Source of the DNA: Natronohydrobacter sp.
GTDB taxonomy: Bacteria; Pseudomonadota; Alphaproteobacteria; Rhodobacterales; Rhodobacteraceae
Direction of reading: 5' to 3'
Assembly (NCBI GenBank): GCA_020832585.1
Contig: JAFIEL010000006.1
Location: 1-58,306 of the forward strand
Length of the DNA: 58,306 nt
In this document: positions 1 to 58,306 of the stretch, one piece after another
How the letters are laid out: every line of letters begins with the position of its first letter
Numbering within the stretch: the first letter of the stretch is position 1
Program-made: the position numbers and the translations under genes
The notes under the pieces: generated by a model
What the model saw: the letters and a program-made list of their open reading frames with translations, nothing else
What the model was told of the DNA's origin: nothing
The model's database searches: none

Positions 1-1
1 G

Positions 2-253
2 TCAGACAAGTCGACAGACGCCTACTGGAAGGCCAATGTGCGCATCATCACCATTTGCATGGTGATCTGGGCGCTCGTGTCCTTCGGGTTCGGCATCGTA
101 TTTCGCCCGCTTCTGGCGGGTATTCCGATCGGGGGTACCGATCTGGGGTTCTGGTTCGCGCAGCAGGGGTCGATGCTGACCTTCATCGTGCTGATCTTTT
201 ATTACCGCTCTTACATGAACAAACTCGATAAAGAGTTTGGCGTGGAAGAGTGA
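2..253 (+). CDS. DUF4212 small subunit of a sodium:solute symporter (5' end missing)
   Basis: Small membrane protein that accompanies VC_2705-type acetate/solute symporters. The frame is open from base 2, so the true start lies before the window; 83 residues are visible. The visible N-terminus has a Y-W-K-A-N stretch followed by a helix with W-A-L-V-S-F-G-F-G, which I recognise as the conserved DUF4212 pattern. A second helix follows (about residues 47-70) and then a short charged tail ending K-E-F-G-V-E-E. It stops 12 bases before the large symporter gene, so the two are surely co-transcribed. A GTG at 38 could be read as a start, but it sits inside the conserved core and would remove the family's N-terminal motif, so I treat the gene as partial. 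Confidence 0.85.
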   Translation, partial: SDKSTDAYWKANVRIITICMVIWALVSFGFGIVFRPLLAGIPIGGTDLGFWFAQQGSMLTFIVLIFYYRSYMNKLDKEFGVEE

Positions 254-265
254 GGGGGCCAATCC

Positions 266-2170
266 ATGGATCAGTATATTCTTAACCTCATCTTCGTCGG
301 TGGCTCATTCGCGCTCTATATCGGGATCGCGATCTGGGCGCGCGCCGGCTCGACTTCGGACTTCTACGCGGCCTCGCGTGGCGTCAACCCGGTTGTCAAC
401 GGTGCAGCCACTGCGGCTGACTGGATGTCGGCTGCGTCCTTCATCTCGATGGCCGGTCTGATTGCGGCTGTCGGTTACGGCAACTCGACCTTCCTGATGG
501 GCTGGACCGGTGGCTATGTGCTTCTGGCCATGCTTCTTGCGCCCTATCTGCGCAAGTTCGGTCGTTTCACTGTGCCTGACTTCATCGGCGACCGTTTCTA
601 CAGCCAGACCGCGCGTCTGGTGGCAGTTATCTCGCTGCTGATCATCTCGATCACCTACGTTATCGGGCAGATGACCGGGGCCGCCGTCGCCTTCTCGCGC
701 TTCCTGGAAGTGACGAACCAGACGGGCCTGTTCATCGCATCGGGCGTCGTGTTCTGCTATGCCGTTCTTGGCGGCATGAAGGGCATCACCTACACCCAGC
801 TTGCACAGTATGTCGTGCTGATCATCGCCTATACCATCCCGGCGGTGTTCATCTCGTTCCAGCTGACCGGCAACCCGCTGCCGCAGCTTGGCCTGTGGAG
901 CACGCATACCGCGTCCGGCCAGCCGATCCTGCAGACGCTGAACGAAGTGCTGATGGATCTGGGCTTCAATGACTATACCGGCAACCACGGCTCGACCTTC
1001 AACATGGTTCTGTTCACCATGTCGCTGATGGTCGGCACCGCCGGTCTGCCCCACGTCATCATCCGCTTCTTCACCGTGCCGCGCGTGGCTGATGCCCGCA
1101 CCTCGGCTGGTTGGGCGCTGGTCTTCATCGCGCTGCTCTACACGGTCGCTCCGGCTGTGGGTGCCATGGCGCGTCTGAACATCATCACGACGCTCTGGCC
1201 GCAGGGCATTGAAGGCGAGCCTCTGGCATTCGACGAGAAGCCCGACTGGATGATGAACTGGGAACGCACGGGTCTGTTGCGCTTTGAAGACAAGAACGGC
1301 GATGGCCTGATCCAGTACTACAACCAGGCTCCGCTTGATAATGCTCGCCAAAAGGTTGCAGATTTGCGAACACTTGTGGAGAGCGGTACCATCTCAGGAC
1401 AAGCGCTTGCCTCTGCCCAGAACGATTTAGCTAGCGCAGAAAGTGATCTAGCGAATGTTGAAAGCCGAATGCCATTCTCCCGCGCGATCGAGCAGGGTTG
1501 GGAAGGCAACGAGATGGTGTTGTTCAACAACGACATCCTCGTTCTGGCCAACCCCGAGATTGCACAGCTTCCAGGCTGGGTGATCGGTCTGATCGCGGCA
1601 GGTGGTCTTGCGGCTGCTCTGTCCACGGCGGCTGGTCTGCTGCTGGCCATCTCTTCGGCTGTGTCGCATGACTTGCTCAAGAAGATGATCATGCCGCAGA
1701 TCTCGGAAAAGGCCGAGCTGATGGCCGCGCGCGTCTCGATGGCCTTTGCCATTGCGCTTGCGACATGGTTGGGCCTCAACCCTCCGGGCTTTGCCGCGCA
1801 GGTGGTGGCTCTGGCCTTCGGTCTGGCGGCTGCATCGCTCTTCCCGGCGATCATGATGGGCATCTTCTCGAAGAAGATGAACTCGACGGGTGCCATCGTG
1901 GGGATGCTGGTCGGTCTGCTTTCGACCGTGCTTTACATCTTCACCTATCTGGGCTGGTTCTTCATCCCCGGCACCAACATGCTGGCCAACACGCCTGACA
2001 ACTGGCTGTTCGGCATCTCGCCGCTGTCCTTCGGGACTGTGGGTGCGGTCCTGAACTTCGCAGCGGCCTACATCACGCTGTCGATGACCAAGGAAGCGCC
2101 TGCCGAAATCCAGGAACTGGTCGAGTCGATCCGTGTGCCGAAAGGTGCCGGCGCGGCGGTCGATCACTGA
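266..2170 (+). CDS. Sodium:solute symporter, acetate permease-like (VC_2705 subfamily)
   Basis: Secondary transporter of the SSS/SLC5 family, probably sodium-coupled uptake of a small monocarboxylate such as acetate. The protein has 634 residues and about a dozen hydrophobic segments. Family landmarks are the A-A-D-W-M-S-A-A-S-F segment near residue 50, G-L-P-H-V-I-I-R-F-F near 260 and G-G-L-A-A-A-L-S-T-A-A-G near 450. A soluble loop follows near residues 310-430. Inside it, about residues 352-400 form a hydrophilic heptad-like stretch rich in Ala, Asp, Glu and Ser whose codons (for example tta, gat, gcg cta) are more AT-rich than the flanks. This looks like an insertion and is reported as a finding. 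The start ATG is 12 bases behind the DUF4212 stop. The downstream regulators in the same direction suggest a locally regulated transport unit. The substrate is inferred from family only. Confidence 0.9.
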   Translation: MDQYILNLIFVGGSFALYIGIAIWARAGSTSDFYAASRGVNPVVNGAATAADWMSAASFISMAGLIAAVGYGNSTFLMGWTGGYVLLAMLLAPYLRKFGRFTVPDFIGDRFYSQTARLVAVISLLIISITYVIGQMTGAAVAFSRFLEVTNQTGLFIASGVVFCYAVLGGMKGITYTQLAQYVVLIIAYTIPAVFISFQLTGNPLPQLGLWSTHTASGQPILQTLNEVLMDLGFNDYTGNHGSTFNMVLFTMSLMVGTAGLPHVIIRFFTVPRVADARTSAGWALVFIALLYTVAPAVGAMARLNIITTLWPQGIEGEPLAFDEKPDWMMNWERTGLLRFEDKNGDGLIQYYNQAPLDNARQKVADLRTLVESGTISGQALASAQNDLASAESDLANVESRMPFSRAIEQGWEGNEMVLFNNDILVLANPEIAQLPGWVIGLIAAGGLAAALSTAAGLLLAISSAVSHDLLKKMIMPQISEKAELMAARVSMAFAIALATWLGLNPPGFAAQVVALAFGLAAASLFPAIMMGIFSKKMNSTGAIVGMLVGLLSTVLYIFTYLGWFFIPGTNMLANTPDNWLFGISPLSFGTVGAVLNFAAAYITLSMTKEAPAEIQELVESIRVPKGAGAAVDH

Positions 2171-2188
2171 TCTGGCGCAAGGAAACTG

Positions 2189-2217
2189 GCCTGTCCCCGT
2201 GCTAACCGGGGGCAGGC
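2189..2217 (+). terminator. GC-rich hairpin after the symporter gene
   Basis: The bases 2189-2199 pair with 2207-2217 (11-bp arms, one G-U type mismatch, 7-base loop). No T-run follows, so this may be a processing or partial attenuation structure between the symporter and the DUF294 gene and not a strong intrinsic terminator. Confidence 0.4.
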
Positions 2218-2254
2218 TGCCCAATCCCGGGCCGTCAGATCAGGATATCAGGAC

Positions 2255-4081
2255 ATGACTGACATTTCGCCCAAGGTTCTGGAATTCCTTCAGAACGTGC
2301 ATCCCTACGATTCACTGCCGCAGGACGAGCTGGTGCGTGTCGCCAGTTGCTTCAGCCGCAGCGAAGTGCCTGCGGGCACGGTGATCTATTCCGTCGGCGA
2401 TCCCATCACGGGTGTCTATCTGGTGAAGTCCGGCACGATCGAGGTGACGGATACCCATGGGGCGCTGGTCTCGATGCTCAGCCCGCGCAATTCCTTCGGC
2501 GAGCGTGGGCTTATGCGCGACGGGCTGGCTGTAACCACTGCGACGACCACATCGGACGCGGTGATCCTGTGCCTACCCGCCGATGAGTTGCGCCATCTGA
2601 TCGCGAATTTCCCGTCATTTGAACGGTTTTTCAGCCGTGGCAAGAGCGGGGCCGCCGCACGCCAGAATGATCTGGCAACGCTGAAAGTCGCAGATCTGAT
2701 GGCGCGTAAACCGATGAGCGTGACCACCTCGACCACGGCGCAGGAAGCGGCGCAACTGATGCGGCAGCACCGGTTTTCCTGCGTGCCGGTGGTTGAGGGC
2801 GAGACGCTTGTGGGGATTGTAACCACACGCGACCTGTCGGGCCGTGTTCTGGCCGAAGGTCGCCCGCCCGAAACGCCTGTGGCCGAGATCATGACGCCTG
2901 ATCCCCTGGCACTCAGCCCGCAATCGCTGGGGTCAGACATTCTGCACATGATGCTGGAAAACCGCATCGGACATTTGCCGGTTGTGCGCGATGGCAAATT
3001 GTTGGGCATGATCACCCAGACGGACCTTACGCGGTTTCAGGCGATCAGTTCCGGACAGCTTGTGCGCGATGCGGCTATCGCCGATACGTTCGAGGCACTT
3101 GCCCAAGTCACCAGCCGCATCCCGCAGCTTCTGGTGCAACTGGTGGGCGCGCATAATGCCCATGAGGTTGTCACTCGGCTGATCACCGACATCGCCGACA
3201 CAGTGACGCGGCGCCTGTTGAAACTGGCCGAGGAAAAGCTGGGCCCGCCGCCTGCCCCCTATCTCTGGGCGGCCTGCGGCAGCCAGGGGCGGCAGGAACA
3301 GACCGGAGTCAGCGATCAGGACAATTGCATCATCATCGATGACAAGGTGACGCCTGACGACATGGCTTATTTCACGGATCTTGCGCGTTTCGTGTCGGAT
3401 GGGCTGAACGCGGCGGGGTATTTCTACTGTCCGGGCGACATGATGGCGACCAATCCGCGTTGGTGCCAGCCCGTGAATGTCTGGCGGCGCTATTTCAGGG
3501 GCTGGATCAACTCGCCTTCGCCCGAAGCGCAGATGCTGGCCTCTGTCATGTTCGACCTGCGCCCGATTGGCGGGCAGGTCAGCCTGTTCCGCGATTTGCA
3601 GGAAGAAACGCTGGCCGCTGCGAGCAAGAACTCGATTTTCGTGGCGCATATGGTCTCGAATTCGGTCAAGCACGCGCCGCCGCTGGGTCTGTTGCGCAGT
3701 TTTGCCACGATCCGCTCGGGCGAGCACAAGAACCATGTGGACATGAAACTGGGCGGGGTCGTGCCGGTGACGGATCTCGCGCGCGTCTATGCGCTGCGGG
3801 GTCGCATCTCGGCAGCCAATACCCGCGCGCGCCTGCTGGCGGCGGAAGAGCAGGGGATCATCTCGGTCTCTGGCGCGCGTGATCTGGTCGAGGCCTATGA
3901 CCTGATCGCCAACCTGCGACTGGAAAATCAGGCCAATCTGGTGCGGATGGGCCGCAAACCGGACAATTTTCTTGCGCCGTCCGATCTGTCGGATTTCGAG
4001 CGCAGCCATCTGCGCGACGCATTTGTCGTCGTGCGCACCATGCAATCTGCAGTCGGCCAGTTGGCCGGAACTCTGGGCTGA
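2255..4081 (+). CDS. cNMP-binding/CBS/DUF294 nucleotidyltransferase-like regulator
   Basis: Predicted cytoplasmic signalling protein of 608 residues. Domains in order are a cyclic-nucleotide-binding fold (about residues 15-125, with the F-G-E-R-G core), a CBS pair (about 145-275, each with the V-P-V-V or L-P-V-V signature), and a DUF294 nucleotidyltransferase-like domain. The last starts near residue 345 with G-S-Q-G-R-Q-E-Q followed by S-D-Q-D-N, the GlnD-like metal-binding pattern. A DUF294 C-terminal helical domain completes it. The family often sits beside acetate-type symporters and DnaQ-like exonucleases, as here. The probable role is to sense a nucleotide (adenylate or cyclic nucleotide) and control the neighbouring transport or signalling proteins; the target is unknown. 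The AGGA at 2249-2252 is close to the ATG, but no other in-frame start fits the domain. Confidence 0.85.
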   Translation: MTDISPKVLEFLQNVHPYDSLPQDELVRVASCFSRSEVPAGTVIYSVGDPITGVYLVKSGTIEVTDTHGALVSMLSPRNSFGERGLMRDGLAVTTATTTSDAVILCLPADELRHLIANFPSFERFFSRGKSGAAARQNDLATLKVADLMARKPMSVTTSTTAQEAAQLMRQHRFSCVPVVEGETLVGIVTTRDLSGRVLAEGRPPETPVAEIMTPDPLALSPQSLGSDILHMMLENRIGHLPVVRDGKLLGMITQTDLTRFQAISSGQLVRDAAIADTFEALAQVTSRIPQLLVQLVGAHNAHEVVTRLITDIADTVTRRLLKLAEEKLGPPPAPYLWAACGSQGRQEQTGVSDQDNCIIIDDKVTPDDMAYFTDLARFVSDGLNAAGYFYCPGDMMATNPRWCQPVNVWRRYFRGWINSPSPEAQMLASVMFDLRPIGGQVSLFRDLQEETLAAASKNSIFVAHMVSNSVKHAPPLGLLRSFATIRSGEHKNHVDMKLGGVVPVTDLARVYALRGRISAANTRARLLAAEEQGIISVSGARDLVEAYDLIANLRLENQANLVRMGRKPDNFLAPSDLSDFERSHLRDAFVVVRTMQSAVGQLAGTLG

Positions 4082-4092
4082 AAGGAACACGC

Positions 4093-4641
4093 GTGATTCT
4101 GGAATTTCTGGCGGTCATTGTTGCGGGGTTTGGCGGTGGCGGCACAGCCATGATCCTGCGTCGGCTGAGCGGGCGGCGCTTGCCGGAATGGCTGACCCCG
4201 ATGGGTGTGGCTTGCGGCATGCTCGCCATGGTCGTCTATCTGGAATATTCCTGGGCGCCGCGCTACGAGGCCGGCCTGCCGCCTGATGTCACGGTTGTCA
4301 GCAAGAACCAGCATGTTTCCTGGATGCGCCCATGGACTTATGCGTTTCCGCTGACCAACCGGATAATTGCGGTCGACAATCGCATCCGGCAGGGCAACAC
4401 CCGCAATCCCGATCTGGTTCTGACAGGGGTGATCCTGCAAGAGCGCTGGGCGCTGACCATGGGCTTTCAGTCTATGTTCGATTGCGCCAACGCCCGCCGT
4501 GCCGATCTGACCGAGGCCACTGTGCTGGATGAACTGGGGGTTCCCGTCGCCGCTGAGTGGTATGCGCTGTCCCCCGATGACCGTTTTCTGACGACTGCTT
4601 GTGAAGGAGGAGCACATGGAGGACACGTCGAGGAAGGCTGA
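4093..4641 (+). CDS. Hypothetical membrane protein with two N-terminal helices
   Basis: I do not recognise a named family. The 182-residue product begins with a GTG start 11 bases behind the DUF294 gene. It has two hydrophobic segments (about residues 2-22 with a Gly-rich G-F-G-G-G-G turn, and 36-52), followed by a soluble domain of about 125 residues with scattered Trp and one pair of Cys (C-A-N-A-R and T-A-C-E-G). Its 3' end overlaps the response regulator start by 26 bases, so the two are translationally coupled. Context suggests a membrane accessory of the symporter/sensor unit. Function unknown. Confidence 0.65.
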   Translation: MILEFLAVIVAGFGGGGTAMILRRLSGRRLPEWLTPMGVACGMLAMVVYLEYSWAPRYEAGLPPDVTVVSKNQHVSWMRPWTYAFPLTNRIIAVDNRIRQGNTRNPDLVLTGVILQERWALTMGFQSMFDCANARRADLTEATVLDELGVPVAAEWYALSPDDRFLTTACEGGAHGGHVEEG

Positions 4642-5038
4642 AATACTGGTGGTCGAGGACGAGGACAATATCGCCATCGCCCTCAATTACCTTCTGACCC
4701 GCGAAGGCTATAATCAGACCCGCGTTGCGACCGGGGAGGGCGCAGTGGACCTGATCCGCAAGAGCAAGCCTGATCTGGTGTTGCTGGATGTGATGCTGCC
4801 TGTCGTTTCGGGGTATGAGATCTGTCAATCCGTGCGCGCGGACCCCGAATGCGAGAACGTGCGTATTCTGATGATGACCGCGCGCGGCTCTGCGATGGAA
4901 CGCCGCAAAGGTCTGGCGATGGGGGCGGATGGGTTCATCTCGAAGCCGTTCGAGTTGAAGGAATTGCGCGAAGAAGTGCGCAAGATCCTTGCAGGAGAGT
5001 CCAGCGCGCTGCCGCAGACAGGGGTTGCGGATGCTTGA
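4616..5038 (+). CDS. Single-domain response regulator (CheY-like receiver)
   Basis: Stand-alone receiver of 140 residues with no output domain. The acidic pocket is V-E-D-E-D (near residue 13-17), the phosphoacceptor Asp lies in L-L-D-V-M-L-P (about 59), the switch Thr in M-M-T-A-R-G and the conserved Lys in S-K-P-F. I chose ATG 4616 because GGAGG lies 5 bases upstream; an in-frame ATG at 4601 is possible but has no site. The stop overlaps the next start (ATG at 5031), so the receiver is coupled to the sensor/exonuclease gene, its likely partner. Being only a receiver, it probably acts through protein contacts and not through DNA. Confidence 0.85.
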   Translation: MEDTSRKAEILVVEDEDNIAIALNYLLTREGYNQTRVATGEGAVDLIRKSKPDLVLLDVMLPVVSGYEICQSVRADPECENVRILMMTARGSAMERRKGLAMGADGFISKPFELKELREEVRKILAGESSALPQTGVADA

Positions 5039-7118
5039 CCGCCTCAGCCTGCGCATCCGAATCCTTCTGTTCTTTGTGGCGCTTGCCGCGGGGGCGGTTC
5101 TGGCCATGGCGATGGGCGGCTGGCTGGTCCTGTCGCGCGCCGAACAGCCCGAACTGGCAGGACCGATGCTGCAGGCCGGGATCCTGGGTGGCTTTCTGAT
5201 CCTGTTTCTGGTGACGGGTATCTGGTATCTTTTCGATGCCAATGTCGCCCGCGCGATCGACGGGCTGGCCAATGCGATCCGCACCCGCGCTGTGACCGAT
5301 GTGAATGACGATATCGGGGCCGAACGCGAAAAGGCGCGGTATCTGGGCGATCTGGCCCCGGCAGCGGCGGCCATCACGCGGTCGCTGGCGGAAACCCGAT
5401 CGGCGCTGGCCGAGTCGGTGGCCCGCGAGACCTCGCGCCTGTCGGCAGAGAAATCACGGCTTGAGAAACTGCTCGCCGATGTGCCCGTGGCGGTGCTGTT
5501 GTGCACGGCTGATTATCAGCTTGTGTTCTATAATGGGCAAGCTGTGAATGTTCTGGAAGCGGGCGGCGCGCCCGGCCTTGATCGCAACTTGCTGGATTAC
5601 CTGCGCGAAGGCCCGGTGCGCCATGCTTATGAGCGTCTGAGCAAGCTGAATGATCCCGAAGCCGCGTCCGACCTGATCTGTGCGACGACGGGAACCGGAC
5701 GACTGCTGTCAGGCCGGATGCGGGTGCTGCGCCGCACCGACAGCACCCGCCGCCCCGGTTTCGTGCTGACGCTGCGCGATGTGACATCCGACCTAGCCGC
5801 CCATGCCGCGCGCGAAGCCCTGCTGGCAGAAGTGTTTGACCGCGTGCGCCGCCCTGCGGCCAATCTGCAAACCGTGATCAGTGTGCTGTCGGAAGACAGC
5901 GAGATGGCACATAACGACGAGCTGACAAGCGCCATGATGGCGGAAATCCGGATTCTGTCCAGCGCGGTCACTGAACTGGGCGCGCGTTATGACGAAGGCC
6001 GCAGCGACTGGCGCCCGCAAAGCCAGATCCGCGCGGCTGACCTGATGGATGCGATCAGCGCGCAGTTCGATGCCTCTGAACTGACACTTGATACCGAAGG
6101 CCGTGACCTGATGCTGACCTGCGACGGGTTTGAACTTGCGCTGTTCTTCCGCTGGCTGGGTGAGAAACTCGCGGCCAACGGCCATGCGCGCGCCTTTCGC
6201 TTGTGCCTGAGCGAAGAGGATGGCCCCGGAGCGGTTTTCGATCTGATCTGGCAGGGCTCGGCGCTGCCTGTGGGCGCATTCGACGCATGGCTGGGCGAAC
6301 AGATGGATGCGGATATTCCCGACCTGACGCCTCGGGCCGTGTTGAACGCGCATGCAACCGAGGCCTGGACTGAAACACGCCCGGATGGGGCTGCCGCCGT
6401 GCGCTTGCCGATCCCGAATGCACGCCGCGCCACCCGCCGCCCGCCGCCGATCCAGCGCGAGGTCGTCTATGATTTCGAGTTGCTGTCCAAAGAGCGCAAT
6501 GCGGGTGTGCTGGAAAGCCGTCTGGAGGATCTGACCTATGTGGTCTTTGACACCGAAACCACCGGCCTGATGCCGTCCAGTGACGAGATCGTGCAGATTG
6601 CGGCCGTGCGCGTGGTCAATGGCCGACGGGTCCGGCGCGAGGTGTTCGACACGCTTGTCGATCCGCAACGCCCGATTCCGCAAAGCTCGACCGATGTCCA
6701 CGGCATTACCGAGGACATGGTCAGAGGCGCACCCATCATCGCCGAGGCGGGCAAACGGTTTCACGAATTTGCCCGCGGTGCCGTGCTGGTGGCGCATAAC
6801 GCGCCTTTCGACATGGAATTCCTGCGTCGCCACGAGAAAGACATCGGCGTCAGCTTCGATCACCCGGTTCTGGATACGGTTTTGCTGTCAGCCGTCGTCT
6901 ATGGGCAACTGGAACAGCATTCGCTGGACGCGCTGACGGGACGGCTTGGGATCACCATTCCCGAAGAGGCGCGGCATACTGCCATCGGCGATACGGTTGC
7001 CACAGCCGATGCGTTTTTGAAATTGATCCCGATCCTGAAATCGCGCGGGCTTGATACCTTTGGCGATGTGCTGACGGAAGTGCGCAGGCATGGCCGCTTG
7101 CTCAAGGATCTGAACTGA
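5031..7118 (+). CDS. Membrane sensor (HAMP/PAS, degenerate kinase-like) fused to a DEDDh 3'-5' exonuclease
   Basis: Protein of 695 residues. Two membrane helices (about 8-28 and 44-63) are followed by a HAMP-like linker, a PAS domain (about 150-260, with V-P-V-A-V-L-L and F-Y-N-G-Q) and a region resembling a histidine-kinase dimerisation and ATPase pair. In that region the usual S-H-E-L-R-T-P motif reads D-R-V-R-R-P-A-A-N, so the phosphoacceptor His is absent. From about residue 500 comes a DnaQ-type exonuclease with D-T-E-T-T-G, V-H-G-I-T, H-N-A-P-F-D and the closing H-T-A-I-G-D. That is the full DEDDh set, so nuclease activity is likely. ATG 5031 was preferred to an upstream start because it opens the signal-like N-terminus and overlaps the regulator stop. 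It might degrade a nucleic acid or nucleotide signal under control of a membrane stimulus; that is inference. Confidence 0.85.
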   Translation: MLDRLSLRIRILLFFVALAAGAVLAMAMGGWLVLSRAEQPELAGPMLQAGILGGFLILFLVTGIWYLFDANVARAIDGLANAIRTRAVTDVNDDIGAEREKARYLGDLAPAAAAITRSLAETRSALAESVARETSRLSAEKSRLEKLLADVPVAVLLCTADYQLVFYNGQAVNVLEAGGAPGLDRNLLDYLREGPVRHAYERLSKLNDPEAASDLICATTGTGRLLSGRMRVLRRTDSTRRPGFVLTLRDVTSDLAAHAAREALLAEVFDRVRRPAANLQTVISVLSEDSEMAHNDELTSAMMAEIRILSSAVTELGARYDEGRSDWRPQSQIRAADLMDAISAQFDASELTLDTEGRDLMLTCDGFELALFFRWLGEKLAANGHARAFRLCLSEEDGPGAVFDLIWQGSALPVGAFDAWLGEQMDADIPDLTPRAVLNAHATEAWTETRPDGAAAVRLPIPNARRATRRPPPIQREVVYDFELLSKERNAGVLESRLEDLTYVVFDTETTGLMPSSDEIVQIAAVRVVNGRRVRREVFDTLVDPQRPIPQSSTDVHGITEDMVRGAPIIAEAGKRFHEFARGAVLVAHNAPFDMEFLRRHEKDIGVSFDHPVLDTVLLSAVVYGQLEQHSLDALTGRLGITIPEEARHTAIGDTVATADAFLKLIPILKSRGLDTFGDVLTEVRRHGRLLKDLN

Positions 7119-7134
7119 CTTTGGCTCTCGTGTC

Positions 7135-7149
7135 TTAACTCAAGTTTAA
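7135..7149 (+). promoter_or_regulatory. Perfect CtrA-type box TTAA-N7-TTAA
   Basis: TTAA at 7135-7138, seven bases, TTAA at 7146-7149, ending 51 bases before the ATG of the DivL-like gene. This matches the full CtrA recognition sequence known from Caulobacter and other alphaproteobacteria. In GC-rich DNA such a perfect site is rare. Its position in the only intergenic gap before a DivL-like gene supports a real function. Confidence 0.65.
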
Positions 7150-7200
7150 CCAAAGCCTGCAAAGCTGCCACCATAAGCTATTGCGGCAAGGAACTTGTGC

Positions 7201-8895
7201 ATGACGGACGCGATCTTGTTGAGCCTGACCATTGTGACCACGGCCAGTCTGGTCGTGCTTGGGTGTCTGGCCGTCGTCGCGGGTTTGGCCCGCAGCAGGT
7301 CACAGCCGGAAACTGCATTCGGCCCCGCTGATCACGATGCTGTCTTCATTTTCCGCGAGAGCGTGTTGGTCGATTGTTCGGACCAGGGGCAAAAGCTCTT
7401 GGATATGCTTCAAGAAGCTGGCGAAACCGCCCGTAAATCGGCGCTCTGGACCCGGTTGCGGGCCTATCTCGATCCGCGGTTTCCAGACCTTGAACACGCG
7501 CTGGAGGGGTTGGTGGCCACCGGGCAGGCAGAGCTTCAATCGGTCACGGGCGACGGATTGGTTCTTGGGCTGCGATACCACAGGGGCCTGACCCATCTGC
7601 GCCTGACCGACACTTCGGCCGAAGGGGCGCTGGTGGCCATTGACCGACTGAGTTTCAATGCCTTGCAAAACGAACTGAGAACGCTGCGCAATGTCGCGCG
7701 CAACGCGCCCGCCCTGGTCTGGAAAACCGACGCGGATGGGCGAGTTATCTGGGCCAATTCCGCATATCTCAGAACGCTGCAGCAGAATACATCGGAGGAT
7801 ACGGAATTGACCTGGCCTCTTCCGGCCCTGTTCGGGCAGGATGAGAGTGCAGGCAAGGGTCGGCTTGCCTTGCGTCAGGACGAAGTCTTGCGCTGGTTCG
7901 CCCATTCCTCAACCGAATGTGACGGCCAGACCCTGCATTTTGCGGTTCCGATCGATTCGACAGTGCAATCCGAAGCCGCCCGACGGGAAACCCTGCAAAC
8001 CCTGACGCGCACCTTCGCATGCCTGCCGATCGGGCTTGCCCTGTTCGATGCAGAGCGCCGGTTACAGGTGTTCAACCCGGCGCTGATCGACCTGACACGA
8101 CTGGAGCCCCTGTTTCTGGCCGCGCGTCCAAGTTTCGAGCAGGTTCTCTATGCTTTGCGAGAGAAGCGGATGCTGCCCGAACCCAAGGATTTCCAGAACT
8201 GGCGGCGCGAGATCATCGAGATGGAAAAAGCCGCCGAGACCGGGGCATATGCCGAAGAGTGGTGTCTTGACGGTGGTCGCATCTTCCATGTGACGGGGCG
8301 GCCGCAGCCCAATGGGGCGATTGCGCTCTTTATCGAGGATGTGACGACCGAGGCAGCGTTGACGCGCAATTTCCGCAACGAGATCGAGACAGTGCATCAT
8401 GTGCTCGATGCGCTGGCCGAAGGAATTGTCGTTTTCGGTCTGGCCGGGCAAGCGTTGCTGGCCAATGAGGGGTATACCCGGCTTTGGAAAACAGATCCTT
8501 GCGTCGATCTGGCTGACGGCGGGCTGGTACAGGCTCTGGCGCTGTGGTCGGATGCCTGCGAGCCGACAACATTCTGGGCGCGGCTTGCGGAATTTGTGAC
8601 CCGATCCGACACGCATGAGGAAATCACCGGTTCGGCGGCCTTGCGCACGGGGATACCTTTGACGCTGCGCGCACGACGACTGGCTGGCGGGGCGGTCATG
8701 GTGGTATTCCAGCCACTTGCACAGGGCCTGTTGTTGCATCGCCCCGAGTTCGGCCTGCAAGCAGATCTGATCCGCAGACCCGATCTTGCAGGAACATCAC
8801 GCGAAATAGCCGGGCAGTGCGACACGCCCGAGCAATTGCTTATGCCCCGCAAGTCGCGCACCGCGCGTCATACGGGCAGCCGGATGCGCGTCTGA
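7201..8895 (+). CDS. divL: DivL-like PAS protein lacking a kinase module
   Basis: The 564-residue product has one N-terminal membrane helix (about residues 4-30) and several PAS-type units: about 170-250 (W-K-T-D-A-D-G-R-V-I-W-A-N), 265-380 (F-A-C-L-P-I-G-L-A-L-F-D) and 395-500 (L-D-A-L-A-E-G-I-V-V-F). It ends without a recognisable dimerisation or ATPase domain. In Caulobacter DivL carries a kinase-like module and steers the CckA-CtrA relay. A neighbour encoding TsaE is the usual context for alphaproteobacterial divL, and the CtrA box upstream fits. I chose ATG 7201, with AAGGA about 8 bases upstream; TTG 7195 is in frame. The gene symbol is by context and PAS layout, so orthology should be tested. 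A frameshift removing the kinase part is unlikely because the gap to tsaE is only 76 bases. Confidence 0.65.
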   Translation: MTDAILLSLTIVTTASLVVLGCLAVVAGLARSRSQPETAFGPADHDAVFIFRESVLVDCSDQGQKLLDMLQEAGETARKSALWTRLRAYLDPRFPDLEHALEGLVATGQAELQSVTGDGLVLGLRYHRGLTHLRLTDTSAEGALVAIDRLSFNALQNELRTLRNVARNAPALVWKTDADGRVIWANSAYLRTLQQNTSEDTELTWPLPALFGQDESAGKGRLALRQDEVLRWFAHSSTECDGQTLHFAVPIDSTVQSEAARRETLQTLTRTFACLPIGLALFDAERRLQVFNPALIDLTRLEPLFLAARPSFEQVLYALREKRMLPEPKDFQNWRREIIEMEKAAETGAYAEEWCLDGGRIFHVTGRPQPNGAIALFIEDVTTEAALTRNFRNEIETVHHVLDALAEGIVVFGLAGQALLANEGYTRLWKTDPCVDLADGGLVQALALWSDACEPTTFWARLAEFVTRSDTHEEITGSAALRTGIPLTLRARRLAGGAVMVVFQPLAQGLLLHRPEFGLQADLIRRPDLAGTSREIAGQCDTPEQLLMPRKSRTARHTGSRMRV

Positions 8896-8899
8896 CCGG

Positions 8900-8939
8900 G
8901 CGTATTCGCTTCGCACTGGGCGTATTCGCTTCGCACTGG
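8900..8939 (+). repeat. Tandem 20-bp duplication
   Basis: The unit gcgtattcgcttcgcactgg occurs twice without a gap (8900-8919 and 8920-8939), right behind the divL-like stop. Identity is complete, which suggests a recent slippage or duplication event. Confidence 0.95.
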
Positions 8940-8971
8940 CGCAGCCGAGGCAGTCATGGCAAAGTCGCGCC

Positions 8972-9460
8972 ATGACAGATATGTTTCACCTGACGGTCGA
9001 TTTGCTGGCACCGGAACAGACTGCAGAACTTGCAGTGCAGCTTGGGGCTTCGCTTGTTCCGGGCGATACAGTGTTGCTGGATGGTCCTGTCGGTGCGGGA
9101 AAAAGCCTGTTCTGCCGCGCGTTGATCCAGTCGCGGCTCGCTGCGCTGGGCCGGACAGAGGACGTTCCCTCGCCCAGTTTCACTCTGGTCCAGACCTATG
9201 ATTTAGGGGGTGCAGAGATCTGGCATGCTGACCTGTATCGCCTGTCTGATCCGCAGGAAATCGTGGAACTTGGTCTGGAAGAGGCTTTTGACACAGCGAT
9301 CTGTCTTGTCGAATGGGCCGGGCGCCTGGGCGATATGGCCCCGCCGGACGCGTTGCATGTGACCATCCTGCCCGGCGCTGTACCAGAGGCGCGGCAGATC
9401 ATGTTGACCGGGCCGCAGGACTGGCAAGACCGCCTGACTTTGCCTTGTGCCATAGCCTGA
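8972..9460 (+). CDS. tsaE: tRNA threonylcarbamoyladenosine biosynthesis ATPase TsaE
   Basis: ATPase partner of TsaB and TsaD in making t6A at position 37 of ANN-decoding tRNAs. The 162-residue protein has a Walker A loop G-P-V-G-A-G-K-S near residue 39, S-P-S-F-T-L-V near 68 and the H-A-D-L-Y-R-L motif near 85, all standard for TsaE. Length fits the family. It follows the divL-like gene, with the tandem repeat in between, and lies 9 bases before addB. An upstream in-frame extension has no family support. Cytoplasmic and probably essential. Confidence 0.93.
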   Translation: MTDMFHLTVDLLAPEQTAELAVQLGASLVPGDTVLLDGPVGAGKSLFCRALIQSRLAALGRTEDVPSPSFTLVQTYDLGGAEIWHADLYRLSDPQEIVELGLEEAFDTAICLVEWAGRLGDMAPPDALHVTILPGAVPEARQIMLTGPQDWQDRLTLPCAIA

Positions 9461-9469
9461 AGGCGCGCG

Positions 9470-12400
9470 ATGTTCACGCAAGACCCTCTGCCGCCCCGCC
9501 TGTTTGCGCTGCCGCCCGGTGTCGATTTTCCGCAGGCTTTCGCGCTGGGCTGCATGGATCGTCTGGCGGGCCAACCACCGGAGATGCGGGCGCGCGTGAC
9601 AGTGCTGGCCAATTCTGCTCGCATGCGCACCCGGCTACGCGCTGCTTTTGCCTCATTCGGGCCAGGTCTGCAGCCGCGTATTCGCCTGATCACCGACCCG
9701 CTTCTGTTCGAGGGGGCTGCAGACCTGCCGCCGGCCATCCCGCCTTTGCGGCGCAGGCTGGAACTTGCGCAACTGATCGACGGGCTGTTGCAAGCCGCGC
9801 CCGATCTTGCCCCACGCAGCGCAATTTATGACTTGTCGGACAGTCTGGCGCGGCTCTTTGCTGAAATGCAGGCTGAAGGCGTCCCGCCAGAGCGCCTGCG
9901 CGATCTGGATGTCAGCCGTCATTCCGGTCACTGGGCGCGGTCGCTGGCATTCATCACTCTGGCCGAACAGGTTGTGCGGTCGGATGCCCCCGATGCCGAA
10001 GGACGCTTGCGTGCGCAAGCCGCAGCGCTGATCGCGCGCTGGCACGATGCGCCGCCGCAAGATCCGATCCTGATTGCCGGATCGACCGGATCGCGCGGCA
10101 CTACGGCGCTGCTGATGCAGGCGGTGGCACGGTTGCCCTTGGGCGCGGTCGTGCTGCCGGGGTTCGATTTCGACATGCCAGCCGCCACCTGGGCGGCGCT
10201 GCCCCAGGGGGCCGCGCCAGAGGATCACCCGCAATTCCGGTTTCTGCGGCTGTGTCAGGCACTGGACATCGCGCCGGAACGGGTCAAGCCATGGGTCGAG
10301 AGCGCGGCACCCGAACCTGCACGCACAGCCCTGGTCTCGCTCGCGCTGCGCCCGGCGCCTGTGACGGATCAATGGATGCAGGATGGCCCGCACCTTCGCG
10401 ATCTGGACCGCGCCTGTGCGGACCTGACGCTGATCGAAGCCCCGTCACCGCGCATGGAGGCGCAGGCCATCGCGCTGCGCCTGCGCCACGCAGCCGAGGC
10501 CGGGCAGAGCGCCGCGCTGATCACGCCCGACCGCGACCTGACGCGACGGGTTACGGCGACGCTTGACCAGTGGCGGATCACCCCGGATGACAGCGCAGGC
10601 CGACCGCTGGCGCTGTCCGCGCCGGGGCGTTTCCTGCGGCATGTGGCCGGGCTGATGGCGCAGCGCATGGACGGGCAGGCGCTGCTGACGCTTCTGAAAC
10701 ACCCGCTGACCCATAGCGCGGGCGACCGGGGACCGCATCTGCTGCACACGCGCGATCTGGAATTGCGGATCCGGCGCAGGGGCGTGGCCTATCCGGACCC
10801 TGAATTTCTGCGCGATTTTGCGGAGCGGGCCGATTGCGCGGGCTGGGCGGACTGGCTGTGCAGGGTTCTGCCCTTCGCGCCTGATCCGACACCGCGTCCG
10901 CTTCCGGAAATGGTCGCAACCCATCTGGCTTTGACCGAGGCACTGGCCGCTGGGTCTGCGGGCGGTGAAAGTGAGTTGTGGAAGGCCGCAGCCGGGGCTA
11001 AAGCGCTGAGTGCCATGACGGATCTCGCGCATGAAGCCGGTCATGGCGGCGTATTCTCGCCGCGCGATTATGAGGCTTTCGTCACTGCCTATCTGCAGGG
11101 GTTTGAGGTGCGCGAACCTGTGGCCGCGCATCCCGGCATCATGATCTGGGGCACGCTGGAAGCCCGTGTGCAGGGCGCGGATCTGGTCATACTTGCGGGG
11201 CTGAACGAAGGCATCTGGCCCAAATCGCCCGACCCCGATCCGTGGCTGAACCGCCGGATGCGTGCCGATGCGGGGCTTTTGTTGCCTGAACGCCAGATCG
11301 GCCTCTCCGCGCATGACTTCCAGCAGGCGATTGCCGCGCGCGAGGTGGTGCTCAGCCGTGCTGTGCGCGATGCGGAAGCGCAGACGGTGCCCTCGCGCTG
11401 GCTGAATCGCCTGACCAACCTGCTGAACGGCTTGCCCGAACAGGGGGTGCAGGCGCTGGACGGGATGCGGGCGCGCGGCGAGCACTGGCTGCGCATGGCC
11501 GAGGCATTCGATGCCCATTTCGTCCATCTGCCCGATGACCCGTCCGCGCTGCGTCCGGCCCCTGCGCCGCCGATTGCCGTGCGCCCACGCGAATTGCCCG
11601 TGACCGCGATCAACCGGCTGATCCGTGACCCCTATGAGATTTACGCGAAATATGTGCTGGGGCTGCGAAAGCTGAATTCGTTGCATCCCTCGCCCGATGC
11701 ACTGTTGCGCGGCACTGTGCTGCACAAGGTGCTGGAAGTGTTCACCAAGGCCGCGCCAGAGCCGGACCCGCTGGCGCAACTGATGCGGATCGGGGCAGAG
11801 GTGTTGCAAGACGAAGTGCCCTGGCCTGCGGCGCGCGCGCTGTTTCAGGCCCGTCTGGCGCGGTCTGCACAGGCGTTTTTGCAATTCCATCTGGACCAGC
11901 CGGGCAGGGTTCTGATGCTGGAAGAACGCGGTGCACTTGTTCTGGGCGACCCGGCATTTACCCTGATCGCCAAGCCCGACCGCGTGGATGAATGGCCTGA
12001 TGGGCGGGTGCATATCATCGACTACAAGACCGGTAATCCGCCGACACAGTTGCAACAAAAGCATTTCGACAAGCAGCTTCTGTTGCAGGCGATGATGGCA
12101 GAAGAGGCTGCTTTCGAGGCGCTGGGCCTGCGCGAGGTCGCGCGGATCACCTATCTGGGGCTTGGCGCGAAGCCGAAGATCGAGGCGACCGAGATCACGC
12201 CCGCCCTGCTGGCGGAAACGCGGGACCAGTTCGAGCGCCTGATCCGTGCCTATCTGTCGCCGGATCGGGGCTTTCCCGCGCGGCGCTATCTGCTGAAAGA
12301 ACAGGATGTTTCGGATTACGACCACCTGTCGCGCTTTGGCGAATGGGTGATGCAGGACGCGCCCGTCACCCTGCCTGTGGGGGATGCTGATGCAGTTTGA
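9470..12400 (+). CDS. addB: Double-strand break repair protein AddB
   Basis: Helicase-like/nuclease subunit of the AddAB recombination complex (functional equivalent of RecBCD), alphaproteobacterial form of 976 residues. The middle holds an inactivated helicase fold. The C-terminal PD-(D/E)xK nuclease is visible as H-I-I-D-Y-K-T-G near residue 848, preceded by D-R-V-D-E-W. A region with R-E-L-P-V-T-A-I-N-R-L marks the nuclease entry. It begins 9 bases behind tsaE and overlaps addA by 17 bases, so addB and addA are coupled. Length and order (addB before addA) match other Rhodobacterales. Confidence 0.93.
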   Translation: MFTQDPLPPRLFALPPGVDFPQAFALGCMDRLAGQPPEMRARVTVLANSARMRTRLRAAFASFGPGLQPRIRLITDPLLFEGAADLPPAIPPLRRRLELAQLIDGLLQAAPDLAPRSAIYDLSDSLARLFAEMQAEGVPPERLRDLDVSRHSGHWARSLAFITLAEQVVRSDAPDAEGRLRAQAAALIARWHDAPPQDPILIAGSTGSRGTTALLMQAVARLPLGAVVLPGFDFDMPAATWAALPQGAAPEDHPQFRFLRLCQALDIAPERVKPWVESAAPEPARTALVSLALRPAPVTDQWMQDGPHLRDLDRACADLTLIEAPSPRMEAQAIALRLRHAAEAGQSAALITPDRDLTRRVTATLDQWRITPDDSAGRPLALSAPGRFLRHVAGLMAQRMDGQALLTLLKHPLTHSAGDRGPHLLHTRDLELRIRRRGVAYPDPEFLRDFAERADCAGWADWLCRVLPFAPDPTPRPLPEMVATHLALTEALAAGSAGGESELWKAAAGAKALSAMTDLAHEAGHGGVFSPRDYEAFVTAYLQGFEVREPVAAHPGIMIWGTLEARVQGADLVILAGLNEGIWPKSPDPDPWLNRRMRADAGLLLPERQIGLSAHDFQQAIAAREVVLSRAVRDAEAQTVPSRWLNRLTNLLNGLPEQGVQALDGMRARGEHWLRMAEAFDAHFVHLPDDPSALRPAPAPPIAVRPRELPVTAINRLIRDPYEIYAKYVLGLRKLNSLHPSPDALLRGTVLHKVLEVFTKAAPEPDPLAQLMRIGAEVLQDEVPWPAARALFQARLARSAQAFLQFHLDQPGRVLMLEERGALVLGDPAFTLIAKPDRVDEWPDGRVHIIDYKTGNPPTQLQQKHFDKQLLLQAMMAEEAAFEALGLREVARITYLGLGAKPKIEATEITPALLAETRDQFERLIRAYLSPDRGFPARRYLLKEQDVSDYDHLSRFGEWVMQDAPVTLPVGDADAV

Positions 12401-15400
12401 TGAAGCGACCCTTGCGCAGAACCGCGCCTCCAGCCCACTCGATTCGACATGGCTCTCGGCCAATGCGGGGTCGGGCAAGACCAAGGTTCTGACCGACCGC
12501 GTGGCGCGGCTGTTGCTGCGCGGGGTCGAGCCGCAGCGTATCTTGTGCCTGACCTATACCAAGGCGGCCGCGAGCGAGATGCAGAACCGGCTGTTCCGGC
12601 TGCTGGGGGAATGGGCGATGTTGCCAGAGGCCGACTTGCGGCAGCGGTTGGCACAGATCGACGCGAAACCTGTTGGCGGGCTGGCAGAAGCGCGGCGTCT
12701 TTTCGCCCGCGCGATCGAGGCACCGGGCGGGCTGAAGATCCAGACGATCCATTCCTTTTGCGCAGCGCTCTTGCGACGGTTTCCGTTGGAAGCCGGATTG
12801 TCCCCGGCCTTTAGCGAAATGGATGACCGATCGGCGCGTATCCTGCGCGCCGATGTGCTGGACCGTCTGGCCGAAGGGGACGGGCGCGCGGCGCTGGACG
12901 CTTTGGCGCGCGTTTTTACCGGGGCCGATCTGGATGACCTGCTGCGCGAGATTTGCGGGCAGGCACAGGCGTTTGAGGGGGATTTGCCAGAGGCGGAGTT
13001 GCGCAGCGCGCTGGATTTGCCCGAAGGCTTTGACGAACAGAGGCTGCTCGCGGATGTGTTCTTGGGTAGCGAGTTTGCGCTGTTCGACGATCTGGTGCCG
13101 GTGCTGGCCGCGGGTGGGAAAAAAGACGTTGATGCAGCAAGGAAACTCACCGAGATCGCACAAGGAAACCCCGACTTAGCGGCACTGGAAGAACTTGAAG
13201 GCTTGCTTTTGTTCAAGTCGGGCGCAAGAGCATTTCAGGCCAAGATTGATGATTTTCCAAACAAGGACACACGCACATCGCTCGGCCCGCTGCTCGACCC
13301 GCTCAACCATCTGATGGCGCGGGTGGAAAGCGCTCGCTCGCGCAGGCTGGCGCTTGATTGTTTCACCCGCAGCAAGGCCCTGCATGACTTCGCCCGCGCC
13401 TTTCTGCCCGCCTATGCGCGGGCCAAGGCGGCGCGCGGCTGGCTGGATTTCGACGATCTGATCGCCCGTGCAGGCCAGTTGCTGACTGATCCATCGGTCG
13501 CGCAATGGGTGCTCTTCAAGCTCGATGGCGGGGTCGATCACATTCTGGTCGATGAGGCGCAGGACACTTCCCCCGGCCAATGGCGCGTGATCGAGCATCT
13601 GGCGCAGGAATTCACGGCCGGGATCGGTGCGCGGGATGCCAGCCGCACGCTGTTTGTCGTGGGTGACAAGAAACAGTCGATTTATTCGTTCCAAGGGGCC
13701 GATCTGCGCGTGTTTGATGCGATGCAGGCGCAATTCCGCGAGAAACTCGCCCATGTCGATCTGCGCCTGAATGACGCGCTTCTGGCGCATTCCTTCCGCT
13801 CGTCGGATGCGATCCTGCGCATGGTCGATGCCACATTCCGCCCTCCGCGCGATACGGGGCTGGGGGGCGTGCCGCAGCATATCGCGTTCAATGCCGAATT
13901 GCCGGGACGCGTGGATCTGTGGCCCGTGATCGAGAGTGGCGAGACGCTAAAACCGCCTGAATGGTATGATCCGGTCGATGTGCTGCCCGAAGAACACCAT
14001 TACCGCCAGCTTGCCCGCGCGATTGCCGCCGAGTTGCGCCGGATGATCGATGCGCGGGTGCTGCTGCCGCATCGGACTGGCGCAAAGCCCATGCATGAGG
14101 GAGATGTGCTGATCCTTGTGCGCCGCCGCAACGCGCTGTTTCATGAGATCATCGCCGCTTGCAAGGCCGAAGGGTTGCAGATGGCGGGAGCGGATCGGCT
14201 GCGTCTGGGGGGCGAAATGGCCGTGCGCGACCTGACGGCGCTGTTGGCCTTTCTTGCAACGCCCGAAGATGACCTGTCGCTGGCTGCCTGCCTGCGCTCG
14301 CCGCTTTTTGGCTGGTCCGAAGACCGGCTGTTCCGACTCGCGCAGGGGCGCGAGGGGGCGTTCCTCTGGAAGCGGCTGCGCGAGAGTGGCGAGGCGGCGA
14401 CACTCGAGGTGATCAACGATCTGCGCCGCCAGACGGATTTCCTGCGCCCCTTTGATCTGATCGAACGGATGCTCATCCGCCATGACGGCCGCCGTCGGCT
14501 GATCGCGCGGCTTGGGGCCGAGGCAGAGGACGGTATCGATGCCTTTCTTGCGCAGGCGCTGGCGTATGAGCCACTGGAAACCCCCAGCCTGACCGGATTT
14601 CTGGCCTGGCTGGAACAGGGGGATGTGCAGATCAAGCGCGAGCTTGGCAGCGCAGACGGGCGTCTGCGGGTGATGACCGTGCATGGCGCAAAGGGGCTGG
14701 AAGCGCCGGTTGTGATCCTGCCCGACACGGCTGACCGGTCTGCGCGCAGCAGTGGGCAACTGGTCACGATTGACGGTCTGCCGGTCTGGCGCGCAAGCAA
14801 GGATGGCAGCCCCGCAAATCTGCGCGAAAGCCTTGAGACGCAAGCGACCCTCGGCGCAGAGGAAGATGCGCGGCTGCTTTATGTCGCGATGACGCGGGCA
14901 GAACATTGGCTGATCGTTGCAGGTGCGGGCAAGGTGGGCCAGCCGGAATGTTGGTACAATCGCATGGCTGACGGGCTGGAGCAGATCGGTGCTGTGCCCT
15001 GCGACATGCCCACCGGGCGCGGGCTGCGCTATCAGCATCTGGACTGGCCTGCAGAGGCGGTTTGCGCGCAAGACGACCGGGCAGCACCACGACAGGGCAC
15101 GCTTCCACCGATCCTGTGGCAGCCCGCGCATGCACCCGATGCGGTTCCGGCCTTGCTCTCGCCTTCGGGTCTGGGGGGTGCCAAGGCGCTGCCGGGCGAG
15201 GCAGGCGACAGCACGGATGCTGCGCTTGCGCGCGGCACGCAGTTGCATCTGTTGCTGGAGCATCTGCCGCTCTGGCCCCAGACGGATTGGCAGGCGCGCG
15301 CGCGCGATCTTCTGGCGAGCCAAGAGACCGGTGTGCCTGCGGACTTTGAGACGCTTCTGGCAGAGGCTGCGCGGGTGCTGACCGCGCCCGATCTTGCGGG

Positions 15401-15743
15401 ACTGTTCGGACCGGACAGTCTGGCGGAAGTGGAGATCACGGCAGAACTGTTCGACCGCCCCCTGAGTGGCACGATTGACCGGCTGATCGTCACTCCGGGG
15501 CATGTGCTGGCCGTGGACTACAAGTCAAACCGCATTGTGCCCGCGCGCGCGGGCGACGTTCCGGAAGGGTTGCTGCGCCAGATGGGGGCTTACCGCGCGG
15601 CACTGGCGCAGGTCTTCCCGGACTGCCAGATAGATGTTGCGCTGTTATGGACCGCATCGGCAGAGGTGATGCATCTGCCCGCAACACTGGTCGATGCCGC
15701 AGTTGCGCGCGCGGCGCTTGAATCCGGCGCGGCACAGGCTTAG
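12384..15743 (+). CDS. addA: ATP-dependent helicase/nuclease AddA
   Basis: UvrD/Rep-type helicase and nuclease of 1119 residues. Walker A A-N-A-G-S-G-K-T lies near residue 27, followed by motif Ia, and Walker B L-V-D-E-A-Q-D-T near 385. Motif VI appears as L-L-Y-V-A-M-T-R-A-E near 832, and the C-terminal nuclease as L-A-V-D-Y-K-S-N near 1045. It starts inside addB (ATG 12384, with a second in-frame ATG at 12390). Residues about 248-294 (nt 13125-13265) are a Lys/Glu-rich stretch with codons a little more AT-rich than the rest, perhaps a variable insertion. With AddB it resects double-strand ends for RecA. Confidence 0.93.
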   Translation: MLMQFDEATLAQNRASSPLDSTWLSANAGSGKTKVLTDRVARLLLRGVEPQRILCLTYTKAAASEMQNRLFRLLGEWAMLPEADLRQRLAQIDAKPVGGLAEARRLFARAIEAPGGLKIQTIHSFCAALLRRFPLEAGLSPAFSEMDDRSARILRADVLDRLAEGDGRAALDALARVFTGADLDDLLREICGQAQAFEGDLPEAELRSALDLPEGFDEQRLLADVFLGSEFALFDDLVPVLAAGGKKDVDAARKLTEIAQGNPDLAALEELEGLLLFKSGARAFQAKIDDFPNKDTRTSLGPLLDPLNHLMARVESARSRRLALDCFTRSKALHDFARAFLPAYARAKAARGWLDFDDLIARAGQLLTDPSVAQWVLFKLDGGVDHILVDEAQDTSPGQWRVIEHLAQEFTAGIGARDASRTLFVVGDKKQSIYSFQGADLRVFDAMQAQFREKLAHVDLRLNDALLAHSFRSSDAILRMVDATFRPPRDTGLGGVPQHIAFNAELPGRVDLWPVIESGETLKPPEWYDPVDVLPEEHHYRQLARAIAAELRRMIDARVLLPHRTGAKPMHEGDVLILVRRRNALFHEIIAACKAEGLQMAGADRLRLGGEMAVRDLTALLAFLATPEDDLSLAACLRSPLFGWSEDRLFRLAQGREGAFLWKRLRESGEAATLEVINDLRRQTDFLRPFDLIERMLIRHDGRRRLIARLGAEAEDGIDAFLAQALAYEPLETPSLTGFLAWLEQGDVQIKRELGSADGRLRVMTVHGAKGLEAPVVILPDTADRSARSSGQLVTIDGLPVWRASKDGSPANLRESLETQATLGAEEDARLLYVAMTRAEHWLIVAGAGKVGQPECWYNRMADGLEQIGAVPCDMPTGRGLRYQHLDWPAEAVCAQDDRAAPRQGTLPPILWQPAHAPDAVPALLSPSGLGGAKALPGEAGDSTDAALARGTQLHLLLEHLPLWPQTDWQARARDLLASQETGVPADFETLLAEAARVLTAPDLAGLFGPDSLAEVEITAELFDRPLSGTIDRLIVTPGHVLAVDYKSNRIVPARAGDVPEGLLRQMGAYRAALAQVFPDCQIDVALLWTASAEVMHLPATLVDAAVARAALESGAAQA

Positions 15744-15777
15744 GTAGTTCGCAACATAACCCAGATTGGAGGGGCCG

Positions 15778-16098
15778 ATGCCCACAGTTGCTGTTACCGA
15801 TGCCACATTTGACGCCGAAGTGCGCCAGTCCGACATTCCCGTCGTGGTCGATTTCTGGGCCGAATGGTGCGGCCCGTGCAAGCAGATCGGCCCGGCTCTG
15901 GAAGAGCTGTCGTCCGAATTCGAGGGCCGCGTGAAGATCGCCAAGGTCAATGTGGACGAGAACCCGAACACCGCGGCCTCGATGGGCATCCGCGGGATCC
16001 CGGCGCTGTTCCTGTTCAAGGATGGGCAGGTCGTGTCGAACAAGGTCGGCGCTGCGCCCAAATCGGCGCTGCAAAGCTGGATCAGCGAGTCGGTCTGA
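15778..16098 (+). CDS. trxA: Thioredoxin
   Basis: Small disulfide reductase of 106 residues with the active site W-C-G-P-C (about residue 31-35), the cis-Pro in G-I-P-A-L-F-L-F and the buried Asp in V-V-V-D-F-W. ATG 15778 is chosen because GGAGGGG lies just upstream; a TTG at 15766 would put that site inside the gene. It stands 34 bases after addA and is closed by a strong terminator, so it can be read through from addA or from its own promoter. Cytoplasmic electron donor, housekeeping. Confidence 0.95.
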
Positions 16099-16106
16099 TC
16101 TTTCAG

Positions 16107-16132
16107 GGGCGCGAGCGGATCGCGCCCTTTTT
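16107..16132 (+). terminator. Intrinsic terminator of trxA
   Basis: Arms 16107-16114 and 16120-16127 (gggcgcga / tcgcgccc, perfect) with a 5-base loop, followed by five T at 16128-16132. Confidence 0.85.
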
Positions 16133-16160
16133 CCTTAAGTCACACCTGGCCGAGAGATGC

Positions 16161-16193
16161 GCCTCCGGCGGGAGTATTTTCGGCAAGATGAAG
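16161..16193 (+). repeat. Intergenic element, copy 1
   Basis: The stretch contains ggagtattttcggcaagatg and continues aag. It resembles 49701-49732 (gatatttttgcaagaatgaa), and both lie about 20-35 bases behind a GC hairpin. I recall similar sequences as common in Rhodobacteraceae intergenic regions; no function is known to me. Confidence 0.5.
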
Positions 16194-16201
16194 AGGCTGC
16201 G

Positions 16202-16753
16202 ATGGGTGATTTTCCGGGCTGGCATGGCACGACTATTCTGGCCGTGCGTCGTGGCGGTGAGGTGGTCGTGGCGGGGGATGGTCAGGTCTCGCTTGGGCAG
16301 ACCGTGATCAAGGGCAGCGCGCGCAAGGTGCGCAGATTGTCACCGGGCGGTTATGATGTCGTGGCAGGTTTTGCCGGGTCAACCGCTGATGCGTTCACGC
16401 TGCTCGAGCGACTGGAGGCCAAGCTCGAAGCGACGCCGGGACAGCTGGCGCGCGCATCTGTCGAGCTGGCGAAGGATTGGCGCACGGACAAGTATCTGCA
16501 GAAGCTGGAAGCGATGCTGATCGTCACGGATGGGCGCGATCTGTTCGTGATCACGGGCGCGGGCGATGTGCTCGAGCCCGAGCATGACGCGGCGGCCATC
16601 GGGTCGGGCGGGAATTTTGCGCTTGCGGCCGCACGCGGGTTGATGGCGACGGATCTGTCCGCCGAGGAGGTGGCGCGGCGCGCAATGGCGATAGCGGCGG
16701 ATATCTGCGTTTACACGAATGGCAATCTGACAGTGGAGAAGATCAGCGCATGA
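16202..16753 (+). CDS. hslV: ATP-dependent protease subunit HslV
   Basis: Peptidase subunit of the HslVU (ClpYQ) proteasome-like protease, 183 residues. The catalytic Thr lies in [10 protein letters not shown], so the first eight or so residues (M-G-D-F-P-G-W-H) are a propeptide as in other alphaproteobacteria; E. coli HslV has only Met before the Thr. G-D-G-Q-V-S-L-G and G-S-A-R-K-V-R-R-L are conserved. ATG 16202 is the first start that does not run through the intergenic element. The stop overlaps hslU as ATGA, so the two are coupled and made in fixed ratio. Confidence 0.95.
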
Positions 16754-18054
16754 CCGACCTGACCCCCCGCGAGATAGTCAGTGAACTGGACCGGTTCATC
16801 ATTGGCCAGAAGGACGCCAAGCGCGCAGTGGCCGTGGCCCTGCGCAATCGCTGGCGGCGCAAGCAACTGCCCGCCGATCTGCAGGAAGAGGTCTATCCCA
16901 AGAATATACTGATGATAGGCCCCACCGGGGTGGGCAAGACCGAGATCAGCCGCAGGCTGGCCAAGCTGGCCCGCGCGCCGTTCCTGAAGGTCGAGGCCAC
17001 GAAATTCACCGAAGTCGGTTATGTCGGGCGCGATGTCGAGCAGATCATTCGTGATCTGGTGGACAGCGCGATCCTGATGACGCGCGAGCATATGCGCGAA
17101 GAGGTTAAGGCACGCGCGCAGGCTGCAGCAGAGGAGCGGGTGATTGCGGCGCTGGCGGGTGAAGGCGCACGCGAAGGCACGCGCGAAATGTTCCGTCGCA
17201 AGCTCTTGTCGGGCGAGTTGGATGATACGATGATCGAGATAGAGGTGGCGGATACCTCGAACCCGATGGGCGGCATGTTCGATATTCCGGGCCAGCCCGG
17301 CGGGCAGATGATGAATCTGGGCGAACTCTTCGGCAAGGCGCTGGGCGGGCGCATGACCCGCAAGAAGGTGACAGTCGCGGAAAGCCATGAATTGCTGGTC
17401 GCCGAGGAAGCCGACAAGCTGCTGGATGATGAGACCGTCAAGGCGGCGGCGCTGGAAGCGGTCGAGCAGAACGGCATCGTATTTCTGGACGAGATCGACA
17501 AGGTCTGTGCGCGCTCTGACATGCGCGGGGGCGATGTGAGCCGCGAAGGGGTGCAGCGCGACCTGCTGCCGCTGATCGAGGGCACGACCGTCAGCACCAA
17601 GCACGGGCCGGTCAAGACGGACCATATCCTGTTTATTGCCTCGGGCGCGTTTCATATTGCCAAGCCCTCTGACCTGTTGCCGGAATTGCAGGGGCGACTG
17701 CCGATCCGGGTGGAGTTGCGCGCGCTGACCGAGGGGGATTTCGTGCGCATCCTGACAGAGACGGACAATGCGCTGACGCGCCAATACACCGCGCTGATGG
17801 CGACCGAAGAAGTAACGGTCAGCTTTACCGAGGACGGGATCGCGGCGCTGGCGAAGATCGCGGCCGATGTGAACCAGTCGGTCGAGAATATCGGCGCGCG
17901 CAGGCTTTATACGGTCATGGAGCGTGTTTTCGAGGAGCTGTCCTTTCATGCACCGGACCGGGCAGGGCAGGCGGTCACGGTCGATGCCGCTTTCGTCGAG
18001 ACCAATCTGGGCGATCTGGCGCGTTCGGCTGATCTGAGCCGCTATGTCTTGTAA
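16750..18054 (+). CDS. hslU: HslU ATPase (ClpY), unfoldase of HslVU
   Basis: AAA+ unfoldase of 434 residues that feeds substrates to HslV. Walker A G-P-T-G-V-G-K-T is near residue 60 and Walker B I-V-F-L-D-E-I-D near 243. The inserted I-domain lies between (about 105-230), with a Met/Gly-rich part [12 protein letters not shown]. The sensor 2 Arg lies in I-G-A-R-R-L, and the C-terminal tail S-R-Y-V-L is the residue set that docks into HslV. ATGA overlap with hslV. Heat-shock regulation is usual in the family, but no sigma-32 promoter was identified here. Confidence 0.96.
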
Positions 18055-18127
18055 GCCTGCCACTGGACGGGCGGGTTTCTTTTCCTATATAACTTATCAG
18101 GAATAGGTGGCTCGGAGGGCGCAGGAC

Positions 18128-18484
18128 ATGAGCACGGGACAGACTGAAGGGGATCTGCTGATCAAGCCGTCCACCACGGATCATCCGCTTTACGATCCTG
18201 TGGTCGAAGCCTGCAAGACGGTGTTTGACCCGGAAATCCCGGTCAATATCTTTGATCTGGGGCTGATCTACACCATCACGATTTCGGACGCGGGCGAGGT
18301 CGGGATCATCATGACGCTGACAGCTCCGGGGTGTCCGGTGGCCGGTGAAATGCCTGGTTGGGTGTCAGATGCCGCCAGTGCCGTTCCGGGTGTGCAATCG
18401 GTTGACGTGGAAATGACCTTCGATCCGCAATGGGGCATGGACATGATGTCCGATGAGGCACGGCTCGAACTGGGCTTCATGTGA
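18128..18484 (+). CDS. sufT: SUF-type Fe-S assembly protein of the DUF59/MIP18 family (SufT-like)
   Basis: Fe-S cluster assembly/maturation factor of 118 residues. The DUF59 core is visible as V-F-D-P-E-I-P-V-N-I-F-D-L-G-L-I-Y followed by L-T-A-P-G-C-P with the conserved Cys and D-P-Q-W near the end. A short hydrophilic N-terminal arm precedes it. I chose ATG 18128; a GTG at 18107 is in frame. A second Fe-S gene (SufA-like) follows 51 bases later in the same direction. The rest of a suf operon is not in this window, so the pair is detached or the operon lies elsewhere. Confidence 0.85.
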   Translation: MSTGQTEGDLLIKPSTTDHPLYDPVVEACKTVFDPEIPVNIFDLGLIYTITISDAGEVGIIMTLTAPGCPVAGEMPGWVSDAASAVPGVQSVDVEMTFDPQWGMDMMSDEARLELGFM

Positions 18485-18535
18485 GTGTTGCACGCTTGCA
18501 GGATAAGCCGTTGCAAAGACGCAAGGTAGATTGAA

Positions 18536-18928
18536 ATGTTTGCGATCCCTGGGAAATCTCCGGTCACCATGACCCCGGCTGCCGTGCGCCAGATTCGGCG
18601 GTTGATGGAACGCGAGGGGGCTTCCGGCCTGCGCGTCGGCGTCAAGAAGGGCGGCTGTGCGGGTATGGAATACACGATGGAAACGGCGCAGGATATCCGC
18701 GACCATGAAGAGGTGATCGAACAGGATGGCGCCCGCGTCATCATTGCGCCGATGGCGCAGATGTTCCTGTTCGGCACTGAAATCGACTACGAGACTGGAC
18801 TGATCGAAAGCGCGTTCCGGTTCCGCAATCCGAATGTGACCGAAGCCTGTGGTTGTGGCGAATCCATCAAGTTTGATGATGTCGAGACCCTGACCGCGCG
18901 AATGAACAGCGCCAATTCAACGGGCTGA
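18536..18928 (+). CDS. sufA: A-type iron-sulfur carrier (SufA/IscA/ErpA family)
   Basis: The 130-residue protein carries the three-Cys signature of A-type carriers: G-G-C-A-G near residue 42 and A-C-G-C-G-E-S near 105-111. The fold begins with M-T-P-A-A-V-R-Q-I and includes L-R-V-G-V-K-K-G. It accepts Fe-S clusters or iron and hands them to apoproteins. The neighbour upstream is the SufT-like gene. Assignment among SufA, IscA and ErpA rests on context; the N-terminal extension of about 10 residues is usual for Rhodobacterales copies. Confidence 0.88.
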   Translation: MFAIPGKSPVTMTPAAVRQIRRLMEREGASGLRVGVKKGGCAGMEYTMETAQDIRDHEEVIEQDGARVIIAPMAQMFLFGTEIDYETGLIESAFRFRNPNVTEACGCGESIKFDDVETLTARMNSANSTG

Positions 18929-18980
18929 TTGCATCTGACGCTCACGCCGCGTATCCCTTGCCCCTGAAAGGGAGAACGTC

Positions 18981-19715
18981 ATGACACAAGCCTGCAAACT
19001 TGCTGCCGGAAACTGGAAGATGAACGGGCTGCGCGCCGATCTGGCAGAGGCGAAGGCCCTGGCAGAGGCTTTCAAGGCTCCGGCTTGCGGCATGTTGATT
19101 TGTCCGCCCGCGACCCTTGTTGGCGCAATGGCCGAGGCATTGAGCGGCAGTGCTGTCATGGTGGGCGGGCAGGATTGCCACTCCAAGGAGTTGGGCGCGC
19201 ATACGGGCGATATTTCGGCGCAGATGCTGGCAGATAGTGGCGCGAAATATGTGATCCTGGGCCATTCCGAACGGCGTGCGGATCACGGTGAGCGCTCGGC
19301 CGACGTGGCGGCGAAAGCGCGCGCGGCCCATGCGGCGGGTCTGGTCGCGATCATCTGTCTGGGCGAAACCGAGGCCGAACGCGACGCAGGTCAGACGCTG
19401 GACGTGGTGCTGAAGCAACTGGCCGCGTCGGTGCCAGAGGGGGCTTCTGCGGCGAATACCGTGATCGCGTATGAACCCGTCTGGGCCATCGGCACAGGGC
19501 GCACGCCGACGCTGGAACAGATCAGCGAAGTGCATGATGCCTTGCGCGCCAATCTGCCCGACAGCGCGGTATCATTGCTCTATGGTGGTTCGGTCAAACC
19601 GGGAAATGCTGCCGAGATTTTCGCGATTGAGAATGTGGATGGTGCATTGGTCGGTGGCGCATCGCTCAAGGCAGCGGATTTCGGCGCGATTATCGCCGCG
19701 CTGGATGCTGCTTAG
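18981..19715 (+). CDS. tpiA: Triosephosphate isomerase
   Basis: Glycolytic/gluconeogenic enzyme interconverting DHAP and glyceraldehyde-3-phosphate, 244 residues. Catalytic residues are visible: Lys in G-N-W-K-M-N-G, His in I-L-G-H-S-E-R-R and Glu in [11 protein letters not shown]. The phosphate loop G-G-S-V is also present. The AAAGGGAG site sits 6 bases upstream of the ATG. The stop overlaps the stop of the convergent rhomboid gene (bases 19712-19715), leaving no space for a terminator between them. Confidence 0.97.
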
Positions 19716-20362
19716 GCGCGGTATCGCAGCGTTGGTGTGACAATCGCAGCGAATAGCACACCTGCCACGAAGCCGCCCAGATGCGCCTCCCAGGCGACAA
19801 GGCCCGACAGCGCCAGCCAGAGGATCAGGTTCAGAAGCACGAGCCCCAGAAGCGACCGCCACAAGGGCCGCATTGAACTGCGCATGTGCTGGCGGACCTG
19901 CCATTCCCAGAATTTCCATGCGCCGATCAGGCCAAATACCGCCCCGGATGCCCCAACCATCGGAGCCTCTGAGCCTGACAGAAGCGCAAAGCCTGCCCCC
20001 CCTGCGATAGCCGAGATGACATAGAGCAGCAGGAAACCCTTTTGACCGATGCGCGCGACCGCGATGCCACCAAGTGCCAGCACCGCGATCATGTTGCCGA
20101 TCAGATGCAACAGGCCGCCATGCAGGAACGCGTAGGACAGGAACATCGTTTCGCGCTGGACGGCATAGATCGGTTCCCAGCCCGACAAGAGCCCGTTCCA
20201 GAAGGCACCATGCAACACCATCTGACGCCGCAGGTCGCTGGCGCCAAACAGATTTGATTCCAGCAATGTCAGTAAAATTTCCGGAAGGCATGTCAGACCG
20301 ACAAGCCAGATCACGGCAGGTGTATTGGCGCGTGTGGGAAGTGTTATATGCTGCGGACCCAT
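19712..20362 (-). CDS. Rhomboid family intramembrane serine protease
   Basis: Membrane protease of 216 residues with about six helices. The catalytic Ser is in G-A-S-G-A-V-F-G and the catalytic His in A-H-L-G-G-F-V-A-G; the H-L-I-G-N-M motif of helix 2 is present. I chose the start at 20362 (M-G-P-Q-H-I); a longer frame to 20452 is possible but adds only a polar arm. It lies behind the ExoY-type gene on the same strand and converges on tpiA. Substrates of bacterial rhomboids are mostly unknown. Confidence 0.85.
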
Positions 20363-20452
20363 GCGCGCGGAACTGACACTGTCATCAACCCTATGCAAGT
20401 CTTGAGCGCGAAATCCACCCGAGCGGGCGGATGGCCGCGTCTTTCGTGCCAC

Positions 20453-21154
20453 TCAGTACCCCGTGCTGTACAGGACAGTGCGCAGGGTTCTACCAACCAG
20501 ACGCAGGTCGGTCGCAAAAGACAGATTGCGCGCGTATTCGATATCCAGTTCGGCACGACGCTGAAAATGCGAGTCGTTGCGCTCGGAAACTTGCCATACA
20601 CCTGAAATACCGGGGCGCAGCGACGTGTAGACGGGCAGCGCAGGGCCATAGAGATGCTGCTGTTCGGGCATCATCGGGCGCGGGCCAAGCAAACTCATCT
20701 GGCCCACAAGCACATTCCACAGTTGCGGCAACTCGTCGATAGACGTCTTGCGCAGGAACAGCCCGAATGCCGTTACACGCGGATCGTGCTTGAGTTTCTG
20801 GGTCTCGTTCCACTCTGTACGCATGGACGGATCAGTATCGAGAATGTTTTGCAGAAGTTTGTCCGCATCGGGATGCATGGTGCGGAACTTCCAGATGCGA
20901 AACAGCCGACCGCCTTTGCCGATGCGGGACTGGGAATAGAACGGTGCAGCACCCTGCAGCAGTAGGACAAGTGTCACGACAACGATAATCGGCAGCACGA
21001 TCGGCGCGATCAGGACGATCAGGAACAGGTCGAACAGTCGTTTTCCGAACACACGGTAAAAACCCTTGCGGGCGACTTTCTGACTTGACGGATCATTCAG
21101 ATCAGTCGACTTTGAAATGGTGCTTTCAGCTTGAAAGAACGCGTGTGATGGCAT
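20453..21154 (-). CDS. Undecaprenyl-phosphate sugar-1-phosphate transferase, ExoY type
   Basis: Initiating transferase for exopolysaccharide synthesis (bacterial sugar transferase family), 233 residues. One N-terminal membrane helix pair (about residues 38-65) is followed by the catalytic part with K-F-R-T-M, K-T-S-I-D-E-L-P-Q-L-W-N-V, M-S-L-L-G-P-R-P and P-G-I-S-G-V-W-Q-V. The start at 21154 has GGGGGA upstream on the minus strand and precedes a polar N-terminus typical for ExoY homologues; a longer frame to 21292 exists but runs through AT-rich intergenic sequence. No other glycosyltransferases flank it, so it could serve an EPS operon elsewhere or act with the ATPase on the other side of the gap. 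Confidence 0.88.
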   Translation of the reverse strand: MPSHAFFQAESTISKSTDLNDPSSQKVARKGFYRVFGKRLFDLFLIVLIAPIVLPIIVVVTLVLLLQGAAPFYSQSRIGKGGRLFRIWKFRTMHPDADKLLQNILDTDPSMRTEWNETQKLKHDPRVTAFGLFLRKTSIDELPQLWNVLVGQMSLLGPRPMMPEQQHLYGPALPVYTSLRPGISGVWQVSERNDSHFQRRAELDIEYARNLSFATDLRLVGRTLRTVLYSTGY

Positions 21155-21572
21155 TGTACTATCCCCCGGACGTGCGAGTTGGTTCAGCAATCGGTAACAC
21201 GAAGTCCCTGGCAACACTGATGGGACGCCCGGCTTACCAACTCTTTGCCGTGCTTTGGTTGTCATACCTTTAACCAATCTTCGCCGCAGCAAAAAACAGC
21301 TTCAGCGATTTGTGTTTCGCAATCTGCAATGATATCTGTCTGCGAAATGTGAACAAATTGCGGTATGGGTGTGGTTTGTTTCTGATTGCTAAGATCCGCA
21401 ATCATTCGTGACTCTGAATGTGGCTTTTCTGCAGCCTGATTGGCGAATCACCAGATGGCATCGCGGGTCAGGTGTCACGAATTTGGCTTAATTTGGCTTG
21501 AATCCTGCCATGTCGCGGCAGTAACCACAATGCTGCAGGATCCGGTACCCTCCTGCAGTTTGGAATATGGTC
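21155..21572. promoter_or_regulatory. Divergent promoter region between sugar transferase and ATPase
   Basis: About 420 bases without a gene and clearly more AT-rich than the flanks. It contains an imperfect inverted repeat (21304-21361; inner arms tttcgca 21315-21321 and tgcgaaa 21341-21347, outer arms near cgatttgt and acaaattg). The 13-mer TGTGGTTTGTTTC at 21370-21382 recurs upstream of the cellulose operon. A tandem 10-mer aatttggctt lies at 21480-21499. Both flanking genes start from this region. No sigma-factor boxes are claimed. Confidence 0.5.
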
Positions 21573-22415
21573 ATGGCTCAAGCATTCAACTCTTATCTGG
21601 AGTATTTCGGCTTCACGCAGCGACCATTTTCGCTGACGCCGGACCCGGAATTCCTGTTCTGGTCCGATGCGACGCGCGGGGCCTACACCATGCTGCAATA
21701 CGGGCTGTCCACGCGGGCACCCATTACGCTGATCACAGGTGAAATCGGTGCTGGCAAGACCGTGTTGCTGCAGCATTTCATCGAAGAGATCGAAGATGAC
21801 GACAGCCTGTCGATTGCGCTCGTGACAAACACCCGTCCCAATACGCGCGAAATCCTGCAATGGTTGCTGCCCGAACTGACCAAATCCGACATCAGCGAAG
21901 AGGCAAAGTTTCTGCGTGTGCAAGAGTTTCTTGTGCAGGAATACAATGAAGGGCGGCGCGTGCTCCTGGTGATCGACGAAGCGCAGAACCTCTCGCTCGA
22001 GGCGCTCGAAGAGTTGCGGATGCTGACCAATATCAACCTGGGCAAGGAAGAGGTCTTGCAACTGTTCCTGATTGGCCAGCCAGAGTTGCGCGATAATGTG
22101 CGTCGTCCCGAACTCGTGCAATTCGCCCAGCGTGTCGCGGCAAACTATCATCTGCCTTATATGGAGCCGCACACGGTGCTGAAATACATCGCCCATCGAT
22201 TGAAAATCGCGGGCGGCGCGCCGGGGGTATTCAGCAAACAGGCCGCAGAACTGGTCTATGACGCGACAGGCGGTATCCCGCGCCTGATCAACCAGCTTTG
22301 CGACATGTCCCTGACCTATGCCTTCGCCCAGCAAGAGAAGATGGTCAAACGCAGCACAGTTCAGGCCGTGATTGATGATGGCATCTTCTTCGCACCGTTT
22401 CCGCGAAAGATCTGA
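21573..22415 (+). CDS. ExeA/GspA-type AAA ATPase
   Basis: ATPase of 280 residues. It begins with the Y-F-G-F-T-Q-R-P-F-S-L-T-P-D-P signature typical of ExeA and of the secretion ATPase of exosortase/EPS loci. Walker A is G-E-I-G-A-G-K-T (about residue 50) and Walker B L-L-V-I-D-E-A-Q-N (about 130). Sensor residues lie in I-G-Q-P-E-L, and the lid ends with G-G-I-P-R-L-I-N-Q-L-C-D. ATG 21573 has TGGA 8-12 bases upstream; ATG 21567 is also possible. It lies divergent to the ExoY-type transferase, so a role in polysaccharide export or assembly is a fair guess. No periplasmic peptidoglycan-binding domain is attached. Confidence 0.75.
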   Translation: MAQAFNSYLEYFGFTQRPFSLTPDPEFLFWSDATRGAYTMLQYGLSTRAPITLITGEIGAGKTVLLQHFIEEIEDDDSLSIALVTNTRPNTREILQWLLPELTKSDISEEAKFLRVQEFLVQEYNEGRRVLLVIDEAQNLSLEALEELRMLTNINLGKEEVLQLFLIGQPELRDNVRRPELVQFAQRVAANYHLPYMEPHTVLKYIAHRLKIAGGAPGVFSKQAAELVYDATGGIPRLINQLCDMSLTYAFAQQEKMVKRSTVQAVIDDGIFFAPFPRKI

Positions 22416-22421
22416 TAGCGC

Positions 22422-22844
22422 TTACCAGTGGCCGACGCTTTCCATGCTGGTCCAAGGTTCAGCCGGGGGCAGGGCACCCCCTTTTTGCAGCAACTCGATG
22501 GAAACATTGTCAGGCGAGCGCACAAATGCCATGCGCCCATCGCGGGGCGGGCGGTTGATCGTGATCCCGGCTGCCTGCAACTCGGTGCATTTGGCGTAAA
22601 TATCTTCGACCTCATACGCAAGATGGCCGAAATGGCGGCTGTCAGAGGGCAGGCCGTCATCTCCGTCCCAGTTATAGGTCAGTTCCACCGGACATTCCGG
22701 CTGTCCGGGAGGTGCCATGAAGACCAGCGTGAAGCGCCCGCCCTCGCTTTCGTGGCGACGGGTCTCTTCCAGCCCCAAAAGCTTGTAGAATGCGATCGAC
22801 GCGTCGAGATCCTTCACCCGGACCATTGTATGCAGATAGCGCAT
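22422..22844 (-). CDS. gloA: Lactoylglutathione lyase (glyoxalase I) family protein
   Basis: Glyoxalase/VOC-fold metalloenzyme of 140 residues that isomerises the methylglyoxal-glutathione adduct. It opens with M-R-Y-L-H-T-M-V-R-V-K-D-L, which holds the first metal His. A Glu follows in V-E-L-T-Y-N-W, and the second half has H-F-G-H-L-A-Y-E-V and V-S-I-E-L-L with the metal His and Glu. The start at 22844 is set by AAGGAG upstream on the minus strand. It converges on the ATPase with only 6 bases between the stops. A general VOC dioxygenase is less likely because the metal ligands are in gloA order. Confidence 0.88.
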   Translation of the reverse strand: MRYLHTMVRVKDLDASIAFYKLLGLEETRRHESEGGRFTLVFMAPPGQPECPVELTYNWDGDDGLPSDSRHFGHLAYEVEDIYAKCTELQAAGITINRPPRDGRMAFVRSPDNVSIELLQKGGALPPAEPWTSMESVGHW

Positions 22845-22970
22845 GCTGTTTTCTCCTTGTTCGTCTGGGCAGAAGATAGGCACTTCTACGCCCGCTGCAA
22901 TGGGGGGTTTCAGAATCAACCTTATCCGTTCTATGCTGCATGGCACAGCATGTTGTAGTATGGGCGGAAA

Positions 22971-23750
22971 ATGAAACAGTATCTGGATGGTTTGCGCTTC
23001 ATCCTTGAAAACGGCACGCCGTCCGATGACCGGACGGGCACCGGCACGCTTTCGGTTTTCGGGATGCAGATGCGCTACGACCTGTCCGAAGGTTTCCCGT
23101 TGGTCACGACAAAGCGTGTACATCTGAAATCTGTCATTCATGAGCTGCTCTGGTTCCTTTCCGGCGATACCAATGTTGAATATCTGCAAGCGAACGGGGT
23201 CAGCATCTGGGATGAGTGGGCCGATGACACGGGCGATCTGGGGCCTGTCTATGGCCGCCAATGGCGCGATTTCGGGGGTGTGGACCAAATCGCCAGTCTG
23301 GTTTCACAGATCAGCCAGACCCCGGACAGCCGACGCCTGATTGTTTCGGCCTGGAATCCCGTCGATGTGCCGCGAATGGCGCTGCCGCCGTGCCACACGC
23401 TGTGGCAGGCGCGCGTTCTGGGGGGCAAACTGCATCTGCAGCTTTATCAGCGCTCGGCGGATATGTTTCTTGGTGTGCCGTTCAACATCGCGTCCTATGC
23501 CCTGTTGCAGATGATGCTCGCCAAGGTCACGGGGCTGGAGCCGGGAACTTTCGTGCATACACTGGGCGACGCGCATATCTACTCGAACCATATGGAGCAG
23601 GTGCAGACCCAGCTTGCCCGCGACCCGCGCCCGCTTCCGCGTATGGAGATCCTGCGCAATCCTGATACGATTTTCGACTTTGCTTACGAGGATTTTCGCA
23701 TTCATGACTATGATCCGCACCCCGCGATCAAGGCACCGGTGGCGGTCTGA
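22971..23750 (+). CDS. thyA: Thymidylate synthase
   Basis: Makes dTMP from dUMP using methylene-tetrahydrofolate. The 259 residues are close to E. coli ThyA. The nucleophile Cys lies in P-P-C-H-T near residue 141. Other landmarks are R-T-G-T-G near 22, Y-G-R-Q-W-R near 87, [15 protein letters not shown] near 161-175 and H-I-Y-S-N-H near 202. It ends directly against folA (the stop is followed at once by the next ATG), the standard thyA-folA pair that regenerates the folate cofactor. Confidence 0.96.
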
Positions 23751-24233
<483 letters not shown>

Positions 24234-24299
24234 GCGAAGCGCCATTGCAGTGTGTTGCGCCACGATCTACATCTTGTGAAACCATAGATGGAGATCGAG

Positions 24300-24617
24300 A
24301 TGCAGATTCAGGTGAATACCGACAACACCATTTCAGGGCGCGAAGATGTCGTGTCCTTTGTCGAGGGGGTGATTGCATCGAAGCTGGGGGCGGTGTCCGG
24401 TCCGATCACGCGCATCGAGGTGCATTTGCAGGACCAGAATGCAGAGAAAAAGGGTCCCGATGACAAGCGCTGCCTGATCGAGGTGCGGCTTGAAGGCCGC
24501 CAGCCTGTCAGCACCACACATATGGCCGACAGCCTGCAATCGGCTGTGACCGGCGCTGTCGACAAGATGCGCAACCTGCTTGACCGCGAACTTGGCAAGG
24601 CGCGTGCACGTCGCTGA
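24300..24617 (+). CDS. Ribosome hibernation factor-like protein (HPF/RaiA family)
   Basis: Short protein of 105 residues matching the HPF/RaiA fold: a beta strand M-Q-I-Q-V-N-T-D-N, an amphipathic helix and a second part C-L-I-E-V-R-L-E-G-R followed by a Lys/Arg-rich C-terminal helix. Family members bind the small ribosomal subunit in stationary phase and block translation. It lacks the C-terminal dimerisation domain of long HPF. ATG 24300 is preferred because GGAGAT precedes it; ATG 24288 would place that site within the gene. A hairpin follows about 20 bases downstream. Confidence 0.7.
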   Translation: MQIQVNTDNTISGREDVVSFVEGVIASKLGAVSGPITRIEVHLQDQNAEKKGPDDKRCLIEVRLEGRQPVSTTHMADSLQSAVTGAVDKMRNLLDRELGKARARR

Positions 24618-25037
24618 GACAAGGCGGATCGCCTGCAATGTGGCTGATCGGCCACATTGGGGGCTATCCGGTGAGTGGCTATCAACTTGTGCCCGATTTG
24701 GGACGCGCAACCACATATTGTGGTTTGTTTCGGCGCATATTTCCCGATTCGCGCTCTGGTTGAGCCATGCGCCACTTTCGAGTGCTTATATTGCGCGTAG
24801 AGCCATGTCACGGAGCGCCACAGTGCAGGAATGATTGTCAAACCGCTTAAAATTCAGTAAAGTTTCGGTGTTGATCCTGAAAACAGGACACTAGTGACCC
24901 TCCGGAAAAAGAGAGGGCACTGAGCAGAGGCATAGGCAAGATGGGCTGGTCCTTCGACCATCGCTTGAGTGATATGTTGCGCGAAGTCATTGGCTTGGCG
25001 CACGATCTTCATGTGATTCATGCCCCAAGGGCAGGTC
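24618..25037. promoter_or_regulatory. Intergenic region upstream of the cellulose operon with two palindromes
   Basis: About 420 bases without a convincing gene. It has a perfect inverted repeat caatgtggc-N6-gccacattg (24636-24659) and a palindrome aaccaca-tat-tgtggtt (24709-24725). The second runs into TGTGGTTTGTTTC (24719-24731), also found at 21370-21382. Both palindromes share the CCACA/TGTGG core. The first could act as a terminator hairpin for the HPF-like gene, but it has no T-run. A near-CtrA site (TTAA-N7-TAAA, 24847-24861) is weak. This is the likely control region of bcsN-bcsA-bcsB-bcsZ. Confidence 0.5.
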
Positions 25038-25697
25038 ATGGGTATTTGTAAGCCGTTTTTTCGTAACGACACTGCATCTTTGCAGACATGCACACGGGCG
25101 GGCATCCGGTTCGCGGCAGGCGTTGCGCTTGCTGTCGGGCTTGGTGCCTGCCAGATGGCCTCGCAGGGGGCGCAGGGCAGCCGCACCGAACTGGCAGAGG
25201 CCTTGTCGGAATACCGGATCGTGCCTGCCGGGCGCGCTTTCGTCACGGTTCCGAACGCGCTTCTGGTCATGGAGCGGGATCTGGGTGTCGCGATCGAGCA
25301 GCGTATCACCTTGCCAAACACAACCGCGCTGGCAGGCGAGAACATCATTCAGTTGCGCGCGCAGACCAGCCGCTCCTCCAGCGTGACACGACTGCAACTG
25401 ACCGAAGTTCTCGCGCAATTTGGCGGCGTCCCTGCGCCTTTCAGGGCGCTGGACGAGTCTTCGCTGAGTTCCGTCACCGACCAATATGGTGACATGACAT
25501 ATACCGTCGCCCGCCCTGGGGGAGATGTGACCTGTGTGCTGGCCTTTCGCCGGTCGCGCATCGGCGCGCGCGCCCTGCCGCGCGGGTCGTCGGCGCTTGA
25601 TATGATGATGCGCAACTGCGTGACAGGATCGGTTCAGGATGCGCTTGCCCCATTGGGGCCGCAAGCCTTCTCGCTGGGTGTGGCGCGATCAGGTTGA
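25038..25697 (+). CDS. bcsN: Cellulose biosynthesis protein BcsN (lipoprotein)
   Basis: First gene of the cellulose operon, 219 residues. A signal segment ends in V-G-L-G-A-C, a lipobox, so the mature protein is probably an outer-membrane or periplasmic lipoprotein. The rest matches my recollection of BcsN from Agrobacterium/Rhizobium: a Y-R-I-V-P-A-G-R segment, L-P-N-T-T-A-L-A-G-E-N and a C-terminal half with two Cys (D-V-T-C and R-N-C). It is 22 bases before bcsA. I chose ATG 25038; ATG 25020 is in frame and cannot be excluded. The biochemical role of BcsN is not established. Confidence 0.75.
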   Translation: MGICKPFFRNDTASLQTCTRAGIRFAAGVALAVGLGACQMASQGAQGSRTELAEALSEYRIVPAGRAFVTVPNALLVMERDLGVAIEQRITLPNTTALAGENIIQLRAQTSRSSSVTRLQLTEVLAQFGGVPAPFRALDESSLSSVTDQYGDMTYTVARPGGDVTCVLAFRRSRIGARALPRGSSALDMMMRNCVTGSVQDALAPLGPQAFSLGVARSG

Positions 25698-25719
25698 TTT
25701 CAGAAAAAGGTTTGTGGCT

Positions 25720-28152
25720 ATGAGTATTCTGATTGCGACACGAAAACTGCGGGTTGGTGAAATCGGTTTGTTCCTGCTCTGGGCAGCTCTGGTTATACCG
25801 CTTGCCATTCTGGCCAGTATTCCGACCTCGACCGCAGTGCAGGGGGCGCTGGGTCTGTTTGCCGTTCTGACCGTGGCGGTGCTCAAGCCCTTCACGATGA
25901 AGAACATCATGGTGCGTTTCGCGCTTCTGGCGGTCGCGAGTGCCATCGTTATGCGCTACTGGTTCTGGCGGGCGACGGAAACCTTGCCACCGCTTGACAA
26001 TCCGCTTTCCTTCGCGATCGCGCTGGCCCTTTTCGTTGTCGAAACCTACGCGATCTTTGTCTTTTTCATCAGTTCCTTCATCACCGCCGACCCGATCAGC
26101 CGGACCTTGCCTCCCAAGGTGGCCGCCGCTGACCTGCCGACGGTCGATATTCTGGTGCCCAGTTATAACGAACCGACCGAAATGCTTGCCGTCACGTTGT
26201 CGGCGGCCAAGAACATGCATTATCCTGCCCACAAGCGCACGGTGGTCCTGTGCGATGACGGCGGGACGGACCAGCGCTGCAATCACGAAGACCCCGCGAT
26301 TTCCGAGAAAGCGCGCAAGCGCCGTGCAGAGTTGCAGAATCTGTGCGCGGAACTGGGGATCGTCTATTCGACACGTCCGAAGAATGAACATGCCAAGGCC
26401 GGGAACATGTCCGCCGCGCTGGAGCGGTTGAATGGCGATCTGGTGGTGGTTTTCGATGCAGACCATGTGCCCAGTCGCGACTTTCTGGCGCGGACCGTCG
26501 GATATTTCGTGGAAGACCCCAAGCTGTTTCTTGTGCAGACGCCGCATTTCTTTCTCAATCCTGATCCGGTCGAACGCAATGTCGGCTTTCGTTCGGATTG
26601 CCCGCCTGAAAATGAAATGTTCTATCATCTGGGCCATCGCGGGCTTGACCGCTGGGGTGGGGCCTTTTTCTGTGGCTCTGCGGCCTTGCTGCGGCGCGCG
26701 GCGCTGGACGATGTGGGTGGTTTCGCGGGCGAGACCATCACCGAGGATGCCGAGACGGCGCTGGAGATTCACAGCCGGGGCTGGAAAAGCCTCTATGTCG
26801 ATCACGCGATGATCGCGGGCTTGCAGCCTGAAACCTTCGTGTCCTTTATCGAGCAGCGTGGTCGTTGGGCAGCGGGCATGATGCAGCTTTTGCGCCTGAA
26901 AAATCCGTTGCGCCGCAAGGGCATGAGCCTGACACAGCGCCTGTGTTATCTCAATTCGATGACCTTCTGGCTGTTTCCGCTGGTGCGTATGGTCTTCTTG
27001 CTGGCACCACTGGCCTATCTGTTCTTCGGGATGCAGATCTTCGTGGCGACCATTGAAGAAGTGATGGTCTATATGGGCGCCTATATGGCGGTCAGTTTCA
27101 TGGTGCAGAACGCGCTCTATGCACGGGTACGTTGGCCGCTGATGTCGGAGATCTATGAGACAGCACAGGCGCCTTATCTGTCGGGGGTGGTGATAAAGAC
27201 CCTGTTCAAGCCACGCGGCGCGAAGTTCAACGTGACCGCCAAGGACGAGGTTCTGGAGGAAGATTACATTTCGCCGCTTTTCAAGCCGCTTCTGGCGCTA
27301 TGGGTGATCTGCGCTCTGGGCGTTGTGGCTGCAGGTATTCGCTGGGCGCTGTTTCCAGGGGATCATACGATCCTGATGGTCGTCGGTGGCTGGGCCGTGT
27401 TCAATTTCATCATCCTCTCGGCCTCTTTGCGGGCTATTGCCGAACGCCAGCAGCGGCGTGGTGTGCCGCGGGTCGCAATGAAAGTGCCGGCAGTTGCAGC
27501 CATCGGGAGCCAGAACAAATTCAGCTTCACGGCGGCGACCATACTGAACTCGTCAACCAGCGGTGCAAGATTGAAGCTGGTCGGCGGCCCCGAGACGGAC
27601 GCGGCCGAACTGGCCGCCATCGCGCCGGGCTATGTGCTCTATTTCACGCCGGAATTCCCCAGATCTCCACATCTGGAAAACGCCGTGCGCGTGCAGGTCA
27701 AGAATGTCGAGCGCACCAATTCCGGGGTCATCGTTGGCGTGCGCTATGACCCTGATCAACCCATGCAGTCGCGTGAGACAATCGCGCATCTGATCTTTGG
27801 TGACAGTGCGAACTGGGAACTTGTCCGCGCGGGCAAGAACAAGCCCATGCCGATGCTCAGGGGCATGGCGTATATCGTCACTCTGGCCTTTACCTCTGTG
27901 TATCATACGATGCGCGCGCTGGCCGCAGAGCCTGCGCGCAGACGGGCCGCAGAGGAACGCGCCCGCATGAGCGAGATCAGGGAGCTTGAGCCTGCGCATA
28001 TGCTGGCTTTCGGCGAAGTCTTTGACCCGGAAATCACCAATCCCGATTTCTCTTTCGAACAATACGGGTCCGGTGTTCCGGGGATGAAAGGGTTTCTGAC
28101 CGCCAATCGTCAGGCGCAAATCCTTGCGCGCGGACTGGAGGTGAAGTCATGA
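25720..28152 (+). CDS. bcsA: Cellulose synthase catalytic subunit (UDP-forming)
   Basis: Inner-membrane processive glycosyltransferase (GT2) that polymerises UDP-glucose and extrudes cellulose, 810 residues. Catalytic marks are L-C-D-D-G, F-D-A-D-H, T-E-D-A-E and Q-R-G-R-W (the Q-x-x-R-W motif). Membrane helices flank the catalytic domain. A PilZ domain follows (about residue 590 on) with R-x-x-x-R as R-G-V-P-R and N-x-S-x-x-G as N-S-S-T-S-G, so c-di-GMP should activate the enzyme as shown for the R. sphaeroides protein. ATG 25720 has AAAGG upstream. The stop overlaps bcsB as ATGA. Confidence 0.95.
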   Translation: MSILIATRKLRVGEIGLFLLWAALVIPLAILASIPTSTAVQGALGLFAVLTVAVLKPFTMKNIMVRFALLAVASAIVMRYWFWRATETLPPLDNPLSFAIALALFVVETYAIFVFFISSFITADPISRTLPPKVAAADLPTVDILVPSYNEPTEMLAVTLSAAKNMHYPAHKRTVVLCDDGGTDQRCNHEDPAISEKARKRRAELQNLCAELGIVYSTRPKNEHAKAGNMSAALERLNGDLVVVFDADHVPSRDFLARTVGYFVEDPKLFLVQTPHFFLNPDPVERNVGFRSDCPPENEMFYHLGHRGLDRWGGAFFCGSAALLRRAALDDVGGFAGETITEDAETALEIHSRGWKSLYVDHAMIAGLQPETFVSFIEQRGRWAAGMMQLLRLKNPLRRKGMSLTQRLCYLNSMTFWLFPLVRMVFLLAPLAYLFFGMQIFVATIEEVMVYMGAYMAVSFMVQNALYARVRWPLMSEIYETAQAPYLSGVVIKTLFKPRGAKFNVTAKDEVLEEDYISPLFKPLLALWVICALGVVAAGIRWALFPGDHTILMVVGGWAVFNFIILSASLRAIAERQQRRGVPRVAMKVPAVAAIGSQNKFSFTAATILNSSTSGARLKLVGGPETDAAELAAIAPGYVLYFTPEFPRSPHLENAVRVQVKNVERTNSGVIVGVRYDPDQPMQSRETIAHLIFGDSANWELVRAGKNKPMPMLRGMAYIVTLAFTSVYHTMRALAAEPARRRAAEERARMSEIRELEPAHMLAFGEVFDPEITNPDFSFEQYGSGVPGMKGFLTANRQAQILARGLEVKS

Positions 28153-30443
28153 GCCGGACAAACCTGAAACAGCAGACCGGTCCTGCAATGCCACGCGCGC
28201 ATGCGCGCCGCGCGGGTGCTGCGCTGATGGGGTGTGTGCTTGCCTTTGTCATGCAGACGATACCGACGATGGCGCAAACGGTCTCTGACAGTCTGATCCC
28301 GCTGCCGGAAGTGACCGCGCTCGATCTGCCCGACAGCGTTTCGCCGGTTGATCTGTCAGAACGTTTTGATCCCGCCCGCCGTATCGTCGCTGACATAGAG
28401 GCCAACGATCCTGATCGACAGCTGTGGATTTCGCCGCTGCGCTTGCTGGATCTCGGATATCCGATGCGCAACAGCGTCACACGCATATCGGGCGAACGCG
28501 AATGGGTTGATTTCGATGTCTATGCAAGTGCTGCAGCCGACCAGCAGATCCTGCGCCTGTCGACGGTTTCGGGCATCAACAACCTGCCGGAACGGTCCTA
28601 CCTTCGCGTGTCGTTGAATGGCACGGATCTCGGGCGGCGCAATCTGGTGCATGTCGAATCCTTCGGCGCGATTGACTTTGTGCTGCCGCCAGATCTGCTG
28701 TTGCCGGGGCGCAATCAGGTGCAGATCGAGTTGCGCCAGCATCACCGGATCTATTGCGGACCCGAAGCGTCGTTTGATTTGTGGACAGATATCGACCTTG
28801 CGAAAAGTGGTCTGGTGATCCACCGGGATTTCGAGTCCGTCGGGGTCGAGACATTCCTGATGGGTCTGGCCGCGCAGGCGACCGGGGTGCGTCCGGTCGA
28901 GATTCGCGGGCTGGAAAATCTGGGAAGCGAGGCGGACACCTGGCGGCAGTTCCTTGTTGGCCGACTTAATCAGGTGCTTTCAGGGGCACCAGTGGTGTTC
29001 CGTTTCGAAGATTACTGGACCGCCGAGAGTGCTGGCCCTGCGCATGCGCGCATCACGATCATGCCCGCCGCGCAAAGCCGTATGCGATTTGTCATCGGTG
29101 GTGACGGCGCGATCGTCATGGTTCTGGATGTCGCGCAGGGCACCCGCCCCGAGGACTTGCTGGCTGCGATTCCGCAATTCGACAGACGCTACCAGAATAT
29201 TCGTGCGCCACTGGTAATGCCGGAGCACGCCACCACTTTCGCGGATCTCGGTGCGCAAACAGAAGAGTTCTCGCAGCATTATGCCACGCGGAATCATTTT
29301 TTCAGGCTGCCGAATGACTGGCTTGTGCTGACGGCCGCCAAGGCGCGGATCCAGCTTGACTATGCCTTTGCCGCCAACTTGCCCGAAGGGGCCATGTTGC
29401 TCCTGAGTGTAAATGGAACCTCGATCCGTCTGTTGCCACTCTGGCGCGGGGGCGGGGCGCAGATCGAAGCCTTTCCGATCGATTTCGAAGCGCGTCTGAT
29501 GCATCCGGGGACAAATGTGTTGACCTTCCAGATGTTCGTGCCGGGCAATCCCGCCGATCTGCCCTGCCCGTCAGGGGAGAGCCCGGTGCTTCAGATTTCC
29601 GAAACCTCGACCCTGCATGTGCCCTACAGTCCGTCAATGGTCATTCCGGATATGGATCTGGCCTTTGCCACGCTTGGCGCGGACAGTCTGCGCAAGAACG
29701 AGTTGAGCGCGCGGGCCTATTCAGAAATGGATATCCTGACGCTTTCGGCCGCGCTGAGCCGGTCGCGCGAGGCCGAATATCCGTCGATCCTGCATCTGAT
29801 CGCGATTGATGATCTGGCCTCGATCCCGACGGGCCATCACCGCGCGGACCGTCGCTTGCTGGAGAATACGGTGCTGAGCCGACCAGAGGAAGCTCTGTTG
29901 CTTGCACAGAATGCTGCAACCACGCCGCAGGACCCGTTCATGGCGCGGCGCCCATCATCGCAACCTGTCGCTGCGATGCTGAACGCGGGCTGGACCGAGG
30001 TTGTCGGCAAGGCACAATGGCTGCGCGATAGGGTATTCCCCCATAGCGGCGATCAACTCAACGCCTGGCTGGCCGAACAGCAAGGACATGCGGTCCTGTT
30101 CCAGCTTGACCCTGACCGCCCGAGCGAAATCTGGATGCTGCGCAGTCCCGAGAGCGATATCCACACGATCGCCCTTGCCATCGCGAGCGCGCGCGCATTC
30201 GGAGGGGGGCCAAAGGGGCAGGTTTCGGTCCTGACCCAAGAGGGCCACTGGAACAACTGGTTCGCGCCTGATCGCCAGCCGATTTTGCTGGAACCCTGGT
30301 CGCGGCAGAACTTCCGCGCGGCGATGGGTAACTTCGTTTCCGCCCGCCCGATCTTCTACACCATCCTGATGCTGGGGATTGCCCTGCTATCGGCGCTGGT
30401 CGCGCTGCGACTGGTTATCTCGACACGGGAGCACAAGACATGA
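28149..30443 (+). CDS. bcsB: Cellulose synthase periplasmic subunit BcsB
   Basis: Partner of BcsA, 764 residues: a signal segment (about 20-43), a long beta-rich periplasmic part that guides the glucan, and one C-terminal membrane helix (I-L-M-L-G-I-A-L-L-S-A-L-V-A-L) that packs on BcsA. Regions such as L-S-V-N-G and L-R-V-S-L-N-G-T-D-L-G are carbohydrate-binding-like strands typical of the family. Length matches R. sphaeroides BcsB. ATGA overlaps on both sides (with bcsA and bcsZ) show tight coupling. Confidence 0.92.
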   Translation: MSRTNLKQQTGPAMPRAHARRAGAALMGCVLAFVMQTIPTMAQTVSDSLIPLPEVTALDLPDSVSPVDLSERFDPARRIVADIEANDPDRQLWISPLRLLDLGYPMRNSVTRISGEREWVDFDVYASAAADQQILRLSTVSGINNLPERSYLRVSLNGTDLGRRNLVHVESFGAIDFVLPPDLLLPGRNQVQIELRQHHRIYCGPEASFDLWTDIDLAKSGLVIHRDFESVGVETFLMGLAAQATGVRPVEIRGLENLGSEADTWRQFLVGRLNQVLSGAPVVFRFEDYWTAESAGPAHARITIMPAAQSRMRFVIGGDGAIVMVLDVAQGTRPEDLLAAIPQFDRRYQNIRAPLVMPEHATTFADLGAQTEEFSQHYATRNHFFRLPNDWLVLTAAKARIQLDYAFAANLPEGAMLLLSVNGTSIRLLPLWRGGGAQIEAFPIDFEARLMHPGTNVLTFQMFVPGNPADLPCPSGESPVLQISETSTLHVPYSPSMVIPDMDLAFATLGADSLRKNELSARAYSEMDILTLSAALSRSREAEYPSILHLIAIDDLASIPTGHHRADRRLLENTVLSRPEEALLLAQNAATTPQDPFMARRPSSQPVAAMLNAGWTEVVGKAQWLRDRVFPHSGDQLNAWLAEQQGHAVLFQLDPDRPSEIWMLRSPESDIHTIALAIASARAFGGGPKGQVSVLTQEGHWNNWFAPDRQPILLEPWSRQNFRAAMGNFVSARPIFYTILMLGIALLSALVALRLVISTREHKT

Positions 30444-31516
30444 AGCGACGAGATTTTCTGATCACGGCTCCCACGTTCAGCGCAATGATGCTGTCCATGC
30501 CTGCGCAGGCCGCCTTGCAGGGCGATCTGGCACAAACCGGGCGTGCGGTCTGGGAAAGCTGGAAATCGGCGTTCCTGTCCTCTGACGGGCGTGTGATTGA
30601 TGGATTGCAACAACAGTCCAGCCATTCCGAAGGGCAGGGCTATGGCATGTTCCTGGCCACCGTCTTTGACGATGCCGCCAGTTTCCGCCAGATGTTCCAA
30701 TGGACCGAGCGCCATCTCGCCGTGCGCTCCGATGCCCTGCTGGCCTGGCGTTGGCTGCCGGGACAGGCCAATCCGGTGCCTGACCGCAACAATGCCTCGG
30801 ACGGTGATCTGTTTTATGCCTGGGCGCTGGTGCGCGCGGCCGCGCGGTTTCGGGATCGCAGCTATCTCGAGCGCGCGCAAGAGATCGCGGCGGCGCTGGC
30901 AGCCACATGTATCTTGCCGATGCCGGGACGCAGTGATCAGCTTGTTTTCCTGCCTGCAACCTTCGGCTTCCAGCATGACTCGCATCTGTCGGTGAACCCG
31001 TCTTACTACATGCCCCTTGCAATGCGTGAGGTTGCGGCGGCGACCGGCACGCCTGCGCTGGCCGCCTGCGCGCAATCCGGCGAGACGCTGATGCATGAGA
31101 TCGCGCGCGATGGGCTGGTGCCAGACTGGATCGATGTCGCGCCATCCGGGGTGCGCGCGTCCGAGACCCTTTCGGCCAATGCCGGGTATGAGGCGCTGCG
31201 CGTGCCCTTGTTCCTGATCTGGTCGCGCGTGCCCGATCATATGGCTGTGCGGCGCATGGCAGCGGTCTATGAGCGCACTGTCCAGCCGGGCGTGGCGGTT
31301 CCGACCGTGATCGAACCCTTGTCCGGGGTTGTGCTCGAAAGCAGCGCCGATCCTGGCTATCAGGCACTTGCTGGGCTGACGGTCTGTTCCAGCCAGCGCG
31401 CACTTGGGGCCACGATTCCACCTTTTTCTTCCAACCAGCCCTATTACCCCGCAACCCTGCAGCTTTTCGCGATGGTTGCCGTTCACGAAACCCTGCCCGA
31501 ATGTGTGCCCCTATGA
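30440..31516 (+). CDS. bcsZ: Endoglucanase of glycoside hydrolase family 8 (BcsZ)
   Basis: Periplasmic beta-1,4-glucanase of 358 residues found in most cellulose operons and needed for normal polymer yield. The N-terminus M-K-R-R-D-F-L plus a hydrophobic stretch ending A-Q-A looks like a Tat-type signal. The general acid Glu is in S-H-S-E-G-Q-G-Y-G-M and the catalytic Asp in N-N-A-S-D-G-D-L-F-Y-A-W. N-P-S-Y-Y-M-P is a further family motif. It is coupled to bcsB and to the TPR gene by ATGA overlaps. A Tat signal on this enzyme is notable because E. coli BcsZ uses Sec. Confidence 0.9.
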   Translation: MKRRDFLITAPTFSAMMLSMPAQAALQGDLAQTGRAVWESWKSAFLSSDGRVIDGLQQQSSHSEGQGYGMFLATVFDDAASFRQMFQWTERHLAVRSDALLAWRWLPGQANPVPDRNNASDGDLFYAWALVRAAARFRDRSYLERAQEIAAALAATCILPMPGRSDQLVFLPATFGFQHDSHLSVNPSYYMPLAMREVAAATGTPALAACAQSGETLMHEIARDGLVPDWIDVAPSGVRASETLSANAGYEALRVPLFLIWSRVPDHMAVRRMAAVYERTVQPGVAVPTVIEPLSGVVLESSADPGYQALAGLTVCSSQRALGATIPPFSSNQPYYPATLQLFAMVAVHETLPECVPL

Positions 31517-32922
31517 CGATGACTGGTTCTTTGCCCAAAGCGCTGAGTGTCTTTTTCCTCGCCCTGACCTTGGGCACCGTCGGGGCGTTGGCGCAGACGG
31601 CTGCACATGACGATCTGCGTGCACTGCGCTATTATCTGCAGCAGAATGATCAGGCGGCAGCACAGGCAGAGTTGCGGCGTTTGCGCGTGGCCTTTCCGGA
31701 TTGGCGTCCACCTGCCAATCTCAATGACCTGCTGTCGGTCGAGGCGACGGCAAGCGTTGATGAAGGCGCGATCTGGCGTCTGATCGAACGGCGCGATTAT
31801 GCAGGCGCGCGGCAGTTGATTGAACAGGGTCGCGGCCGCGTTGCTGGCTGGACACCGCCTTCCGATCTTCTGCGGGTTCTCGAAACCAACGAGGCGCAGG
31901 ACAATTTCAGTGCTGCTGTTTCCGCCCGCGACGCGACACGGGCGATTTCGATTGCGCGCGGAGCGCCGCAACTGATGAGTTGCGACCGGATCAACAATGC
32001 CTGGTTGCTGGCAGATATGTATATCCTGTCGGGTCAGAACGGGCTGGCCCTCACCACCTATCGCAACACGGTGCAGTCCTGCCCGACCTATGACCAGATG
32101 CAGACCACACTGGAGAAATCTTCGGCCATCGCGTCGCAGTCGGAATTGCGCGATCTTTTCGTGCTGGCACGTCGCACCAATGCAGGCGCAAAGGGGCAGC
32201 TTGATCAGCTTGAAGCGCGCCTCCTGGGTGGTGCGCGCGCGCCGGTCGCTAACACGGCCGCGGCAGCGCCTGCACGTTCAGCCCCGACACCTGCACCCGC
32301 TGCGGCGGCAGTTCCGGTTGCACCGGTTTCTGCCGGGTCAGCGCAGGGCGCATTGCCCTTGCGCGGCGACGGTCGCATTTCAGAAGTGCGGCGCCTGAAG
32401 GAACAGGAACAATACGCCCGTTGTCTGGCGGCGTCGCAATCGCCGCGCTCGCTGGATGTGCTCTATGAGCGGTCTTGGTGTGCCTATGGCAACCAGCGCC
32501 CGACAGAAGCGCTGGTCGGGTTTCAGGCAGCCGCGCAGGCAGGCGATTCGCTGGGTGCGAATGTGCGCCGCGATGCGCATTTCGGAATGGCACTGGCCTA
32601 TCTGTCGATGAACATGACCGAGCAAGGCGCGGCGACTGCCGCGCAGGTGCGCCTGACCGACACGCAGCACCGGGAAATCGAGACCATTGTGCTGGATCAA
32701 CGCGGGGTGCGGGCCTATCGCGCGGGTGATTTCCGTCAGGCCATCGGATATTTCGACACGCTTGAGCGGGTCAGTGGTTCCTTGCGTCGGGATCTGGCGA
32801 TCTTGCGGGCCTATGCCTATCTCAACACCGGCCAGCGCCCGACGGCGCGGGCTGAATTCGAGCGTCTTCATTCACAACTTGCCACCGCCGAGACCCGGCA
32901 GGGATTGAACGCCGCGCGCTAG
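31513..32922 (+). CDS. TPR-repeat periplasmic protein of the cellulose operon
   Basis: The 469-residue product has a signal peptide (hydrophobic core V-F-F-L-A-L-T-L-G, cleavage near A-L-A-Q) and helical repeats of TPR type in two blocks (about 30-235 and 290-460). They are separated by an Ala/Pro-rich linker (about 240-285). It takes the place of bcsC in the operon but ends without the outer-membrane beta-barrel, so it cannot be a full BcsC. It may act as a periplasmic scaffold between BcsB and a separate pore. The start ATG overlaps the bcsZ stop. No enzyme motif is seen. Confidence 0.8.
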   Translation: MTMTGSLPKALSVFFLALTLGTVGALAQTAAHDDLRALRYYLQQNDQAAAQAELRRLRVAFPDWRPPANLNDLLSVEATASVDEGAIWRLIERRDYAGARQLIEQGRGRVAGWTPPSDLLRVLETNEAQDNFSAAVSARDATRAISIARGAPQLMSCDRINNAWLLADMYILSGQNGLALTTYRNTVQSCPTYDQMQTTLEKSSAIASQSELRDLFVLARRTNAGAKGQLDQLEARLLGGARAPVANTAAAAPARSAPTPAPAAAAVPVAPVSAGSAQGALPLRGDGRISEVRRLKEQEQYARCLAASQSPRSLDVLYERSWCAYGNQRPTEALVGFQAAAQAGDSLGANVRRDAHFGMALAYLSMNMTEQGAATAAQVRLTDTQHREIETIVLDQRGVRAYRAGDFRQAIGYFDTLERVSGSLRRDLAILRAYAYLNTGQRPTARAEFERLHSQLATAETRQGLNAAR

Positions 32923-33229
32923 CGGTCAGGCCCCTCTGACTTTTTCCTGTTCGATTGAAGGGCGCGCGCCAACGGCACGCGTCCTTTTCAATCGTGTCGG
33001 TGAATCGTGCAAAATATTGATAAATAGAAATTATTATCGTTCTGATCATGTCCGCCTTGGGCCTTGTTATCCGATAACACACCGCCTGCAATCGCATAGC
33101 GCGCCCCTGATATTGCGTGGCGGGACACAGCAGCGGCAGGTTTGGCTTAGCGGATCACCCGCCACACACCATCACCACCGGGACAGCCCCGACATCACAC
33201 ACCAACTCAGATCAACAGGAGTTCCTGAC
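32923..33229. promoter_or_regulatory. Gap between cellulose and curli genes with GATAA/TTATC sites
   Basis: An imperfect hairpin (32952-32994, end arms cgattga/tcaatcg) may end the cellulose operon. Beyond it lies AT-rich sequence with GATAA (33019-33023), TTATC (33034-33038) and a 15-bp palindrome TGTTATC-C-GATAACA (33065-33079). The palindrome sits 150 bases before the curlin start and looks like a LacI/GntR-type operator. AGGAG at 33217-33221 is the ribosome site of the curlin gene. Confidence 0.5.
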
Positions 33230-33673
33230 ATGACCTTTTCCTTCACCAACACCCTGACCGGTTCCGCTCTGGCACTTGTGCTCGCCCTTGTGTCCTTGCC
33301 GGCAGATGCCGGATCGAACCGTGTCTTCGTGGATCAATGGGGCCGCGATAACGGGGCCGCTGTCGCCCAGACCGGCCATCGCCAGCGTGTCTCGATCACG
33401 CAGAGCGGTCGCGGCAATCTGTCGCTGAACACGCAGGACGGTGCGCGCAACCGCGTTGTCGTTGGCCAGGTCGGTTGCAACAATGTGGCCGATACTGCGC
33501 AAGGCGGGCGGCGCAATATTGTGGGCGTGTCGCAGATTGGTTGCCGCAATGATGCGACCGTGACCCAGAGCGGCCATCGCAATGCGGTCGGTGTCATCCA
33601 GACCGGCAATGGCAACACCGCCAACGCGACACAGCACGGCAATGGCAATGTGGTCCTGATCATCCAGGACTGA
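33230..33673 (+). CDS. Curlin-repeat amyloid subunit (CsgA/CsgB-like), first copy
   Basis: Secreted amyloid protein of 147 residues. A signal peptide (about 1-25, ending A-D-A-G) is followed by nine or ten strand-turn units of 11 residues with the pattern x5-Q-x-G-x-x-N, for example V-S-I-T-Q-S-G-R-G-N and A-V-G-V-I-Q-T-G-N-G-N. Two Cys occur exactly 22 residues apart, at the same place of the repeat (V-G-C-N-N and I-G-C-R-N). The start has AGGAG 8 bases upstream. It begins a three-gene curli set. CsgA or CsgB cannot be told apart from sequence alone. Confidence 0.88.
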   Translation: MTFSFTNTLTGSALALVLALVSLPADAGSNRVFVDQWGRDNGAAVAQTGHRQRVSITQSGRGNLSLNTQDGARNRVVVGQVGCNNVADTAQGGRRNIVGVSQIGCRNDATVTQSGHRNAVGVIQTGNGNTANATQHGNGNVVLIIQD

Positions 33674-33744
33674 CCTTGCGCCCTTGCCGGGAGCAACCGC
33701 TCCCGGCGAAACCCCGGATAGATGCCCGAGAAAGGAATCTTCTC

Positions 33745-34125
33745 ATGTCTGCGATGCCCTACACGATTGCCGCACTTGTCATTTCAGGTGCTGCCTGCAC
33801 CGCCAGCCTAGCCACCTCGCAAGGTGCACCCGCCAGCGAGGCACTTGTCTGCGAGTTGCGCCTGACCGAGTCCAACCGTCAGGTGACGATCGCCGCGGAA
33901 GCCGAGGCGCGTCAGGCCCTGCACGGCACCTATCAACTGAATATCGACCAGCGCAGCGCGGGGGGGCGTTCCACCATTCGTCAGGGGGGAGAGTTTGACC
34001 TCAAGGCCGGGGAACGCACTACGCTTGGTCAGGCCAGCTTCTCTGGCCGGGCGCGCGATTTCAATGCCGAACTGACGGTCAAGGCCAATGGCCAGACCAA
34101 GACCTGCCGCTCGGCGGCCCTTTAG
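33745..34125 (+). CDS. csgH: CsgH-like curli chaperone/inhibitor
   Basis: Small periplasmic beta-sandwich protein of 126 residues that in alphaproteobacteria keeps curlin subunits soluble before export, functionally like CsgC. A signal peptide (about 1-25) is followed by V-C-E-L-R-L-T, several alternating strands and a final K-T-C that may pair with the first Cys. R-Q-G-G-E-F-D-L-K-A-G-E fits my memory of the CsgH family. The start ATG has AAAGGA upstream. Placement between two curlin genes strongly supports the assignment. Confidence 0.82.
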   Translation: MSAMPYTIAALVISGAACTASLATSQGAPASEALVCELRLTESNRQVTIAAEAEARQALHGTYQLNIDQRSAGGRSTIRQGGEFDLKAGERTTLGQASFSGRARDFNAELTVKANGQTKTCRSAAL

Positions 34126-34173
34126 CAGGGCCGTCTTCACGTTCACCCCAAGCTTTCAGGAAGGAATACTGCC

Positions 34174-34599
34174 ATGTTCCGCTTTTCTCGTACTGTCGCT
34201 GCCAAACCCGCGCGTTTCTCGGTTCTTGCTGCCTTCGCGATGGCGCTCTCGCTGCCCGCCTCCGCGCTTGATGCGAAATCACTTTCGCTCGCGATCAATG
34301 CCCGCAACGCCGATGAGGCGCGCGCCCTGAATACCGCGATCACGCTTTATTCCATCCATCGCGACATTCGCGCCGGGGCGGATGTGCGGCAAGTGGGGCA
34401 CAACCATGCTGCCCGCGTCCATCAATCGGGTGGCGGCAATCAGGGGATCATTCGCCAGCGCGGGCAGGGGCATAGCGCCAATCTGTCCCAGCAGGGCAGG
34501 AATAACGGGCAGGTGATCTTGCAATATGGCAATGGCGCGCATGCCGATGTGCACCAGACCGGCGGGCAGGCGGGGATCCTGATCCAGTTCGCGCCCTGA
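34174..34599 (+). CDS. Curlin-repeat protein, second copy (CsgB/CsgA-like)
   Basis: The 141-residue product has a signal peptide (about 1-32, ending A-S-A-L-D). A helical N-terminal part of about 40 residues follows (N-A-R-N-A-D-E-A-R-A-L-N), then about seven 11-residue curlin units such as A-A-R-V-H-Q-S-G-G-G-N and S-A-N-L-S-Q-Q-G-R-N-N. It is richer in His than the first copy, has no Cys and has fewer repeats, so it could be the nucleator (CsgB role). It is followed after about 60 bases by the ABC exporter. Export genes csgE, csgF and csgG are not in the window. Confidence 0.82.
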   Translation: MFRFSRTVAAKPARFSVLAAFAMALSLPASALDAKSLSLAINARNADEARALNTAITLYSIHRDIRAGADVRQVGHNHAARVHQSGGGNQGIIRQRGQGHSANLSQQGRNNGQVILQYGNGAHADVHQTGGQAGILIQFAP

Positions 34600-34660
34600 T
34601 TTGCAGGCTTTCACTGGCCAGTCAAACCCGGTAAGTCACGGTCCCAGGATGCAGGGCCAG

Positions 34661-36469
34661 ATGGACCAGGTTTTGTCAGAGACTACACAGACCCAAGGCA
34701 CCACCCGAACGCGCAACGACAGGATCGTTGCGCGTTGGCTTTGGGACAGCTTCGTGCGCCACCGGCTGAAGTTCATCGGCGTGGCCGTGATGTTGATGGT
34801 GATCGAGGCGCTGATGCTGGGCGCATTCAGCTATCTTGTGCAGCCAATGTTCGATCAGGTCTTTATCGAAGGCGAGCGCGCGCGGGTCTATCTGGTCGCA
34901 CTGGCGATGGCGGCTGTGTTCTTCGGGCGTGGTCTGGCGCGGCTGGGGCATAAGGCTATCATGGTGTGGCAGGCGGAATCTGCCACGGCGGATCTGCAGA
35001 CCATGTTGCTGGCGCATCTGACGCGGCTGGATCAGGGGTTCTTCAAGCTCAATGCGCCGGGTGTCCTTATTGAACGTGTGCGCGGCGATTCCGATGCGTT
35101 GCGGCGTGTCTTTACCGGGCTGCTCACTGGGCTGGGGCGCGACGGGGCGGCGGTGATCGTGCTGTTCGGGGTTGCGCTCTGGACAGACTGGCAATGGACG
35201 CTGATCGCGCTGGTGGCCATCCCGACGCTTGCTGTGCCACTTCTGGCCATCCAGCGCCTGATCCGGCGGCGCAGCCGGGATGCGCGGGTTGCGGCAGCGC
35301 AAAGCTCCAACCGGCTGGATGAGGCGTTTCACGGCATCGCCACGCTGCAACTGACCGGGACAGAGGCGCGCGAGGTGGGCCGCTTCCGCGAGATCACGCG
35401 CCGCTACGTCCAGAAGGCTACGCGCGCGGCCATCGGGCATGCAGCAGTGCCGACCGTCATGGATTTCGGCGCGGCGATCGGTTTTGCGCTGGTGCTGATC
35501 TATGGCGGGTTCCAGATCATCGAGGGCACGCGCACAGTTGGTCAGTTCATGTCCTTCTTCACGGCGCTGGGGTTGCTGTTTGACCCGATGCGGCGATTCA
35601 CGGCCCTGACGGCGGATTGGCAGGCGGTGCTGGCCTCGCTCGAGCGCACGCATGGGCTGTTGCAGGTGCAGCCCAGGGTGATCAACCCGGCGCCACCCCA
35701 TGCGCCGCTGCCTGCGCGCGATCAGGCCAGTGTCGAGCTGCGCAATGTGGATTTTGCCTATGGGGCCGAACCTGTGCTGCGCAATCTGAGCTTCATCGCG
35801 CCAGCGGGCAAGACCACGGCGATTGTGGGGCCATCGGGGGCGGGCAAGACGACCGTGTTCGGGCTGCTGACGCGGCTTGCGGATGTTGATGCAGGGGCGG
35901 TTCTGGTCGGTGGGCAGGATGTGCGCGGGATGGATCTGGCAGGGCTGCGCGGGTTGTTCGCCGTGGTCAGTCAGGATACGGCGCTGTTTGACGAATCGAT
36001 CCGTGACAATATCCTGATGGGGGCCGAGGGGGTGTCAGAGACCTTGCTGGCAGAGGTTCTGTCCTCGGCCCATGTCGATGATTTCCTGCCCTTGATGGCC
36101 GAGGGGCTGGATACCTTGGCCGGGCCGCGCGGATCGTCGCTTTCGGGCGGGCAGCGCCAGCGGGTGGCGATTGCCCGCGCGCTGTTGCGCGATGCGCCGA
36201 TCCTGCTTCTGGATGAGGCGACCAGCGCATTGGACGCGAAATCCGAAGCGGTGGTTCAGGATGCGCTGGAAAAGCTGGCGCAGGGCCGCACGACGCTGGT
36301 CATCGCGCATCGGCTGTCCACAGTGCGCAATGCCGATCAGATCATCGTGATGGATCGCGGCTGCGTGGTCGAGCAAGGCACCCATTCTGAACTTCTGGCC
36401 CAGGGCGGGGTTTATGCGCGGCTCCATGCGCTGCAATTCAAGGATGGCCCTCAAGCAAATTCACCCTGA
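34661..36469 (+). CDS. ABC transporter, fused membrane/ATPase half-transporter (MsbA/lipid exporter type)
   Basis: Type IV ABC exporter half of about 602 residues. Six membrane helices (about 30-320) are followed by the nucleotide-binding domain with Walker A G-P-S-G-A-G-K-T-T near residue 395, signature L-S-G-G-Q-R-Q-R-V and Walker B I-L-L-L-D-E-A-T-S-A-L-D. The coupling region resembles MsbA-type lipid or polysaccharide-lipid flippases. ATG 34661 has AGGG just upstream; ATG 34649 is also in frame. It follows the curli genes in the same direction, but a role in curli is not implied. Its 3' end overlaps the convergent imuB by 19 bases. Confidence 0.88.
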   Translation: MDQVLSETTQTQGTTRTRNDRIVARWLWDSFVRHRLKFIGVAVMLMVIEALMLGAFSYLVQPMFDQVFIEGERARVYLVALAMAAVFFGRGLARLGHKAIMVWQAESATADLQTMLLAHLTRLDQGFFKLNAPGVLIERVRGDSDALRRVFTGLLTGLGRDGAAVIVLFGVALWTDWQWTLIALVAIPTLAVPLLAIQRLIRRRSRDARVAAAQSSNRLDEAFHGIATLQLTGTEAREVGRFREITRRYVQKATRAAIGHAAVPTVMDFGAAIGFALVLIYGGFQIIEGTRTVGQFMSFFTALGLLFDPMRRFTALTADWQAVLASLERTHGLLQVQPRVINPAPPHAPLPARDQASVELRNVDFAYGAEPVLRNLSFIAPAGKTTAIVGPSGAGKTTVFGLLTRLADVDAGAVLVGGQDVRGMDLAGLRGLFAVVSQDTALFDESIRDNILMGAEGVSETLLAEVLSSAHVDDFLPLMAEGLDTLAGPRGSSLSGGQRQRVAIARALLRDAPILLLDEATSALDAKSEAVVQDALEKLAQGRTTLVIAHRLSTVRNADQIIVMDRGCVVEQGTHSELLAQGGVYARLHALQFKDGPQANSP

Positions 36470-37923
36470 ACGCACCACCCGTCGCGCTGCGGCGTGTGAA
36501 ACAGCCACAGCCGCGCACCCCGGTCGGTCTGCACCCGCCAGTAATCGCGCAGACCTGTGCGCCAGGCGGGATCGTCCAGCCACCATTCCGGGCTGAGCCG
36601 TTCCGGGCCAGTGGCCGCGACCACCCCCCACCACAGCCCGCGCCATTTGAACCTGTGCGGAACCTTGCGGCCCGTGCCTGCGATGGGTTCGGGCGGAAAG
36701 ATCACCAGTGGTCGCGGGGGATGGCCGCGCGGCCAGTCACCTGACGGGTCCGAATAGGCGGCCGCCGCGATGCTGAAGGTCTTTTCGGGGATATGGCTGT
36801 CCGCGGGCAGAGTGCGCGTGACATGCTCGAACCCCACGCGGTTGCACAGCCGCGTCAACAGGTCGGCCAGATCATCCTGCACTTTCGCGCCTGTGGTGGT
36901 GATCTGCTGGACCGGCAGCGCCTCGACCTGCGGGGCGGTCAGGCGCATCCGGTCGATGCCGAAACCTGCATCCATGCCGTCCAGCGCGCGGGCGAAAAGC
37001 TGCGCCATGGGGGCAGGATCGCGCATGGCGCGCGCAAGTCCGATCTCCAGCCGCACAAGGCTGCCATCGGTGCGCGACATTTCCAGCGCCAACCGCCGCG
37101 CGCCCATCTCAGCGCCCCTCAGATGCTCGCAAAGCCGGTCCAGCAGCCGGTCCAGCCCCGCCGTGATATCGCCCATCAGCCCGATCGGGTCCGGCAAGGA
37201 CAGGCGCACAGCGAAAACGGGCGGTTCCGGGGCCGGGGTGACAGGTTCGGGAACAGAACCCAACGCCTGATCCAGCCGCAGCATGGGGGCTGTTCCGAAA
37301 CGGCGCACCAGGCTGGCGCGCGGCACTTGCGTCAGGTCGCGGATGATGCGCAGGCCCAGACGGCTCAGGCCCTCGACCGTTTCAGGGTCCAGCCGCAATG
37401 CGGCGAGCGGCAGCGGCATGAGCACGCGCGCGCCCTCGCCTGTGGGCACCACGCCACCGCGCCCGAAATGCGCCACCGCCCAGGCCGCGCCGCGCGTATC
37501 AGAAATGGCCATGCGCGCATCAAACCCCATGCGCGCGAGCCGCGCTCTCAGATCGTCCAGCAGTGCTGCCTCGTCCCCCATCAGATGCGCGGCCCCGGTG
37601 ACATCCAGCACCAGCCCGTCTGTGCCATCCACCGCCGCCCAGGGACAGTAGCGCAACGCCCAGCGGCGCAGCCTTGCCAGCGCCATCGCATCACTCAGCG
37701 GATCAGCGGGCCGTGTCAGCAGGTCCGGGCAGAGCGCGCGCGCATCCGCCAGCCCCATACCGCGCGACAGGCCACGCGCCTGTGCCTCTGTGTTCAGGCA
37801 GGTCAACCGGTCCGCGCCGCGTTCCTTGGCGACCAACGCGAATGGCCCCGGCGCGGGACGGCGGCGCAGCGACAGGTCAGAAGCGAATCCAGGGAGCCAG
37901 AGCGAGAGGATGCGGCGGGGCAT
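36451..37923 (-). CDS. imuB: ImuB-like Y-family polymerase homologue (inactive)
   Basis: SOS mutagenesis factor of 490 residues. The fold is that of Y-family polymerases, but the catalytic acidic motif is missing: the N-terminus reads I-L-S-L-W-L-P-G-F where an active enzyme has D-x-D-x-F-F. The second motif is D-G-T-D-G-L-V-L-D. ImuB normally bridges the clamp, ImuA and DnaE2. Here no imuA or dnaE2 stands next to it, since accA starts 155 bases upstream on the other strand. A LexA-type box lies 10-25 bases upstream of its start. It converges on the ABC exporter. Confidence 0.85.
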   Translation of the reverse strand: MPRRILSLWLPGFASDLSLRRRPAPGPFALVAKERGADRLTCLNTEAQARGLSRGMGLADARALCPDLLTRPADPLSDAMALARLRRWALRYCPWAAVDGTDGLVLDVTGAAHLMGDEAALLDDLRARLARMGFDARMAISDTRGAAWAVAHFGRGGVVPTGEGARVLMPLPLAALRLDPETVEGLSRLGLRIIRDLTQVPRASLVRRFGTAPMLRLDQALGSVPEPVTPAPEPPVFAVRLSLPDPIGLMGDITAGLDRLLDRLCEHLRGAEMGARRLALEMSRTDGSLVRLEIGLARAMRDPAPMAQLFARALDGMDAGFGIDRMRLTAPQVEALPVQQITTTGAKVQDDLADLLTRLCNRVGFEHVTRTLPADSHIPEKTFSIAAAAYSDPSGDWPRGHPPRPLVIFPPEPIAGTGRKVPHRFKWRGLWWGVVAATGPERLSPEWWLDDPAWRTGLRDYWRVQTDRGARLWLFHTPQRDGWCVQGEFA

Positions 37924-37933
37924 GAGTTCATTT

Positions 37934-37948
37934 GTTCACATAATGTTC
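37934..37948 (-). promoter_or_regulatory. LexA (SOS) box GTTC-N7-GTTC upstream of imuB
   Basis: GTTC at 37934-37937, seven bases, GTTC at 37945-37948 (GAAC-N7-GAAC on the imuB strand). This is the alphaproteobacterial LexA consensus. It ends 10 bases before the imuB start, so repressor bound here would cover the transcript start. Confidence 0.8.
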
Positions 37949-37973
37949 TAATTTAGGTCTGTGGCAGGCCAGA

Positions 37974-38007
37974 GTCGAGTCATGTGTCGAGTCATGTGTC
38001 GAGTCCT
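37974..38007 (+). repeat. 12-bp tandem repeat, nearly three units
   Basis: The unit gtcgagtcatgt lies at 37974-37985 and 37986-37997, with a third partial copy from 37998 to about 38007 (gtcgagtcct). It sits between the LexA box and accA. The repeats are perfect in the first two units, so copy number may vary between strains. Confidence 0.95.
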
Positions 38008-38077
38008 GCGCCTGACCCGATTGCAAATTCGCCCATCCTCGCGCATAAGCGCTGCCAAGCACCGAGGGAGCGCCCCG

Positions 38078-39037
38078 ATGAACTATCTCGAATTCGAAAA
38101 GCCATTGGCCGAGATCGAAGGCAAGGCGGCCGAGTTGCGCGCGATGGGCGCGGCCAACCCGGAAATGGATGTCGAAAAGGAAGCGACTGCGCTGGATGCG
38201 AAAGCGCAGAAGATGCTGGTCGATCTGTATCGCAATCTGACGCCCTGGCGGAAATGCCAGGTCGCGCGCCACCCGGACCGGCCCCATTGCCGCGACTATA
38301 TCTCGGCGCTGTTTGACGAATTCACGCCCTTGGCGGGTGATCGCGGCTTTGCCGAGGATGAGGCCGTGATCGGTGGGCTGGGGCGGCTGAAGGGCCGTGC
38401 GGTTCTGGTGATCGGGCAGGAAAAGGGCCATGATACGCAATCGCGCCTGCGGCGTAATTTCGGTATGGCCCGCCCCGAAGGCTATCGCAAGGCGATCCGG
38501 CTGATGGACATGGCCGACCGCTTCCGCCTGCCGGTGATCACGCTTGTTGACACGCCCGGTGCGTATCCGGGCAAGGGTGCCGAAGAGCGCGGGCAGGCCG
38601 AAGCGATTGCGCGCTGCACGCAGAAATGCCTGTCGCTGGGGGTGCCGCTGGTCTCGGTCATCATCGGCGAGGGGGGCTCTGGCGGTGCAGTGGCCTTTGC
38701 CACGGCGAACCGGATCGCGATGCTGGAACATTCGGTCTATTCGGTCATCTCGCCCGAGGGCTGCGCCTCGATCCTGTGGAAAGACTCCGAGAAGATGCGC
38801 GAAGCCGCCGAGGCGCTGCGCCTGACCGCGCAGGATCTGAAAAAGCTGGAAGTGATCGACCGGATCATTCCCGAACCCCTGGGCGGGGCGCAGCGCGACC
38901 CTGCCGTGATGATCAAGGCTGTGGGTGCGGCGCTGGGTGCGATGCTGGCAGAACTGGACGGCAAAAGCCCTGATGCGTTGCGCAAGTCCCGGCGGCAGAA
39001 ATTCCTTGGTATGGGGTCCAAGGGGCTTGCGGCCTGA
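38078..39037 (+). CDS. accA: Acetyl-CoA carboxylase carboxyltransferase subunit alpha
   Basis: Transfers the carboxyl from biotin to acetyl-CoA in the first step of fatty acid synthesis, 319 residues. Family marks are M-N-Y-L-E-F-E-K-P at the start, G-R-P-E-G-Y-like [18 protein letters not shown] and [17 protein letters not shown] is also present. The alphaproteobacterial form lacks the zinc finger, which is on AccD. GAGGGAG is upstream of the ATG. It stands alone, in contrast to operons with accD. Confidence 0.96.
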
Positions 39038-39256
39038 GCGCGGTCTGTCGCCAAGCGCCGTGCAAGCCATCCTGATTTCGATCTGATTTTCAGGGGGCTG
39101 CCGGGCATCGCGCGGCGCCCGCGGCAACTTCATGCATGTCCTGTCCTGCAGGTTTCTGCTTGGACGACGCCAGATTTCGGGTTTGCAGCGCTCTTGAACA
39201 TCGCGCATCAGAGCCAATGCCGAAGGGCGCGCATGGCATGTGCCCTTGCAAACTGG

Positions 39257-40345
39257 TCAGGTGGTTTGCAACAGCGCTTCTGTAGTGGGCTTCCTGCCTT
39301 CGATTGCTGCGATAACCTCGGCACAAATCGCCCATGTCGGTCGGTCAGAGGACAGGATGATCGCATCGTAATCCGGGCGCTGTTCGCGCTGATTGCGCCG
39401 CAGGGCCGCGTCAAAGCCGACAGAGCCGCGTTTGTGCCCGATCGAATTGCGCGCCGCCAGTCGATCCGCGATCACGCGGTCCGGGGCGGTCAGATGGATA
39501 ACCTGCCGAAAGTCATTGCGATAGGGCGCCACAGCCGCCCCGAAACCGCCAATGACAAAGACCGCCGCTTTTTGCCGGCGCGCTGCAGTGAAACAGGCAT
39601 GCGCGCGCGCCTGTGGCCAAAGCCAGCGGATTTCGCTTTCACCCTCTGGGAAGGCGCGCAGCAGGTCATACCGGACATCGCTGAACCGCCGCCCAAGGCA
39701 GAAACTGGCGATTTCGGTATCGGCATCGATAATCGGATAGCCTATGGCTTGCAAAAAATGCCCAAGGGTCGATTTCCCGGTGCCGTTATTGCCAGAGACA
39801 AGGTAGAGCCCCGCGGGCAGCCGGGCCGGAGGCTTGCGCAGCATCTGGACACCCGCGCGCGCCATATGCTTGCGCAATCTGTCAGCCTGCATGCCAAGAA
39901 ACGCTTGTGCGCCGTCCTGCTGCCCGCTCTGGCGCAGACAGGCCAATCTGCGCAGGATAGCGTAGGATCCTGCAACCCGGTGCTGGTCAAGCAGGCTCTG
40001 CCAAGCCTGTCCTGCCAGATGATATTCCCTGGCCAGCATCGCGATTTCGGCTTGCATGCGTCGTAACGCCAGATCACCCGGCCAGAGGTCCAGCGCGGCC
40101 TGCAACTGGCGCAGCGCTTCGGGATAGGCGCGACAGCGCATCTGCATCTGGGCCCGCATCAACGCGATTTCGGGCTTGGGGCCACGCGCCATCATGCGGT
40201 CAAGATAGACCACTGCCGCGCGAAAATCGCCGCGCTTCAAACGCCCCTTTAGCGCCTTGTCCAGTCCGGGTTGATCCAGCATGGCGGCCTGCGCGCAGTG
40301 CCATGTCAGATCACGGTCTGGCAAGGGTCTGGCCTGATCCGGCAT
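39257..40345 (-). CDS. TPR/P-loop kinase-like protein
   Basis: Unrecognised family of 362 residues. The N-terminal half is helical with TPR-like spacing (A-L-R-Q-L-Q-A-A-L-D-L-W-P-G-D-L-A near residue 75-95). A P-loop domain follows from about residue 178 with Walker A S-G-N-N-G-T-G-K-S-T-L. It then has a kinase-like D-A-D-T-E-I motif (about 210) and R-V-I-A-D-R-L-A-A-R-N near residue 290, resembling small-molecule kinases such as shikimate or gluconate kinases. The start has AAGGGG upstream. It is divergent to the sulfotransferase/glycosyltransferase pair, separated by about 140 bases, so a shared surface-glycan function is possible. The substrate is unknown. Confidence 0.6.
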   Translation of the reverse strand: MPDQARPLPDRDLTWHCAQAAMLDQPGLDKALKGRLKRGDFRAAVVYLDRMMARGPKPEIALMRAQMQMRCRAYPEALRQLQAALDLWPGDLALRRMQAEIAMLAREYHLAGQAWQSLLDQHRVAGSYAILRRLACLRQSGQQDGAQAFLGMQADRLRKHMARAGVQMLRKPPARLPAGLYLVSGNNGTGKSTLGHFLQAIGYPIIDADTEIASFCLGRRFSDVRYDLLRAFPEGESEIRWLWPQARAHACFTAARRQKAAVFVIGGFGAAVAPYRNDFRQVIHLTAPDRVIADRLAARNSIGHKRGSVGFDAALRRNQREQRPDYDAIILSSDRPTWAICAEVIAAIEGRKPTTEALLQTT

Positions 40346-40488
40346 CCATCTGCCCCTTCGATTGCTGACCTCACCCTAGCCCTGACAGGTTGCCAAATCG
40401 CTAATTCCTGCGGCTGGTCGGTATAAACCATGCGTTAATCAAACTGCGCGACAAGAGAAGCCTGGCGGCAGAAGCGGGGCGCGTGAGG

Positions 40489-41178
40489 ATGGACGAATTC
40501 AAACACCCGGAAGGCGGTTATGTGTTCATCGTGACCTATGGGCGTTCGGGCTCGACGCTTCTGCAGAACCTGCTGAACGCGATCCCCGGATACCAGATTC
40601 GCGGCGAGAACAACAACGCGCTCTTCGGTCTGTTCAAGAGCTGGCGGTCCATCGCAATCAGCCCCGATATTGCCCGGATGCGCCGCGAAGGGACCAGATC
40701 GGACGCCACGCATCCGTGGTTCGGGGCTGAAGACATAGATGCGGACGCCTATCGCGCAGCGCTGTGCGCGGCGTTTTCGCGTCTGATCCTGCGCCCCGAT
40801 CCCGCTATGCGAGTCAGCGGGTTCAAGGAAATCCGCACCATCGCCGATCCAGAGCTTTTCGCGGCCTATCTTGGCTTCCTGCAAGATGGATTCCCCAACG
40901 CCCGACTGGTGTTCAACACGCGTGATCCTGATGCCGTGTGCCGGTCTTCCTGGTGGCGCAAGCATGATCCGCAACAGGTCAAGGCGATGATCCATGCCGC
41001 CGAATCGGTCTTTCGGGCGCATGTGGCAACCCATCCCGCGCGTGCAGTCTTGCTGCATCATGACGACTATGTGGCCGATCATGCCGCGCTGGAGCCGCTC
41101 TTTGCCTTGCTGGGTGCATCACCTGCACCAGAGGCTTTGTGCCGCGTGATGCAGACAAGGCTTACCCATGCCACATGA
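40489..41178 (+). CDS. Sulfotransferase family protein
   Basis: PAPS-dependent sulfotransferase-like protein of about 229 residues. The 5'-phosphosulfate loop is T-Y-G-R-S-G-S-T-L-L near residue 17, and the 3'-phosphate segment appears as R-D-P-D-A-V-C-R-S-S-W-W near 150. In between lies V-S-G-F-K-E-I-R. ATG 40489 was chosen over GTG 40483; neither has a clear site. The last 11 bases overlap the start of the giant glycosyltransferase, so the two are co-translated. It likely sulfates a glycan or lipid-linked sugar made by its partner. Several sulfotransferase-like enzymes use other acceptors, so the substrate is inference. Confidence 0.8.
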   Translation: MDEFKHPEGGYVFIVTYGRSGSTLLQNLLNAIPGYQIRGENNNALFGLFKSWRSIAISPDIARMRREGTRSDATHPWFGAEDIDADAYRAALCAAFSRLILRPDPAMRVSGFKEIRTIADPELFAAYLGFLQDGFPNARLVFNTRDPDAVCRSSWWRKHDPQQVKAMIHAAESVFRAHVATHPARAVLLHHDDYVADHAALEPLFALLGASPAPEALCRVMQTRLTHAT

Positions 41179-44100
41179 CACAGTTCTTACCCCGAAAGGC
41201 GCCGCAAGGATGCAGATGACCAAAGGCCCCGAATGTCCAGATGAATTGCGCGCGCAGGCCGGAGCGCTGGCTTTGTCCGGACCCGTCACATTGTGGCTGG
41301 AATTCGATCTGCGTGCGCAGGCCATCGTCAATCTGGATTTCCGCAATCATGCGCAGGACATGATCCCGCTGCATTTGTCCTTGCGCCGCGATACGGGTCG
41401 GATCGTCGCGAATCGCTGGTGCGCCAAAGGCTGGCGCCGAGAGGTCAGTTTTGCAGCGCCGCTACAGCGGGCAACGCATGTGATGCAACTGGCGTTGCGC
41501 CGGGGGCTGGGTCGGGGCTGGTGCGTCGAGCTTTCGCTTGACGGTCGCCCGCTGGGCACACTCGATGCGCTGCCGCGCCCTGACCCTCAAGGCCGTCTGG
41601 GTCTGCGGCGCGGTTTTCCCGGTCTTGGTGACATCGGGGCGGTCACATGGCCCGAGGGCTTGCGCTGTTTGCGCATGTTGCCGGGGTCTGGGGTGGGTGA
41701 TTTGCACCTGAACGCACGGATGGAACTGATTCTGCGCGATGCGCGCACAGAGACCGTGCTTGATTGTGGTGACGACATGCCCGCGCGCCCTTTCATTCCC
41801 CTGCAATCTGGTGCGGGCGGCTGCAGTGCCGCCCTAGTGCCGGGCTGGGTCTGGAGCGGGCGCGATGGAACGGATGTGATGCTTTTGGCGCGCGACCGCA
41901 CCGGCCATGTGATTGCGCGCCGCAAGCTGACCAAGGCGCATATTCTGGACCTGCTGGACCAGCCAGAGGTGCTTTGGCAGCTACGCCATGACACGGTGGC
42001 GCGGTTGCAGATGCTGGAGCATGTGCATTTCGCCCACCTCTGGCCGAGCGTGCCGCCAGAGGCAAGGAAATTGCTGGCGCAAGAGGCGCAACGCCACCCA
42101 AAGGCCGGGTTTATGCCCCCGCCAGAGGTGGACTTGCCTTGTGTCGCCCGCCCAATGCGGACACCAGCCGCTACGGCCTGTGACGCGTTTCATCGCAGCC
42201 GTTCCATGCCCCGCCAGCCTGATCCTGTCACCCAATTGCGCAGTCTGGTTCGCAGTGAAAAGCTTGATCCCGACCAGACACGCCTGCTTGGATTGCTGCT
42301 GTCTGAATGGTTTTGCCTGCACAGTGATCCATATGCGCTGGCGCAAGCCTTGCAGGATCTGGGCGTGCAGGATTGGACTGGTATTCGGGATGCCTGGGGA
42401 GAGATTGCGGCCCTGCCATTGCTCTGGGCTTCTGGTGACTGGCACGCCTGTCTGAAAACCCTGAAATCCGCGCGGAAATCGCGGCCTGACTGGCTTGTGA
42501 CCCCGGCGCTTGGATGGCTTGGCGCGGCTTTGGCCCGAGATATGCCCGACCTTGCAGGCAACCGACCCGATATGGCGCAGCGGGTAGCCATGTCACTTGC
42601 ACTGCTTGAATTGATCGCTGATCTGGCCCCCGCCTATATGTCGCAAACGGGGTGCCTTCGCCTGATTTCCGGCGTGCAGGAATTGCTCGCCGCAAGCCAT
42701 GCAATGCCGGATTGGTGCCAGCCGCGATTTGTCGATCTGGCCTTGCAAGCCTATGGGCTGAATATGGATTTCTGGCGACGCAACCCAGCGCGGCTGCCTG
42801 CATCCCTGCTGCCGTGGCGCGCCGCTTTCGCCGGTTTGCACGCAGCGGCAATGACAGGCGACTGGCAGGCGCTGGGCCGCAGGGCCCGTCCGTTTCTGAG
42901 CAGGCCTATTGCTGGCTCCGAGACCCTGCGCCGTCTCGCGCTCTCGACGCCGGCGATGGTTTGCGATGAAACGGGCCTGCCAGATATGCATGCATTGACT
43001 GGTTTCGCCGCCCCCCGACAAGCCGAGGAAGCGGCGCTGCGCTGGCTGGCCTATCCGCGCGGCGACGCAACCAAGGCAGCGCTGCCGCTGGACACGGCGA
43101 CACCCGTTCACCGCGCGGCTGTGACTGCGATGGACATGGCCACGCCAGAAGTCGGACGGCCACCAATGTCGCGCGCGCAACGCCATATGGGTCGCCTTGT
43201 GCAAACGATGCTTGGGGTGCTGCGCAGCGGTGCGCCTGTGTCGCGCGCCCAGTTGCTCGAGAGTGTGACCGCCGCGCGCGGCTTGCTTCGGCCTGAGGCA
43301 GGGTTTCTGGGAGTTGCCGCATTACTGGCGCTGGCCGAGGCTCTGGCACGCACTGGCTATCCCAAGGCCGCACGGACCTGTATCACCCTGGTAACGGAAG
43401 CTGCGGCACGTCAGGGCCCGGAACGTATGCAGGCTGTTTCGGCGGTTCCGCTTGCCCTTGCCCGTTTCGACGCGCTCTGCCCTGATCCGGCCTTGCGCAC
43501 GGTGCTGGATGCGTGCCTGCCCCATGACCCGCGACTGCAACCCGGCCCTGCACAGGACCCACGGGCTGCAGCACTGCGCGCAACGGCCAATCCTTTCGCA
43601 GATACAATCGTTGCATTGATTTCCTGTCACGCCAATCTGGCCAGCCGCCTGCCCGAGATACAGGCGGCATGGGGCGATCGGCTGGCGGAATGGGGGATTC
43701 CGCTGATTGTGGTGACAGGTCGCAGCGCCGGGCAGGTGCCGGGCGCAGGACCACGTTTCGATGGAAAGCATCTGCAGCTTGACGCGCCCGACGATTACGA
43801 AGGTCTGCCGCAAAAATCCCTTGCTCTGGCCGAGTGGGTGCTGGAACAGACCGGTTTTTCGCGCGTCTACAAGATAGATGATGACTGTTTTCTCGACGTG
43901 GAAAGCTTCTTTTCCGACCCGGCATTTCTGACATCGCCCTATTACGGGCGGCCATTGCACCGTGCCGAGGGCGAGATGGATCGCGCCTGGCATATGGGGC
44001 GTGCACAAAACCCCCGCGGGCGTCATGAACTGGACAAATCGCCAGAGCCTTCGCGCTATGCGGATGGTGGGTCAGGATATGTGCTGAACCGACAGGCACT

Positions 44101-45502
44101 TGCCAGGTTGTGCGCGACGCGACGGACGCCGCATGGGCGCGCGCTGGAGCAGATGTCCTTTATGGAGGACAAGCTTGTGGGCGACCTGTTGGCCCAGTCG
44201 GGGATCGAGGTTGCCGGGCCAGGGTACGATATCGCGATCTTTCGTCAATCCGCACCCGGTCTGCCGCCATTGCCTCAGTATCATAGCGGTTTCCTGCCCT
44301 TTGCCGGTGGGCAGATAAAGCTGGCGCATCTGGATTCCGCAGGGGCGCAGAGCGCGGCACGGGATGCGGCGGGCTCGCCCTGGCCGATGCCTATGAAGGT
44401 CTGGCCCTGCCACCGCCCCGCCGTGCTGGGATGGGCGCAGCATGGTCTGTCGCTGGTCAGCCCGCCCGAAAGGCTGGAACAGGCGAAAGTCGCCGGTGTG
44501 GCGGTGATTTCTGTCATGCGCAACGAGCGATTCGTTCTGGATCATTTCCTCGCGCATTATCGCCGTCTGGGTGTGGGGGCGTTCCTGATTGTCGATAACG
44601 GCTCTGATGACGGGACGCTGGAACATCTGGTCGCGCAGCCCGATGTGTCGGTTTTCACGACCGATACGCCTTATCGTCAGTCGGCCTATGGTGTGATGTG
44701 GCAGGAAGCGTTGATGGCACATTTCCGGTTGGGACGCTGGTCACTTCTGGCCGATGCGGATGAACTGGCTTTCTGGACCTTGCCGGATGCCGCAGGCCTT
44801 GTGCAGGCCGATCTGTCGCAATTGCTGCGCAGCGCCGATTTTCAGGCGTGCGAGGCCGTGCGGCTGCTGATGTTCGACCTTTATCCGAAGGGTCCGCTAT
44901 CGGCTGCGCACTTCCGGCAGTCGCCTTTTCTGGAGGCAAGTCATGTTGATCGTGAGCCATTCCTGAAAGAATGGCAAGGACGCGGGCCGTGGTCGAACAG
45001 CAAGACCCTGACCAGCGCGTTGCGTCACCGTCTGATGACGGAAGCGGGCATGCCAGCCCGTGCCAATCTGTTCGTGGCCCAGAAATTCGCCCTGCTGCGC
45101 TATCACCCGTTCATGCAACTGTCGACAGGCCTGCATTACATTGCCGGGGCCAAGGTCGCGGCGCGTGATCTGGCTTTCGCCCATTTCAAATATCATGCCG
45201 AATTTCATGCGAAGGCCCGGCGCGAAGCCGCGCGGGGGCAGCATTTCAACAATGCAGAGGAATATCGCAACTATCTGGCTTTGCAAGCCGAGGGGCGTGA
45301 CGTCCTCTACCGGCCGGGCGTATCGGTGCCGCTGGCGGCCTGTGCGCATCTGCGCCGGATTTGTGGTCTGCCAGAGGCCCCGGATTTCGTTGCGCTTCGG
45401 ACAGGCATCCCGCCGGTCATGGTCAGGCGGGTGCCGCGCCGTCAGGCATATCCCTTGTCCGTGGCGATGCCCGTGCAATCTGCCGAAATCAGGGTGTCCT
45501 GA
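41168..45502 (+). CDS. Giant multidomain glycosyltransferase: galectin-like, GT31-like and GT2-type domains
   Basis: Protein of 1444 residues without signal peptide. Residues about 35-180 look like a galectin fold: P-L-H-L-S-L-R, then I-V-A-N-R-W and G-W-R-R-E-V, corresponding to the H-x-N-x-R, V-x-N and W-x-x-E sugar contacts. A long helical part follows (about 280-800). A GT31-like domain spans about 813-1060 with L-Q-L-D-A-P-D-D-Y, the metal motif Y-K-I-D-D-D-C-F, Y-A-D-G-G-S-G-Y-V-L and E-D-K-L-V-G. A GT2-type domain (about 1110-1370) has S-V-M-R-N-E, V-D-N-G-S-D-D-G and A-D-A-D-E. Two active sites imply it adds two sugars. It overlaps the sulfotransferase by 11 bases and converges on the FAD oxidoreductase with a 14-base overlap. 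Product unknown. Confidence 0.8.
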   Translation: MPHDTVLTPKGAARMQMTKGPECPDELRAQAGALALSGPVTLWLEFDLRAQAIVNLDFRNHAQDMIPLHLSLRRDTGRIVANRWCAKGWRREVSFAAPLQRATHVMQLALRRGLGRGWCVELSLDGRPLGTLDALPRPDPQGRLGLRRGFPGLGDIGAVTWPEGLRCLRMLPGSGVGDLHLNARMELILRDARTETVLDCGDDMPARPFIPLQSGAGGCSAALVPGWVWSGRDGTDVMLLARDRTGHVIARRKLTKAHILDLLDQPEVLWQLRHDTVARLQMLEHVHFAHLWPSVPPEARKLLAQEAQRHPKAGFMPPPEVDLPCVARPMRTPAATACDAFHRSRSMPRQPDPVTQLRSLVRSEKLDPDQTRLLGLLLSEWFCLHSDPYALAQALQDLGVQDWTGIRDAWGEIAALPLLWASGDWHACLKTLKSARKSRPDWLVTPALGWLGAALARDMPDLAGNRPDMAQRVAMSLALLELIADLAPAYMSQTGCLRLISGVQELLAASHAMPDWCQPRFVDLALQAYGLNMDFWRRNPARLPASLLPWRAAFAGLHAAAMTGDWQALGRRARPFLSRPIAGSETLRRLALSTPAMVCDETGLPDMHALTGFAAPRQAEEAALRWLAYPRGDATKAALPLDTATPVHRAAVTAMDMATPEVGRPPMSRAQRHMGRLVQTMLGVLRSGAPVSRAQLLESVTAARGLLRPEAGFLGVAALLALAEALARTGYPKAARTCITLVTEAAARQGPERMQAVSAVPLALARFDALCPDPALRTVLDACLPHDPRLQPGPAQDPRAAALRATANPFADTIVALISCHANLASRLPEIQAAWGDRLAEWGIPLIVVTGRSAGQVPGAGPRFDGKHLQLDAPDDYEGLPQKSLALAEWVLEQTGFSRVYKIDDDCFLDVESFFSDPAFLTSPYYGRPLHRAEGEMDRAWHMGRAQNPRGRHELDKSPEPSRYADGGSGYVLNRQALARLCATRRTPHGRALEQMSFMEDKLVGDLLAQSGIEVAGPGYDIAIFRQSAPGLPPLPQYHSGFLPFAGGQIKLAHLDSAGAQSAARDAAGSPWPMPMKVWPCHRPAVLGWAQHGLSLVSPPERLEQAKVAGVAVISVMRNERFVLDHFLAHYRRLGVGAFLIVDNGSDDGTLEHLVAQPDVSVFTTDTPYRQSAYGVMWQEALMAHFRLGRWSLLADADELAFWTLPDAAGLVQADLSQLLRSADFQACEAVRLLMFDLYPKGPLSAAHFRQSPFLEASHVDREPFLKEWQGRGPWSNSKTLTSALRHRLMTEAGMPARANLFVAQKFALLRYHPFMQLSTGLHYIAGAKVAARDLAFAHFKYHAEFHAKARREAARGQHFNNAEEYRNYLALQAEGRDVLYRPGVSVPLAACAHLRRICGLPEAPDFVALRTGIPPVMVRRVPRRQAYPLSVAMPVQSAEIRVS

Positions 45503-46520
45503 GGCGGAACTCCTCAGGGATGGTATCTTGCCCGTCAAGCACCAGATCGGCCATGATTGCAGCCAGTGCAGGCGCCATGGCAAAGCCGATCTTGAAGCCG
45601 CCATTGAACACGAAATGCCCCGCGCGCCCCGGCCATGCGCCCATCAGGGGCGCGCGGCTCTTGGCGCGTGGACGCACCCCGGCCCAGCGGCTGATCTCTG
45701 GCGCATCCCGCAGGGCAGGGCAGATCATCCTTGCCTGTGCCACCAGCATGTCGCAGCTTTCATCCGTGCTGCCGGGATCATCAAACGCGCGCTCGGTCGT
45801 CGATCCGATGGCCACCGTCCCGTCAGCATGGGGCACGATATGCAGCCCATCGGCGAAAATCTGTGGCGCATTCGGGCAGGACAGGGCAAGCGCCACGGAC
45901 TGGCCCTTGACGCCAGCGCCCATATCCGTGCCAAGATCACGCGACAAGTCCTGCAGCCCTTCATAGCCTGTGGCCCAGACGGTTGTGCCCATTGGGGGGG
46001 TGTCGCCTGTCTCGATCACCACGCCCAGCTTTGCTAGCGCGCCCACCAGTGCAGCACCCGCCTTGCGCGGATGCAGCCGCGCGCTGAGCGTGTCATGCAC
46101 CACCCAGCCCGAAGGTGAAACAAGCGGCAGGCCAGGGGCATCGTCGGCGCGCAAGACCTGCCATTGCGCGAAGCCCTGCCACAACTCGCGCGCCTGTGCG
46201 GCGCGAGCATGGGCCAGATCAAGCTTGTCGGCGGCCAGGGTTTGCACGCGCCCCAGCCGTGCATACCCCGGATCAAGACCGGAACAGGTGGCGACGCCGT
46301 CCCAGAACGCACCAGCAAGGCGCAGCGCTTCGAACTGAAACGCTTTCTTGGTGTTCCAGTTTTCCGGCACATGCGGTGCCAGCGCACCCACCAGCCCCCC
46401 GCTGGACCCTGCGCCGGGGGTGCGTTTCTCGATCACCCGCACGCGGGCCCCGCGCTGTGCGCAGCTATAGGCCAGTGCCAGACCGAAGATGCCTGCGCCC
46501 ATGATCGTCAGATCGGCCAT
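45489..46520 (-). CDS. FAD-dependent oxidoreductase, MnmC C-terminal-like
   Basis: Flavoenzyme of 343 residues with the dinucleotide motif G-A-G-I-F-G-L-A near the N-terminus, an E-K-R-T acidic end of beta-2 and a C-terminal F-N-G-G-F-K-I-G-F-A closing motif. It belongs to the DAO family. The gene is divergent to mnmD, and in E. coli MnmC the two activities are fused, so this is probably the oxidase that turns cmnm5(s2)U34 into nm5(s2)U34. The start at 46520 is set by AGGGGA on the minus strand; the next Met upstream is too close to that site. A D-amino-acid or glycine oxidase is the alternative. Confidence 0.75.
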   Translation of the reverse strand: MADLTIMGAGIFGLALAYSCAQRGARVRVIEKRTPGAGSSGGLVGALAPHVPENWNTKKAFQFEALRLAGAFWDGVATCSGLDPGYARLGRVQTLAADKLDLAHARAAQARELWQGFAQWQVLRADDAPGLPLVSPSGWVVHDTLSARLHPRKAGAALVGALAKLGVVIETGDTPPMGTTVWATGYEGLQDLSRDLGTDMGAGVKGQSVALALSCPNAPQIFADGLHIVPHADGTVAIGSTTERAFDDPGSTDESCDMLVAQARMICPALRDAPEISRWAGVRPRAKSRAPLMGAWPGRAGHFVFNGGFKIGFAMAPALAAIMADLVLDGQDTIPEEFRLRTP

Positions 46521-46578
46521 TGTCATTTCCCCTGCGCCGCGACACAACTGCTGAACATGTGACATAAAGCAGAGCGCG

Positions 46579-47232
46579 ATGCAGAACCAGCTGGCAGAAT
46601 TGGCGTGGCGGGACGACCACATCCCGGTTTCGACCCGGTTCGACGACCCTTATTTTTCGTTGCAAAGTGGTCTGCAGGAAACGCGCCATGTCTTCTTGCG
46701 CGGCAACGGTCTGCCAGAGCGCGCGCGTCCGGGCTTCCATATTGCCGAACTGGGTTTTGGCACCGGGCTGAACCTGCTGGCCACTGCGTCCGCCGTGACC
46801 CAAGGCCCTGTGCGCTATACCAGTTTCGAGGCGTTTCCGATGGCACCCGATGACATGGCGCGCGCTTTGTCGGCGTTTCCCGAACTGGACGCTGCAGCGC
46901 TGATCGCGGCATGGATGCAGGGTGCGCGGCAGTTCACGCTGGGGGCGCTTGTGGTCGAAATCATCGTGGGGGATGCGCGCGACACATTGCCGGATTGGCA
47001 GGGCAGGGCGGATGCGTGGTATCTCGACGGGTTTTCCCCGGCCAAGAACCCGGAACTCTGGTCGGACATGTTGATGGCGCAGGTGGCGGCCCATACCGCC
47101 CCCGGCGGCACGTTCGCGACCTATACGGCAGCAGGCCATGTGCGGCGGGCCTTGTCAGATGCGGGCTTTGCTGTCACGCGCGCCCCCGGCTTTGGGCGCA
47201 AGCGACATATGAGCCAGGGGGTCATGGCATGA
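46579..47232 (+). CDS. mnmD: tRNA 5-methylaminomethyl-2-thiouridine methyltransferase MnmD
   Basis: SAM-dependent enzyme of 217 residues that methylates nm5(s2)U34 in the wobble position of tRNAs. Family marks are S-x-R-F-D-D-P-Y-F near residue 19, the SAM motif E-L-G-F-G-T-G-L-N near 57 and Y-L-D-G-F-S-P-A-K-N-P near 149. The gene faces away from the FAD oxidoreductase, with 58 bases for a shared promoter, and overlaps the next gene by ATGA. Together the two divergent genes replace the fused E. coli MnmC. Confidence 0.88.
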   Translation: MQNQLAELAWRDDHIPVSTRFDDPYFSLQSGLQETRHVFLRGNGLPERARPGFHIAELGFGTGLNLLATASAVTQGPVRYTSFEAFPMAPDDMARALSAFPELDAAALIAAWMQGARQFTLGALVVEIIVGDARDTLPDWQGRADAWYLDGFSPAKNPELWSDMLMAQVAAHTAPGGTFATYTAAGHVRRALSDAGFAVTRAPGFGRKRHMSQGVMA

Positions 47233-48098
47233 CGCCGCAAAACAACACGCTGGGCATCTGGCTGATGATCGCCACTGCGCTTGTTTTTGCCATGCAGGAC
47301 GGGCTGTCGCGTCATCTGGCGGGCGAATACAATGTCTTCATGATCATCATGATCCGCTACTGGTTTTTCGCCAGTTTCGTGATCGTGGTCGCCGCGCGCA
47401 AGGCGGGCGGGTTGCGCCAGGCCGTGGCGACAAAACAGCCGGTTCTGCAGATTTTCCGGGGCGTGCTTCTGGCGCTTGAAGTTTGCGTCATGGTCACGGC
47501 CTTTGTTCTGCTGGGGCTTGTCGAAAGCCATGCCGTCTTTGCCGTCTATCCGCTGCTGGTCGCTGCCTTGTCTGGCCCAATTCTGGGCGAGAAAGTCGGC
47601 TGGCGGCGCTGGGCGGCCATCGGGATCGGCTTTGTCGGTGTGATCATCATTCTGGAACCGGGCTTTGGTGTTTTCCAGCCTGCGGCCTTGCTGGCCTTTC
47701 TCGCGTCGTCGATGTTCGCGCTCTACAGTCTGCTGACCCGTTATGCCGCGCGCAAGGACAGCGCCGCCGTCAGCTTTTTCTGGACCGGCACAACCGGCGC
47801 CGTCACGATGACACTGATCGGCATCTGGTTCTGGGAACCGATGGCACAGGGCGACTGGCTCTGGATGGGACTGCTGTGCATCACTGCGGCCTTCAGCCAT
47901 TTTCTACTGATCCGCGCCTATGAAGTGGCCGAGGCAAGCGCGGTGCAGCCCTTCGCCTATCTGCAACTGCCGTTCGCAGCTGCGCTGGGGGTGCTCGTGT
48001 TCAACGAGACGCTGCGCAGCAATGTCGTGATCGGTGCCTGTGTCGTGGTGGGGGCCGGGCTGTTCACGCTTTGGCGTGCGCGTGTGAAAGCGGGCTGA
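47229..48098 (+). CDS. EamA/DMT family transporter
   Basis: Inner-membrane transporter of 289 residues with ten predicted helices in two EamA repeats: about 10-140 with M-I-R-Y-W-F-F-A, and 150-285 with the second repeat ending V-V-G-A-G-L-F-T-L-W. Family members export amino acids, nucleosides or metabolites; the substrate cannot be seen. ATGA overlap with mnmD shows one transcript, although a functional link to tRNA modification is not obvious. Confidence 0.85.
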   Translation: MTPQNNTLGIWLMIATALVFAMQDGLSRHLAGEYNVFMIIMIRYWFFASFVIVVAARKAGGLRQAVATKQPVLQIFRGVLLALEVCVMVTAFVLLGLVESHAVFAVYPLLVAALSGPILGEKVGWRRWAAIGIGFVGVIIILEPGFGVFQPAALLAFLASSMFALYSLLTRYAARKDSAAVSFFWTGTTGAVTMTLIGIWFWEPMAQGDWLWMGLLCITAAFSHFLLIRAYEVAEASAVQPFAYLQLPFAAALGVLVFNETLRSNVVIGACVVVGAGLFTLWRARVKAG

Positions 48099-48155
48099 GC
48101 GATTGCGCCTGCCATTTCCCCGCCTTAGAGTGACGTCAAAATCAGGGGAGGGGAT

Positions 48156-49658
48156 ATGCACAGGCTTTGGGTTCTGGTTGCGATACAGGCCACAGTTGCC
48201 GCTGCGTCGCTGGTGGTCGAGATCGTGGCTGGCCGGATGCTCGCCCCCTATGTGGGCATGTCGCTCTATACCTGGACTTCGGTAATTGCCGTGGTTCTGG
48301 CTGGGTTTTCCGCCGGGCACTGGGTTGGGGGGCGTCTGGCGGAATGGCCTGCGGATCGCGCACTTCGGGCGAATGGCTGGGCCATGGTGCTCGCGGCCCT
48401 GACGACAGCAGGGGCGGTGTTCTTGCTGCGTGGCGTGGCCGGACCCGTGATCACGGCCCTGCACGATCCGGTAGCGGCTATCGTGGCGCTGACGATGCTG
48501 GTGTTCTTCCTGCCGTCGTTCTTCGCCGGTATCCCCGCCCCGATCCTGTCCCAGATCGCCGTGACACGTCACCCGGAACATTCGGGCCGCGCGCTGGGGG
48601 CAATGTTCGCCGCCGGAGCATGGGGCGCGATCATTGGCACCTTGGCGGCAGGGTTCGTATTCATCTCGTGGCTTGGCTCGGTGGGCACGCTGACAGTTGT
48701 GACCGTGGTCTATGTCGCGGTCGCGCTCTACAGCTTTGCGGCCGCGCGCGCGACACGTCGCTGGGTGATCGAGGGTGCATTGGTGTCCCTGATCCCGCTG
48801 ATGCTGGCGGGCGCGGCGCTCTATCGCCCCGACCCCTGCACCCGCGAAAGCGATTATTTCTGTATCCGTGTGGTCGATATCTCGCCCAGCCCGGCGGAAC
48901 CTGTGCGGCTGATGGTGCTGGATCATCTGGTGCATGGCATTTCCGACGGGCTGGACCCCACAGCCATGCTGACCCCGCATGGCATGATGCAGGACGGGCT
49001 GTCGCGGATGCGCATGGCGGGGCGCGATCATTGGGACGGGTTCATCATCGGGGGCGGCACCTATACAGTGCCGCGCGCCTGGGTCGAGATGGGGGAACCG
49101 GTCGCGGTGACTGTGGCCGAGGTCGATCCGGTCGTGACCGAGGTTGCGGCTGAAAGTTTCTGGTTCGACCCTGACAGTGTGCGGGTGATCCATACGGATG
49201 CGCGGATCGTGTTGGCGCGCGAGGACACGAGCTATGACCTGATCCTTGGCGATGCGTTTACCGATATCGCCGCCCCGCCGCATCTGATCACGCGCGAGTT
49301 TTTCGAGCTGGCCGCGTCACGGCTGAACCCGGACGGGTCTTTCCTGATGACGATCATCGACCATATCGACCGGCTGGACGTGTTGGCCTCGTTGACGGTC
49401 ACGGCGCGCGAGGTTTTTGATGTGGTCGAAATCTGGGCCGATCCCAGCCACGATCGCAGCCAGTCGCGCCGGGTCTTTCTGATGGTGGCGGGTAGCACGC
49501 GCTCGCCGGTCAGCCAGATCAGCCATGACGGACCGGAGCCCCGGCAGGCGGTTCGCGTGTCTTCTGCTTCGTTGCAGGCGATCATCGACGCGCGCCGGGC
49601 GATTGTGCTGACGGATGACTACGCACCGATTGACCGGCTGCTGGGCACAGGCGGATAA
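48156..49658 (+). CDS. Membrane-anchored spermidine-synthase-like protein
   Basis: The 500-residue protein has about seven membrane helices in the first 225 residues and a spermidine synthase-type Rossmann domain after about residue 235. In the SAM region the motifs are G-G-G-T-Y-T-V-P-R, V-A-E-V-D-P-V-V and L-G-D-A-F-T-D. Aminopropyl-transfer activity is not certain, because many such fused proteins act on unknown acceptors and the G-G-G-D-G start is altered here. GGGAGGGG lies upstream of the ATG. The gene stands alone between EamA and the sox terminator region. Confidence 0.75.
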   Translation: MHRLWVLVAIQATVAAASLVVEIVAGRMLAPYVGMSLYTWTSVIAVVLAGFSAGHWVGGRLAEWPADRALRANGWAMVLAALTTAGAVFLLRGVAGPVITALHDPVAAIVALTMLVFFLPSFFAGIPAPILSQIAVTRHPEHSGRALGAMFAAGAWGAIIGTLAAGFVFISWLGSVGTLTVVTVVYVAVALYSFAAARATRRWVIEGALVSLIPLMLAGAALYRPDPCTRESDYFCIRVVDISPSPAEPVRLMVLDHLVHGISDGLDPTAMLTPHGMMQDGLSRMRMAGRDHWDGFIIGGGTYTVPRAWVEMGEPVAVTVAEVDPVVTEVAAESFWFDPDSVRVIHTDARIVLAREDTSYDLILGDAFTDIAAPPHLITREFFELAASRLNPDGSFLMTIIDHIDRLDVLASLTVTAREVFDVVEIWADPSHDRSQSRRVFLMVAGSTRSPVSQISHDGPEPRQAVRVSSASLQAIIDARRAIVLTDDYAPIDRLLGTGG

Positions 49659-49660
49659 AA

Positions 49661-49698
49661 AGGGGGCGCTCGCGCCCCCTCTTGGGCCTTTGGCCCAA
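49661..49698 (+). terminator. Two hairpins after the spermidine-synthase-like gene
   Basis: Arms 49661-49668 and 49673-49680 (agggggcg/cgccccct) are followed by a second hairpin ttgggcc-ttt-ggcccaa (49682-49698). Neither has a good T-run on the plus strand, but together they are likely to slow or end transcription. Confidence 0.55.
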
Positions 49699-49700
49699 TT

Positions 49701-49732
49701 CACCCCCGAGGATATTTTTGCAAGAATGAAGG
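49701..49732 (+). repeat. Intergenic element, copy 2
   Basis: A C-rich start is followed by gatatttttgcaagaatgaa, similar to the element at 16161-16193. Both copies lie just behind hairpins. See the finding on this element. Confidence 0.5.
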
Positions 49733-49746
49733 CAGGATAGGAAAAA

Positions 49747-49770
49747 CGGGCGGCGCTGCTGCGCCGCCCG
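49747..49770 (-). terminator. Bidirectional intrinsic terminator at the end of the sox cluster
   Basis: Perfect 10-bp arms (cgggcggcgc 49747-49756, gcgccgcccg 49761-49770) with loop tgct. On the minus strand the hairpin is followed by five T (aaaaa at 49742-49746). On the plus strand gattattttt follows. Confidence 0.85.
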
Positions 49771-49794
49771 ATTATTTTTGGCTTTAAAGGGATT

Positions 49795-51057
49795 TCAGCC
49801 GAAGATGTCAGCGACAATCCCGTTATACCAGCCGATGCTCTCTTCATAGGTCTGGCGGCGCAGGTCGGCATCTTCGCCGGTCTGGCTGATGAAGCTCGAC
49901 ACGCTGGCGATCTTCTCATCCGTTGGTTCGTAATTCGCGCCGACCTTCACACCATCATCAGTCGCGATCAGCGACCAGCAGGTGTTCGAGTAGCGCGCCG
50001 GGAAGAGGCGGCTGCCGGTCAGTTCGTGACGGATCACGTTGGCGACGACCTTTGCCTGCGAATTGGCCGAGAAGCCCGATTTCGGCATATCGCCCTGCGC
50101 ACTGGCATCACCCAGCACAAAAACCTTCTCATCCATACGCGAACGCATGTCAGTCGGAAGGACAGGGGCCCAGCCGGACTCGTTGGTCAGCCCGGCCAGT
50201 TCCGCGATCTTGCCAGCCTTCTGGGCGGGGATCACGTTGCAGACATCGGCCTGTTCGACCTCGCCATCGATCACGACTTCCATCGTCTCCGGGCGCACTT
50301 CGAAATCGTCGCCGCCCATATCGGGGCCGATGCGCGTGACCATGCCAGGATAGTGGCGCTCCCAACCTTCCTCGAACAGAGCCTGTTTCGAGTAATTTTC
50401 CTTCGGGTCCACAATCAGGATTTTCGCGGTCGGATTCGATTGCGACAGCATATGTGCCACCATCGAGATCCGCTCACCCGGTCCGGGCGGGCAGCGATAG
50501 GGGTTCGGCGGCGCGACCATGACGAAAAGCCCGCCTTCGCGCATGTTCTCGATCTGGTGTTTCAGAAGCTGGACCTGCGTGCCGGATTTATAGGCATGCG
50601 GCATCAGGCTTTGCTGGCTGACATTCCAGCCCGGCACCGAGCCCTCGACGAAATCGATGCCCGGCGCGACTACGAGCCGATCATAGGATACGGCTTCGCC
50701 GGAAGCCAGCGCGACAGTCTGTGCATCGCGGTCCACACCCACGGCCCAGTCATGGATCACATTGACGCCGGTGCGTGCGATATTGCCATAATCATGACCA
50801 AGCGCGTCATACTCCCAGAACCCGCCGAGATAGAGGTTCGAGAAATAGCAGGTGTAATAGCGCCGCGAGGGTTCGATCAGGGTCACATCGACAGCCCCAT
50901 CGCTGTCCTTGGCGATATAGCGCGCAACAGTGCCGCCGCCCGATCCGCCGCCGATCACGACCACCCGCGGGCGTGCCTGGCCAAGCACGGCGGGTGCGGA
51001 CAGCGCGGCTGTGGCCAGCGTTGCTGTGCCCAGAAATCTGCGTCTGTTGAGTTTCAT
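49795..51057 (-). CDS. soxF: Flavocytochrome c flavoprotein subunit SoxF (sulfide dehydrogenase FAD subunit)
   Basis: Periplasmic FAD protein of 420 residues with a Tat signal N-R-R-R-F-L-G-T-A. FAD binding is seen in V-V-V-I-G-G-G-S-G-G-G. Two redox Cys lie in Y-T-C-Y-F and Y-R-C-P-P-G-P-G-E-R, as in FccB. The C-terminal domain ends with the FCSD-type stretch near G-V-K-V-G-A-N-Y. It oxidises sulfide and passes electrons to SoxE. Last gene of the cluster; GGGAGA precedes the start. Confidence 0.92.
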   Translation of the reverse strand: MKLNRRRFLGTATLATAALSAPAVLGQARPRVVVIGGGSGGGTVARYIAKDSDGAVDVTLIEPSRRYYTCYFSNLYLGGFWEYDALGHDYGNIARTGVNVIHDWAVGVDRDAQTVALASGEAVSYDRLVVAPGIDFVEGSVPGWNVSQQSLMPHAYKSGTQVQLLKHQIENMREGGLFVMVAPPNPYRCPPGPGERISMVAHMLSQSNPTAKILIVDPKENYSKQALFEEGWERHYPGMVTRIGPDMGGDDFEVRPETMEVVIDGEVEQADVCNVIPAQKAGKIAELAGLTNESGWAPVLPTDMRSRMDEKVFVLGDASAQGDMPKSGFSANSQAKVVANVIRHELTGSRLFPARYSNTCWSLIATDDGVKVGANYEPTDEKIASVSSFISQTGEDADLRRQTYEESIGWYNGIVADIFG

Positions 51058-51255
51058 TGTTTCTCTCCCATTTGCGCCTCGAAAGACAGGTGTCGCGCCA
51101 TTCCTCCCACCTTGTCCAGATCCATGTTTGGCGACAGGAAAACCCGGACGAAAAACTGTTCCACGCGGCGCGGATTGTGCAAAACAGTGGTAGTTTCAAG
51201 CTGTTGCGAAACCATCTTCTGGATTGTCCAGACCGGTGGCAGTGCAACAGTGTTC

Positions 51256-51978
51256 TTATTCGCGCGCAATGGCGCGGAAATACGCGGCAAGCGCCGCAAT
51301 CTCGTCGTCATCCAGTCGCGCAGCGACGGATTGCATCACGGCATGCGGGCGCAGTTTCTGCTTGTAGGCATGCATGGCAACGACGAAATCCTCTTCCGGC
51401 CAGCCAACGATGCCGGGAATACCCGCATCAGAACCTGTGCGCTGATGGCATGTGGTGCATTCGCTGCTGAGGAACTCACCATATTCGATATCGCCTTCGA
51501 TTGCGAGTACAGACTCCGGCAGATCGACTTCGCGGATGATCGCCGTCGGCGAGGCCTCGGGGATATTCTGCGGCTGATCGGAATAGGCGCGCATATAGGC
51601 GATCAGGTCCGCGCGACGCTGGGCATCGCTCAAGCCGCGATAGGACATGCGTGTGCCCGAGACCAGCGCACGCGGGTTTTCGATATAGGCATCAAGGCGG
51701 CGCAGATCCCATTTCAGACCATCACGGCCTTGACGTAGCAGCGCATCGGAGTAGCGGAAATCGCTGTGACTGCCTGCGCCACGGTCAAAGATGCGGTTCA
51801 GGTGCGGCCCGATCCGGTGCACCGCCCCGTCCCCGATCTGATGGCAACTGGCACATTCGCGGCGATAGATTTCTGCGCCTGCGGTCGCGTCCCCGATCGG
51901 GGATGCCTGTGAGAATGCTTGCATCGGGGTCAGGGCAACCCCGATGCAGAAGGTCAGGACAAGACGCAGTTTCACCAT
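51256..51978 (-). CDS. soxE: Diheme cytochrome c SoxE
   Basis: Periplasmic electron carrier of 240 residues with a signal peptide (L-V-L-T-F-C-I-G-V-A-L ... A-F-S-Q). Two heme sites are visible, C-A-S-C-H near residue 42 and C-T-T-C-H near 175. Met ligands are likely in R-M-S-Y-R-G and the second domain. The order soxE-soxF after soxD fits Paracoccus. A GTG 3 bases upstream is an alternative start. A gap of 198 bases to soxF holds no gene I can support. Confidence 0.9.
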   Translation of the reverse strand: MVKLRLVLTFCIGVALTPMQAFSQASPIGDATAGAEIYRRECASCHQIGDGAVHRIGPHLNRIFDRGAGSHSDFRYSDALLRQGRDGLKWDLRRLDAYIENPRALVSGTRMSYRGLSDAQRRADLIAYMRAYSDQPQNIPEASPTAIIREVDLPESVLAIEGDIEYGEFLSSECTTCHQRTGSDAGIPGIVGWPEEDFVVAMHAYKQKLRPHAVMQSVAARLDDDEIAALAAYFRAIARE

Positions 51979-51986
51979 CACTCCGA

Positions 51987-53060
51987 TCAGTCTGAATGCG
52001 AGGCGAGATAGGCGATCAGCGCCGCCCGCTCATCCGCGCTGCGCACACCCCGGAAGGACATGCGGTTGCGTGGAATCTTACCTGCCGGGTTTTCGAGGAA
52101 GGCGTCAAGTGCTTCGTCAGTCCAGACAAGGCCCGCTTCCCCGGCTTCTGTCAGGGCAGGCGAGTAGCGGAAACCGTCAACTTGCGCCGCATTGGCCCCG
52201 ACAATCCCGTTCAGTTGCGGCCCGGTGCCATTGCGCGCGCCGTCCCCGATCTGGTGGCAGGTGCGGCACTGACGCCATGCGGCTTCTCCTGCTGCGACGA
52301 GCGCTGGATCGAGAGATGCCATCTGCACCTCCTCCGCAGGTGCATCTGCCTCGGGGGCGGCAGAGGCTTCATCAACCTCCTCGACAACTGCCGATGTGCT
52401 GCCGTCAGAGTAGGTGAAGCGGATCACTGGAAACTCTGGCGTCACGTCAATGTCGGTGGCCCGCGCAGAGATCGAGACCGGTGCGCTGCAATCACTCATG
52501 CAGGGCTCTTGCTGGAAGATCGGCCATTCCACCTCGGCGCGGTCATCAAGATAGAAGCCGCCTTCGTTTGGAAGCCGGATCTCGGTGAAATTCTCGTGGC
52601 TGAGTTCGAAATCATCATCCACCAGACCCGCCGAATAGAGGATATAGGCCGTTATCGCATAAACCTCGTCCGTCTCAAGTGTCTGGGCTGCACCGAACGG
52701 CATCGAGCGGTTGATGTAATCCCAGACGGTCGAAAGATAGGGCCAGTAGGATTCAACTGTCTTGAGCGGGCGTTCTGCAGTCAATGAACCGCGCCCGCCG
52801 ACGATCGCGGGCCAAGCCCCGGCCCCTTCGGCGAAATCCCCATGGCAGACGGCGCAATAATCGATCCAGTAATCTTCGCCATCAAGCACATTGCCGCGCC
52901 CTTCGGGCAGGCCGCGACCATCGGGCATCACCGCCACATCCCAGGCCGCGATTTCCTCGGGCAGGGCCAGTCTGCCAATGCCCAGAGACTCGGCCAGCAC
53001 AGGGCTTGCGATGAGTGTCAGCAGGGCGGTCCCTGCCAGCAGTTTACGACACTTCGACAT
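51987..53060 (-). CDS. soxD: Sulfur dehydrogenase diheme cytochrome subunit SoxD
   Basis: Cytochrome subunit of Sox(CD)2, 357 residues. A signal peptide (about 1-23) is followed by the first heme site C-A-V-C-H near residue 70. The second, C-R-T-C-H, lies near 267, after a Glu/Ala-rich linker (about 225-250). R-M-S-F-R-G near the end is the typical Met ligand region. The start at 53060 has GGGGA 8 bases upstream and overlaps the end of soxC by 17 bases. With SoxC it oxidises the SoxY-bound sulfane sulfur, giving six electrons. Confidence 0.92.
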   Translation of the reverse strand: MSKCRKLLAGTALLTLIASPVLAESLGIGRLALPEEIAAWDVAVMPDGRGLPEGRGNVLDGEDYWIDYCAVCHGDFAEGAGAWPAIVGGRGSLTAERPLKTVESYWPYLSTVWDYINRSMPFGAAQTLETDEVYAITAYILYSAGLVDDDFELSHENFTEIRLPNEGGFYLDDRAEVEWPIFQQEPCMSDCSAPVSISARATDIDVTPEFPVIRFTYSDGSTSAVVEEVDEASAAPEADAPAEEVQMASLDPALVAAGEAAWRQCRTCHQIGDGARNGTGPQLNGIVGANAAQVDGFRYSPALTEAGEAGLVWTDEALDAFLENPAGKIPRNRMSFRGVRSADERAALIAYLASHSD

Positions 53061-54330
53061 TTTCAGCGTCCCCGTTTTCATTGACATACCAGGTCTGGAT
53101 GGCGTTGTTGTGATAGATCGAGTTCAGCCCGCGAATGGCGCGGAGTTGCTCTTTCGTAGGCTGGACATAACCGGTCTCGTCAATCGCGCGCGATTGCACG
53201 AACATCGGCTTTCCGTCCCAGACGTGATCGAGATAGAAGCGCGTCACTGCCTTGTCGCCGGGCTCGGTCCCCAGACGCGCGGTCTGCCAGTTCACGCCCC
53301 CATCAATCGACACATCGACACGCGCGATCTTGCCCAGACCCGACCATGCCAGCCCCGTGATGACCATCGGCCCCGGACCATGCCCGATGGGCATTTGCGG
53401 CGAGGGCGAGGTGACGACGGATTTCGCATGCATGGCCCATGTCCATTTGCGTGCGCGCCCGTCAGGCATCAGGTCGGTGTATTTCGATGTCTCTTCGCGG
53501 CTCTGGACCGGGCCATCCATGACGCCGATGCGGCGCAGCCATTTGACCCAGAGATTGCCCTCCCAGCCCGGCACAACCAGCCGGACAGGATAGCCATGCT
53601 CCATGCGCAGCGCCTCGCCATTGGCGAAAAACGCGATCATGCAGTCATCAAGCGCCTTTTCCATCGGGATCGAGCGGCCGTTCGAGGAGGCATCATGGCC
53701 TTCGACATAGATCCACGACCCTTCGGGTTTGACGCCGGCCTCGTTCAGAAGCGTGCGCAGCGTGACGCCGGTGTATTCCATGTTGTGGATCATGCCATGG
53801 GTGAATTGTGCGCCATTAAGTTGCGCGCCGCCCCATTCCATGCCGCTATTGGCCGCACATTCGCAGAAATGCACGCGCGTTTCGCGCGGCAGGCGCATCA
53901 GATCGCCGAAGGTAAAGACCAGCGGGCGTTCGACCAGCCCGTTGATCATCAGGCGGTATTCATCCTTGCTGATCTCGATGGCACCGGAATGGTGCCGCTC
54001 GAAGGCGCAGCCCTGCGGCGTGATCGTGCCGTCAAGCGCATGAATCGGCGTGAAGTTGATCGAACTGATGGGATCAGCGGTCAGCCATTCCACATTGCGC
54101 CGCACGACGTGATCCTCGAAATGAATCGGCATCCCGTAAGGCGTGGCATCCACCCCTTCGCCCAGAAACGAGGCGAAGGGCTGGACTTCCGTAATCAGCG
54201 GGTCGGGGGTCGAGGCTTTCGCCCCGGCCCCGACCACGGCGCCCCCGGCTGCCAGCCCTGCGGTGCGCAGGAAATCGCGGCGGGAGGGGCCGCGCGGCGT
54301 TTCGGGGGCGTCATTTGTGGTGTCTGACAT
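53044..54330 (-). CDS. soxC: Sulfur dehydrogenase molybdenum subunit SoxC
   Basis: Molybdopterin protein of the sulfite oxidase family, 428 residues. A Tat signal S-R-R-D-F-L-R-T-A (about residue 16) is followed by the sulfite oxidase domain with the Mo-binding Cys in F-C-E-C-A-A-N-S-G. G-Y-P-V-R-L-V-V-P-G-W is also present, and the C-terminal dimer domain carries V-D-V-S-I-D-G-G. Its presence means thiosulfate can be oxidised fully to sulfate without sulfur globules. It sits 30 bases after soxB. Confidence 0.94.
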   Translation of the reverse strand: MSDTTNDAPETPRGPSRRDFLRTAGLAAGGAVVGAGAKASTPDPLITEVQPFASFLGEGVDATPYGMPIHFEDHVVRRNVEWLTADPISSINFTPIHALDGTITPQGCAFERHHSGAIEISKDEYRLMINGLVERPLVFTFGDLMRLPRETRVHFCECAANSGMEWGGAQLNGAQFTHGMIHNMEYTGVTLRTLLNEAGVKPEGSWIYVEGHDASSNGRSIPMEKALDDCMIAFFANGEALRMEHGYPVRLVVPGWEGNLWVKWLRRIGVMDGPVQSREETSKYTDLMPDGRARKWTWAMHAKSVVTSPSPQMPIGHGPGPMVITGLAWSGLGKIARVDVSIDGGVNWQTARLGTEPGDKAVTRFYLDHVWDGKPMFVQSRAIDETGYVQPTKEQLRAIRGLNSIYHNNAIQTWYVNENGDAENVEVS

Positions 54331-54360
54331 GACGACGGTTCCTCTGGTTGTTTTCTTGGG

Positions 54361-56058
54361 TTACAGACCGCTGACCTGAACCGAGGTGTTCGGCTCAAGG
54401 TTCACGCGGCCAATCTTGCGGATATGGTTTTCGACAACGTCCCAGATCTGGGGGCCTTCCGTTTCCGGGTTGACCGAAGCCCAGCCTGCGACGACATAGT
54501 TGCGCGCGGGATCAATCGCCTCGCCGGTGCTGAGAAGCGTCATGTTCGAGATACGCTCGTTGACCGGGGCGGATACATCGACATGATAGCCAAGCCCGCC
54601 GATGCGGACCATGTCGCCGCCCTGCTGGAAATAGGGATCGGGGTTGAAGATGTTGTCGGCCACGTCTTCCAGAACCACCTTCAGGAACTCGCCGGTCATT
54701 TCTGTCCGGTAGCACTGGCCATAGGTCATCGATGTGACGTTATGGATGTCCTCGCGGGTGATCGCATCGCCCGGCAGCAGGCTCGCGCCCCAGCGCACGC
54801 CCGGTGACATGGCGATTTCCGCGTCGCGTTCTTCAATCATCGCTTCGCAGATCAGATCATCCCAGGTGCCGTTGAAATTGCCCCGGCGATACAGAAGCGA
54901 GTCGGTATGACCGATCACTTCCTCAAGCTGGTCCTTGAAGGGCGCGCGCTCGGCGTCGATCAGGGCCGCCATGTCGGCATCGGGGGTGATCACATCGGCG
55001 AAGATCGGGATCAGCTTGTGGCGGAAGCCCATCATCCGCCCGTCGCGCACATCCAGATCCAGACGGGTGACGAACTTGCCGTGGCTGCCAGAGGCGATCA
55101 GCAGCGTTTCGCCCACGATCACGGGTTCGGGCAGGGCGTCATGGGTGTGGCCGGTCAGAACCACGTCAATGCCGGTGACGCGGCTGGCCATCTGGCGGTC
55201 CACATCAAAGCCGTTATGCGACAGAACGACCACCAGTTCGGCCCCCTGCGCGCGCACTTCGTCGACCATTTCCTGCATCCGGCTTTCACGGATGCCGAAG
55301 CTGAAATCGGGGAATTTCCAGCCCGGATTGGCAATCGGCATATAGGGGAAGGCCTGACCGATCACCGCGATCTTCACGCCGCCGCGGTCGAACCATGTGT
55401 AGGGTTCAAACTCTTCCGATGGCTCATTCCATTCATTGTCGAAGATGTTCTGCCCGAGGAAGGGGAAGGGCAGGTCGGCCACGATATCACGCACGCGGTC
55501 TTGCCCGAAGGTCCATTCCCAATGCGAGGTCATCGCCTCGACCCCGAGTTTGTTCATCACATTGACCACATCCTGCCCATCGGTCAGGAAACTGGTCATC
55601 GAGCCGTGCCATGTGTCACCGCCATCCAGCAGAAGCGCATCAGGCCGATCGGCGCGGATGGCTTTTACCACGGTCGCCACGCGGTCCATGCCACCCATGC
55701 GCCCATATGTGCGCCCCAGTGCCTCGAAATCCGGGTAGGTCAGGGCATAGGCGTCGGCGGAACCCGGCGTCAGGTTGAACATCTTGATGAAATCATGTCC
55801 CACGACATGCGGCGGTTTACCTTTCACGCCGCCCACGCCGATATTCCATTCGGGTTCACGGAACCAGATCGGTTTGAGCTGGGCGTGAATATCAGTGATA
55901 TGGATCAGCGAGACATTCCCGAACGTGTCGAAGCTTAGCAGATCATCTTGCGTCAGCGCCTGTTGTGCGGCCAGTTTCGACCAGTTGCCGAAACCGGAAA
56001 TACCGTAAAGCGCAGAGGCCGCGATCGAAGCCTGCAGGAATTCGCGCCGGGATATCAT
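54361..56058 (-). CDS. soxB: Thiosulfohydrolase SoxB
   Basis: Dimanganese enzyme that releases sulfate from the SoxY-thiosulfate adduct, 565 residues. Tat signal S-R-R-E-F-L-Q. Metal motifs are D-I-H-A-Q-L near residue 57, G-G-D-T-W-H-G-S near 128, S-H-N-G-F-D near 270 and G-H-T-H-D near 290. The Y-G-Q-C-Y-R near the C-terminus belongs to the 5'-nucleotidase C domain. The start at 56058 has AAGGAG upstream; a longer open frame reaching 56358 overlaps soxA and is not coding. Confidence 0.95.
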   Translation of the reverse strand: MISRREFLQASIAASALYGISGFGNWSKLAAQQALTQDDLLSFDTFGNVSLIHITDIHAQLKPIWFREPEWNIGVGGVKGKPPHVVGHDFIKMFNLTPGSADAYALTYPDFEALGRTYGRMGGMDRVATVVKAIRADRPDALLLDGGDTWHGSMTSFLTDGQDVVNVMNKLGVEAMTSHWEWTFGQDRVRDIVADLPFPFLGQNIFDNEWNEPSEEFEPYTWFDRGGVKIAVIGQAFPYMPIANPGWKFPDFSFGIRESRMQEMVDEVRAQGAELVVVLSHNGFDVDRQMASRVTGIDVVLTGHTHDALPEPVIVGETLLIASGSHGKFVTRLDLDVRDGRMMGFRHKLIPIFADVITPDADMAALIDAERAPFKDQLEEVIGHTDSLLYRRGNFNGTWDDLICEAMIEERDAEIAMSPGVRWGASLLPGDAITREDIHNVTSMTYGQCYRTEMTGEFLKVVLEDVADNIFNPDPYFQQGGDMVRIGGLGYHVDVSAPVNERISNMTLLSTGEAIDPARNYVVAGWASVNPETEGPQIWDVVENHIRKIGRVNLEPNTSVQVSGL

Positions 56059-56086
56059 GGGGTGTGCTCCTTGACTGAGATGGCGT

Positions 56087-56188
56087 GACTTCGGAGGAAG
56101 AAGTCGCATGCCAATCTGCGAAAGTTTGAATGTTCTTGGGCAAAAAAGAACGCCAGACTGCTGTGGGGCGCCGCACAGGCAGCGCCCC
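56087..56188 (-). promoter_or_regulatory. Stem-loops between soxA and soxB
   Basis: Two hairpins lie in the 139-base gap: 56165-56171 with 56182-56188 (ggggcgc/gcgcccc) and 56087-56092 with 56100-56105 (gacttc/gaagtc). On the transcript strand a run of six T follows the first after roughly 15 bases. They may adjust the soxA:soxB ratio or protect the upstream message. Confidence 0.4.
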
Positions 56189-56197
56189 GTCAGACAG

Positions 56198-57055
56198 TTA
56201 CTGACGCACCGACACGCCCTCGATGGGCAGGCCCAGACCACGCGAGGACACATAGAGTTCCAGCGCGGTGAACTCGGGCGAGCCTTCGCGGAACGTCTCG
56301 CCGCGGGTATCGCGGATACAGCCACGGAAACGCTGATGCAGCGGAACGATGGTCGCATTCTTCAGGCGGTAGGTGGGAAAGCCGTTCGACATGCCTTGCG
56401 ACAAGTGGTCCGCGCGGATCATCCGGCCCCAGTTGTCCTCGTGGCAATTCGCGCAAGACATTTCCAACTGGCCGAAGCGCGTGTAATACATCTCGCGGCC
56501 TTGTTCCCAGAACGGCTCATAGGCGCCATCCATCTGAACAGCGACGGGCATGCCGCGTGATTGCAACGAGATCAGCGACGTCATGTCCTTCATGGGCTCG
56601 CTGTTCCAGCCCCAGGCATCGGCTTCCATACGCTCGGTGCGGCAGTTATTGACATAGTGCTCCAGCGCCCAAAGCTCGCCGTTCTCGTTGATCTTCGGCA
56701 TGACAGCCCGGACACCGGCCATGGATTCCACGTCACCGTGGCAATCCGCGCAGGATTGTCCCGCGCCGCCATCCGCAACGTCCCAACGGTCGCGACCGCG
56801 CTCGGTGAACAGGATACCTGGGTTGTCGAAATCATCCATTTGCAGTGCACGGGTTTCATCCGTGCGGAACAGCCAGCCCGAGTAGATTTCGGGAAACACG
56901 CCGCCCAGATGCTCTGGTGGTGCGGCGCGTGTCGCAAGGTGCAATTCACCTTCGATGATCAGTTCAGCATCGGGATGCGGGTCTGCCTGAGCCATGCCTG
57001 TCAGCATGGCCCCGCAAATGGCCGCAGTGGCCCAAAGCTTGGTGATGGTCTTCAT
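56198..57055 (-). CDS. soxA: Cytochrome c SoxA
   Basis: Catalytic cytochrome of the SoxAX complex that couples thiosulfate to SoxY, 285 residues with a Sec signal (about 1-24). Two C-x-x-C-H sites are visible: C-A-D-C-H near residue 102 and C-A-N-C-H near 202. The active-site Cys lies in R-G-C-I-R-D-T near 245. This is the two-heme form of SoxA. GGAGGAG precedes the start at 57055. It lies between soxZ and soxB. Confidence 0.94.
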   Translation of the reverse strand: MKTITKLWATAAICGAMLTGMAQADPHPDAELIIEGELHLATRAAPPEHLGGVFPEIYSGWLFRTDETRALQMDDFDNPGILFTERGRDRWDVADGGAGQSCADCHGDVESMAGVRAVMPKINENGELWALEHYVNNCRTERMEADAWGWNSEPMKDMTSLISLQSRGMPVAVQMDGAYEPFWEQGREMYYTRFGQLEMSCANCHEDNWGRMIRADHLSQGMSNGFPTYRLKNATIVPLHQRFRGCIRDTRGETFREGSPEFTALELYVSSRGLGLPIEGVSVRQ

Positions 57056-57093
57056 GCGTTGTCTCCTCCCAGACTGGCTGCGACCTTGGATAC

Positions 57094-57420
57094 TCAACCG
57101 ACTTCGAAAGCCTGGGTCTCCGAATAGACCGAGCCATCATCGTCGTACCATGTGAAGACGAAATCAGCCGACTCCTCGACCTTCACATCGAATTCAACGT
57201 AGGGGTTGGCCGAGATGGCCGGATGCATTTCCATATCAACAACCATCTTGCCACCATATTCACAGGTGAAACGGTTGATGATCTGGCGCGGAATCGTGTT
57301 GCCGGAACCGTCACGGCGCGTGCCGGTTTCCATGTTGTGGCTGATCAGCGTCTTCACTTCCACGACGTCGCCGGCTTTGGCGGAACGTGGCAGGCGGATG
57401 CGGGGTCTGACGTCAGACAT
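57094..57420 (-). CDS. soxZ: Sulfur carrier partner SoxZ
   Basis: Partner of SoxY, 108 residues of Ig-like fold without its own signal peptide; it is exported with SoxY. Family marks are R-I-R-L-P, K-T-L-I-S-H-N-M-E-T-G-T-R and W-Y-D-D-D-G. It is 45 bases downstream of soxY in the same direction and 38 bases before soxA. Confidence 0.95.
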   Translation of the reverse strand: MSDVRPRIRLPRSAKAGDVVEVKTLISHNMETGTRRDGSGNTIPRQIINRFTCEYGGKMVVDMEMHPAISANPYVEFDVKVEESADFVFTWYDDDGSVYSETQAFEVG

Positions 57421-57465
57421 GGGATGTCTCCTAGATTGGATGTTGGAAGGTCAGGGCAGGCCGGA

Positions 57466-57882
57466 TCAGCCGCCGCAGCCACCGATTGTCACTTTCACTT
57501 CGACTGCGCCGCGCGCGTAGCTGCCATCGGCCAGTTTGGCGATCGCGATGACATCCTGCGTGCCGCCAAGGCGGATACGGGTTGCCGCGCGCGAGGTGCC
57601 GGCCCCTTCGCCGAAATTGAACGTGGCAACGCCCGGTGTCGGGTTGCCAGCGGCCAGCATCAGGATCGATACAGCGCCAGCGGCCTCGACCTCGATCGGC
57701 ACAGTGTTGCCGTTCTCGGCAATCTCGGGGGCGTTGATCGTGACGCCGCCATCAGCCACGGCAGCACCACCTGTGAATGCAGAAATCGCATCGTCAACAG
57801 CCGAGGCGCTCGCCACGCCCGGAACCATTGCGACAGCGGCCACGCCAAGGCCAAGTGCCATGGTATCGCGTCTTGTCAGCAT
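57466..57882 (-). CDS. soxY: Sulfur carrier protein SoxY
   Basis: Periplasmic carrier of 138 residues. A Tat-type signal (T-R-R-D-T-M-A-L, cleavage near A-S-A) is followed by a beta-sandwich and the flexible C-terminal arm I-G-G-C-G-G. All intermediates of thiosulfate oxidation hang on that Cys. SoxZ carries no signal, so this one exports the pair. Confidence 0.95.
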   Translation of the reverse strand: MLTRRDTMALGLGVAAVAMVPGVASASAVDDAISAFTGGAAVADGGVTINAPEIAENGNTVPIEVEAAGAVSILMLAAGNPTPGVATFNFGEGAGTSRAATRIRLGGTQDVIAIAKLADGSYARGAVEVKVTIGGCGG

Positions 57883-57941
57883 GTTGTCATCCTCTCATAT
57901 ACTTGCGTTTCAGGTCTCTGTCCCAGTCGTGGCCTTTCGGC

Positions 57942-58306
57942 TTACCAATCGGTCAGCGTCATCAAATAGGCTACGATATCTTCAATCTCCTGTGCTGACA
58001 GCAATGTGGAGAAGGTATCGGGGTCAGGGGCATTGCCCGTATAGGCGTTGCCCGGACGGATATAATCCGCCGGATTGTCGTTGTAGAAAACCGGCATCAT
58101 CGATTCGGGGAACACGCGCTTGGCATTCGCCACAATCCCGCGCAGTTCGGCCTCGCTCCAGCGGGCGCCTGCGCCGTCGAGCGGCGGGGCAATATTACCC
58201 TGGAAATCATGTTCGGGCTGGGCCGAATTCACGTGACAGGACAGGCAGTTCCCGATGGACCGGCTGGCGAGGGCATTCGCGCCTGCGACGGGATCGCCCG
58301 GAGCGC
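57942..58306 (-). CDS. soxX: Cytochrome c SoxX (start beyond window)
   Basis: C-terminal part of the small monoheme cytochrome that binds SoxA, cut by the window end. The heme site C-L-S-C-H is encoded at about 58231-58245, and the Met ligand region is S-M-M-P-V-F-Y near the middle. The end reads V-A-Y-L-M-T-L-T. The reading frame stays open to base 58306, so the start and signal peptide lie outside. As the first visible gene of the cluster it stands 59 bases before soxY. Confidence 0.92.
   Translation of the reverse strand, partial: APGDPVAGANALASRSIGNCLSCHVNSAQPEHDFQGNIAPPLDGAGARWSEAELRGIVANAKRVFPESMMPVFYNDNPADYIRPGNAYTGNAPDPDTFSTLLSAQEIEDIVAYLMTLTDW

Follow-up and report, generated by a model that had tools for sequence, protein, structure and literature searches.

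The open reading frame at 41168-45502 of the first 58,306 nucleotides of a Natronohydrobacter sp. contig (JAFIEL010000006.1, the stretch analysed here and referred to as the window) encodes a 1444-residue protein in which a predicted galectin domain, a GT31-type glycosyltransferase domain and a GT2 glycosyltransferase domain follow one another in a single chain. Judging from the relatives recovered, the galectin-GT31-GT2 protein is not a lone oddity and belongs to a patchy family with several layouts. The relevant features are as follows.

41168-45502, + strand: whole gene with ATG start, comprising galectin-like, middle, GT31-type and GT2 (PF13704) regions (ORF call, Pfam, relatives)
40483-41178, + strand: sulfotransferase gene (PF13469, E 4.5e-14), its 3' end sharing 11 bases with the 5' end of the main gene
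41267-41662, + strand: galectin-like beta-sandwich domain, residues ~34-165 (PF00337 in the family, PDB profile match, AF2/Foldseek)
41372-41443, + strand: putative sugar-binding core, H69-x-S71-x-R73 ... N82 ... W89-x-x-E92 (23-sequence alignment)
41750-43537, + strand: middle region, residues ~195-790 (weak TPR_14 match, E 0.0049, under the cut-off)
43580-44392, + strand: GT31-type glycosyltransferase domain, residues ~805-1075 (PF01762, PDB profile, AF2/Foldseek)
43877-43885, + strand: DDD motif, residues 904-906, kept in 23/23 sequences, a presumed metal/nucleotide-sugar site
44165-44170, + strand: E-D motif, residues 1000-1001, kept in 23/23 sequences
44495-45292, + strand: C-terminal GT2 domain (PF13704, Glyco_tranf_2_4; E 3.9e-21 in the whole protein)

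The reading frame was exactly as first described, and it represents a real gene, since nine of 15 loci (L001-L008 and L013) align with 34-78% identity, their matches beginning no later than residue 81 and ending no earlier than residue 1396. Pfam analysis of the whole protein placed PF13704 well and PF01762 just above its cut-off (E 6.3e-5, 23.3 bits against 23), with PF00337 remaining under its own (E 0.038, 13.9 bits against 22.1). Thus, of the Pfam support which the first-pass annotation had anticipated, the two transferase families were obtained and the galectin family was not, as far as the window sequence alone is concerned. All three domain assignments were nevertheless upheld by sequence profiles, those of the galectin-like and GT31 domains by predicted structure as well, homologues with the same domain order were found, and the motifs singled out at the outset (HLSLR, VANR, WRRE, KIDDDCF and EDKLVG) proved to be conserved positions across the protein family. 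An NCBIfam search gave no match for the 1444-residue protein or its pieces. A phage origin of the gene was unsupported, with no match to the protein among 50,697 phage records.

The lectin assignment is marginal from one sequence and secure only through the family. The N-domain of the window protein alone matched PF00337 below threshold (E 0.0019, 18.1 bits, cut-off 22.1) and reached E 0.016 in a single-sequence phmmer search, weak scores which would fit a generic beta-sandwich unrelated to galectins. However, PF00337 matched 10 of 11 family N-domains at E <= 1 (best 3.8e-6), and a profile built from these 11, with no eukaryotic sequence included, matched PDB galectins at E 2.8e-12. The family members L052 and L066 score above the PF00337 cut-off. 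Among the 60 PDB matches of this profile at E <= 10, 59 were galectins or galectin-like, the lone exception being 3wnp at E 1.6; in contrast, a profile of the middle region (residues 300-800) found nothing in the PDB below E 0.15. The AF2 model of the N-domain (pLDDT 84.5) retrieved galectin-fold chains by Foldseek from E 3.1e-7 with a probability of 1.00 and a TM score of 0.54-0.64 by query length, and among the best 50 matches listed all titles named a galectin or GRIFIN, save that of 6h64 ('CRD-SAT'), which is silent on this point. The AF2 runs were performed on pieces with shallow alignments of 11 and 14 rows. An unrelated N-terminal beta-sandwich, which had been named beforehand as the outcome that would undo the assignment, was thus examined by two routes, and both the family profile and AF2/Foldseek pointed to galectins, so that a chance beta-sandwich is nearly excluded and we consider it most improbable. 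The N-domain is accordingly modelled as a galectin beta-sandwich.

Direct searches with PF00337 (E <= 0.001) gave no match in the host's own genome and a match in only one of 398 genomes of a phylum sample, counts which do not show absence because 14 control genomes likewise gave no signal for PF00337 or PF01762. As nearly all members are missed in this way, Pfam-based surveys would overlook the family.

Alignment of 23 family sequences suggests that the binding site of the N-domain is mostly kept. The core positions, which we take to correspond to H44, N46, R48, N61, W68 and E71 of galectin-1, retain H in 23/23, R48 in 22/23, N61 in 22/23, W68 in 23/23 and E71 in 21/23 sequences. Of the seven core residues H, N, R, N, W, E and R, five are therefore kept, and the N46 and R73 positions of galectin-1 are changed: the former is replaced in 23/23 (by S in 22/23), and R is found at the latter in only 2/23. 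An R or N at core positions is missing in two of the 23 members, and two further core residues each are missing in L013 and in a Palleronia copy. A serine at the N46 position also occurs in the N-terminal CRD of the Toxascaris leonina galectin (HISVR; profile alignment), of which a W77F/W212F mutant is listed as a glucose-bound structure (8zqi). Given the losses at R73 (21/23), N46 (23/23) and E71 (2/23), the site may bind sugar weakly, in an altered manner or not at all. The domain could then be a structural or protein-docking module, serving dimerization or contact with the transferases, from which sugar binding has gone. This reading, which we regard as unlikely, draws on these losses, on the depleted cores of L013 and the Palleronia copy, on L015, which manages without the domain, and on chicken GRIFIN, which occupies the top two Foldseek rows; GRIFIN is a galectin-fold protein that, in mammals, is not known to bind sugar. 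It is opposed by the retention of the H, R48, N61, W68 and E71 positions in 21-23 of 23 sequences, among the most conserved of the domain, even though family N-domains fall to 17-22% identity with that of the window.

The galectin-like and GT31-type domains are separated by a gap of about 640 residues. The domain at residues 805-1075 can be assigned to GT31 by score and acidic motifs, with beta-1,3-transferase activity being putative. PF01762 matched 12 of 14 family pieces, the GT31 profile found B3GalT6 (E 6.3e-8) and B3GalT5 (E 9.1e-5) in the PDB, and B3GalT6 and C1GalT1 were fold matches of the AF2 model of the GT31-GT2 piece. The E-D motif is presumed, as in GT31 enzymes, to mark the catalytic-base region. 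Similarly, the C-terminal domain classifies as GT2 (PF13704) by score and by its DxD motif (residues 1196-1198, 23/23), and PF13704 matched 14/14 family pieces. The GT31-GT2 model had a pTM of 0.65, and many Foldseek rows covering both domains superposed at an rmsd of ~20 Å.

Within the host's taxonomic family, the galectin profile was detected in 11 and the GT31 profile in 11 of 256 genomes, 10 being common to both. Some relatives carry an extra N-terminal GT2 and reach ~2000 aa, and a divergent relative (L077) has a 717-aa frame. L015 consists of GT31-GT2 alone, and thus the lectin domain is not indispensable. In two genomes (L050 and L051) that belong to the same class but to another family, a galectin domain occurs with GT2 and GT25; this domain scores better against PF00337 (2.6e-9 and 1.7e-7) than against the profile of the window's family. 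The domain of that other family at L048 finds PDB galectins at 4.1e-6, with a viral fibre protein, 2wsu, which carries galectin domains, as the top row (1.7e-8); ankyrin/DARPin chains also turned up in this search, mostly without a significant stretch. As regards the hosts, the window's bacterium is kin of soda-lake species, and the record titled Bordetella petrii (L012) may be misnamed, since its 18-kb locus has 51% G+C as against ~65% for this species.

The overlapping sulfotransferase gene, possibly translationally coupled to the main gene, is the only glycan-related gene directly beside it in the window. A sulfotransferase lies directly upstream in 7/7 close relatives having upstream DNA and near the main gene in 18/24 loci. 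KpsM/E-like capsule export genes were found near it in 8/24 loci (calls resting partly on plasmid annotation, the Tropicibacter genes being assigned by family) and UDP-galactopyranose mutase in 5/24, so that a neighbourhood of the polysaccharide-export type is present in a subset of relatives. No exporter gene was detected near the main gene in the window or at L001-L003 and L005-L008, where the sulfotransferase is present, nor at L012-L015, L053, L054 and L058. The capsule link for the window therefore rests on remoter relatives and on another contig of the same genome (C13), where KpsT/E/M-like genes occur together with the same partner transferase. Of five plasmids opened, three combine rfb rhamnose genes with replication initiator A and genes for capsule-type export, and in this resemble the 'biofilm plasmids' of Rhodobacterales; a Sulfitobacter study describes rfbABCD plasmids with glycosyltransferases (PMC13386836). 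No rhamnose operon was present among the 20 ORFs scanned in the window, where the neighbouring genes include accA.

On these grounds the protein may be a soluble, cytoplasmic multi-module synthase of a probably sulfated surface polysaccharide, a proposal to which we give about an even chance. The GT31-type and GT2 domains would each transfer one sugar, so that a single chain could receive two sugars, one after the other. A galactose-type residue, belonging either to the growing chain or to the acceptor, would be bound by the galectin-like domain and thereby kept close to both active sites. The product would be modified by the sulfotransferase of the adjacent gene and carried out by a capsule-type ABC exporter, which is encoded close by at a third of the loci examined and, in the present genome, on other contigs. 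Alternatively, the enzyme might glycosylate a protein or a lipooligosaccharide core and make no polymer. We think this improbable, in view of the KpsM/E-like genes in 8/24 loci and the rhamnose or UDP-galactopyranose mutase genes at some of them, although the sulfotransferase is the only glycan-related gene directly adjoining at the window's locus, the structure matches of the GT31-GT2 piece include the protein glycosyltransferases C1GalT1 and SunS, and the plant galectin-GT31 enzymes act on protein (PMC4687291).

These plant enzymes are the nearest precedent. Arabidopsis GALT1-GALT6, which are beta-1,3- and Hyp-O-galactosyltransferases, combine PF00337 and PF01762 in one polypeptide according to PMC4687291 and PMC5225481, and the former describes them as predicted Golgi membrane proteins of type II, one measuring 681 aa. 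The precedent invoked at first pass is thus documented in land plants; the 'related animal enzymes' that were added to it are unsupported, as animal galectin and GT31 domains reside in separate genes according to PMC5225481. Common to the plant and bacterial proteins, be it through transfer or through convergence, is the presence of galectin and GT31 in one chain. However, the plant layout (<700 aa, no second transferase) is not that of the 1444-residue protein, whose interdomain gap is more than a 681-aa enzyme could hold, which adds a GT2 domain and which a sulfotransferase gene adjoins; L077 is nearer in size. The animal GT31 enzymes B3GalT5, B3GalT6 and C1GalT1 match over the transferase core, by profile (B3GalT6, B3GalT5) and by fold (B3GalT6, C1GalT1; Foldseek identities of 21% and 17%, respectively), but their solved chains are single transferases. 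CHSY3-CHPF1 chondroitin synthase and the bacterial synthases K4CP and heparosan synthase 2, all among the Foldseek rows for the GT31-GT2 piece with CHSY3-CHPF1 at the top, likewise hold two transferase modules per chain, and share only this two-module idea, as the two-domain rows superpose at ~20 Å or more; a geometry like that of chondroitin synthase was set aside for the same reason. L050 and L051 are a further instance of a bacterial galectin domain fused to several transferases, with other transferase families and another layout. In the open-licence literature, by titles and abstract starts, no paper turned up that describes a galectin-transferase fusion from bacteria.

The usual view of galectins is that they are lectins found in animals, fungi and plants. 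A bacterial pairing of galectin and GT31, with a binding site that is mostly kept and genes that are partly plasmid-borne beside those for surface polysaccharides, widens this picture. Tentatively, and at slightly short of even confidence, we propose that bacteria own working galectins as intracellular chain-holding modules, and that their fusion to transferases has taken place at least twice, with GT31 and GT2 in Rhodobacterales and with GT2 and GT25 in another family of the class, independently of the galectin-GT31 fusion in land plants. A bacterial galectin-GT31 enzyme would likely be easier to express, and the family may offer transferases tethered by a lectin and perhaps sulfated polymers of a new kind. 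Since some relatives lie in plasmid-borne surface-polysaccharide gene clusters, bacteria may steer polysaccharide synthesis by means of galectin domains.

The first-pass annotation had placed an open reading frame of 1444 aa at this locus, and the call was borne out on re-examination. The gene (main gene) and its upstream neighbour are:

41168-45502, + strand, main gene (ORF call, ATG start, 1444 aa)
40483-41178, sulfotransferase gene (PF13469, 4.5e-14)

The end of the sulfotransferase gene and the start of the main gene overlap by 11 bases. Pfam scanning of the main protein revealed PF13704 at residues 1118-1201 (E 3.9e-21), PF01762 at residues 869-1015 (E 6.3e-5, barely above the cut-off) and PF00337 at residues 55-101 (E 0.038, below the cut-off; 0.0019 for the domain in isolation). 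The middle region gave only a weak TPR signal with Pfam, and its profile found no relative in the PDB under E 0.15. An NCBIfam scan of the protein yielded no match, and no obvious signal peptide was seen by eye.

A galectin-like N-terminus had also been proposed, and despite weak single-sequence scores (a PDB search with the window's domain found a galectin at E 0.016) this identity was settled by family-level profile matches. Ten of 11 aligned N-domains, 17-75% identical to that of the window, matched PF00337 at E <= 1 (best 3.8e-6), and the profile of these 11 members, containing no eukaryotic sequence, detected a Toxascaris galectin at 2.8e-12; 59 of its 60 PDB matches at E <= 10 were galectins or galectin-like, the exception being 3wnp (E 1.6). 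The AF2 model from the same alignment (pLDDT 84.5) adopted a beta-strand fold and retrieved 272 chains with Foldseek at E <= 0.001, headed by GRIFIN (E 3.1e-7), the best 50 being galectins or GRIFIN by title save for 6h64 ('CRD-SAT'), whose title mentions neither. In galectin-1 numbering, which we take to apply here, the conserved H and W68 were present in 23/23 members, R48 and N61 in 22/23 and E71 in 21/23; position N46 carried S in 22 members and E in one, and R73 was kept in just two. This count omits L015, a homologous locus without the galectin domain, and L004 and L009-L011, which are cut by contig ends. According to the profile alignment, the N-terminal CRD of the Toxascaris galectin likewise has serine at the N46 position. 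With five positions kept and N46 and R73 changed, the putative sugar-binding site thus appears mostly preserved, in a form from which sugar specificity is not readable.

All 14 C-terminal pieces examined matched PF13704 at E <= 1, 12 matched PF01762 (best 3.1e-13) and three weakly matched Fringe. Among solved structures, the only matches of the GT31-domain profile at E <= 1 were B3GalT6 (6.3e-8) and B3GalT5 (9.1e-5); the GT2-domain profile had no significant solved relative (best 0.074). The AF2 model of the joined GT31 and GT2 domains (pLDDT 81.4, pTM 0.65) gave CHSY3-CHPF1, LARGE1, B3GalT6, lysyl hydroxylase LH3 and C1GalT1 as first Foldseek matches, those across both domains superposing badly. 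The DDD (904-906), ED (1000-1001) and GT2 DxD (1196-1198) motifs were each present in 23/23 members. Both the domain content and the conservation of the main protein were demonstrated computationally.

Contig searches recovered 15 homologous loci, the closest from Natronohydrobacter (78%). The L012 homologue comes from a record under the title Bordetella petrii; at 51%, the G+C content of its 18-kb locus is presumably low for that species, so that the record is possibly misnamed. The main protein was matched in 254/295 Rhodobacteraceae genomes, eight of which, its own included, matched from residue <= 220 to residue >= 1387; nearly all other matches among those listed covered the C-terminal GT2 only, G216 extending over the GT31 part too. 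Family-derived galectin and GT31 profiles each hit 11/256 family genomes, ten of them shared, with both matches on one contig each time and in a single open frame in nine; the G216 copy is broken into frames. Genome G207 matched the galectin profile without the GT31 profile, its galectin stretch lying at a contig end. In L079 (genome G152), a frame of 733 aa, the start looks GT2-like by eye, a partial GT31 match lies closer to the end and the galectin profile finds no match; the transferase modules of this frame may be in reversed order. L015 carries GT31-GT2. An additional N-terminal GT2 was found in L052, L055, L057, L062, L063 and L064 (frames or genes of 1797-2054 aa). At 28.3 bits the galectin domain of L052 exceeded the Pfam cut-off, the L057 and L063 domains fell below it, and none was reported by Pfam for L055, L062 and L064; with the family galectin profile, all but L052 of these scored 3.3e-7 to 1.1e-18. 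Across the Alphaproteobacteria sample, the galectin profile matched 3/385 genomes and PF01762 2/385, the one above cut-off being the window's own genome.

Twenty of 72,556 plasmid records matched the main protein, and phage records gave no match. Five of them, with their best-place coverage, are from Tropicibacter (94%), two Sulfitobacter (79% and 76%), Palleronia (74%) and Thalassococcus (41%; L066, with all three domains above their Pfam cut-offs); the remaining 15 records matched the C-terminal part only. Annotation of the five plasmid genes reads glycosyltransferase or glycosyltransferase family 2 protein. As the G135 and L015 copies sit on contigs of 1.5-2.1 Mb, a plasmid location is not universal.

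We compared the surroundings of 24 main-gene loci with differing flank lengths (the window, L001-L003, L005-L008, L012-L015, L052-L058 and the five plasmid loci). A sulfotransferase lay within ~4 kb in 18/24, immediately upstream of the main gene in the window and in all seven close relatives having upstream DNA, and was not found with the queries used at L012, L013 and L054-L057. KpsE/KpsM-like genes were nearby in 8/24, by tblastn in L052, L055, L057 and L056 (KpsM only) and by annotation in L062, L064, L065 and L066; those of the Tropicibacter plasmid matched TIGR01010 (BexC/CtrB/KpsE, 5.5e-68) and KpsM (3.6e-26), both below NCBIfam cut-offs. UDP-galactopyranose mutase occurred near 5/24 main genes and rfb rhamnose genes on 3/5 plasmids. 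No exporter gene was detected near the main gene in the window and close relatives; contig C13 of the same genome carries KpsT/E/M-like genes together with the same GT4-type partner transferase.

Other neighbours were also recorded. A gene at 39257-40345 (- strand) has TPR-like and AAA_18 kinase-like matches, and it keeps its place next to the sulfotransferase in L001-L003 and L005-L007. A DAO oxidoreductase gene (-) overlaps a divergently oriented Methyltransf_30 gene (+) at 45489-47232; as these domains are usually fused in MnmC, the pair looks like a split MnmC, and both genes also adjoin the main gene in several relatives. Positions 25639-33673 hold cellulose-synthase-type genes (a BcsA-like GT with PilZ, BcsB, GH8 and a TPR protein) and, after these, a gene for a curlin-repeat protein.

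Two reports describe galectin and GT31 in one protein from land plants (PMC4687291, PMC5225481). Unlike these enzymes, the main protein has ~640 residues between the two domains and an added GT2. Nearer in size to plant GALTs is the divergent, compact 717-aa frame of L077 (genome G162), whose galectin-like start and GT31-type end match the respective profiles and which, by eye, has no PF13704-like part. Searches of an open-licence literature library listed no report of a bacterial galectin-transferase fusion. A second bacterial group also has galectin domains joined to different transferases: in another family of the same class, a PF00337 protein was present in 2/4 genomes searched (2.6e-9 and 1.7e-7), together with GT2 and GT25 in frames of 1223 and 1282 aa. 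We tentatively favour the view that transferases have taken up galectin modules more than once. We propose that the main protein may be a two-sugar synthase for a surface polysaccharide, its location, donor sugars and polymer being likewise putative, in which the galectin domain, acting as a lectin, would hold a galactose-containing chain; the product would be sulfated, and some relatives could be three-sugar synthases.
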